The notes under the pieces: generated by a model | Databases searched by the model: none | The model's input: only the letters and a program-made list of their open reading frames with translations | What the model was told of the DNA's origin: nothing | Assembly: GCA_935421135.1 (NCBI GenBank) | Contig: OW285191.1 | Coordinates: 13,705,700 to 13,769,699, forward strand | Source of the DNA: Bugulina stolonifera | Taxonomy: Eukaryota > Bryozoa > Gymnolaemata > Cheilostomatida > Bugulidae | Direction of reading: 5' to 3' | DNA: 64,000 nucleotides | Part shown: one piece after another, positions 1-64,000 of the stretch | How positions within the stretch are numbered: position 1 is the first letter of the stretch | Layout of the letters: every line of letters begins with the position of its first letter | Position numbers and translations under genes: made by a program

Positions 1-3000
1 GGTGAGCTCTTCCACTCAGAGCCCAGCTCCTGTCGCTCATACAAGTTTCGTACTTCTGAGGTCCGTTAAATAGGATGGCCAAGTGGCTCGACAGTAACTA
101 AACAATAAAAAACTGCTAATTGCTACTATACTAGTACCAGTGAACAAAATCTTTATTCGAATGGAAAACCATACGACCTATGGTCTATGAAAACTGTAAT
201 GGTCTATCTGGGCGGGTAAAGCACAAAGTTTTGTCACCTGAAGGGCGGAGGTTAATGCAAACAAACCATTATTATTTTATTAATGTCTCAAATTTCAAGA
301 AAGCCTTGCACGTGGGTGGGAATTTTGTATAACTTTTTACAAAGAGAACAAAACGTGTGACAGTGCTGGAAAGTTCATTTTCAAATGATCTTGGTGGGCG
401 AGGTGGTTAATTATTGAACCAAGTTATTTTGTAGATAAATAAATGAGTTATTCTAACCTTAAGCTATCCTTCATATACGTCAGTCATGACATTGTTGTCG
501 TATGCAGTTGCTCTCTACTCTCACTTGATCTCGAATTTAACAATAACATAATTGGGTATATTTTTCTGTCAGGCACTAATGCACAAATACAAAATAAAAT
601 TATAGCCTGTGATCTTAGAATATATCAACAGTGACTGGTTTGTGGGGCTACCTTGAGAGCGCTGTATTAGGGACATTAGCAATATTTACTATTTGAACAG
701 ATATGTTTATCACCTACGTCATACAGTTGTACTCTGTGCAATGATAACTCATTGTCCACAGTGTTGAGCACATGTGTTTGTCTAGATATGACGACAAATG
801 GATGACTGATAGTAACGCACTGTCAAAAGGTTCGGTCAGCTAAGAAAATGTCTGACATACACATGTCATCCTAAACGTAAGACAACAGCTTCGGCAAATA
901 CATGTGCGCCATAATATGTACAGTCATTTAGTCAATAACCTAGCCTACATATTAAATGAATATACCTGCGCAATCAGGAATATACCATGTATTTTAAATT
1001 TAACCGTAGATGTACGAGAATAGTACAGGAAATGACTTGGGAAAACTGATAGAAACTCTTATGCTTGCATGTTGTTTAGATGTCATACGATTAGTCCAAA
1101 AATAGTCTAGGATTCCTGCTTATCACAGCTTTTTAAAACATGACTTTATCATACCAGATCCTATAGCCATTAGATCTCCAACCCACATACTAAGGAATGT
1201 TGAACCTAGTCTAAAGTTATTTACTTGTATTACTACACAGCCCACTGTTCTATAATTCTCATAAGCAAAAATCAGCTTCCGGAAAGATCATATGAAAAAC
1301 AACCTCTAAATATTTACATGTACACTGCTTAGTATAACATATTGTTCTAGAATAATACAGTGTAGATGGATTAGCAGTTCTCTGTACATTTCAAGCAAAC
1401 ACTGTCTACAGACATAGACTGAGGGGAGATACATGTAGTATTATGTATGTATGTACATGTATATGCATCTCTCATATCATGACATGGTTTGTTTTACCTG
1501 CTGTCTCTAGAGACTGTAGTTCTGCAGGTAAAACAAACTTTGCTGTTGCTGCATGACACATGTACATGATATACCTATATATAGGTACATTGTCCCATGA
1601 TATACCTATATATAGGTATATCATGTGACAGTGACTTTACTAGTAATTGCATGTACATGTATTTAGTGTTTTGTACAACACAACAAAAATGCACAAGTTC
1701 TAGAACATTATTATTGCATAGTACTACTATTTATTATGTAATGTAACACACTTGACATCCAAACTCATATACCATATAGCATAATTATACACTAGCTCTA
1801 CACTTCATTGCTTTCTGCTATACGTTCCCGTTATTGCCTATGGCATTGTTTACTACAAATATGTCAGCTGATTGCTAATAATAAATGTCTAGTCACGCAG
1901 TCACACACACAGCCAGTTGGGATTTCCCAACATGTCATAATAATGTAGTAATGGCCAAATAAAGTAATAGCTTACAATACTGTATCCTGTTTACTGATAG
2001 TCATATGAAAGCAGGTAAATGGCCAGACGTTATACCAGATACACAATGTACGGGTACATGTCTTGTAAAAAGTACATCATGTACTGTACTAACAATTTAT
2101 TTGATGAAATTACAGTACATCATGTGATGAAGTCACCTATATAATTATACATGTATGATTAGTACATATACTGTACATATACAATGTATGCTGTGTATTG
2201 TATTGTATAGTGCTCTACCTACTGTATGACTAACTACACGTTTGTATTACATCACATGATTATGAACTCATGATATGAATGTACATGTAACTCTGGTTCC
2301 AAAGCTATCATAACCTCGGGTGTAAGTCGTGATACGTTACCATTTACATGTACAGTGGATGTTAAAAAATCCCTCCTAGACAAATTTCTCATGAATTACT
2401 ATTATTCATTGTCACATATGATTTCATGGCCTTAAGCTGTTTGCATTTTAATATATTTCACAGTGAGCAGTAATAATATTTATCTAGGTTGGGGCTGTAA
2501 GAATTTAAAATAACTTAAAATAAAATAAGTTTTTCATTCACATACAAATGTATATATATTATTATAAAATTAGTATAATAAATGAAACTTTTGACTGAGC
2601 AAACGCCAGAAATTTGTCTCTGTAGATATAGAACACTTATATTGCTATTTTTTTAAGTTTCTACTAAGTTTTGCTGTAATTACCGGTGCAAACCTTGTTG
2701 TATATTATTTCATGTTATAATTATAAGGAAGTCGTTAATATAAATGGGAAATATGTCATTAAATGTCTCAATCATGTGCAATATATATGCAATAATGCTG
2801 TAATAACTGTTTGCTTACATGGTGAGTATTAAATAAACACTGTCACTGTGTCTGTATATAATGGTACTTGAAATTGTAAACAATACAATTTAAAGTTGTC
2901 CTCCCACTGCCTCAAAGAGAAGACAACTTAAGCAAATACAGATGTTATGACTGCAATATTTTGCATTTGTGAATTGTGACTACATTTGCTACTTGCAGAA

Positions 3001-4455
3001 AAAACTAATCATTATTAGCACCAACAAGTACCTGTAAAACAATACTATAGCAGAATTTTATCATATTTTATGAAAAATTGCAATAGTATAATATTATTAT
3101 TATCACGTTTTTCTTGACCCATTACATACACAGGAGTTATGCTATAGCACATATAATATATTGTATGACATGTACGATCATTTACTTCTTCTGATAGACA
3201 TCAATGTGTTAGAATGTCATCCACAAACATGGTAGGCATTCCATTTCATTTTGGTGAACTCTTGTGAAAGAGTTAGAAATTGTCTTCTCATGTTTTGATT
3301 TTTTAATGTAAGGGAGGACAACTTGATAAATTCTAATAAGGTGGCGTTAGCTTCTACTAATAAAACTGTACTTTCACTCTCCTAGTATTTCTAACCCTAC
3401 TACTCATTATAGTAAAGCACAGACGGCCTAGTATTTAGTCGTGCAGGTAAACAGGTTGACAAGTATTTATATGGAAGTACAGACATTATTTGAACCTGCA
3501 AGCCTACCTACAGAAAATGCACACAATTCTAATGAAAGGAGTTGCCAAGATATCATGGCTAACATGTTTGTTCTGTACAAACAATATTACAACAGAGCTA
3601 TGTTCAATAGAGTTTTCATGATTTTACGTCTATATTTCTGGGCTGAATTGGGCTACTTTTGGCCCTGGACCATATGCAGCAGTGAGCTAACATATATGAT
3701 AATATACATGTACAAATCAAAAATAAAATATCTCAGTGGGGTGCATTTAGTATTTACAAATTATTCTTCTATGATATTATATGACTAAGGCTGGCTAACT
3801 AAGCACACTCGGCATAGAGGGCTTAGTGTAATTGAAATGCACTCTCTTTTATGCAAATCCATTGAAGAGGGCAAACTTTTCAATACTAATGATAGATGGT
3901 AGAACTTGATATCAAACACTAAGAGTACTACTGTGTGTATGTATGGGCATGAGTTGAGTCATATGGCTAGCTAATAGAAGTCTCGTAGTATTGGACTGTG
4001 GGTAATGGAGAAGATAAAGTCACAAAGTTAAAGGTACATTGTTGTAGTATGTGTATGTGTTATATGTTATACATGTCATAATTATGGTAATATAATGTAG
4101 ATGGTAATATAACATATTATTATATGACACACATATACGTATATATGTGCATAGAGTTTATAACTGACTGCTCTAGTCTGCTGTATCCTACATGACTTTA
4201 TGTCCATGTCTGTCAGACAGCAATGATTGATCAATTGTTTTACTCTTATTAGTTATTGTTTTACATGCAATGCTTCTTTAGAACATAAACCAGTTGAGTA
4301 ATTTGTCATGACAAAACTCTGTGTATAGTGCAATGTATTGTCGGCTCATTCAAAACTTTGAAAGTAGTTAAAGTATATCATGTTATAAACTGTGTAATTG
4401 TAGAACATTAAATATTATAGAACATTAAAGATATGATAAGGGAAGACCAGGGGAG
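1..4455. other. Intergenic, no gene seen
   Basis: I found no reading frame with family resemblance or a credible set of splice sites here. The longest frame (3441-3788) has AT-rich composition typical of chance. Contents are low-complexity AT-rich DNA, many short palindromes of the acatgt type, a hairpin at 1487-1538, and duplicated short palindromes near 1550-1626. The right end should hold the promoter of the fucosyltransferase gene, but no element can be named with confidence. Confidence 0.6.
1487..1538. repeat. Inverted repeat, 15-bp arms
   Basis: The 15-base arm gtttgttttacctgc at 1487-1501 is matched exactly by its reverse complement at 1524-1538, with a 22-base loop. About 20-80 bases further on, the palindromic block atacctatatataggta occurs twice (about 1570-1626). 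Confidence 0.7.
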
Positions 4456-6886
4456 ATGAATCTAAGAAGGAGTATATTTAACTACTGCTGGAGACATGGC
4501 TGGTACATTTGGTTAATAGCGATTTTACTATATCTGGTAGTCACTATATTACTCAATATCAGACAAATGCAGGTAAAAAAATACATTTTTATGTCATACA
4601 TTGAGTAGCTTACCTGCACTATACGTGACAAATATACATGTGTATATACTTATACAATGTACAAATATACATGTGTATATACTTATACCATGTACGTAAC
4701 TATTGTTGCACAGGATTCTTACTGTAGCATCATCAAAGTCTAAGTGTTTATCTCACAACTCAACAGATACTGAGTTGCTGTAACTCCCAGTATCTAGCAA
4801 GGTTGAATTTTTATAACAAAATACAGGTAATTGTTCAATTAGGGGCACATGTTGAGGGAGGGGAAGCAAAAAGATGTATAAGGGCAGGGGTGGGGCAGTT
4901 TTACTAGCGACCTGGTCAATATTGCCCCATGTCTTAATTATTGCTTAAATCAGATCAAACTACATGATATGGGCTACCTAGTGCAAACACGTCTTCACTA
5001 AGCTGCAGTGTGTATTTGTATGGAAAGAGAAATTTAGGTTTCGAAATGTATATTATACTTTTATACATGTGTCACCATGTGTCACTATGCATGTCCAAGA
5101 CTTGAATTTCCAACAGTCTCTCTTTATTAGCGCCTACAAAACAAATTTTTCCATAGCAAGTAGTTAATGCAGTGCATTCATAGCATCGTCAGGTAGTCCA
5201 TGCTCTATACAAACAGGCTTAGCTCATAAGCTCACTTGGCCAATGAATATAAAACAATATAAAGGTAATTGATATGAGAATGTGATCTGAGGCGTGGCAG
5301 TTACTAAACTTGTATAAATGTGTGCAAGTTTGACTGTAAGCTCCCACCTATATGCCTGCTGTACTATATTAGAAGGTCACCTTCTCATATAGTACAGCAG
5401 GCATATAAGTTTACTAACTTGAACTATTACTTTGTATTTGGAGTTGTGTTTCCATTGAAAGTTGTGAAAATATTAATAGTTGATACGACTGCTGTATAAT
5501 TAATTAATTATATAAACATTGTTTTATAGAGACGCAATGTTTTACTTGTTATCCATGTATTTGATCTTTGTGTCTACAATTACCCGTATAATGATGTTGA
5601 ATTTTAGCCTCTCACAGCAATGCTTGGAATGGTATACAAATACATTTCCCGAATTTTATATTTACATGTTGTATATCTTTCCTACTAAGCGATGATGAAA
5701 TTGACCCTCCCATTAGAATATTATTGACTTCAATAATTCTGTAGCCATATTATTGTGACTTTCTTCTATCTATTAACAACTCAAATCTGTATGATTAAAA
5801 CTTAAACATCAAAAACCTTAACCATTTGAATACCATTTCTGTTTGATTACTAATTTATTCTAACAAACGTTTGCTCTAGTTTGAATCTCTCACTTTCTCT
5901 CTCTTATCTGAATCAGATATAGTGTCAGTTTTAATAGAGTCTATAAGTTGACGTAATGTCTGTATTTCAACTTCTAGCTGACTTCATCATCTTATACTGT
6001 ATTGTTGCTGAAGCATGTTGGCTAGCACTAGCAATAGTTACCAAAAAGAAAGAAACTATCCCAAGACTATAATTATATTAAATAATGGCCTTATTAGTTA
6101 AACACACAAGTGCATAATTGATGTTAAACATAAGATTGTATTGAAAGACAGGCTAACCTACATGGATGTGATAAAAATATTAAGAGATCAAAATGGTTGA
6201 TGTTACCTAAATCATTTTATAACTTCATGCTATATAGAGACAGGGATGTAGCATACATAATAGCATAGATCACCCACATGTTCCACCGTCTCACTTGTGC
6301 CATTAATACGGTTCAAATCTATTTAGGAACAAGACAACCAAACATTGCGGAGACATCAGAAGTTTAAAGTTCCAACAAAGTATGAACTGAGACCTACTTT
6401 AAAATATCAACATCTGCAACCAAAGATGTCACCATCTGACTTCATGAATATAGAGAAGCCTGCACATGAGAAAGTAGAATTAAAATCTGCTCAAGAACAT
6501 TACCCAGCTGAAAAAAATACTAAAAGTGTCGAGTTAAAACCTGAGGCATCAAATAACCTGCCTGTGAATATAGGCGTAGAGAAGACTATTCCTAAACTGA
6601 AGGAGACGGTGACTAAACAGCAAAATAAAACAACGATTGGTCAAACTGCCATTACTAAAAGTGCACACGCAAATGTTAACAGTAGACAAGCAGATACAAA
6701 AGAGTTGAAGGTGCATGTCCTAGTGGAGAATAAACATCATAATGAAACGATGACCGACATCAAGTCCAAGGGTAAAACACCAGTCCTGCCAACTGTGACC
6801 TCACAAAGCCAGCAGCAAAAACAGCAGCAGGAGCAACAAAAGCAGCTGCAACAGCAGCAAGAGCAGCAAAAGCAGCTGCAACAGCT

Positions 6887-6977
<91 letters not shown>

Positions 6978-9684
6978 CAACAACAGCAGCAACAACAGCA
7001 GCAGGAGCGGAAAGTAAATAAAAGTGCAAATTCTACTACAACACCATTACCTCATCAGAAAGGTATATGGTCAACCTCTTTGTACATACAAATGTCAGAG
7101 TGTAAATGTAGAACTGTTCATACAATGGTGTTTATATTGTATACATCTAATATTGTATTGTACATGTACAATTACTTGACTACTTGATTAATTTAGAAAC
7201 CAAAATGATTACTGTTGCTATATTCTAACAGCTGGACATAGGCATGGTATTCTTACTGCTTTATTATTGGTTCCAGACTTCATTGGTGAGGAAGGAAAGA
7301 TTATTCTGCTGTGGACAAAGTTAGTTACACGGAAGCCATTGTGGAACTTTAAAACGTGGTCTCTGAAGAAATGTCCATACAAATGTCAAATCACGGGAGA
7401 CAGAAGTTATCTTAACCAATCAGCGCTAGTCTTATTCAGGTAAGTTGACCTATAAGCACACATGTTTCATGGTTTGTAGTTGTTGGCTACGTGTACACAT
7501 ATATGTTATATTGTTACTCTGTATTACCATTCCATGCAATTTATATCTACATCGCATATAGAAAACGTGGTGAGGCTTTGGAATAGCAATAAAAGTCAAA
7601 TTGGCATAATTTTTGTATTGGTTATAAGGGCACGCAGTGTAGAAAAGTCTTTCTGGATAAAGAATGCAACACATTACATAGGGGATGGTTAGTGGATGAA
7701 AGGATTTGTCAGCAGTTTTATATAAGTACAGAAAGCATAATGTCTGTGTATATCTAGACAGTAAAAAAACATCTTCATATGTTCTAGACTGCGCATGGTT
7801 CGACCTCTACAGAGTGAGAAGAATCAGAATCCATTCGTCCAGATGTACGACCCATCCGACCTGCCTCAATATAAACGTCCCCACCAGGTGTGGGTAGACG
7901 TTAATCAGGTACATACATTATGGTGGTCACCACACGAGAGCTCACACTCACTTCTCAGTTGTTATTATCATCTATGCTGTTACAGTGAAGTCACAGTACA
8001 GCTCAACTTAGATTTACACACATTGTACTTTGATAAGCCAATCAGACACAGCAAAAGATATTCATCTACACTAATATATGCAAGTTAATTTGCTGATGGC
8101 AATGATATTCATTGTGACACTAGGAAACTATCTCTATAAACAAGAATTGAGCTTCATCACAAGGTGGAAATTTCTTATTGAACTCATAAACACACATGTA
8201 ATGTTGAATAATAAGACGAGACGCATTTTTATATTTTATTGACTTCTTATATTTCGATGTATATCCATACATCATTCCTCTGATGATGATGTATGGATAT
8301 ACATCGAAATATAAGGAGTCAATAAAATATAAAAATGCGTCTCGTCACTTATTATTCATCATTAAGACACTCGCTCGCACCAACATTTTCCAATACATGT
8401 AATGTATACACATGTAATTCATATGTTGTAATGTATAGTTTATACAAGGTATGATGTATGATCAGAGAAAGATACTGATATTTTTCCAGGAGTCCCCCAT
8501 GTATTCCCATGCTGATGAAGAGTTGGCAGGAGTAGACAACTCCTTTGATTACATAGTGTCATACCACAGTCTCTCAGACTACACATATGACTACAAATTA
8601 CTATACAAAAAGAAGACAACTCCAGATAAACCTATTAATTATGCAGCTAATAAAACCAAGATGGCTCTGTGGTAAGCAAACTAACCTACTTCATACTTAC
8701 CTTGTCGAGGGAAATCTGCATAGGGTTTGACAGAATGTGTACCATCTTGGCAGAAGATAATTTACACAACACTGATGAATTATTAATCTGTTTTCTCTCA
8801 AATACTAGTGCTGAATGCAGTGGCTAATGCTACCATAATATGTTGCTTAAACATGATATTAAAATTTTGATTTTCATACGTACGTAAGTAAAACAGACCA
8901 ATATTTTCAAGTATAATTACATTTGGTGACTGTTTGTAAGGAATGTAAGGAAAGGTGCTCTACACACTTTGTCATGTCGCCCACCTAGAATAGTAGTACT
9001 ACAACCTATTACCAGAGGTTTATGTTACTATGTAAAACTGGCACCAAACAATAATAGTATATTGTCTGAATGTTTGCAGTCTTCATAGAAGACATTGCAC
9101 CAACCTATGTTGTATGTTACAGGTATGTTTCACACTGTAATGCTTTATCAGGGAGAGACAAATACGTTAAAGAGTTAATCAAATATAATATCAGTGTAGA
9201 CATATTTGGGAAGTGCTCTGGTAGAAAAGACGGATGCAAGGATTTCCATGATTATAATTGTTTAAATGCTCTCAAGTCACAATATAAGTTCTACTTGGCG
9301 TTTGAGAATAGTTTATGTGGAGAATATATCACTGAGAAGTATTGGAATACTTTAAGCTCAACAAACCACAATATTCCAATCGCAATGGGAGGACAACTTC
9401 AAGATTATCAACTATTGTCTCCACCTAACTCCTTCATACATGTTAGAAATTTTACTGGTGCTAAGCAGTTAGCACAATATCTACATTCTATCAATCAAGA
9501 CGATACTAAATTTAATTCTTATCACCATTGGAGAAAGAAGTATGAGCTGTATGCAGACAAGAAGGAGAAGTTTGACTGTTGGCTGTGTAGGATGGCCTAT
9601 GAACAGCCTCCTCGCATACGTAACTCTTATTCGGAGTTCTGGAGCAGATCCAAGTTATGTGAGAGCCAACCAGAGAAAGTCTAG
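4456..9684 (+). CDS. alpha-1,3-fucosyltransferase (GT10), six exons
   Basis: Exons: 4456-4572, 6327-7062, 7232-7439, 7788-7908, 8490-8671, 9123-9684; joined they give 641 aa. Such enzymes move fucose from GDP-fucose onto GlcNAc or glucose of glycans in the Golgi lumen. Residues 1-15 are a short basic cytosolic tail and about 16-35 (WYIWLIAILLYLVV...) the signal-anchor helix, as expected for a type II protein. Residues 40-284 form a long low-complexity stem with a run of 39 glutamines (227-265). The GT10 N-terminal domain follows (KKCPYKCQITGDRSYL in exon 3, VWVDVNQ-ESP across the exon 4/5 junction). The catalytic domain carries WYVSHCNA, VDIFGKC and the hallmark FYLAFENSLCGEYITEKYW from about residue 511. 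All phases close in frame. The stem is much longer than in typical FUTs. The acceptor specificity and subfamily cannot be told from sequence alone. Confidence 0.93.
5349..5407. repeat. Hairpin in fucosyltransferase intron 1
   Basis: A nearly perfect inverted repeat with arms of about 28 bases (tatatgcctgctgtactata ... and its reverse complement) and almost no loop. It lies in the 1.75-kb first intron. No target duplication was identified. Confidence 0.75.
6888..7004 (+). repeat. CAG/CAA tract encoding 39 glutamines
   Basis: In-frame within exon 2 of the fucosyltransferase. Bases 6891-6971 are 27 uninterrupted CAG units; the rest to 7004 mixes CAA and CAG. A further Q/K/E/L-rich stretch precedes it from about 6810. 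It encodes residues 227-265 in the predicted luminal stem, between the membrane anchor and the catalytic domain. Open frames on the opposite strand here (poly-Ala, poly-Leu) are shadows of the repeat. Confidence 0.95.
8206..8357. repeat. Foldback element in fucosyltransferase intron 4
   Basis: Two arms of about 70 bases, nearly perfectly complementary, meet around 8281. The left arm begins gaataataagacgagacgc and the right arm ends with the complementary gcgtctcgtcacttattattc, with one small indel. This is MITE-like; no open frame and no clear target-site duplication. Confidence 0.8.
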
Positions 9685-10794
9685 CTCTACTCATGCTCTT
9701 GGTTCATCAGTCACTCAACAAATACTATACTGTACTTCAATTACATGAAATATGTACATTGTATATGCATATAAACATGTATGTACATGACTGCACATTA
9801 TACAAGAATGTAGTAGTACTACACACCTGTAAATTGCTTATTAAAATGGAGAGTTCTTTTCTCTATTTTTATTAAGGATTGAAAGGATAATTTTGTATGA
9901 TAGCTGCCCGTGTACAGGTTGTACAGGCCATAAAAGATTGTCTTCACCTGTTGACTCCTATAAGAGCAGGACTACCTCATTGTTATGAAATTGATGATAA
10001 ATTTATCTCACTAGAATAAAACAGAGGGTTCTCTGCTCAAACATAGTATGGAAATTCCACACTACTTAGTTTATTGGTGAATAAGTGTACATAACCGGTT
10101 TACTTGGGTAAAACTATGTAAAATAATAACTCGTCACATTTAACCACAAAATTATATTGATCATGAAACAGGAAATACAGAATACAAAAAATTAAAAACT
10201 TGTTTACAAAAGCTTAAAGAAAACTCTTAAAATGTATAGGATCCCAATACAAAAGTAATACAACATTGTATAATATTACATGTACATTATATCTAAAGAG
10301 AAATCTCATCCCGAAGTACAGTATTACAATAGGCCTATATGCTACAACATCTAAGTTCATTGTACAGATACCTTTATGTAGTATTTACCAACCAGCAAAT
10401 AAGTGTGGTAAGTAGATGAATAATGATGTTCAATGAGATTTTTGGAAAACTATGGCAAGAGTAGATAACTTCAAATAGATGTAGCAGTTAATTACCATGA
10501 CATAAATAATATAAATAGCCTAATAACAATAAACGTTACTAGGTGTATCAGCTGTATTATGGTTGTTGCATACAAAAATATACTATTATGTCTCTATAGA
10601 TATACCAGAGAGCCTGTTTGGTATCCCTACACTTGGCAAGATACAACCAACCAGTAGGCTATTTATAACACAGTCAGTCCCCATGGCCTGGAGGTCGACA
10701 AGGCCTTAGACTACTGACTAGCATTCACTTTCCAGGTTATAAATCCACCACTCACTAAGGATATAGCAAGTGATATATCACACGTATATGTAGA
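9685..10794. other. 3' ends of two convergent genes
   Basis: No gene is seen between the stop of the fucosyltransferase (9684) and the stop of the sulfotransferase (10795, minus strand). AATAAA occurs on the plus strand at 10015-10020, about 330 bases past the fucosyltransferase stop. TTTATT at 10070-10075 gives AATAAA on the minus strand, about 720 bases past the sulfotransferase stop. These are candidate poly(A) signals that would let the two transcripts end close together; the assignment is inference. Confidence 0.4.
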
Positions 10795-12793
10795 TCAAGG
10801 AGTTAGCTTCCCCTTATCCTCCAAAAGACTAGTGCTGCTCACTGGCTTACCAGCTATAAGTAAACTATTTTTCGCAAGTTCACCCATCGCTAGCTGCACA
10901 CATCTGTCTATATGTCTACCTTTCGTCGTCAAAGTGTACGTAATGTTATCTATATGAAAGTAGGTTATGTGACTAGCATCAACTGTTCCTGGTATGACTT
11001 CCTTGACACACCTGGTGGTCCAGAGTTTGATACGATGCCGCAGGTGCTCGACTTCTTTCTTATAGTACTTCTTGTTTTTGTTCACAGCAGCATCTAGTCT
11101 CCTTTTAAAATGATTGTATAGTAACGTATCAGCCCAGTTCCACTCTCTAGCCCGAGCTCGCAGTGTCTCGGTATAGGAACTCTTACTAAGATTTGGCATT
11201 GATGTCTTAATGCTGCTATGTAAATAAATGATGTCTTCAGTAGACCAGTTTAACAGATCACGCAGAAGGATGAGCGATTCTTCCAGCTTTTCAAGAATTA
11301 GCACCAGTGAGAGCTTCTTGTCTAGCTCGCTAATTTTATTCATTACTAAATTCCTGTCTCTCTGTTTAGCTGATGAAAGCGTAGAAGTTTTTAGCCCTAA
11401 ATCAAACATTTGTCCATTCATTAACCACAAGTCATAGTAGGAACTACACTTCTCCAGTAGTCTCTTCTTGTCTGAATGGACAATGAACCGTCTGAATGTC
11501 ATATTGAGGCAGCTGCTGGCCGAGAAGTAGTTGTAGACTAAGAGCAGCTGTTCCGCTGGGTCCCGTAGAGATGTTAAATATACAGTGTCTTTGGGCATAT
11601 ACTCCAACATTGCTTTGGAGAACCTACGTGTATTAACAAGGAAATGTTGAATAAAAAAAGCAAGTTGACTATCTAGAAGTTGCCTTGCCACCACTCGTGG
11701 GAACCAGTAGACCTTATGTGGGTACAACTACAAGGCAGGCCTATCAGTAGAGACATTAAACCTTTGACCTGGTGCTGCCAAACTGCTGGCACTACTACAC
11801 AGTGATGAATAACTCAGTAAGTGAACATTGTATACAAGTCTGTAAACTCCATAACACAATGACTCATATCATATGGCACCTTGGGCAGAATCTATCCCTA
11901 ACAAAATCAAGCTAAAGTGACATTATAGCACTGTTACTATTATTACATAGCGTCATGTATAATATTGATATTACACAGGGATACTGTTAAATAGATTACC
12001 TGCTGTGGTGGCACAGAACGTCAGGCTTAGGAGGAGTGGCATAAGATGGAGTGAAAAACTTTGGCCAACCAAGTTTATCTCCCCTGTGTGCTGCTGGTAG
12101 GGCTATAGTGAGATTATGGTTGAGAGCAAAGTTGACTATAATAGACCAGATAGTTGAGCTCCCTGTTTTATGGGTCTTAATGTAGGCAATATGGGTAACA
12201 GGTGTAGAATTCGTCTGCAGTATAAATTGGGCAGACAACTCTGAAATGAAATATGAATTATAGTTATAGTTGGCAATCAATATTAGCTATTCCAAGACAC
12301 TGCACTTGCTGACAGTGATCAGGCACGATCAGCATGGCATAGTTGGAGTTATCTTGCCCTCATTTCCATGGAAACACAACCCTTGATTGAACAGCTAATA
12401 GCAATGAAGATAACCACATGGTATATAGTCTTAATAAAAATGGTTGCTGTTATTTAAATTGAGAGTGTTGTTTACACAAAACAACAAAGGTAAAAACTTC
12501 CAACTCCAAGTTGACATGATACTTCTGTGAGGTGAAAATCCTAGTAGATTTGAGTTAGGATAGAATTTGCACCTACCTGAGCTGTTGATTGCCTCTAATG
12601 GGGAACCTCCCAAATACTTCTTTTTTACGTCTAGAATATTGTGGTATATGTGTGACCGATAATGAAACATGACCAACAGGCAGGTTATTCCAAATCCAAC
12701 TGATCCAATCATAAGCTTTCGCTTCTTTTCTTTGTCAAGATTTGCCAACCCCGTGGAAGCAAGAAACCAAACTAATATAATGCAGACTGGCAT
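10795..12793 (-). CDS. Galactose-3-O-sulfotransferase family (Gal3ST), three exons
   Basis: Exons (minus strand): 12793-12577, 12240-12000, 11623-10795; joined 428 aa. The family transfers sulfate from PAPS to the 3-OH of galactose on glycolipids or glycoproteins in the Golgi. A basic stretch (KEKKRK) precedes a hydrophobic anchor at about residues 28-44, fitting a type II protein. The PAPS 5'-phosphosulfate loop is KTHKTGSST at residues 94-102, and the 3'-phosphate motif is TVYLTSLRDP at about 166-175. Both are intact. The rest (SYYDLW, LSLVLILEKLEESLILLRDLL) follows the family pattern. The exon 3 start was chosen at 11623 because it restores the frame as VLCHHSR-FSKAML; a long open stretch upstream to 11727 does not join in phase. 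Acceptor specificity (cerebroside or glycoprotein type) is undetermined. Confidence 0.9.
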
Positions 12794-13581
12794 TGTGGCC
12801 CTTTTTGGTTATTACCTCCACCTGAAGAGAACATTGTTTGGAAGCAATTAGGCCTACAGACGTTGAAAATCCTGTATTAGTGAAGTTTGAAACCAGCAGA
12901 TAGAAATATCAAGTAGATGACTAATCAAAAACATTCGATTACATATTATAAAGGAATGTCTGTAAAATATAACAAATTTAGCAACAAAGTTGAGGCCAAA
13001 AGTGGTGAAAAATCAGCAGTGTCTATAGTTTTCGAACTTTGAAACTAATATGTAGCCAAATAGTTCTTGAGATTGTTGTGACATTCACCAGCCCTCATTT
13101 CTCGTTAGAGGCAATCTCTATCTACTAAACAAATCCTGGGTGATCTGAGACCAGTACTAATCACAAATTGTAAGAGAAGTCGGAGCATAGTATTTACACT
13201 CTGACTGATAACTCACCTCTAACTGGAGATAATTTATAGCCTAGGTACTAAGTTAGGCTACAGTACATGTCATTTCCCTCTAACTCCTCCAATTGTAAAT
13301 AGTAACTGGTTAGGACGAAGTTATAAGTAACTGCAATGTAGATAACATGCTTATGTTTGAGTTTGTCTTCATTTGGTGTACATGACATACTCATACGTGT
13401 GGAAATGCAATTTAAAACTAGATGGAAGAGGCTACGTGGTCATATAGATTTACAATGTAGATTTAGAGGTGAGTGAGTAAAAGATTCACTGACTGGGATA
13501 AGCTAGTTACTTACTGGGTGTACTGTACTGTGTATGTATATGATGACGGGCAAATATTGGATTGCTTTAACTTTATACAGT

Positions 13582-13733
13582 CAGTGAGTCACTAGTAGTC
13601 ACTATTAGCCACCAGTAGTCACTAGCAGTCACCAGTAGTCACCAGTAGTGACTAGTAGTCACCAGTAGTGACTAGTAGTCACCAGTAGTGACTAGTAGTG
13701 ACTAGTAGTCACCAGTAGTCACTAGTAGTGACT
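13582..13733. repeat. Minisatellite of agtagtcac-type 9-mers
   Basis: About 150 bases made of 9-base units alternating between forms such as cagtagtca and ctagtagtg, often in an 18-base higher-order pairing. Non-coding. Confidence 0.85.
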
Positions 13734-15171
13734 TGCACTTTCAGTCACACTTTCTTCCTTACTCACTGATAGCAGAGAACACGGCACTAGACTTACCAGT
13801 TCCCGCGCACTCAAATGAACAAGCTCTGTCCTAGTTACATGTTTTGAGGTAGATTCATAATGTAGTGCTTCCCTAACTACTAGACATGTATAACTAGTAG
13901 AGCCCCAATCGAATAACTAGGGAACTCTGCTTGTCAAATAAACACATACAATCATTATAAATAATGCATATAGTCTCAGTTCCTACCTAGCTGCACCTTC
14001 TTTTGTTATGTCCATGGTTATACCCGCTAATAATAACCTTATATACAAAACTTAAGGCTAATCAATTAACACAGCTGTAGCAACAAATGTTATGCAGCTA
14101 GCAGCAATTGGTTGTTGAGGTAATAGATTACTTTAACACTCACCAACTAATTATTGCTCTAGATATAGTCTCTGAGGCTATAAACTACTGCAGATCATGA
14201 TATTTCTGTGAGCCCAATGAAACAACATTATCCACTACAGGTTACTGCATACTTGCCTAGCCTCCCCATGAAGAACTAGAAGTGATACTCCAGACTTTGA
14301 AGCCTCCCTCTCCCATTGTCTTAGATTCCCTGCTTCCTCCAGACTTTCACTAACGTACAATGTAATCTTAACAACTTCATGATGGTTTTGTGTTGATTTG
14401 AAGTCAACTAGCTAGACCTCAGTAATACTGAGGTCTATTTAGTATCGGCTATGTATGCAAACCCTCTTCAGTCTTGTCTCTGGTAATCCCAATTTGTGTC
14501 AGTTAGAACAAAGAAAATTGTTCCTTAAAACCCTGATGTTCCTAAAACCTTAAATCTTTCACTTTGTGGAAAGGTGATTCCCACTCTCACACACTGCATG
14601 GGGGGTGCCGGGTCTTCAAGTTAGGCTGACTTTTCTGGAAACTCTATGTCTGAAGTAACAGTAACTTGGCAAGTCTCAGTATATAACAAATATTAACGAA
14701 ATTATGCAATAGTTTTATATAGTTCAGAGCAATAACCAGACATTTTACTGTAATACTCAACTCAGGTGCTTAGTCTACATGTATAACAACAATCTATAAT
14801 ATTAGTTTTGTAATGTTCTAACTTCTATGTGTTCATTGCTTAGAATTAATGCACTTTTGTGAATGACTTGTGTACTTGACATTGTACATAATATGTTAAG
14901 CATGTTGTCGAACTGTAAGGAAAATATAATCATAATAAAATATGTATACGTATCTTATATTTTATTACTTCCCATTAAAACCACATTAAAACCATATTAA
15001 ACCCTCATAAACATTTTCAAGGATAATACTGCAGTTTATGAATACCTACAGCAATAACAATAACAATAGCATGCACACCTAATGGTCATAGCTTGTCACC
15101 ATAATATTCTACTTCTACTAAAAATTGCTACATGAAAGATAGTGTAGTTGTATTTACATGCACTCATAAGC

Positions 15172-15267
15172 TACTGATTATAATCAGAAGTTGTCTTCTC
15201 TCAATTCCTCAAAAGAAGAGGAAGAGAAATTGAGAGAGGACAACTTCCAACTATGATCAATGGTTTA
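15172..15267. repeat. Hairpin element, GAAGTTGTC family
   Basis: Imperfect inverted repeat with arms carrying agaagttgtcttctctcaat and the complementary attgagagaggacaacttc around a purine-rich centre. It is one member of a family that recurs in this window (see 19191-19258, 24171-24215, 28121-28148, 38629-38674). Confidence 0.7.
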
Positions 15268-16177
15268 TGATTGCCCATAGTTGCATTATACCGTAATAAG
15301 ATAGAACTGACTTATGACATACTGTGTCATAAAATGGTTGTTTCTGTACCAGAAATCCACAGGCTAAATTTTCGGTATTGCAGAATTAGCGATTACTGGT
15401 TATGCTATTAGTAATATAAACACATGGAAGTTGGAATTATTAAAAATGACATTAAATATTAGTTTTTAGTGCTGACAAGGACCTAAATTGTTTAATCTCA
15501 TGGCAAAACTGATAGAGAACTGGACTGGTTTCCCTGCGACATACTCTATTCTATACTATACTACCTACATGTATATAAACCTTCATCACCTTTTTATTCA
15601 CTGATATGAGTATAAAGTAGGTATTTATATTGCTGGTAATGACAGTGGAAGGAGAGATGGGTTACGTTGGCCAAAAACTGTTCCTCACTCACGTGCAGGG
15701 TCCCAATTACACAAGGAGTTATACTACCTTACACTGCAATACGCTATTCCTATTGGGTAAATTTAGACTAATCAGCGACACTTCCTTACTGTGGCCCCAC
15801 ATAAACCATCCACATACAGATCATTGTGCACTATTGAATAGTACATAATTATCTGAGTTTTAGCTAGTCGTTAGAATGGTGACTATTCCAACGACTACCC
15901 AAAACTCAGCAGCAGGATGGCAGGAAGGTGCACTAAACACATAATATAATGTAGCGAATTTCTACTACAAGGGAGTTGTCTTCTCTTTATTTTGTAAGTC
16001 GTCTGCTCTTACCCCAAATCCCAATCACAACATATAGACGTATCCTAGCAAGTATTTAGTGACTGTTAATTTCTGTATGTATGGCTCGACCAGTGTTGTG
16101 ATTGGTTAATAGTTATCCAGTCACAGTTTGTGTGAGTGATAGGTTAATAGCTATATCCAATCACAGATTTTGTGTGT

Positions 16178-19100
16178 CTAACATGGTGGAGCTGATTCGA
16201 ATAGCAGGAGAATTGTAGTAACAGTGAAAGACAGAATACTACCGACAAATGAACCAATCTGGGTGACTGTACCTATCCAGAACAGTGCTGTGCGACCATC
16301 CTTTGCCTTTGCCATCATAATTTGTGATATGTACATAAACATGAAAGAGATGAGGGATCTGGACACAGTCCACACTACAACCTACAAATAGAATAATGTC
16401 AAGCTAGAGAATGGTTTTGGTGAAATAACTCAAGAGTCAAGAGCAACTTGAAGTATAAATGTGCTGTGCTTATATTGTTGTGGAAACCACTACATTGAAG
16501 ACTCAAAGAAGTTAAAACCACCATATCATTAAGAGTTGCATGTAAAGCCATTCATCATACTGTGGTGATCTTGGACAGTCATTTTGCATGTTTGTTTCAA
16601 GTTTACATGTACACTATGTAGTAGGCCGAGTGGACACACTGTTTCATTTTCATTAATGGATAACACTTCTAATGCGTGAAATACCTACATTGTCTTTTGC
16701 ACCTGACCTTGGGGGGCCTACCTTTTCGATCGGCCCTTAGGTGCATGTCGTTATGTCCTAGTCGCATCTACCGATGCCTAGTTGCACCTTTTTATATTTG
16801 ATTATTTTCATTACTTGTGTAGACCGACTCCAGGAGTCGGTCCCTCACCGGAAGTAGCCTGAACTATTTTTTATATAAAAGCTCATATATATATATATAT
16901 GAGCTCAATAAAGACACCTCTATACTTATATGTATATAAATCTGCATGCTACCTTTTAGCTTCTAGCTAGTTCCTATGGGGACTGACAGCCAGAGCAACT
17001 AGAGTAGGGTCATACCCATGAGATTATAACATGCAAGAAGGAACACTCAGACCTACAGGTCGTACAAATAGGTAAAAAGTAACTTGTACTATCAAGTCCC
17101 ATTGTTCACTCATTGCATATAAAGTGAAGGGCCGATAGAAAACTCATAGTCCCTCCCACATAACTAACAGATGTGCAAAGATCTTAACAATATAATTAAA
17201 CTTAATGGTTGTATATTAAAGTAAAATAAAACAAAATATACATGTAGGCTACATGCATATATTTATATATGTGTATATATTGTTATTTCATAATGGCATA
17301 ACTCCAAAACAGCCACTGTTGTTAATAGGTCTCTGTGTCGCCTATGTGAATTTCTCTCCACGGTAGAATTGCTATAGTTTGGAATATTGATATTGTAGCA
17401 CATACGTTGGTAACTGTAGAACATGAAAGGAAAAAAAAGGCTTCCGTTCAGTCACAAATGACAATGGAATGCTGGGTACATTATAAGTAGTATATCCTGG
17501 GAACTCACCATAATAATAGCAGCAACTGTTCCTTCAATTGGAGGTTGTGGGCTATAACTTGCTATGAAAGTTATATAGGAAGACAGAGCTGCAACAATGG
17601 CAGTCATTGCACCAATGGCTATGAAGCTGTGCGGTAAGGGGGCGAATCCAATAAAGCATGCCAAGGGAGCAGAAAGAATTGATAGTTTGACAGCTAAGCT
17701 ACAAGTTTAAACACAAAAGCATACGTGTATTTACATATTAAAAATTCCAAATATTATTTGGGGTCTAAAACCCAAGTATAGGCATTAGGGAATAATATAG
17801 CAGTATTAATGTTACTTACTTGTAGTAGGTATGACCATAGGGTAGGAGAGAGTGTATACTTACTTATAGTAGGTATGACCATAGGGTAGGAGAGAGTGTA
17901 TACTTACTTATAGTAGGTATGACCATAGGGTAGGAGAGAGTGTATACTTACTTGTAGTAGGTATGACCATATGGTAGGATAGAGTGTATACTTACTTGTA
18001 GTAGGTATGACCATAGGGTAGGAGAGAGTGTATACTTACTTGTAGTAGGTATGACCATAGGGTAGGAGAGAGTGTATACTTACTTGTAGTAGGTATGACC
18101 ATAGGGTAGGAGAGAGTGTATACTTACTTGTAGTAGATATGACCATAGGGTAGGAGAGAGTGTATACTTACTTGTAGTAGGTATGACCATAGGGTAGGAG
18201 AGAGTGTATACTTACTTGTAGTAGATATGACCATATGGTAGGAGAGAGTGTATACTTACTTGTAGTAGATATGACCATAGGGTAGGAGAGAGTGTATACT
18301 TACTTGTAGTAGATATGATCATAGGGTAGGAGAGAGTGTATACTTACTTGTAGTAGGTATGACCATAGGGTAAGAGAGAGTGTATACTTACTTGTAGTAG
18401 ATATGACCATATGGTAGGAGAGAGTATATACTTACTTGTAGTAGGTATGACCATAGGGTAGGAGAGAGTATATACTTACTTGTAGTAGGTATGACCATAG
18501 GGTAGGAGAGAGTACGTTTGTATGGACGGTAGCCACCCATATGCATTAAAGGATAGGAAACTTATTATACACAGTAGGGTAATGTATTGACAGCGGCTCA
18601 TGGAGTTGTTTTCCCTGTATTCTATTGAATCAGATGAAGAATCATGGAGTTCAGAATTGTCCTCCCTATCACAATTTGAAGGATCCTCTAAGGAAATCTC
18701 ATTTTGCACATCGGTTTTATGTTCTTGTTTACCAACATATTCAGTCTTGCAATAAGTGGAATATTTTAGCAGCAAGAAAGCTATCATTGACATCAGTAAC
18801 ATGGCTGATAAAGCTATGAAGAAATCTCGTACAGTAAATAGCAGCGGTTTATATTCCGGCAGTATTGAGAAGGTTCCGTTTGCAGATGAATTTACACAAG
18901 TATATTCTCCTGAGCCTTGCATGAATGCTAAAGCAGTCGGGAGTAATCCACTCATGCCTTCCCCTATGAAGAACGCTGTCAGATATCTGGCATTCAATCG
19001 AGACATAAATGGTAGAAACGTCACTGAGGATGTACAGTCAACTAGAGCCAGAAAGAAGATCAACAGCAGTAGCGCTGTGCTGTGGTCTACACCTCCTACA

Positions 19101-21284
19101 AATAACAAAGACATCACTGAATTACAGTGTTCCTAGTTACATTGAGGGTCAGGTGAATGACGGTGAGATTTATCATGTACACTCATAGTTATTGATCATA
19201 ATTAGAAGTTGTCCTCTCTTTTTTCTGAAACAGAAGACAACTTCTAATTATGATCAATAGCTGAAGATGTCCATAGAGATTATATCATATTTGTTTGTGT
19301 GACCAGTTTACATCTAAATCTATCAAACAAGTTTCTTTGGAATACGATGATACTGTAATGGGCACTCATATCCTGGTCATAGCTGTGCTATAGCAAGCTC
19401 TTTTTATGTCTTATACATGCATTTTCAGAGATGCTGCAATATATTTTAAATACATGACCATGTACATGTACAAAGTGCATGTTCGTACCGGGAGGGACAT
19501 GACATCATACCAGTTATAGCAGTCAGCTACTATATATCATAACTACACGTATACTCCAAGAATATAAATTATGTCATCTCCTACACAGCTGAGAGAATGC
19601 ATTGTGCAGTCAATACTACTTGCTGTTGCTGAATGCAGTGATGGGGAACTGCTTAGCTGGTTGGAAGGCAACTGAGCAATAACTGAGCTATAACAAAAAT
19701 TTTGAACTTGCATAGATTTGCATAGATTAAAATATATCAAATTTACCTACTAGTGTTGTTCGATCCCAGATGAAGGCCAACAAAAACATGGCTGTTACAC
19801 CAACAGAAATAATGATAAATATAGCACCAGTCTCCAACCTCTCATGAGCAGTCTCACTGAATCTGCATCTCTTGAATACATATTTCACCAGAGCATAGGT
19901 TAGAGGACCGATGTTTGCTAGTGCAATTATTACGATGAAATATGCTGGAAGATTCCATCCTTCTGGTAGTCTAAAAGGAGAAGACCAGAAAGTGCTTGAA
20001 TCATAGAATATTTAGCAAACACTGATAGGACTATCAGTGTTTGCAAAAGTTTTGGTTTCACCCAGCTTTTCAAAATATACATCTAGTAAAGGGTGGAGGA
20101 CCAGAGGGCGGATGCTAGTGAATACAATAATGTTTTATGTCATATACCATACATTATAATTATGATAGGCAAACAATTATTATTCTGACTTTACAATATT
20201 TTCTTTGGATGCATATATTATGTCAGTTCGCAAAGTTTGGTCTTCCACTGGTTCAAATGCATGTAAAATCGGTTTGCTGACTTTGATTAAGTGACGTAGT
20301 TCAGGAAAGTCATGTGACTCGTCAGATTTGGAGGCACTCAAAGGAGCAGAAGAAGAAGAGGAGTCTAACAACGATTTTCAGATTAGACTAAAGAACAAAA
20401 GTATAATCTGAAAAATGTTGCTGGACTCCTCTTCTGCCTCCGCACTCAAAAGCACTCAAAGGAGCGCGCTCCTTTGAGTTCCTCCAAATTGGAGGACTAC
20501 GTGCGTGCGGGGAGTGCCTGGGTCACATTTATTATTATTCAGGTAATTGTAATACAACATGTAATAATAATATTTTATTGAATGTACTAGTTATTTAACT
20601 ACATAAAAGATGTACTAAAGCTGTTGGTTGGCTTGGTTATAAATACAAGTCACAATATTGGAACTAGTACAGTGTAACATAGCATGTAGGCCCTACATGC
20701 ATCTTATCAAAATCATAGCATCTACATATCCGTAACCTTTTCAGTGCCACCATGAATATTTTTAAAATACCTGCCAGTGCCACCATGTTTTGGAAAACTT
20801 TACAATTCTGTCAGTAGTAGCTTTTTTAGAATCACCATAAAGAGTATAGATTTTAGAAATATACAGTCTGATATACATACAATGTATATCATATAATATC
20901 ATTCCACAAGTTGTATGTTTGGGGGCGTTAATATGTACAACTTACAGTAATACAATCTTAGTATTTTATAGTTGTTCACTTATTCTTACCGGCTTATGGC
21001 AGCCAACATAAACAAACGACTACCACATGCCACCATTCTATGAGGATCACTTGGGATTCCCAAGTCTAACAACTTTAATAAGTCAATTAATCTTATTTTT
21101 GAGTTTTTATCAATTAATTTTTAATTAACAGCACTAGTTTAAAATAAAATAAAACAGACACTAGTATACGTTATCCTTACTTATTAACAATCACCGGCAG
21201 CTCCACCCATATTCCACCCACATCAATCCATGAAGACCAGCCAAATATTACACAAAGTAATGCAACTCCTACATTCATCTTCAT
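16178..21284 (-). CDS. Riboflavin transporter, SLC52A family, copy A
   Basis: Exons (minus strand): 21284-21181, 19970-19747, 19095-18480, 17698-17509, 16381-16178; 445 aa, close to human SLC52A2. The family imports riboflavin across the plasma membrane through about 11 helices. Recognisable blocks, in order: [20 protein letters not shown] (exon 1), [10 protein letters not shown] (exon 2), [20 protein letters not shown] and GEGMSGLLP (exon 3), then a hydrophilic acidic/serine loop, YSLLPYG, GFAPLPHSF (exon 4) and GRTALFWIG...ESAPPC (exon 5). Exon 5 is 9 bases longer than in the paralogues (MMAKAKDGRTAL). ATG-AAG-ATG offers two starts; the first is taken. A likely splice acceptor (gttacag) about 20 bases upstream of ATG suggests an untranslated first exon. 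The exon 3 donor lies in the first unit of a 44-bp repeat array filling intron 3. Confidence 0.93.
16820..16960 (+). mobile_element. Possible LTR-like fragment
   Basis: A GC-richer block (agaccgactccaggagtcgg) is followed by a TATA-like sequence (tttttatataaaagctc), an atatat palindrome and caataaagacacctctatac. A similar order (TATA box, then caataaagacacatctatgc) occurs at about 32690-32775. This order resembles a retroelement LTR (promoter then poly(A) signal), but I found no gag/pol, primer-binding site or clear TG...CA ends. It lies in intron 4 of copy A. Confidence 0.3.
17821..18513 (-). repeat. 44-bp x 16 minisatellite of an exon-intron junction
   Basis: Sixteen units begin exactly every 44 bases (17821, 17865, 17909 ... 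18481). On the gene strand each unit contains the last ~30 coding bases of exon 3 of riboflavin-transporter copy A (encoding YSLLPYGHTYY-like residues) plus the splice donor AAGTAAGT. The unit at 18481 holds the real exon end (18480); the other 15 lie in intron 3. Units differ by a few substitutions (ggt/gat, ggg/tgg). The unit length is not a multiple of three and each donor is preceded in frame by AAG-TAA, so use of a later donor would introduce a stop. Confidence 0.95.
19191..19258. repeat. Short inverted-repeat element, GAAGTTGTC family
   Basis: Perfect 23-base arms: the left arm starts attgatcataattagaag and the right arm is its exact complement, ending cttctaattatgatcaat. The loop is about 22 bases. 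It lies in intron 2 of copy A. Its size and dispersed relatives suggest a non-autonomous MITE. Confidence 0.8.
20340..20500. repeat. Nested palindromes in intron 1 of copy A
   Basis: Bases about 20359-20393 and 20402-20433 form imperfect inverted arms (gaggagtctaacaacgat versus ttgctggactcctc). Downstream, 20454-20479 is a 26-base perfect palindrome centred on gcgc (actcaaaggagcg and its complement). Confidence 0.75.
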
Positions 21285-24223
21285 TTTTCTGGGTGTTTGA
21301 CAAATCTGTAACGTTGTCTTGGTGTTTCTATCTGAATAAAATGTAAATACTATTATTATATTTGATAATTCCTTATATACAACAACATGTATGTATGACA
21401 GTTAGCCATTATTATGTTAATAGTATATCTATGGGTTTCACAGATGTGCAATACTGTTATAAGGCAGTCCTACAGCCATAATAATATTATTATTTAGCTG
21501 CTCGAAGAAATCAGAGGATTTATTGAGATTAAAAGCATATTATTATTAGGCTCTCTACATTACAAACATACAAATACAAGCAATTCCATTGTACCATACT
21601 AATGCGCTATATACATGTATATAAATGTATACATGTATAATACTATAGTACTATTAATACTATACTATTACTATACTATACTATACTATTAATACTATTA
21701 GTGAATAAATAGAGCTTACAGCGTAATTTATATGAACATCAACATGAAGTAGGAAGAAGGTGTCAGAGAGGTGTGTCAACACTTACACCTAGAGGATGTT
21801 TCAAATTGTATGCTGTGTAGTGTGTTACATTATAATGTATATATAACTAATGGCATAAAAAGAATATTTCAAAGCAAACGGTGCTGCATACGGTGACATA
21901 TATCTAGCATATTACAAGCACAGAGGATTGCTAATATTGTGGATTTAAATAGAAAGCAATGGTAGAATTTTAAATACAATGTGATAGTTGCCTACCTCTA
22001 CTATGATAATTCTACGCAGCCACACCACACGTCAGCAGGTGATGTTTCAGAAATGAATGATAGTGGTCTCTATTATGGAATGTCGCTGCACATGCCAACC
22101 TATCAAATGAGATGTATGGTATACCTACATCTGAGTACGTATGTATTGGTGTAGGAAGACGATTCACATCGTCTGTATATCACGTATCATCATCACCATA
22201 AACTTCCAGACCAGCATTTACCGCCTATTGTAGAATATTTGTCAAAAGAGTTCAAAGACTTACTATCATGATGATGGTGGCGGTGGGGAATCTACTGGTT
22301 ACCTATCACTAACTGAACATAATATAATATGCCATGTAAAGGAGCTGTACAACAATTCACTAAATCTGAAGAAAAGAGTATACCCACTCACAAGATTTTT
22401 CCATCATGATACATGTCTCTAAAATTAATGGTTTTAAATTATTACATAACTGTTTGGCATACTGACAGAGCAGCGTGGTGATGAGAACATTGTTTTTCCT
22501 AAAATAGCCATTGCAGTATGGTAAATTATACCCATATTTATTAACAGGTATACCCCATATACCATATATGATACAATCACTATGATAAGGGAGAATCTCA
22601 CAATATACAAACCTACATGTAACATACTGTTTTACAGTGTAGGAAATGTTTTATATCCAAGATAAGAAAGCAAAATTACAATGTATTGTATTTTAACTCA
22701 AAATGCTGTAATTATGTATACAGAGAGGCCATTTCAGCTAAACATTGATTCTCCTGCTAGGATTTGAATTCATTTATGGATGTAGTAGATTTTGTAACTG
22801 TTATCAAACCTAATGGCCATGGCAAAGCAGACTTGAGAAAAGTGCAAAAACACAGTTTGTATTTGTATATAATGAAAATATAATAGTTAATACCACACTC
22901 TACAACTACATAGCAGTAACAGACTGTCAACAACTTACCATGACTTTCTCATGTGAAAATGTTGATCTGAAAAATAATAAATTATTAGCATAATCTATTG
23001 GTTGTGAAATCTGATGTTTGGAATTATGATGCTGATATTTAACTGTTGTGTTTTTACGAGGTTTATTGCTGACCATGAGATTAACACTGTATTTATCCAT
23101 CCACTATTCATTTACTGTCCATTCTTATCTATTTTAAAACATACATGTACAAAAGTTCTTCATTTATAGTTGGAGAGCCTAATCTTACATAGCAGTAACA
23201 TTTACAGAGTCTTTAAACAGTAGAAAACTTTATACATTTAGCAATGACAACTTTATTAAAACCCATAATAAAACTCACAATTTGTTTTCTGAGTATTCTA
23301 TTATTTACATGATTATAATTTGCTTTTTTCTTCAACATTGCAGCATTTATCCTTTTAGATTTCAATGAGACTATACTTCCATTTGAAGTAGTTATTCTAT
23401 AGCACGTGCTCAAGTTATGCTACTGTAAGTCCCTGATTACTTGTTTTGCACAATTTTTGGTAAATTCTGGTGTCATGGAAGCAACTACACCAAATATGAT
23501 GATATAAAAAAATTTAATTACACTAATAAATGTGTTCTATCATTTATAAAAGTATTAAACTAGTATATGAAATTATATAAAATAGAGTCATTTGGCACTT
23601 CACAGTACCAACGTAGTGTTTCCTGTTCCAGAATGGCGGCAGTGACCAGGACAAGGCTTGCTTGTTATTGAGATGGTCCCATATGAATTCGTGAAATAAT
23701 GGATAAAATAAATATACATTTATATATATGTATAAATAAATATTGAATTTTGTATCGTCAGGTAAAGGATGTGATATTGTCCAAGAGCTAGTATAAAATA
23801 TTATAAGAATAGATGAAATTGATGATGTTTGTTTATTTAATTCATTTTACTACTAAATAGTTTCGTACTTGTAAGTACTCATCAGGTAAAATGAAAGCAT
23901 ACATTATGTTCAACTCAAGTTGTGTTATTTCTCAAAATATATCATGATTGAAAACAAACAATAAAAAAGATAGAGATACCAAAGGCAACATAAATCTGAT
24001 GAAATCTAGAGCGTTACATCAGAAAGGTTTTTTCTGTCGAGTATTTGTGATTAAGGTACAACCATATAACAAAAACAAAAACCAGTATGCCCATGAACTC
24101 TTATGGGTGACTGAGTAGTAGACCTTGAACTTGGCACATCAAAACAGAACTACAAAAAACTGTCAATTCGAAGTTGTCCTCCCACCATTATTTTACAACT
24201 AAGAGAGGACAATCCCAAGACTA
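21285..24223. other. Upstream region of copy A, duplicated upstream of copy B
   Basis: No complete gene is seen. About 21700-23050 is clearly homologous to about 29820-31300 upstream of copy B, for example cagcatttaccgcctattgt near 22214 and 30577 and tctattggttgtgaaatct near 22996. The region probably holds the promoter and an untranslated first exon of copy A. The part about 23960-24223, downstream of copy B, matches the region downstream of copy D (about 38420-38683). Confidence 0.7.
24171..24215. repeat. GAAGTTGTC-family hairpin after stop of copy B
   Basis: gaagttgtcctccc and aagagaggacaa form short inverted arms separated by about 18 bases, ending about 10 bases beyond the stop codon of copy B, so probably inside its 3' UTR. 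The equivalent hairpin is present after copy D. Confidence 0.6.
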
Positions 24224-27200
24224 TTAACAATTAGGAGCCGACTTGAATAACTGTAATACTGTTGTGCATATAAAAATTAGATTAGCACCAATAGTCAAAC
24301 CAACTTGTGAGCATGCACCAAACCAGAATAGTGCTGTATGACCTTTCCTCTGCATAGCACTTGCAATGTACACATATAGATAACAGACGATAGCTTGGAG
24401 GACCAACCATATGACAACCTGTAATGATAGATGACCAGCAAATTCAGTACTTGATATCTATACGAGTTCAAGTTGACACTTTTCCATGATCTTCTTCCAT
24501 TTTTGTTTACCCATTATGTTTGTAGAATATAACAGACAACATTACTTTGAGAGAAAACAACTTCAAACCAGCTGGATCTACCAGTACATACATTGTGATA
24601 TAGAACTCCTGCCCTAGTTACTCTATACATGCATAACAGAAATCATTTTTTACAAAGGTGTAGGACTAAGTAGACTAACACGTGTGTAAACAAATCGCAG
24701 CAAATGATGGAATTGTTCCCTCTCTATATATCACATGCTTTCTGTGTATCTATCCCCAACTGGGACCGTGATAATGCACATAAGCATGCTACAGTCACGT
24801 GATAGGAAAAATAGCTTACCTTTTGAGAAGCAGAAAAACAAACTATTTATATCCTACATGCAGATAATAACTCATTTTAGCCCAATCACTGCGGCGCAAA
24901 AGTAGTAATGTGTAGGTTGTGTAGTGTGTAGTAAAAATGGCACAAGGTAAGCAAACAGGACTAAGAATACCTTACATTCTCCATAAGAGAACATAGTTGT
25001 GCATAGCTACATGTCTATCTCTGTGTGACTCACCATAAATACGGCAGCTGCTGCTCCTTCCACTGGAGGCGTTGGGCTGTAACTGGCTATGACTAATATA
25101 TACACAGATATAGCTGTAACAATCGCTGTCAATATACCGACAGCTAGGAAACTCAGGGGAAATGCACAGAATCCAAGAAAGTATCCCAATGTTATTGCTA
25201 CAGAGGAGCTCTTCACTGTTAAGCTGTAAAGCATAGTAAGTAATAATAAGTGTTTCACATTTCACATTTTACAGAAATACATGTAGTTGGAATTATTGTT
25301 CTGTAGCATTGATGAGACTGTTACAAGTATAAGCACTTGTGGGTGACATAAAGAATTGCAAAACTATCCAACTCTAGGTTATGAGGGTAAGAAGTTAAAA
25401 AATTGTGAGTCACAAAATTTATTACAGTGCACCATGAATAGCAGATTAATAAGGAATTGTAATAAGAACAGTATACTAAACCTGTAATAAATCTGTCCAT
25501 ATGGTAGCAAAGAGTATATCTGGACTGAAGGGAGCACACCATTGGCTAAAGCACATAGAAATGAAACCACACCTAGCAGGCTCAGGTATTGTGTGGACGT
25601 CAGGCTATCTGTTTGGTGACAGGTCAAGCCATCTGTTTGGTGACCATGCAGAATCGGAGTGGATGATGTGATGTCATCATTGACATCTGCGGACATCTGT
25701 TCCCAATCACACTCATTTTTGCTATGGTCATAGTGGCCATTTTTGTTTCCAGAAGTATTAGAATGTTCACTAGTGCAATAAGAGGAATATTTTAGTAACA
25801 AAAAGGCTATCAATGACATCAATAACATGACTGATAAAGCTATGAAGAAATCTCGTTCAGGAAATAATAGTGGTTTATAGTCCGGCTGTATTGAGAAGGT
25901 TCCATTTGTAGACGTGTTTACGCAAGTGTATTCTCCTGAACCTTGTATGAATGCTAAAGCAGTAGGGAGTAATCCACTCATGCCTTCTCCTACATAGAAT
26001 GCGGCTAGATATCTGGCATTAAACCGGGACATAAATGGCAGAAACGTTACTGAGGATGTACAGTCAACTAGAGCCAGAAAGAAGGTTAACACCATGAACG
26101 CTGTGCTGTGGTCTACACCGCCTACAAGTAACAAAGATATATAGCCAAATTACAGTATTCCTAGTTACATTGTGACTCTGTGATATGAGTTCTGGTGGTG
26201 AGATATTAGACAGTTTACATCTACCAAACAAAGTTTCTTGAACACCCTCAATAATGCATCAACTAAATAGACCAACTAAATAGATAGGCATACATGTAAC
26301 AAGGTAATGAACACTCATATACGTATATACTCATACATTACATGTGCACTTTATAAAATATACATGCCTAGCATATTATATTATATAAAATGTATATAAG
26401 ATAATCATTTTATCTGAAGATTGCATATTTTCTGTTGTACATGAAACTATTAGTAATAACATGTTATTTTACCTAAACTAATTGCAATGACTCCGGCAAT
26501 CTATTCACTTGATTACTTGCATGTTCCTTGTATTGTACATAATAGTGTAACTAATCGCATACTTTGTATCAATATTGTTAATTATTAAAAGTGGACTATG
26601 TGTAAGGCCGAGGGCCGAGTTGACGTATAATTTCTGTAATAGTGCATCATCTTGTACCTACGTCACCTGACCTATGGGGCTGACCTTTTGCATCAAACCT
26701 CGGGTGCCTATTGTTATGTCCTAGTCGTCCCTCCCGATGGTATATCGGATCTGTGGTTTTTCTGTGAAATGAACAATTCCTGTACACTGATGGCCGATCG
26801 GCCCCTCAGAACCTGCGGCGCAAATAAGTTTTGTATAGAAAGAGTTGCTTTTCTGTCAGTTGCTATTTGAACTTCATTGAAGTTACATTTCTATATCTAC
26901 ATCTATCCGTGGTTCTTCAGTCTTCAGACTATCCTATGGAACTGTCTGGCTGGGTAGCTGAGGCGCAGCTGGACAACATACAGGCCAGAGTAGCAAGGAA
27001 GATGGTTGAATCCGGCTGACCAGACAGATGCTAGGGGGTGGGTCTAACCCAACAGCACAGCACACGTCGATGAATGTGTGACAGTCCCTGAGAAACCGTT
27101 GGGGTCAGTCACGCAAGACTTGTGAACATGAGCACTTACCTGTGTTATTAAGTGCATGACACAACTTACTAACATATTATATTAAGAGGTGAAAATTTGA

Positions 27201-28567
27201 GACACCTGTAGCATCATACCAATAATTATGGTAGATAGCTGTAATCTGTCACAACTGTGCTACAAGTGTGAAAATTATTTATCTCCTGCACGACTGAGAA
27301 ATGCATTGTGCAGTCATCTGCCAACTCTCATTACATATGCTGTGCTTGAATACAATATTGGAGAACCCTCAGCCGGGTGGAAGACAACAGTGTGCAATGA
27401 AGTGGTATAATGCTAGCATTGATCTTGAACTTATTTTTTGTTGAATTAATTAACAAGTGTCAAATTTACCTACTAGTGATGTTCGATCCCAGAAGAAGGC
27501 CAACAGAAACATGGCTGTTACACCAACAGAAACAAGGATAAATATAGTACCAGTCTCCAATTTCTCATGAGCAGTCTCACTGAATTCATATCTTTTGAAT
27601 ATATACTTTACCAGAGCATAGGTTAGAGGACCGATGTTTGCCAGAGCAATTATTACGATGAAATATGATGGAAGATTCCATCCTTCAGGTTGTCTAAAAA
27701 GAGGAAACCAAAAGTATCTTCATGCTTGTCTTCTTAGAAATGACCTAATGTTTGCTAAAGTTGAGGTTTTACTCAGTTTTTCAAAGTAATCTTTACCTAA
27801 AAGTACACTATCTAGTAGAGGATGGAGAGTAGTGGACCAACACTAGTGAATACAATAACATTTTATGCCATAGGCCTACACTATGCATTATATATTATGA
27901 TAGGTTGCATGAACAAATCTATTCTGGTTTTACATTGTTTTTTTTTGGGACATACATGTACATAATATAATGTGATTCTGTAGTCAGATGCTTTACTGTT
28001 TTGCTAACACCACTTTAGATTAGACAAGTCATGTAACACCAGTAATTGTTGACCAAACAAGTTGCATACAAATTAATAGACATCTAACAGTGAGTTTAAC
28101 CATGGGCACTAATAAGCTATTGATCATCATTAGAAGTTGTCCTCTCTTGAGGTAAAATTACATGTGTAATGTGAGACTGTATATTATATTTATAATGTAT
28201 AATGCTATGTACCCAACTTTCAATAAACAGTAGTAACCAAAGCTAATTGATCATGGTAACCTACAGTTTGGTTGACAAAGAATTTTGATATGATGTTCTC
28301 ACTGACTCATTCGTCCAAAGCTATCTTGATTAGAAAATATAATGCATACAGCAGTACATGGTACATGCCCTTGCACGGAGAAAGATTTTGAAGCAAACAT
28401 ATTCCAGCCTTTACTTTCAGGTGGGATTGAAATAAAAAAAGACAAGCACTAGAATACCACTATCCTTACTTGTTAACAATTACCGGCATTTCCACCCATA
28501 TTCCATCCATGTCAAGCCATGTAGACCAGCCAAATATTACACAAAGTAAGGCAATTCCTACATTCAT
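24224..28567 (-). CDS. Riboflavin transporter, SLC52A family, copy B (chimeric)
   Basis: Exons (minus strand): 28567-28470, 27693-27470, 26121-25482, 25223-25034, 24418-24224; 448 aa, all junctions in phase. The codon aligned with the first ATG of copy A is GTG here, so translation must start at the next ATG, two codons later. Exons 1-2 and the start of exon 3 resemble copy A (YALVKY, FMSRFNARYL). From about 26000 the sequence switches to copy D type ([47 protein letters not shown]). The exon 2 motif reads QPEGW where the paralogues and human proteins have LPEGW. The loop has a duplicated HQTD-LT segment. The protein appears intact, with the same membrane layout as its paralogues. Confidence 0.92.
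26590..26860 (+). mobile_element. Possible degenerate repeat related to 16640-16790
   Basis: Both places carry ggccgag..., a cacctgacct-tgggg motif, tgttatgtcctagtcg and a cgatgg/cgatgc block in the same order. This indicates a dispersed, GC-richer repeat family with about 150 bases shared. It lies in intron 2 of copy B. No coding capacity recognised; class unknown (LTR fragment possible). Confidence 0.4.
28121..28148. repeat. Half-copy of GAAGTTGTC-family element
   Basis: ctattgatcatcattagaag followed by ttgtcctctc matches the left arm of the element at 19191; no matching right arm follows directly. It lies in intron 1 of copy B. Confidence 0.5.
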
Positions 28568-30144
28568 CTTCACTTTTCTGGGTGCTTAGCAAATCTATAA
28601 TATTGTCTTGCTGTTTCTACCTGAATATAAATGATAAGCTATTACTTTTATTTTCAATTTCATAATTCCTTATGATGACAACATGTATGTATGACAGCTA
28701 GCCATATACATGTAGGTGTACAATGTAATACAATATTGTACAAAGTGTTATGATATCGTTGTTTTATATCAAATGTGTGTTTATGTTGATCTTATTTCAT
28801 AACTACAATGTATATCTGTTTGAGAAGTGAACTGCATGTAGAATAGTAGTGTACTAGTGTTAAAGATATATCGGAGTTTTCATCATAGACACAATATAAA
28901 CATTATTATGCTAATATTGTATCTATGGGTTTCATAGATGTACATTACTGTTAGATGGCAGTCCACAAAAGTAGATGCTAACGTTACAATAAAATATTTA
29001 TATTATTATCAAATTTGCACTGTATAATCCTTGGCCACAGCAGATATTCATAAACAGCATCACATTGACAGCAAAGCCATTAGAGGCTATAATATTTACA
29101 CAACATACAAGTGTATGTACGTATTTGTAATCACATTTTCTGCAGTCACAATGTTCTTTACAAATGTCGCACTTAGCCCTTTTTTCTTGGCAAATAAAAA
29201 TCAAAGAAAGCTGCCACTAGTGGGTGGGACACAAAGACACTCCTAATATGGTGTATAGGGTGAAAGCTCAGTTCCTAAGCTAACTTTTGGTGTAATATTC
29301 ATCTTTATAGCATCTTTTCCATCAAGGTGTGATTAGATTATACTGGGCAGGGTACCAGTGCCTTCGAGAAATAGCATTGCACTACACTCAGGTAAGCTTT
29401 GTGAAAATCTAGAGGAAGAAGGGGAGTTTATTACAAAGTGGGAGCTGGGTTACGAAATCCGGAGAATTGGCAAGTATTCCCAGAAAGGAGGAAAAACCAA
29501 CCATGTCAACAAAATACTTTCTTGACACTGCATAAATATCAGAAGTAGGAAAATACAAGCCATGTACATGTATTTACTTCATGTTACCCAAAGTTACATA
29601 ATACCAAGCAGATATGAATAGTCCCTGTCAGGAGGCGTGCACACAATTATTACATAATAGTTGCATCAGTTACATAATAGCTACATTGTAGATTCCTGCC
29701 TACCTTTCCTTGCCCTCCAAGTGTTAGGACCAAGTAGTTGGCTACTTGAAACACACCCTGTTTGACATACAAGATACAATGTATTAGTATGTGGACATGT
29801 CTATTATAGTCATTAATATGTAACTGTAAATAGAGTTTACAAGAAAATCAACATGTAGTAGTAAATAAAGAGGTGTGCCGTCACCTAGATGGTATCTCAA
29901 CCTATTGCATGTTGTGTACACCTAACTAGTGGGTCATGTTTGCATGTATAAGAAGAATATTTAAAAAAAAGTGCTACATATGGTGACATTATTGTGTATT
30001 AAATAGAAAACAGGGGTAGAGTTTAAAAATATAATGGGATAGTTGCCTACCTTTATTATGATGATTCTACAAACCACGCAACGTCAGCAGTTGTTGTTTT
30101 AGCAATGAGTGATAGTAATCTGTATTAAGGAATGTTGGTGCACA

Positions 30145-30450
30145 TTGACACACATGAATGTGCGACTGTTCGAAAAAGACAGTTCGAAACAGGACATTTC
30201 GAAAGTGGACAGTTCAACACCGGACAGTTCGAAATGCCTAACCCCAAACCCCAACCACCAGATTTCAACTATAATTGTTATTGTTAATATTATTAAATCA
30301 ATTAACTATAATTAATTATCTGTGAGTTGTGTTTTTCTAAATGTAATCTACACAGTTTCAAACTGTCTGGTTTCGAACTGTCCGGTTGTGAAACGTCCTG
30401 TTTCGAACTATCTTTTTCGAAATGTCTCTTTGCCAACACACATGCATACA
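30145..30450. mobile_element. Foldback insertion built of ttcgaaa repeats
   Basis: Left arm about 30163-30235 and right arm about 30356-30430 are inverted copies rich in gacagttcgaaac and gacatttcgaaa motifs (for example gttcgaaacagg opposite cctgtttcgaac). The duplicate region upstream of copy A lacks it: there tgcacatgcc runs straight into aacctatcaaatgag (about 22090). This looks like an insertion after the A/B duplication. No open frame. Confidence 0.75.
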
Positions 30451-31136
30451 TGCATATGCTAACCTATCAAATGAGATGTAATAATATAGCTACACCTGAG
30501 TACATATGTATTGGTGTAGGATGTCGATTCACATCGTGTACATGTAATAATAGTGTGTACAGTCATCATCTTAGCTTCCAGCATTTACCGCCTATTGTAA
30601 AATATTTGTCAAAGGAGATCAAAGACTTATTATCATGATGGTGGTGGTAGGGAATCTACTGATTACTTATCACTAACTGAATGTAACTAATATAATATGT
30701 ATGTAGGCCTAGACAAGCTGATCAACAACAAGCCTAAAGAAATTAGTATACCCAATTACAACATTTCTAAATATGCTAAAGCCTCTTTTTCGTCAGGATA
30801 TATAAATGGTTTTAAATTATCACATAACTGTTTGGTGATAAGAACATTGTATTTCCTAAAATAACTGTCTGATACAATCACCATAATAAGCAAAAATCTC
30901 ACAAAATACAAGTTCATAACACTGTACATGTATATAACACATGTAATATACTGTTTTAATCAAATCTATAGAAAGTGTTTTATATCCAAGATGAGAAAGC
31001 AAAATACTGTAATTATGTATACAGAGGCCAGTTCAGCTAACCATTCTCCTACTAGCATTGGAATTTCTTTATAGAAGTAGCAAGTCTTGTACCTATTAAT
31101 TACTAAGCATGATGGCCATGTCAAAGCAGATTTGAG

Positions 31137-31445
31137 AAAATTGCAAAAAATGTAGTTCATATTTATATGCTATAAAATACACAATACCACACCCCACAAC
31201 CTCATAACAGTAATGCCGTCTGTTTAATAAGTTAGCTGCTCTGACATTCTCATTGTTGTGAAAGAAAAAATAACTAATCATTAGCAAAATCCATTGGTTG
31301 TGAAATCTATTTTTTCTTTCACAACAATGAGAATGTCATGGCAACTAGCTTATTAAACAGACGGCAACTGTTATGAGGTTGTGGAGTGTGGTATTGTGTA
31401 TTTTATAGCATATAAATATGAACTACATTTTTTGCAATTTTATAA
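31137..31445. repeat. Long inverted repeat between copies B and C
   Basis: Arms of about 130 bases (about 31137-31270 and 31300-31440) are close to perfectly complementary around a short centre that includes ccattggttgtg. Shared pieces include tatatgctataaaatacaca and its complement, and gtctgtttaataag opposite cttattaaacagac. The left arm is also homologous to about 22860-22990 upstream of copy A, so the right arm is an inverted copy of transporter-flank sequence. Confidence 0.9.
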
Positions 31446-31558
31446 ATGCACATTTTGTCTCTGACCAATCAACTGTTAGATAAAGCATTAAAATCCTTTC
31501 CTGATGTCACACTCACATGTGTGTCTAGTTGTAACTAAATACATACTTGTTCATTTAG

Positions 31559-31609
31559 AGAACAGTGTCTGACAGCAAGCTGAGGAGTGAGGAGCGACAG
31601 GTGTGCAAG
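31559..31609 (+). pseudogene. Isolated exon-like segment, IAP-type RING start?
   Basis: Fifty-one bases bounded by a good acceptor (tcatttag) and donor (gtaagt) encode 17 residues, RTVSDSKLRSEERQVCK. The pattern L(R)xEERxVCK just before the first zinc ligand pair is typical of the linker into RING fingers of IAP-like ubiquitin ligases. No further RING exon was recognised nearby, so this may be an orphan exon, a gene fragment or chance. Confidence 0.3.
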
Positions 31610-32499
31610 GTAAGTACATGTAGCTATCACAATAACATCCACATGTGTAATATCAGTGTGTCCTGTACCGACACACACTGTACACCTACCCTCTTTGATT
31701 CGTATGTCATCATGCCTTTTTCATATTCTGGTCTTAGACCTTTTGTACCAATCGTACTCTTTTTGATCCGAGACCGACTTAGTGAACTTTCGGTTTAGAA
31801 CGGAATTTCATATATATAATGAACACAATCTTGCATTCTTGCTCAGTTGTCTGTAGGCTGTTGTTCAATGAAGTTATCTTACTGAATTGAACTCACACAG
31901 TCTCTTACTGTTGACTACTAACAGTAAGGTAATAGGCGCTTGAGTTTTCCGAGGCACAGTCCCATGACTTGTACTAGGATCCAGCAGTGTAACCCCTCCC
32001 CAAAATCGTAGGTATCGCTTCTGCTAGCCCCCAACCTAGCTAAAAGAGTATATATATGTAGTACTGTTATATGCATATCTGTATGTCTAAGTGTTTATGG
32101 GCTACATCCGTTTCAATTCTGTGTTTTGTGACCAGTCCTACCCATATAATGGTCAACCCAGCCAATAGTGTTACCAATAAAGAGTAAGACGCCCATTAAC
32201 CCAAACCAACTGTGTGGATAGTTACAGATAAGCTAAAATAATTCGATACCAACAACTCATTGCAACCTTCACAAGAGAGCACAATCATCTACTTCAATGT
32301 AGTACTGTAATGGTACAGGACATTTGTATACTGACACTCAAACTCTCATAATTAGCTGCTCGTATACCCACATTCTATTGTATTGCATGTTAAACCATTT
32401 AATTACTGTCTATATACTGTATTCATGTGTTTATACCCCTTACATACTGATGTGTATTCATGTATGATTATTACTAAGTCTTTTATGCCTTTTATACCC

Positions 32500-32990
32500 A
32501 TGTACAGAGGCCCGACCTCTCAGAATCCATTGATATTCATTTTGTACATGAATTGGACCATTATAAGCAACTTTTGTAGAACCCGACCTATTTTGGGTCG
32601 GCCGTCGGGCTTCCGGCGGCCATCTTGTTGCGCAACTTCCGGACGACCTTACGTCGTCTTTTCCCGACACTACGTCGGCCGGAAGTCCTTATACTATATA
32701 AAGGCCAGGGCATTGTTTTACTGTTCATTGTCTCAGTCTTCACTTGGCTTTCAATAAAGACACATCTATGCTTGATACAGAGACTTTCACTTCCTTTTGT
32801 CAGGTCATTCGCTTAGCGAACCGCCTACTAGGTCGGATCACTCTCTTTCAACGTATAGTCTGAAGGTCAGACTTGGGACCAGATGGGTCGTCTCTGGTAG
32901 TTATTGGGCTACTGAGACCGCTCGATCTTTCATGTAATGCGAAGTCCTATTACCACTCATAGGCACTTCATTTCTGGGTCGATAGTCGTC
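32500..32990 (+). mobile_element. Possible solo-LTR-like element
   Basis: A GC-rich block (gggtcggccgtcgggcttcc ... gtcggccggaagtcc) is followed by a TATA-like tatactatataaaggcc and, about 50 bases on, tcaataaagacacatctatg. The order fits an LTR U3-R-U5 and parallels the block at 16820-16960. No internal retroviral genes, primer site or confirmed target duplications were seen. Confidence 0.4.
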
Positions 32991-33709
32991 CAAGGACGAC
33001 CGCACCAAATCACAGAAACCATTACAGTACAGCACAGGGGCTGGCTAACTAACAGGCAGAATAGATATCACAGATGAACTCCAAGAGTTGAACATTTGAT
33101 ACTCAGATTTTCAATTAATTACATGTGTCATATAATATAATGTATAAAAGTATTAAAAACAAACCTACAAGTTGCCAAAAAATGTGCATTTTACATGTGC
33201 ACCTACATCACAGAATCGCTTAGTTAGCTCCGAAAAGCAATGGCTGTGTGACCTACTTGTCTGTGTTGAACTGTAAGACAAGTTGGCAATATTTCCGACA
33301 ACAAATTTCAAATGAATCAAGCGCTACATTGAGGAAACGACTAAGAATATTTTAGCTGGTTGCAAAGTAAATTGTCACAAAAATAAGAGAGATAATGCCA
33401 AGATAAAATGAATTATGCAAAATTTTGGCACTCCAATGTCATATACCTCCATAAGAAGCACCATTCTCCGCATTCATAACATTGTATAGTATACTTTCCT
33501 TCTTGAACGAGATTATAGAATTCACTGCCAGTGTATCCTGTGTTGTTAATAGTGTGTTGCTTGTTATCTTGTTATTACATAGATAGCATTGCATTCGTAA
33601 TGTATGTGGATATACATTCACGTTGCACATGTAGGCCTACATGCAACAGCCTATGCGTTATCTCTCCATTTTGTTATCTATATTTGCTTGTTACAGATTT
33701 GCCAGCAGA

Positions 33710-36592
33710 ATGAAGGCAAAAATAGGAGTTGTTGCACTACTTTGTGTAATATTTGGCTGGTCTTCATGGATAGATATGAGTGGAATATGGGCGGAGCTGC
33801 CGGTAATTGTTAACAAGTAAGGATACCGATATACTAGTGTTTGACTTCTTGGGTGCACCATGATTATGTCTTTGAAAGTAGAAAAGGGGTTTGTGTCCAA
33901 ATCACAGAGGTCGCTGTGACTGCTCCCAATGATTAGAAATAACTGTGTGCCGTCACAGTGACCTCTGTGATTCGGATACAAACCACCTTTCTACTTTCAG
34001 AGACATAACTTTCTGCTTTTACAGTGTATAACTATTTGTATTGCAATGGGATCCACATGTAGGTCAATCACATGTACTATATTATGCTAGTAACTAAATT
34101 GTGTAAAATTATTGTGTAGTTATATCATTAGGGTGTACATGCTGATAAAAGCACCTGCCATTCCATTGTGCTAACCTAGTGCTCCTCCCATATCAATCTC
34201 AACTACATTTCATTGACCTGTGATCCTTCTACTTGTACCAGGATTTCATCAACCAGTGTATGTTCTTAGGTACACAGTTATTTAGTAACCTTAGATCCTA
34301 CCTGCACAGCTGTTTGTTATTGTGGCAATGGGTCTGTGGGTTTCTCAGAATCATACAATACTGTATTTTCTCTCTAGGCTACCTGAAGGGTGGAATCTGC
34401 CAGCATATTTTGTGGTGATAATCAATCTGGCAAACATCGGTCCTCTAACCTATGCTCTGGTAAAATATGTATTCAAGAGATGCGGATTCAGTGAGACTGC
34501 TCACGAGAAATTGGAGACTGGTACTATATTTATCATTATTTCTGTTGGTGTAACAGCCATGCCTCTGTTGGCCTTCTTCTGGAATCGAACGTCAATAGTA
34601 GGTAAATATGATGCTTGTTTATTCAAATTCAGAAATGTGCTTAAAGTAGTACAAAATCTAAGAAATCTATCAGAGACTTATTTCTGTAACAGCTTGGAAG
34701 GCATCTACTTTACGACCCTACCTATAGGGTCATGGGCACATGGAATATCAGGTGATACGTGTCATACTCCTATACATGCATATAGGTACTACTTATAGGT
34801 CATAGGCCCTACCCTGTGTAGAGCCATCCGTTCTCTCGGGCCCACGCCTCTCACAGCCAAGTATTGGGTTGTGCCCAAGAGGGCTGATTGGAATTCGGCT
34901 TCCATACACTCTACCCATGTTGTAGGTAGACTTTCCCCACAACTTGAAGTGAGTACAGATGTCGTCCTTCCACCACAGCGTGTCTCTTGCTGTCTTGGCT
35001 ATAAGGATATTAGCCCGCACCGTGAAGTCGCCATAACTACGAATATTGTAATTTAGTGATGTTTTTGCTACTTACAGGTGGTGAAGAACACAGCACAGCA
35101 CTCCTGGTGTTAGTTTTCCTTCTGGCTCTAGTTGACTGTACATCCTCAGTAACGTTTCTACCATTTATTTCCCGGTTGAATGCCAGATATCTGACAGCAT
35201 TCTTCATAGGAGAAGGCATGAGTGGATTACTCCCAACTTCCATAGCATTCATGCAAGGCTCAGGAGTATATACTTGTGTAAACACGTCCACAAATGGAAC
35301 CTTCTCAATACTGCCGGAATATAAACCGCTGTTATTTCCTGTACGAGATTTCTTCATAGCTTTATCAGTCATGTTACTGATGTCATTGATAGCCTTTTCG
35401 TTGCTAAAATATTCCACCTATTGTAAGACTGAGCATGTTAACAGACCAGAAAGAGGGGCTGATTTTCAAAATGGGATTTCCTTAAAGGATTCATCTTCAA
35501 AATCTGAGAAAGAGGACAACTCTGAACTGCATGATTCCTCATCTGATTCAGTAGAATACAAGGAAAACAACTCCATGAGCCACTGTCAATACATTACCCT
35601 ACTGTGTATAATTGGTTTTATGTCTTTCAACTCGTACGGATGGCTACCATCTCTACAGACATACTCTCTCCTACCATATGGTCATATCTACTATAGGTAA
35701 GTATATAGTCTCTCCTACTATATGGTCATATCTACTATAGGTAAGTATATTCTCTTTAAATCTACAAGTAATTTGCAGTTTGTATTCAAATATATAAATA
35801 ACATTGTATGTTGTGTTTTCTTTAGTTTTGTCAAATAGCTATTCATCCATTCCATTTAACGAGCCTCTAAATGGCAGTGTGTACTTGAACCCGTCACTCT
35901 CAGGGCTACAGATAAGCAAGTAGAAATAATATAAATACATTCACTTTAATATTTTAGCTTGGGCATCAAACTAGCAACACTTTTTGCTCCATTGGTTTGC
36001 TTTATTGGATTCGCTCCTTTACCGCACAGCTTCACAGCAGTAGGTGTGATGGCTGCTGTTGCTACAGCGCTGTCTGCTTATATAACATACATAGCAAGTT
36101 ATAGCCCAGAACCTCCTGTGCAAGGAACGGCTGCTGCGGTTTTTATGGTAAGTTGCCAGGTTATATTATATTACTTCTTATTCTGGTCTGCTGATTATAT
36201 CTTGTTTGTTTCTGTGCTAAAAAGATGAGTTGCAATTTCAAACTGATCGTGTCTCAAATCTTATCAACTACACGTATATTTTGCTATTGAAAAATTCAAC
36301 CTTTGACTTTCAACTTTCTGATGATAGCTAGTGCAATCTCTTGAATATTTCACACATCAAAAATAATATTTCTAGCTTGATAATAATTTCCTTGCAGGTT
36401 ATCACTTGGGTTGCGTTTAAATCGCTCGTAGCATTTATGTATGTGTACATATCACAAATAATGACAAAGGAAGGTCACACTGCGATGGTCTGGATCGGTA
36501 TTTCCGAACAGATTGGATCGCTTGTTGGAAGTCTCTTGTCATTTACAATTACCACAATCCTCAGGATGTTCGACTCAGCCTCGCCATGTTGA
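33710..36592 (+). CDS. Riboflavin transporter, SLC52A family, copy C (inverted)
   Basis: Exons: 33710-33816, 34378-34601, 35078-35696, 35958-36147, 36398-36592; 444 aa, all junctions in phase. It is the only copy on the plus strand. The start follows a likely acceptor (gttacag) 15 bases upstream, suggesting an untranslated first exon. Blocks: [95 protein letters not shown]. Exons 1-2, the acidic/serine loop (DSSSDSVEYKENNSM) and exon 4 are A-type. The middle of exon 3 ([20 protein letters not shown]) matches D-type better, suggesting gene-conversion patches. The 44-bp exon 3 donor unit is present twice (35666-35753). AATAAA at 37023-37028 is a candidate poly(A) signal. Confidence 0.93.
33865..34007. 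repeat. Inverted repeat in intron 1 of copy C
   Basis: Arms of about 55 bases start tatgtctttgaaagtagaaa and end tttctactttcagagacata; the inner parts pair atcacagaggtcgctgtgac with gtcacagtgacctctgtgat. The centre is about 30 bases. MITE-like; no clear target duplication. Confidence 0.85.
35666..35753 (+). repeat. 44-bp tandem duplication of exon 3 donor in copy C
   Basis: Two units, 35666-35709 and 35710-35753, each contain the end of exon 3 (ctctcctac...tactata) and a ggtaagtata donor. The period equals that of the large array in copy A. The first donor (after 35696) gives the full-length protein. Confidence 0.9.
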
Positions 36593-38250
36593 ACATTCAC
36601 ACAGCTTGTGATTGGACAGCCAGGTAATATGATGAGTGTTGAAGTACTGCCGTAATTTACTTAGATGCCCAACCAAATTTGCTTATACACAATAGCATAA
36701 TTATGCATACATACATTTATATATATGCATGCATAATATACACATCTGTTCTCGCCCTTATCTTTGTACTTCATATTTCATATTTATACAATTATATTTT
36801 ATGTGTTTATTGCCTATTTCTTAACTTGCCTTCAAAATCTACTTACTCTTACTGTATTGTCTCAATTCATAAGTACCATTGTTAGAATTATCTTGTACTT
36901 TCATTATAATGCCGACCCTAACTCTTCTGGTCGGAAAATTTGTTTGTCTAAACAATAGGCAGAGCTTATTCTGCTTTATATAGCAATGCATTTTCTGCAC
37001 AAATCAGTCTTAGCTCTCGTTCAATAAAGCCAGAAGTGACTTTGAACATAAAACATTGTCTTTTTCTACTTGCGTAATTAAATAACACCATCTCTAGGAT
37101 AACGCCATCTCTTTACGATCTACACAGCAATTACTGCACTCCTTTTACATTTCTTGCTGCCTAACTGGATGCCCAAATATAAATAATGTGTCACTTTTTA
37201 CATTCACAGCTGGGAGGGGGGGGGGTGTACAGGCCGCTCTAGGTGCCACTGTATATTACTACCAGGTTGGCTAGAGATATTTTGTCTGTAGTTACTATTG
37301 CTGTTTTAAGTTCGAATTCAAGCTGGTGTTTGACTTTATAGACAGGGTTCTGTTTTGCTAAGGAATAAGATAGAAGGGAGTTCAAACTATCACTACCACT
37401 ATTTGTTGACACTACTGTGAGAGTAACACTGCTGCATAAATCTGTTGATATTCTCTATCTACAGATATTGAGCTTTCATTTGAGTATTTATTTGACTTCC
37501 TAGATCCAAGGGTTCAACAAATATGACTTCTAAAGGTTGGCTATCTCCAAAAATGCCCACTGGGCAGTGAGGTTAGGATAGCCCATGCAGAAATAAAAAC
37601 AAGCTATTATATGAATGATTAATCAGTTAATTATTGTAATAGCATTTGATCCAACAGTAAATAAGACAGCAACAATAAAGATGTCAGCATAATTATCTAA
37701 GAACCACAGCAGGTTTTGTAATCAGGAACACACGTTTAAATATTTTCAATGCACCGGTGTGCCAATGAAAACAGCTCTGCTGCAGCATAGATAAACTGTG
37801 TCACAAATATTTTTATTATTTAATTGGAATCTGTTGGTAGCTCCCTATAAATAAAATTGGCAATTTTGACTAGAAAATAGCTTGGGCTACAAATTGCTGG
37901 AATTGCATTTGATATTTTTCCATAAATTAAAATATATGTATATTTGTAGCAGGTTTTTTTGCGAGGTAGATTGCTGGAGGCTTTATCTCTGAAAACACTG
38001 GCTGAGACAACCAATAGCTCAAACTGAAGCTCAATACCTCATGATTGTAAACTTAAACATGTGAAGATGTATTTTCCTTTATATTGTGAGTCCAAATCAA
38101 ATTACGGCACTGTTTATCTTTTCATGTTTTGTCAATAATTTCAAATAGGAATTTCCTGTCAAACCCACATGTTCTACCTGCCAAAGAGCCTTCACCTGCC
38201 AACAAATAATTAATTGTTCAGTAAGCTCATCCATATCAAGTTCTGATCGC

Positions 38251-38297
38251 ATAGCATAGCATAGCATAGCATAGCATAGCATAGCATAGCATAGCAG
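38251..38297. repeat. gcata pentanucleotide microsatellite
   Basis: About nine head-to-tail copies of agcat. Non-coding; the open frame across it is a repeat artefact. Confidence 0.9.
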
Positions 38298-38628
38298 TCA
38301 TAAAGCATGACATGACTGCATTTCAGTATCCCACGAGATGACGCGACCTACTAGAACATTTCTACTTCACAATAACTATTCTTGAAATGGTAGAGCTCAA
38401 TATGGTTTATTTGTCTAAATATCATGAATTAAAATAAAATTTAGAGAAGACAGGTACCAAAGATATAGGCCTAACATAAATTCATGTGAAAACGCATGAG
38501 AGTATTACACCAAAAAGGGTTTTTGATGCCAAGTAATCGTATAAAAAAACGAAAACCGATGTTGTCATGAACTACTGTGTGGATGAACATGGCTTATCAA
38601 ATCAAAACATAACCAAAAACTGCCAGTT

Positions 38629-38674
38629 CGAAGTTGTCCTCTCACTGTTATTTTATAACTAAGAGAGGACAATC
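38629..38674. repeat. GAAGTTGTC-family hairpin after stop of copy D
   Basis: gaagttgtcctctc and aagagaggacaa form inverted arms just beyond the stop codon of copy D. It is nearly identical to the hairpin beyond copy B, showing that the two downstream flanks are duplicates. Confidence 0.65.
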
Positions 38675-38683
38675 CCAAGACTA

Positions 38684-41426
38684 TTAACAATTAGGAGCTG
38701 ACTTGAATAACTGTAAAACTGTAGTGCATATAAAAATTATAATACCACCAATAGTCATACCAACTTGTGTGCATGCACCAAACCAAAATAGTGCTGTGTG
38801 ACCTCTTCTCTGGATAGCACTTGCAATGTACACGTATAGATAACAGACGATAGCCCGGAGGACCAACCATATGACAACCTGTAATGATAGGTGATCAGCA
38901 AATTCACTACTTGATAATGGTATCTATACAGTTCAAATTGATACTTTTCCATTATCTCCTTCCATTTTTATTCTACCAGTCATGTTTGTAAAATATAACA
39001 GACAATATTATTTTGAGAGAAAACAACTTCAAGCCAGCTGACTCTACGCTGTACATGTATTATGTACTAGTATATAATATACATGCAGTAGCTCCTTTCT
39101 CTATGTAACAGAAATATTGGAGCTATTAATATTTATAAACTTGTCAGTCATTAGTATGAAGATGTAGACTAGTTGCACCAACAACCCTTGTGTGCAAACA
39201 AACTTAGATCTTGGGATTGTTCCCTCTCTGTGTGACTCACCATAAACACAGCAGCCACTACCCCTTCCACCGGAGGTGCTGGGCTGTAACTGGCTATGAC
39301 TAATATATACACAGATATAGCTGTGACAACTGCTGTCAATATACCAACAGCTCGGAAGCTCAGGGGGAATGCACAGAATCCGAGTAAGTATGCCAATGTC
39401 ACGGCTATAGAGGAGCTCTTCATTGTTAGACTGAAAAGCATTGTAAAAGTAATTACTTCACACTATGTTACCTTGTCTATTTTAGCTAATATACTTGTAG
39501 TTGATATTATTATTTTGTAGCATTGCTGATACTACTGTTTAACTTCTAAAAATAAGCACTTGTCGATGGTGCCTGTACATTAAAATTTACAAAATATATA
39601 AATCTAGGTTATGAGGGGAAGCAGTTAAAAAGTTGTGAGTCACAAATCATGAGTAAAGGTACCGTAAATTGAAGCTGAATGAGTAATCGTAATAAGACCA
39701 GTATACCAAACCTGTAATAAATCTGTCCATATGGTAGCAAAGAGTATATCTGAATTGAAGGCAGTACTCCATTCGCCAAAGTACATACAAATGTGATCAC
39801 ACAGAGCAGGCTCAGGTATTGTGTGGACGTCAGGCTATCTGTTTGATGACCAGTCGGGCTATCTGCTTGGTGACCATGCAGAATCGGAGTGGATGACGTA
39901 ATGTCATCATTGACATCTGAGGACATGTGAGCTGAATCCCAATCACACCCGTTTTTGGGTAACATGCTATAGTCATAGTGGTCAATTTTGTTTACAAAGG
40001 TATTGCAATAAGAGGAATATTTTAGCAACGAAAAGGCTATCAATGACATCAGTAACATGACTGATAAAGCTATGAAGAAATCTCGTACAGGAAATAATAG
40101 TGGTTTATATTCTGGCAGTATTGAGAAGGTTCCATTTGTGGATGTGTTTACACAAGTATATTCTCCTGAACCTTGTATGAATGCTAAAGCAGTTGGGAGT
40201 AATCCACTCATGCCTTCTCCTACATAGAATGCCGTTATGTAGCTGGCATTGAATCGAGCAAGGAATGGTAGGAATGTTACTGAAGATGTACAGTCAACCA
40301 AAGACAGGAAAAATACTAGTATTAGTAGGACTGTGCTGTGCTCTACTTCACCTAAAAGCAATAGTATACAGTATTATTTTAATTCAACTTAGTATTGGAA
40401 TACATGTACATGTACATGTTTATTATTATACTCATGTTTTTACCTGTTGCATCATAGTCTATGGAAATAGCAATACAATGATATATTCCAACACTAAATC
40501 TACATGCACATGATTGTATGGATATTGTAGAAATGATACAGACAGTATGACGAGTAGCACGGCATAAAAATTCCTCCATCTTGTATAAACATGTGGGTGG
40601 ATATTGCCACCACTACAGGCCTACCTCATGAGTCTGTAAATAAAATTACAAGAGAAGAGATCTACAACCAATTAGCTAATTAAATCTCATTTAAATGTCA
40701 GAAAATGCATGTATAATGCTAGAACACCAACTTTACCAATAAGAGAGGTCTGCATCCAAAAGAAAGACAATAACACAGAGGCCAGAATACCAACAATTAT
40801 GATGGTAAATATGAATCCAGTTTCAAGAACATCAGCATCTTTTCTGACAGTGCCAGTACGGTATTTCTTCAACGCAAACATTGAAACACCATAGACCACA
40901 GGGCCGATGTTTGCTAGCTGAGAAATAACTGCAAGATATGCGGGTAAATTCCAACCTTCGGGCAATCTACAAAACGTGCATATGCAGGTAATTTTAGGAC
41001 TCACAGATATTGAGAGACATGTATTATCGAGGAGTTATCACTCCTGAGACTAATCTTATGAGTCCTTTGGAGTGACACTCAGAAATAACTCTATAGCCTG
41101 GGCACCAGGTCCACCAACTCACACCAGTTCGGTTTTAAGTACAGTGAAGGAGGGCTTTGGTAGTATGAATAAAATGGCTGTAGCGAGCAATGGGGATCAG
41201 CTAACGTCTGATACTACCACGTCATCTACATGTATGTGTAATTATGTAGCATGAGCTAAAAGGTATGCATGAGAAAAGGTCTGCATAGAAGTATCAGACA
41301 GAGCCATAAATATATGTCCTACCTATTGATCATCAGTGGCAACTCAACCATTAGTCCGTTTACGTCAAGCCATGATGACCAGCCAAACACAACAAATAAT
41401 AAAACAACTCCCAGCTTCATTTTCAT
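38684..41426 (-). CDS. Riboflavin transporter, SLC52A family, copy D
   Basis: Exons (minus strand): 41426-41323, 40966-40737, 40351-39712, 39430-39241, 38878-38684; 452 aa, all junctions in phase. D-type features: exon 2 of 230 bases (KKYRTGTVRKDADVLETG), [18 protein letters not shown], a loop with DDITSSTPILHGHQ and repeated HQ-D-LT segments, GFCAFPLSF in exon 4, and FKSAPNC at the end. In exon 1 the motif is GLMVELP, where the other four copies and human SLC52 proteins have GIW/GLW: the conserved tryptophan is methionine here. Exons 4-5 and the 3' flank are close to copy B. The frame is intact, so it is probably functional unless the W-to-M change affects transport. Confidence 0.92.
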
Positions 41427-43306
41427 TGCCTGAAGTTAGACATACATGATACAAGGGCATATATTCTGAATGTTATGTTAATTATTTGCTATTGTATGTG
41501 TACAACTGTACTACATGCGTGGGGAGGAGGCTATTATTTTAGTCATTATAATCAAGGAGCAACTCTCTTACTCCTTGTTATAATAGAGTAGAACTATCTC
41601 ATGACCCAGAGTTTGGCACCATAGTTACCTCATTACGTTACTGCGACTGAGTTTGGCCTCATAACTCACTTTGTATTATATATTATACATGTGAGTGTGG
41701 GCTAGGAGATAATAATATAGTTAACAATGAATGCACCAGTGTGACACACCTACAGATACATTGTAGATATACTCATATACAGTATATGCATGATTGTACA
41801 TGTACATGTATATACTGTATATACAGATACATGTGGGTATTTTACTATATGGGTCTACATTTTGAAGTTAATTATCATTATTATAGTAAAAACATGGCTG
41901 ATGTAACTGGTGTTGTTCCTAGTCAGGAGTGACATATTCTACATGTACAAACAATAAAATATAAATCAATAATGTGCACTATATGTCATAATTAGTAGTA
42001 GTACTGTTATGTAATATTATAATACATGTACTATAACTATACTAAAATTATTCACTTATACAGCCCTAGTAGTCAGCAACAAATAATACAGTATTCTAAC
42101 TTACAGTTTGGTGTGGTAGAGCACAAGAATACCAGTGATACAAAGTGCTTATAACTAGTAGATGAACAAAGGCATTGCCCAGCATCTTCATGCTGGTTGT
42201 GTCCATTCCTAATTATCCTGGGTGTATAGTCAGAATAAGACAACTCCCAGTAACTTTGTGTAGGATGCAAGAGAAGCTATTAGTTTGTGTACAGTCTATA
42301 CCCATAGAAGGAAGCCTTCTAGTTACCAAATACAGGACTAGCAGAGGAGGAGTGTGATATTTATATTTATCTGACACCTGTTCAGACCCTTAGGTGAAAC
42401 TCATTCTATCCAGGCTCATGAACAGAGCAATCATTTACACTTGCAGTATCCATGTACATGTAGCCTGTATATATGTTTTACAGTCTGCATTTTACACTAT
42501 GCAAGCTCTATGATGAAATGGATGAATGTTACTGAAACAAATAATAAACACAACACATGCCTACAGCTAGTATACAAAGGATGTAAAGCATTTATTCCTA
42601 GCAATATGGTTTCCAACTAAATACTTTTCTATTCAAAATTTGAAACTGTTTACCAACCAGCACCAGAAAAAATAAAGAAATAGCCTACCATATATAGTAC
42701 ATGTAAATATACTAAAAACTAGATGATTATGATACATGTACCATATAACACATACATGTAGATTGAATATAATGCATTGTTAAATAAAATATAATATGGT
42801 TGGCATAAATAGATACTTAAAAGCTCTACAGGTTTAAATAGAATGAAATAAAACACATGTGATGCAGTGAAATAGATTGTACACATTACATAATGATATG
42901 CAATACAAAACAGCTAATAAACCAAAAAATGGGTCAAGAAATAGTTACCTCATGACAACCTATAATATAAAATTTTATTATTATCACATAATTCAAGAAT
43001 CTGTGAAGATAACAGAATATAATGTAATACTAAACAATGATAGTATTATGCACTAGTAGGTAAAAATATCACACTTGCAGCAGTATCTTTTGGTTTTACA
43101 ATCTCAACTATAAATCACAGATACATATCAGAAGACACATTGATATGATTTGATCGTCTCTGTGATATGGAATGTCATGATTTATATAGTGGCCTACATT
43201 TATATGAAAACATCCAAGACACATCTTGTGACAGCCATATAACAGTAGTCACTGTTTCATGATTGTGTTATGGACAATACCTGAAGAAGTGGACAGTTAT
43301 GCATGG
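41427..43306. other. Between copies D and E
   Basis: No gene recognised. It should hold the promoter of copy D and the 3' UTR of copy E. A small hairpin lies at about 41554-41587 (attataatcaaggag versus ctccttgttataat). The rest is AT-rich DNA with acatgt palindromes. Confidence 0.6.
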
Positions 43307-45860
43307 CTAACATTGAGGAGCGGACTGGAACAGTTGTAGTACTGTGGTACATATGAATGATATGATAGCCCCAACAAATGATCCAACCTGTGTAACTACA
43401 CCAAGCCAGAACAGCGCTGTGTGACCCTTCTTTAACATAATACTCGCTATATACACCTTGAGATAGGAGACTGCAGCTGTGAACAGCACCCACATCAACA
43501 CCTGTAATAAAATTACATCAGTGTTATTCTATAAAATACACTTTCTATTGCAATATAATTACTAGTTTGATATTGAAGGAAATGTACATTATTTGCTGGA
43601 ATGATTAAAGGCTCTGAGCTGGACATTAACCATAATTATGCAACGGACAATCTACATGTACTTCATTGTCCATCCTGTATATCATGCAATAAGTACACCC
43701 CCAAGTTGTCACTATCACACTCCAGTTCAATATATTCATTGATAGAAAGCAAACCAATTGAATGCACAGTATTTACAAGTAGTGTAAACATGCCAGTCAC
43801 TGCAGTGAATACAGAGCTGAGTACTGTGGTAGGACTTACCATGAGTACAGCAGCTGCTACTCCTTCTACTGGAGGGACTGGACTGTAACTTGCTACGACT
43901 ATTATATATATAGATGTTATAGTAGTTATAGCTGTGAGGACACCAACAGCTATGAAACTCTGAGGGAACGCACAGAATCCAAGGAAACAGGCTAATGGGT
44001 TGGCTAAGGTGGCCAGTTTTACTCCAACGCTACAATGTAAGATGAAATATTGGCAACTAGCAAAACATAAGCATTCAAACAGTACAAAGGTATATCGGTT
44101 TCCATGAATGCTTGAGAAACTGATACAACCAGAAGATTGTTCATGTTTAGTTGGCCTGTATACAGGTTCAAAGGTTACCTACCTATAGTATATCTGTCCA
44201 TATGGTAGTAGAGAGTATATTTGTATGGAAGGCAGAGCCCCATTGGCCAGAGCACAGCAAAACGCATTCACACCAAGCAGACTCAGGTATTGCCGTAGAG
44301 TCAAACTATTTGACTGGTCGCCGTGCAGCATTGGGGTAGCAGGAGTAGTGTCTGGCTGAGAGTTCAAGTATGCTTGGTTGTTGAACTGTTCCGAATCTGA
44401 ACCAACACTGGTAGATGTACTACTATCATTGTGACCTTTCTCCCATTTATATAAGTTTGTATATTCATTTTTACAGTAACTAGAGTAGCGGATCACAGAA
44501 AAGGCTATTAATGACAACAGTAACATGACGGATAAAGCTATGAAGAAATCTCGGACAGGAAATAATAGTGGTTTATATTCCGGCTGTATTGAGAAGGTTC
44601 CATTTGTAGACGTGTTTACACAAGTATATTCCCCAGCACCTTGCGCAAATGAGATAGCAGTTGGGAGTAATCCGCTCATGCCTTCCCCTATGTAGAATGC
44701 TGTCATGTAGCTGGCACTAAACCTAGCAAGGAATGGTAGGAATGTTACTGAAGATGTACAGTCAACTAAAGACAGGAAAAACGCTAAGGTTAGCAGTGCA
44801 GTGCTGTGCTCTACTCCATCTGGAAATAAATGATGAGACTGTATTAGATTTCATAAGAACAAAGTATAACTGCCTATAAATTCTATCTGGGTTTGCAGCG
44901 TTATCAAAACTAACAGTAACGTTGATACTGTACATTCTGATACAAATTTGGTCAAACTTGGTGTGTCTACATATATGCATGTGTTATCAACTTAAAATAC
45001 TATACTAATAGACTAGCATACTTACCTATAAAAGAGGTATGTTTCCAGAAGAAAGATAATAACACAGTGGCCAATATGCCAACAACAATAATGGCAAATA
45101 TAGCCCCAGTTTCAAGGTTGATTTTATCTGAGCTATCATTTCCAGTACGACGTTTATTGCACATGTACTTGACAACGCCATAGAGCAATGGACCAATGTT
45201 TGCTAATTGTATTATCACTGTGAAATATGCAGGGAGATTCCATCCTTCAGGCAATCTACAAAATAAAGTAGCATAAGAACATCCAAATAGTCCAAGAACT
45301 GGAGAACGAGATTGTTTACCTCCACCCCAACAGTAAGTTCCATTTTCAAACCGTAAGCTAATTACGACATTATGTACAGTACATGTACATGTATATAACT
45401 CAATACAGCTTCTATCTCTAGCATGAGCTGATAATTTTATAAATTGAGGTTAGCTAGCTGATTCTAGGGTTGAAGCTGCTCTAAATTCTACATGTAGGTT
45501 GCTACTATTTCATTGACAAAGAAAGGTCCCCAGTACATGTATATAGCATATTTGCCCAACCATAAAGTATGAACTAATTCTACTACCACCACGACACACC
45601 AAACTAAATCATGATCTGACTAGGACTAAGCGAAATTAGACTACGAATGAAGAATATGTAACCATGCACAGGTGCGAACCATGCACAGATGTGAACCTGA
45701 TAGATCAAACTATCCATGGGCTACAGACTAAAAATCGCAGGCATTGAAACACTTACTTGTTCACCATCAATGGTAACTCCACCCATAGGCCATTCACATC
45801 TATCCATGATGACCATCCAAATATAACAATGAGTAAGGCAACTCCCAACTTCATCTCCAT
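43307..45860 (-). CDS. Riboflavin transporter, SLC52A family, copy E
   Basis: Exons (minus strand): 45860-45757, 45255-45026, 44819-44183, 44029-43840, 43501-43307; 451 aa, all junctions in phase. Blocks: [115 protein letters not shown]. It shares the 230-base exon 2 and the GFCAFP motif with copy D but is the most diverged of the five; its loop ([20 protein letters not shown]) has a single D-type segment. ATG-GAG-ATG gives two adjacent starts; the first is used. Complete and apparently functional. Confidence 0.93.
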
Positions 45861-46991
45861 TGTTCCTGTAATACAAGGAGACTAACTAGTGATAGTTCAA
45901 AGATAATTTGTTCTATATATAGTTAGCAAGTCGTAGTACATGACGTATATGTACCTGCATGCATGTACATCTCAATAAAACTGATATTTTACAAATATGT
46001 ACGTGGTTATTTATACATGCCATGAATGAAAGCCAATATAGGCGTACCTCCAATGGATAAAACTGGTGTATCCACAACATTTATGCTGGCATCTTGATGA
46101 GGCGTTTAGAACAAACATAATACGAATTGATAACTAAATATACATGTAGAACAACTTATCTTTGAACTATCACTATAACTTTAATTGAATTTGGAGATTA
46201 CACCTTGTAGTTACATGTATATGTTTCTACTTAAACTAATGAGCAGTACGTAGGGTATAGATCGGAAACCATCAAATAATCAGTGGACATCCTAGTAACC
46301 TCCAAGAACAGGGCGGGCAAATTGAAATTGACCTGAAGATCGTGACTGATGCCCTCATTGCCAGTCCCAAGTCACAATTTAGACCCAAATATTATGCAAG
46401 TTTTAAGTCAAATTACGATATTAATGGTGGAAGTTGTCATTGAGGCTCAAAGGTATAAGAGTAATTTGTTATAATCATTAGGCAGCTAATAGATAATCAA
46501 TCGACAAAGATATGATGACTATATTTACAGATCAAAAATCATTAGTTTTAATAATTCAAAATATATAATCCAAATCAAAATTATATAAAAAAATTACTGA
46601 CAGCATGTTACTTGTTTTATATTTTATCGCTTATGCTTAGTTTACAAGTCTATACTACACTACGGCTATAGTATACACGATAAAAATCTTTCTTCATTAG
46701 GCCTATATCTAAAGACTTTTTTTAAGAATAATTCTTGTGATTAATCGAGTTTTATAAGCAAAATATTATTAAGGTTTTTTGCGTTTGTATCAATTAGCAA
46801 CGGACAGCAAGTAGATGAATATTCTTGTAGTCCCCACAGATAAATAACCACACGTGGTTACTCAAGTGGTGGTTATATCAAACAGTTAATGAAGCTCATT
46901 AAAAAGGTATGTGCATTAAAAAGCTGTATTGGATCTTGGCTTATCTCTCAACCAACATTTTTAGTTGCAACTTTTGACTGCTTCAGCTATA

Positions 46992-47261
46992 GGTGTCTTC
47001 GCGACCTGAAATTCAGACCCAGGCCGATTTACAAAAATATTTTCCGGCACACATCCGTCACAGGGTCGCGAACACACCGGCCTGGGCCAAAAGCAAAATC
47101 CTCATTTTCGCGCGAAGAAATAAGGTGTGCCGATGAGCTGGGGATGGTTTCGTCCGGCCAAGCAAAATCCTAGGCCAATAGCCCTTCTGGCCTTGGTCGG
47201 ACGGCCAACTTGTAAATTTTATTTGCGGCCCAGGTCCGTCCAAGAGGTCGCGAACACACCT
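46992..47261. mobile_element. GC-richer element with terminal inverted repeats
   Basis: Left end ggtgtcttcgcgacct and right end aggtcgcgaacacacc are complementary at 15 of 16 bases. A further internal copy of ggtcgcgaacacacc lies at about 47062. The element is markedly GC-richer than its surroundings and has no transposase frame, so a non-autonomous DNA transposon is likely. Target duplication is not clear (TA at most). Confidence 0.6.
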
Positions 47262-47564
47262 TATGCCCTCTCTGCTCTTTAGTTTCGACACAGGCCTAAA
47301 CCCGACAGTACTAAGCTGCTTCACCTCAGTATTATTTTTCAAGGAGTTTATTGCAGTATTCCACAAAATCTAGAGTCTCTTCCAGTTTAGCCGTCATTTA
47401 GTTTTAGCCAATATGTGTTGGACTGAATTTTATATCAAACTGTAGTATCATCCTGACTTAGCTTCTTGTGGACCTATAATTTCAAGAGGTAAGCTATAAA
47501 GCAAACAGTTATTATAATGTCTGTATATGAGTGAATATAATGTTACTATATATAAGCCTATTAT

Positions 47565-47887
47565 CAGTGTTCGAAGTGTGGTTATACGGGAGTATACAGT
47601 GTGTACCCACCTCGATTTTAGTGGTTATACGGCCAGCAGGCGTGTACCCTCATTTCAATAGCTAGTTTTACCCATATAGTCACTGTGGACCTGATAGTGT
47701 GGTGGTAGAGTGCTAACACTCATTCATAGGGTCTTGAGTTCGAATCTCAACAGAGCATAGCTTTTTTCCTTTTAGAAATTCACTAATTTTTTACCTACTA
47801 TAAGATAAAGCAAATAGCTACACAATACTAATCTGTAAGATTGCGCGCACCGTGTACCCACACTCACTTTTTCCACTTCGAACACTG
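47565..47887. mobile_element. hAT-like non-autonomous DNA transposon
   Basis: Terminal inverted repeats cagtgttcgaagtg and cacttcgaacactg are perfect over 14 bases. The flanks cctattat (47557-47564) and cctagtat (47888-47895) form an 8-base target duplication with one mismatch, as made by hAT transposases. At 323 bases there is no room for a transposase. The middle carries a tRNA-like segment (47693-47765). Confidence 0.75.
47693..47765 (+). repeat. tRNA-like pol III box segment
   Basis: TAGTGTGGTGGTAGAGTGC resembles a tRNA D-arm/box A, and aGTTCGAATCt with flanking ttga/tcaa resembles a T-arm/box B. A T-rich stretch follows, as in pol III terminators. The D-stem and anticodon stem pair poorly, so this is more likely a tRNA pseudogene or SINE head than a working tRNA. 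Confidence 0.4.
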
Positions 47888-49599
47888 CCTAGTATGTTTA
47901 CTTCATTACAATTATTACAATAATGGTTTAAATATATTTTTTGTAGCATGGATATTATATTCACCATGACTAAATGATTATGTCGATCCTGTCAGTACAC
48001 TTAAAAGGAAGGGGTATGTCTTATGTAGTGTGAACGGGGTTTTCGGAGATGAGGTAACTATTATTATTTTCTATGATATGGCTATGATATTTGTAAATAT
48101 ATAGGTATATTACAAGTCACTTGCTTGCAATTGGTGATTAAGTCTTTAATCCAGTTAAAAATCTGGGGGTTCAGAATTTTTATCTATGCCCACCACTAAA
48201 CTGAGTGCCACAGTGAATTAGCTACAGTTGATACCTGTATAGTATTTGTATTACTTATAATTATTCTATTGCACATGACATACAATTCAACAATCATAAC
48301 AAAGATAGATACATATAATATTTTTACAGCTTTGGTGATTGCAATTTGCTTTACAATAACAATACTCTACTGCACTTCATGCATTCCCAATAACTTTTGC
48401 TTGATGATTTGCACTTGTACTTATAGTACTTGTTTTCAATGTAAAAAATTACGTGTACCTGCATCTCTCAGCGTAGGGCTTCACTTGTACTTGGTTCAAT
48501 CGAATAGTGATAGTCAATTCTCATAACAACAACAGCTCTGGCAATTGCAACACAATTTCTTCATTGGTAAGTGGTAACAGCAACAACTAAATTATTAATC
48601 ATAAATAAATAATATGTGTTTAATAACTTAACAACCATTATGTCATTTAATAAATGGACTATGTTGAAAATAAATATATTAAATATATTAAAATATAACT
48701 TAATTATTTTCTACACTGTAATTCGCATAAAAATTACAAACCCACTATTCAACGTCGTCTAGCAATTTTACGGTAATCACATGCCATAGCTTCAATCATG
48801 CAGAGGATTTAATAGCTGAAACGATATTACCTATGTACATAGATTGGGGCAATTAGCATCTTTTGGTCCTTGAGCTAATCTCAACCGCCAAAGTTGCTCT
48901 ATTTTCAATGTTTACTTTTGCCCATAGTTAAACAAGAGTGTAAGTTAACAAGAGAACATTATATAGGTCAATCTAACTGCAATGATGAGTCGATGACCTA
49001 TATGGTTTGTAAAGTACAGGCTTGTTATTGATCGTATGTCAGCTTTTAGCTAGCCTGGCTTTGCATTAAATGGCCAATGGAAAAAAGTCGAGAAAATCTT
49101 GAACAAAAAGTCTTTGAGTTCTGACTTCTCTATAGGGTTTTAGCCTTGGAATAAAAATAGAACCTATTATGATATTTTCAGCGTTAATAATCATGTTATC
49201 ATTAGCCACCTTATCATTGATAATACTATCGCTCGATTTTCGTTTGGTTTTAATTTCATTTTCTTTTAAAATAAATAAATAAATAATAATTATTTATTGT
49301 GATTGTAATTTGCATGTATTGTAATAATTATTATAATTATTATAATTATAATAATTATTACAATACTATATTTATATAAAATTATAACTATGATAGTTAA
49401 CGACACGATATAACGGTTGTAATTAATAAATTAAATGCAAGGTAAACTGTGTTGGTAGAGTTTTGTACTATAACTATATGCATTGTGTAATCATAATTAA
49501 TACGTATTTAGTAGCTAGGCTTTTATTTTACATGAATGATTGGAATGAAATGTGCAATTGTCATTGTGTTTCAACCATTAAACCTACCTGTTCTATGGC

Positions 49600-50000
49600 T
49601 ACTCATACTTTGAACGATGCTAAATTAGTTATTTTAAGTGAGGGTTTTAGGGTTTTGAGTGACAATTGCTTGAAATTTAGCACCCATATCGAGTAGTAGG
49701 TTGCAAAAGCAAAACAGCAAGTTGGCATGATCAAGCATGCACTGAGGTCAGGTTGGTCAGCGAAACTTCTAGCTTATACAAGCTTGCTCCTCCCTCATGT
49801 TCATTATGCTTCAGCCATATGGGACCCACTTTCTCATTTCCCATTACCAAATGTATGGAACTGAGATGGCACCAACACCATGGGGAACTAGTGTATCTGT
49901 GCTCGGTGATTTAAAAATGGAAGGCCTACACAAAACTAGCAGATATAACTTACTTGTTCATGTTATGCCTAATGAAGAATGCAACGATGCGCTAATATGA
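49600..50000 (+). pseudogene. Broken LINE reverse transcriptase fragment
   Basis: In one frame across two stop codons (about 49694-49699) the sequence reads LSDNCLKFSTHIE, then VAKAKQQVGMIKHAL, LLAYTSLLLPHVHYASAIWD. This is the pattern of the C-terminal part of non-LTR retrotransposon reverse transcriptases (KA...GLIKR, AY.SLVRPHLEYAS.VWDP). A shift near 49860-49875 leads to LGDLKMEGLHKTSRYNLLVH, resembling the next family block. Only a decayed 3' part is present; the clade is not determined. Confidence 0.7.
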
Positions 50001-50829
50001 TAAACTTATGAATTCCAGACTACCACGGTTGCTAGATTAATAGCTAAGGGGGAGCCTTAGACTATATACATGTATATATAATATCAAATCTTTGGCCTAC
50101 CATGATAGCTTTCTTCCTATGAGAGTAGGCCTATGCTATAATAGCAATACACTGAACTATAATACACATAGCGTAAATGCTAATATTGCATGAAACTTGA
50201 TCACATCGAAGCTGACCAGAAACAGTAAACAGATGAGGTATTCCCCCTTGTTCAGACCTCTAGTATGTACTGAGGAGCAAGAGATAAAAGATGCGAAGCG
50301 CCTGGGTATTATTATGATTTCTTATACCGTTATGGATTCATACCAATGATCTACTCCCACAAACACAGCATCTAGCTATGAATGCCAATCACTGCTTAGC
50401 ATGTTGTACAATAAATTGAGGGCTGCTCTTACTAATTTTTCACCGAGAGCATTCTACGAGTATTCAATGGTAGTGGATCATGGGGAGTGTTCAGTTTTCT
50501 TTGTGTGTGATACTAAAGTATTTAGTTTGCCAATTCGGAGTTGCAGACTTATCATGTTTCCTTGGTTCTGCAGGAGAATGCCTGAGTTTCAACTCAATTT
50601 TTCGTATCTTGCCCAAATAAGCTTGATACCCCATATAGTAGATAAGCATAATTAAGAAGCCTAATACACGAGTAGAAACTGATTACAATCATAAGACTTT
50701 GTCTGCCTGTCTGTCTGACATGCAATCGCACGAAACTTGGTTTTCTATGCAAATATACATTTTTGTGTTTGTTCTCTGCTTAATGTAGCTTTACAGATTT
50801 TTTTAATTTTTGTAGTGAGTGCAAAAGCC

Positions 50830-53800
50830 ATGTCAGCAACATGGAAGATTGTCTGCACAGACGGAAAGAAAGATGCTGTTGCGATGGGTCTCGGAAAGAC
50901 AGTTATCGGTAGAGGCCATTTGCTACAGGTTTGTAATTGTTTGTGCTTTTTATTCTCCTGTGCATTCTTTGGATTATCAATTAATTGACATTATTTTTCA
51001 TTGATATTAATAGTGTGGTTCTCTACCATGTCCTTCATCGATTGCACTTGGTTGATTTTAGATACGTGAGCTTAAAGTATCCAGACATCACGCAGAGGTG
51101 CAAATCACGGAAGATGGAGAGTTTATTTTGAAAGCTGTAAGTGAAACTCAAATTTATTAGATTAATTAACTGCAGAAGAATATGCATTCAGCCAGATTTA
51201 TTTGCTTGTTTGCACACTTAATCCCGTCATACCAGCTATTGACATATAGCTAGTTCACCACCACACAGCGAGTGCCAACTATGTCACATTGTTGCGTTAC
51301 GTACAGATGCATCCTGGTCTGCCGTGCTTCTATAAGAAAAATGGGGAGACGAACACTTCTGAGTTACTGCGTGGTCAATCTATAGCACTTAAGAATGCAG
51401 ACATCTTCTCTCTCCACTCCAACCCCGATTGTGAATTCAAGGTCATTATGGAGTCAGCTGACAGTAATGGAGATGATGCGAAACCTGGTGATTCTAAACC
51501 GGTATGATATTGGTTGATTCTCAGTCTGCGCATATCTAGTTGGGGAAGGGGGCATTATATTTACTGTTTGACAAGGTTTCCTAGGGCTCTCCTTTCAATC
51601 TCTGATATCGGTGATATATCCCTGCAGCTGTTGTCTTAAAATAATGATAATATATGTAGTCTTGTGAATATAGAATATACTGGCATGGTGCAAGTAGACA
51701 GATTATAAGCATGCAATAGAGCAGTATATATACCTAGATATGTTGTAGGATTGTACCCAGGCTAGTGAGAAAGGTTTTTGGGTATAAAGTTATAATATTT
51801 GTACTTCACTGCTCTACTGTTTGTGTTGTAGTCATCACCTGTAACAGATAGCAAGCCAAAAGCTGATGAAAGTGGTAAGTGTTGTTATCACTTAGTAGTT
51901 GTCTGTTCCTGTCAGTATAGTTGTAGAAGCAATGCATTATGTGGTGCATTCTTACTCTCTGTGGTGGGATATATAGCTGATATCTGGTATAAATTACATA
52001 TGATAGAAGAAGATGAGGGACCAGATGAAGGACCGGATGAAGACGAGAAAGAGGCTGAAAGTGATGAAGAACAGGAAGAAGAGGCAGACGGCAGTGACTG
52101 GAGTGAGTCAAATAAGAAGAAATCAAAAACTAGTCGCACAAAGAAAGCACAGACCAAAGCTAAAAGGAACACATCTCGGTTAGCGGTTCTTGCAGCTAAT
52201 TGGAAGTTGTACATTTATTTTACTATATGTTGAGCTAAATTTGAGCATGTAAAATATTTCTACAATGTAGTATTATATAACTGGTTTAGGATGGATTTCC
52301 AAGTTTTCCTGCATGTTATGCATGTTTGTAACTGGTTTGGTATCGCATAGGAAGGAACTACAGTTATTCATTGGTATACCGTTATATAGGGTAGGTTGTT
52401 CATTGGTATGATGTTGTATAGGAACCCTCGTAAACCTCCTGCTAAGAGGCGCAAGGCAGAGTCTAGCGAGGAAGAACAAAGTGAGGAAGAAGAGGACAGT
52501 GGCTCAGACTACGGAGGTAGACGTAGTAGAAGACAGCCTGAAAGACATGTGCCTAGATTACCCCCACGCAGAGCCACTAAGCCAATCTCATATAGTAAGT
52601 ATACCAAGCTCTTTGCATACCCTGAGAGCAGAAATTATTTGCGAAAAAAGTTTTACAAGATAGATTTGCGAGCCTGCTAATTCTGGAACATTTTGTGATG
52701 GAAGTTTTTAGCCAGGTTGGCCAAAATTTGCCAAATTTAGTGTTTCAGCATTAGAAGCAAGCATAGCTAAGCTGTATGTTTATTCAGATTTACACCTCAT
52801 TCACATACAGTATAAAGCTGGAACTAATTCCTATATAAGTGCAGTAGGCTCACCTGTATGGTCTCTTTAAACCAGTAATTGTATAAATCATTTTGAAAGC
52901 ATAATTTGATAGCAATAGAAATTATTAGCAAATTCACCACCTGCAAATGCTGACGTTAAAACTTGCAAACAGTAGCTTATATCTTGCGCTGTCCAATGAT
53001 GATACATTTTGTTCTTGAACTAACACATCATAACATGTGTCTTTGCAGTTTTTCAGCAAACTGTGAAGTTGTAATCTTTTATAATACTTATTGTATGAGG
53101 GTTTTATTGAAGCCGTTATTCAACGTAACAGAAAAGCAATTCAATCAGGAGTTGTTTATATTTCTCGTGACGGAGTTGGTATGCTATGTTATGATGTATT
53201 CACTATTGTGTTTAGATGAAGATCTTATGTTGGACGGGATGAGTCTTAGTGAGGAAGAGGTGGAGAGTGACGAAGGAGGTCTTCCTAAGATTGGCCGACA
53301 GAAGAAAGCCGACAGTGACTCGGACTTTAAAGTAGACGAAGACTCGGGGAGCGATTGGGAAGACAATAAACCATCCGGATCTGTAAGATGTTCTACACAC
53401 GATCTTTATTTACTACCTTATCGAGTATTAAGTTATGTGTTACAATGCTTACCCTCTTACTCACATGTTATTGGTTCACACATACTCTTAGGCTAGACGT
53501 AGTGCCCCTCCACCAAAGATCTCATCCAGAAAGGGAAGCAGAAAGAAAAAGAAAGGTTCTGACTCTGACGAACTGTCGGATGAGGAGCCAGAGTACCGTC
53601 CAAGACCAACTAAAAGACGGAGCGTAACCTCTAAAGCCCGCACTAAGAGCAATTATGGGACCAAAGCAGTAGATTCTGATTCTAGTCAAGGTAAACAGTC
53701 GTCTTTCACATGGAAATGCTCTAGTACTCTTTAGAATACGAGACATTGTGTTAGCCTTGACAATGATTGGTTAGAGTTGCGTTAGCCTTGACAATGGTTG

Positions 53801-54846
53801 GTTAGAGTTGCGTTAGCCTTGACTATGATTGGTTAGAGTTCGCACGGTAGAGGTGATACAATATCCTTTTTCCAACTGGAGTTACTTCCCTTTGATAGAA
53901 TATAGCTGCTTATTTTTATTGTAACAGCAGTGTTTGGATAAGTAAAGTTGAAGTTGTTGCCTCATCAAACATCATAGAATTTATGTTCAGAAAATTGGAG
54001 TTGTCCAATCTCAGCATAATAGCCAACACTGGACAATACCCAATGAGTAAAACGGGTTTTCCGAATCTAAGTTAAATAGTCATTCATTCTATCAAAACAT
54101 CACAAGCGACAACAAAGCATGATTTTTCTATCAGCCCGCTCATGCATCCCACCTCACCCACCTTTAGCCAATGACTTATCTAGCCCATTTGGTCTGAAGT
54201 CCAGCCTAGAACAGGGCTATTTACATGTACATGTATATATTGCTGTTAATCTGATAGAATTATACCTGTTCAATGCATTTAGTAAGAGTTATCTCTTCTT
54301 GAGATTTGCCAACAGGGAGTAGATAATTCTCAAATACTATTTTTGTACATTTTTTGTCTGCCTGCTATAGAGTAATATTGTGTAAGTATTTGTGATGATA
54401 GTATTGTATTTTACATACATACTTATATTTCTGGAAGTATTTTAATTTAAACTTTCACTCCAAGTTGATGCAAGTATAATTATAGTATTTACATGTACGT
54501 GAACACCTACCACGATATCGTGTCTATGTGGGTGGCTAATTATTATACAGGTGAAGGGGGAGATGAATCTGAAGAGGCAGCAGACAATGGTTCCAGTGAC
54601 GGTAGTGAGTAACTCATTCACTTCATCTGCTGCCGGTATGCTAGCTGCTTATAGCTATATACCATGTAAGTACTGTAAATATTGAGTTATCCAGTATGCT
54701 GTATTGGACACTGTCACTGGATATACTACTATTGACTACTTTTTTTATAAATAGAATAATATTATTAAATAGATGATACTAGAGATGAAGCTTTGGAAGA
54801 TGAGATTTTTTCGTGGGTTGATAGACTCTTGAAGCACATGTGGTAA
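50830..54846 (+). CDS. FHA-domain nuclear protein with acidic tail, ten exons
   Basis: Exons: 50830-50928, 51062-51136, 51307-51501, 51832-51874, 52007-52178, 52422-52594, 53216-53382, 53492-53690, 54551-54604, 54773-54846; 416 aa, all in phase. Residues about 1-120 form an FHA phosphothreonine-binding domain of the APLF/PNKP/aprataxin kind: VIGRGHLL, KVSRHHAEVQI (Ser40-Arg41-His42) and a GLPCFY block like the NPCFY of APLF. The rest is predicted disordered, alternating acidic (EDEGPDEGPDEDE, SEEEQSEEEEDSGSD) and lysine/arginine stretches, with recurring GSDW/GSDY motifs that look like CK2 sites. No PBZ zinc finger or kinase/phosphatase domain is seen, so orthology to APLF is uncertain. If the exon 9 donor is not used, a TAA at 54610-54612 ends the protein at 394 aa. 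A role in chromatin or DNA repair is inferred only. Confidence 0.82.
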
Positions 54847-55489
54847 ATTTTAAGGCCTAATTAAAACCAAACTACTTCCATTTGTATGTAACTGTGCTAC
54901 AGCTTTAGTCTTCATCAATTCATATTATTTCAAATTTAATTAAAATTTGTGTACGTTGAACTGATTTCTGCCTGAGCTGATAACTACTAAATCACCTGAA
55001 CTCTGTACCTAGCTGGTATTTACTGTAAACTGTTATATTTATAAACTTTCAATTTAGTTGTCCACTTACCAGTTATATATAAATTCTGGTGGATACGTTA
55101 CAATTAATTCTTACAGCTGTAATTGGAAATCTCACAACTTCAGTAGGTTATTTTGTTAGTAATATTTTAAGTGGTAATTTTAGCCTGTTAGTAGTACTTA
55201 CTTGTATAAGCTCGCATATGTACATTATTATTATATACACTGGTTTGTTACTGTTACCACTTTTATACCACTCTTGTATATTTGCATCTACTTGTAATAG
55301 GGGTTGTTTCTCTCATACATTATATACGTCATTGTATAGAATACAAATGTTGTTATTGTACATTATGTACTCTAGTCAAAAGCAGTTGTTCATAGTATGG
55401 GTGTAGTTTACATGTATTTCAACTTAATAATAATCTTCATGTTTACCAAAGACCTATTTATACCTTTGGATTTATCTCCTCCTATCTAA

Positions 55490-55698
55490 CTCTCTCCACC
55501 CCTGTCTATCCCTCTCCATTCCTGTCTACTGTACCTCTCTCCACTTCTGTCTACCTCTCTCCACTCCTATCTCTCTCTACCCCTGTTTACCTCTCTCCAC
55601 CCCTGTGTACCTCTCTCCACTCTTGTCTATCTCTCTCCACCCCTGTTTACGTCTCTCCACCCCTGTGTACTTCTCTCCACTCCTGTCTACCTCTCTCC
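55490..55698. repeat. Pyrimidine-rich minisatellite
   Basis: Imperfect repeats of about 21 bases of the form acctctctccactcctgtct, continuing after the inserted element at 56145-56192. Confidence 0.85.
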
Positions 55699-56144
55699 CA
55701 GGGCTCTCAAGTTGCTCAGTCAAAAAATCCGAGCAAATGTACAATATACTGCAGTGTAAGCAGTGTAGCAGTATTACTCTACTAGCAATTGGTCAGATAT
55801 ATAAATAAAGCTGTTGGTCACCTACATGCACATATCTATTGCTCTATGAAGTTAGCCTAAGTAATTTCTCACAGCCTACTAATCCCAGTACATACATGTA
55901 ATTCCGCCCTTGCCCTTGGAAAGTAATAGAATTAGTAGCTTTTTCCTAAGAATCCCTAAGCAACTCACAAGCTATGGAATAAGCTGAAGATTAATTTGGA
56001 AATTGTAAATCATTTCAATTCAAAATATAGCTAATGTGAGAAAATCTCCCAAAATCCGAGCAAATCATTAATAATGGAAAACCTCCCGAGCTCTCCGAGC
56101 AAGCACTGAAAATCCGAACTGCTCGGAGAAAATCTCCACCCCTG
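55699..56144. mobile_element. hAT-like insertion within pyrimidine repeat
   Basis: Begins cagggctctcaagttgctc and ends gagaaaatctccacccctg, so the termini are cagggctc/cacccctg type. It is flanked by perfect 8-base copies of ctctctcc (55691-55698 and 56145-56152). The phrase aatccgagcaaat recurs inside, and ccgagc/gctcgg pairs occur near the ends. There is no transposase. Because the host repeat itself contains ctctctcc, the duplication is weaker proof than usual. Confidence 0.6.
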
Positions 56145-57151
56145 CTCTCTCCACCCCTGTGTACTTCTCTCCACTCCTGTATACTTCTCTCCCATTATAA
56201 AGTCACATAATTATGCAACCAATGTATTTGTTCTGAGAACATGTGTGCTTGCAGTCAATTTCTAAGGACATCTGCTATGCATTTCTCACCTGCTTGTTGA
56301 GTCATACAAGTTGGATGTACCTACAATCCTATGTGTATGTGTTTGAGGAAATCTCTAAAACACCTCTACGCTAGAGAAAATGGAATAACATATTGTGGTC
56401 TATGCCATCAGTACTACTTGATAGTGATAACATACATGTACATGTATTGTGTATATGTTGTGTATCTGAATGTACAAGTTACAACTAATAGGTTATTACA
56501 GTATTTTAAAATATATTAGGTAATGCACATGTATGTGTGGAAGTTTTGGTCCACCAGTTAGGCAGTAAATAGTTCTCAAACTTACCTACATGCGTACTAT
56601 TGGCCTATCATGGAATGATAACCTTAAGTTTTATAGCGTCTGAAATTTAATTATAATAAATTTATATTTTTGATTGAAGGATAAAGAACATAAATTGACA
56701 ATTTGTAGTAACTCTAGGTCACCCATTCTTGTTGTATAATTATGATGTAAGAGTATATGCATGGGAGCTTGTCTGAGTGGGCATCACCTCAGTGCCTTAT
56801 TGATGATATTAGTCTGTAATTATTGTTGAGATGAAGCAGGTTAATGTGAAGCAGATGCACCCACCTCATCACTGTCACTGCCACAATTAGACCTTAGTCT
56901 ATAATCTCAGGTAATTTACTCAGCCACCTTGTATTTCCATGTACATGCATTTGTATTTTCATACAGGGTTGACTTTTATTTGTTGAGCTGAGGCTACAAC
57001 ATACATTAACAAGATGCTTCATTCAACAACATGCTTATAATTTTTAGACAGTAAATGAACTCAGCTGTTATACACACATGGGCACTCTTTCGGTACACAA
57101 GCACATCACGTACATAACCAGGTTTACTGGTAACTGCTCTCTTTCTATTTT

Positions 57152-64000
<6,849 letters not shown>

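Follow-up and report, generated by a model that had tools for sequence, protein, structure and literature searches.

The minisatellite of the human interferon-induced gene 6-16 (IFI6/G1P3), with a unit of 12 bp, was reportedly described by Turri, Cuin and Porter in 1995 as giving multiple splice donors, and De Grassi and Ciccarelli are said to be the authors of a 2009 study of boundary repeats in human duplicated genes. According to PMC4526556, two downstream repeat units of IFI6 act as donors, thereby allowing three mRNA species. For recently duplicated human genes, PMC2812944 describes minisatellites at exon-intron boundaries, whose copy number varies between paralogs and whose units average 30 bp. 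Furthermore, splicing signals are copied when a tandem duplication extends over the border between intron and exon, as in the potato RdRp gene (PMC4974935; review PMC3443670), and novel introns of Drosophila are reported to have arisen by tandem duplication (PMC2891723). In the open-licence literature on such arrays, in general or in bryozoans, we found nothing closer than the cases of IFI6, of PMC2812944 and of PMC4974935/PMC3443670. Boundary minisatellites, their variation between paralogs and boundary-crossing duplications are thus known already, and the array described below, found in a predicted riboflavin transporter gene of a bryozoan, is a clean further case.

The array lies in a window of 64,000 nucleotides (that is, the whole stretch of DNA analyzed) on chromosome 5 (13705700-13769699) of Bugulina stolonifera, the genome of which amounts to 235 Mb. 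Tblastn searches and gene models revealed five SLC52 riboflavin transporter paralogs in this window: copies A (16178..21284), C (24224..28567), D (38684..41426) and E (43307..45860) on the minus strand and copy B (33710..36592) on the plus strand. All of them have an open reading frame that is divided into five exons, and they share the intron phases 2, 1, 2, and 0. Copy A encodes 445 amino acids in exons 21284-21181, 19970-19747, 19095-18480, 17698-17509, and 16381-16178, and copy B, its closest paralog, encodes 444 amino acids. The Pfam family PF06237 covers residues 4-441 of copy A (E 3.9e-127) and matches copy B with an E value of 1.3e-126, i.e. both matches are full-length; these scans comprised A and B, and the copies C, D, and E were placed by alignment to them. 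All five copies are predicted to be SLC52 riboflavin transporters. In a set of 5.8 billion proteins, the nearest ones to copy A belong to Bugula neritina, with 53% identity, and to Watersipora, with 46-48%. A and B pair in the coding-sequence tree and show a dS of 0.47 and a dN of 0.126 (dN/dS 0.27), while dN to copy C is 0.259 for A with its 16 repeat units and 0.278 for B with two, so the protein of A has evolved no faster than that of B. The synonymous divergence between A and B climbs from 0.30 in exon 1 to 1.07 in exon 5, and in the trees of exon 1 and exon 2 copy A is not paired with B (weak support, 0.76 and 0.71), both of which hint at conversion among paralogs A, B, and C. At the start of copy C (28567-28579), GTG stands at the place of A's first ATG, and an in-frame ATG two codons later could act as the start. 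The window also holds a self-complementary stretch of about 305 nt with 89% identity to its own reverse complement (31137-31441), two smaller ones (8199-8364 and 1558-1660), and a CAG/CAA-rich tandem repeat of about 200 bp that possibly codes for polyglutamine (6810-7008).

Exon 3 of copy A (18480..19095, minus strand, 616 nt; identified with paralog B in tblastn and by the gene model) is predicted to end at position 18480, with its donor GT at 18479-18478, as judged from the gene models of the five paralogs. In agreement with the earlier note, which had read the repeat unit as the 3' end of this exon plus its 5' splice site, the last 34 nt of exon 3 (18513-18480) and the first 10 nt of intron 3 make up unit 1 of a 44-bp minisatellite with 16 units (17813..18514, minus strand). 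TRF applied to the window delimited it to 17813-18513, with a period of 44, 15.9 copies, and 96% matches. Searching with a 37-mer of the unit, with three mismatches allowed, gave 16 matches, all of them on the minus strand and with at most two mismatches, as compared with a maximum of 0 in 100 shuffles. The units diverge by 3.4% on average (16 units, 41 positions compared), and AAGTAAGTA is present in 16 of 16. The claim that intron 3 carries 15 extra near-identical copies of exon end plus donor was thus substantiated. The array accounts for most of this intron (17699..18479, minus strand, phase 2 in the gene model), which is 781 nt long in A, versus 261, 258, 281, and 153 nt in copies B, C, D, and E, respectively.

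All 16 donors of the array read GTAAGT. The first one (18472..18482, minus strand; CAA/GTAAGTAT, with the slash at the exon end) is the sole donor that keeps the frame, as had been claimed before, and leads to the protein of 445 residues, whereas splicing from any of the donors 2-16 (17813..18435, minus strand, with exon-end positions from 18436 down to 17820, every 44 nt) would give a stop after 315 residues (...PYGHTYYK). The AAG-TAA stop that the earlier note had pointed out at the later donors does occur, but it is no special device, because intron 3 is in phase 2 and starts with GTAA, so that xxG TAA arises whenever the exon is extended. In paralog B, use of the second donor would likewise lead to this stop. 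In copy A, the stops lie 230-846 nt upstream of the last exon junction, and an early stop this far upstream favors nonsense-mediated decay. The predicted pairing with U1, for which we assumed the 5'-end sequence of U1, is -7.5 for the donors of A (-7.2 for the last one, which differs at +8) and -12.4 for the donor of B; the donors of A pair more weakly because the G at -1 is absent from every unit of A. As in IFI6, a minisatellite thus supplies multiple splice donors in copy A, since the unit holds a donor and the array begins at the exon end, as deduced from the five paralogs. However, while the alternative donors of IFI6 lead to protein isoforms, the 44-bp unit of copy A offers no in-frame isoform, as all of the donors 2-16 stop at once after the 315 residues.

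The homologous junction of paralog B (35661..35755, plus strand) was found by TRF to contain this same unit of 44 bp in 2.2 copies, with donors at 35697 and 35741, and its units 1 and 2 differ at one of 39 compared positions. The junctions of C (CAG/GTTTAG), D (CAG/GTTTGG), and E (TAG/GTAGGT) are single. Copies A and B therefore resemble the human boundary repeats, as described in PMC2812944, in that a minisatellite sits at the boundary and its copy number varies between paralogs (16 in A, 2.2 in B, one in C, D, and E). Intron 3 is found at the same position and in phase 2 in all five intact paralogs, including C, D, and E, which lack the duplication, and this places the origin of the intron before that of the array. 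In this respect, copy A differs from the human repeats, for which the interest lay in new introns and in alternative transcripts backed by RNA, whereas copy A is known from sequence and its intron predates the array. It also differs from the duplication of the potato RdRp type: the sources describe there, as we see in copy A, a boundary crossed and splicing signals copied, but in copy A no new intron has formed, intron 3 being common to the five paralogs. Since A and B have diverged at synonymous sites to a dS of 0.47, in comparison with 3.4% among the units of A and 1/39 in B, both arrays must be young or homogenized. They may go back to one ancestral duplication or to two; the shared register of 44 bp favors one, whereas the near identity of the units of B favors recent events. 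In addition, the sequence immediately 3' of the donor has short matches to the exonic part with which the unit begins, which would be compatible with slippage at microhomology.

The exonic end of the array appears to take part in its turnover. Units 3 and 7 of copy A, which are intronic, carry a CCA proline codon and an isoleucine codon as in the exon of B, while the exonic part of unit 1 has CCC and threonine; isoleucine is found at that residue in C, D, and E too, and the threonine and isoleucine versions are present in 11 and 5 of the 16 units of A, respectively. As the intronic units match the exon of B and unit 1 does not, the exon end must be included in the turnover of the array, and on the evidence of these codons exon and array of copy A exchange sequence, the array units presumably having overwritten the exon end.

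The earlier note had considered arrays built from an exon-intron boundary unusual, which does not hold for this genome, as homology-backed cases were found at eight other loci (FAAH-like, OATP, UTP4, NF1, cyclin A, two dyneins, and MAPKAPK). Four of them come from a random sample of 200 kb of the genome (20 stretches of 10 kb), in which arrays with a period of 20-100 were counted, their flanks viewed by eye, and homology searches run on eight exon-like arrays and a control set. The sample contained 46 arrays, 18 of them with at least five copies, which extrapolates to about 54,000 genome-wide. In 4 of the 46, an exon with homology support runs on into unit 1, where its donor lies: a FAAH-like gene (L018:1703; Amidase in Pfam, and FAAH with E 8e-13, reaching the unit-encoded QT), OATP (L019:4607; Pfam, and SLCO2A1 with E 1.8e-5, including the unit-encoded GTT), UTP4 (L020:7488; E 2.9e-9, including unit-encoded residues), and neurofibromin (NF1; L021:9551; E 7e-24 with both exons, including the unit-encoded YCPV). 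Two of these arrays have at least six copies and two have about 2.5. If the genome is assumed to have 160,000 donors, about 1 in 46 would be expected by chance (Poisson P of at least 4, 0.019; 0.072 with 250,000 donors), and donor arrays are thus a regular by-product here, any excess at donors being modest at most. By the proportion of 4/46 of about 54,000, the genome would hold a few thousand donor arrays, with wide uncertainty. In the control set of 12 non-donor arrays with at least five copies and 20 upstream frames, 10 of the frames were scanned and none scored above the Pfam cut-off. Several further arrays were not counted, namely L018:5688, L016:1717, and L016:6889, the exons of which gave no Pfam match, and L023:6938, where an ankyrin match was present only in the exon 3' of the array. 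At L016:6889-7618, a short putative exon, with no Pfam match, is flanked by minisatellites on both sides, the first running up to the acceptor of this exon and the second starting at the exon end. The arrays at L024:2120-2197, L015:1785-1956, and L021:1152-1214 reach an apparent acceptor or pass it by a few nucleotides (exons defined by open frame only). Some introns may therefore be filled edge to edge by repeats.

The remaining four loci lie outside the sample. A genome search with the array of the window led to a gene that we take to be cyclin A rather than another cyclin (L005, C10:15536884-15537234 plus flanks), in which an intron of 420 nt consists entirely of 43-bp units. It comprises ten units with GTAAGT in each of them, and acceptor-like sequences (TTCAYAG or similar) occur at nine places, a few nucleotides before the next donor; the donor of the intron is in the first unit and the acceptor in the last one. 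When the exons are joined, their product gives a Cyclin_N match of 160.8 bits over 4-111. This intron, being all array, might fit the model in which boundary duplication creates new introns; neither an intron built wholly of such units nor the frequency of such arrays in one animal genome was found in the open-licence literature. The weaker genome matches of the search (67-70% identity; C1 and C10) turned out to be separate minisatellites, which have their own units of 43 bp, and a dispersed or mobile repeat family was rejected for this reason and also because the array unit continues its own exon in the homology-supported cases. On C1, the first ten loci with GTAAGT arrays were fetched, eight of which were assessable (the arrays of L033 and L034 run off the fetched stretch), and strong exon support was obtained in two of the eight: a dynein (L029; DHC_N1, E 6e-11, the match stopping just before three unit-encoded residues) and dynein axonemal heavy chain 10 (L030; E 5.5e-27, through the unit-encoded residues). 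Not counted were L031, which had no Pfam match, L028, where the frame continues for 40 residues beyond a MENTAL match, and L032, where Neur_chan_LBD (E 0.046) was below the cut-off and no PDB match was found. Ten ATAAGT arrays fetched as a control included two at apparent exon ends, both of them through a GTAAGT donor, namely MAPKAPK (L041; E 3e-12, to the last unit-encoded residue) and L040, in which the array begins inside the donor; the exon of the latter, presumably P4HA-like, lacks Pfam support and was not counted.

We also searched the genome on both strands for hexamers that occur three times at intervals of 20-50, the counts being matches, of which there are several per array. GTAAGT gave the highest count of the five words searched (26,060 triplets; 1,883 for the reversed word), as compared with 12,972 (1,603) for GTAACT, which is not a donor consensus, 10,887 (994) for the acceptor-like TTACAG, 6,423 (2,426) for GTGAGT, which is a real donor word, and 3,928 (3,597) for ATAAGT. 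Since GTAACT and TTACAG are frequent as well, array composition explains much of these numbers; we rejected them as proof of donor seeding and do not rest the case on word counts. Furthermore, inside the arrays of the 200-kb sample the reversed word TGAATG is as dense (3.5 per kb) as GTAAGT (3.2 per kb), which speaks against a donor reading. Among the matches listed, those of GTAAGT and GTGAGT were several times denser in the first 0.6 Mb of C1 than the genome average, as if arrays clustered at the chromosome end. In nine arrays, after the first donor, donor positions were changed in 19 of 801 cases and other positions in 174 of 3,486, exon homology lacking in three of the nine (L031, L016, and L018:5688). 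In the six arrays that were not pattern-selected, two of them lacking exon homology (L016 and L018:5688), the values were 7/444 and 117/2,420, and 86 of 20,000 random choices of windows were changed as little as observed or less. Single arrays vary, and in L016 and L029 the donor was changed more often than the average window. This comparison is biased, since it was the donor in their consensus that drew attention to these arrays, and therefore it shows only that decoys are not strongly removed. Taken at face value, the lower rate of change at the decoy donors of the six arrays would not be expected under strict neutrality.

With moderate confidence, we consider the array of copy A to be a young minisatellite that arose by duplication of a splice junction and is tolerated through use of the first donor, one of many of its kind and not a dedicated switch. 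We infer that the repeat was seeded when the junction between exon 3 and the pre-existing intron 3 was duplicated in tandem, and slippage or unequal exchange would then have let it grow to 16 units in copy A. If the spliceosome takes the first, exon-proximal donor, the array would be tolerated and the donors 2-16 would stay silent inside a lengthened intron. Since the later donors would yield nothing but mRNA that is truncated or prone to decay, gene A can work only if they are used to a limited extent. The intact gene, the unremarkable evolution of its protein, and the tolerated arrays in conserved genes fit such an exon-proximal choice, and the intactness of A together with a protein evolving no faster than that of B argues against a strong cost. 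The array is probably mostly harmless. The array of copy A would then be one of a sizeable set in a minisatellite-rich genome. A strictly neutral and random origin of these arrays is countered by the 4/46 somewhat above chance, by GTAAGT having the highest count of the five hexamers, and by the fewer mutations in decoys, and the placement of arrays at donors may not be purely random. This leads to the view that minisatellites of this genome are born preferentially at 5' splice junctions, by microhomology between exon end and donor flank or since extra donors are favored, so that A and B would represent two births at a paralogous junction. We give it a small chance. The 4 of 46 random arrays versus about one expected, the excess of GTAAGT over ATAAGT triplets, the two of ten ATAAGT arrays that reach apparent exon ends through a GTAAGT donor (with homology for one, L041), and the involvement of both A and B agree with it, but so many triplets of GTAACT and TTACAG, and so few of GTGAGT, do not, nor do the density of TGAATG and the strong exon support in only two of the eight assessable arrays on C1; moreover, A and B may share one ancestral duplication that was later homogenized.

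The favored explanation, a tolerated by-product, has also to be weighed against effects of the array on expression of the gene. The 15 later donors could compete for U1 and the spliceosome and produce early-stop forms, so that the number of units would set the output of the transporter. In line with this idea, the donors of all 16 units are intact, with a predicted U1 pairing that hardly varies among them and is weaker than that of B, every later donor would lead to a stop in a geometry favoring nonsense-mediated decay, and decoy donors are mutated less than other positions of the unit (in a biased selection). However, the stop follows automatically from a phase-2 intron starting with GTAA, the evolution of the A protein is not accelerated, and a transporter-specific role is unnecessary, given the presence of similar arrays in genes unrelated to it (cyclin A, dynein, MAPKAPK, NF1). 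We regard such a rheostat as unlikely. Even less probable, in our opinion, is that the array is harmful noise that cuts splicing accuracy, with copy A becoming a pseudogene buffered by B-E; five paralogs side by side and the loss of the -1 G from all donors of A speak for this scenario, but A is intact, with 445 residues and its full PF06237 match, the dN/dS between A and B is 0.27, the dN from A to C is not raised, and decoy donors pooled over nine arrays are not preferentially broken. Finally, tandem arrays are generally error-prone in assembly, and the repeat could have been collapsed or expanded. Such an artefact as the cause of the array looks unlikely from the sequence itself, and we hardly believe in it, as the array is only 0.7 kb long, its units are non-identical with distinct variants, a duplication of this junction is also present in the separate sequence of paralog B, and the HiFi coverage was 52-fold, as given in PMC10213821.

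A bolder reading, which we hold to be doubtful though not negligible, is that 5' splice junctions are recurrent birthplaces of minisatellites in this genome, and that introns numbering in the order of thousands carry arrays of intact decoys, a few of these introns being built throughout of donor-acceptor units like that of cyclin A. The extra donors would persist either because the spliceosome strictly takes the first one or because redundant donors are beneficial. The choice of the spliceosome among identical donors is usually studied in engineered genes. The SLC52 copies A and B of B. stolonifera offer natural arrays of donors at an exon end, in which only the first donor would give the full protein, and they could thus serve as a test of donor choice. 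Since the exon end is part of the repeat, turnover of the array would also rewrite coding sequence, and in copy A the end of a coding exon would be evolving in concert with an intronic repeat.
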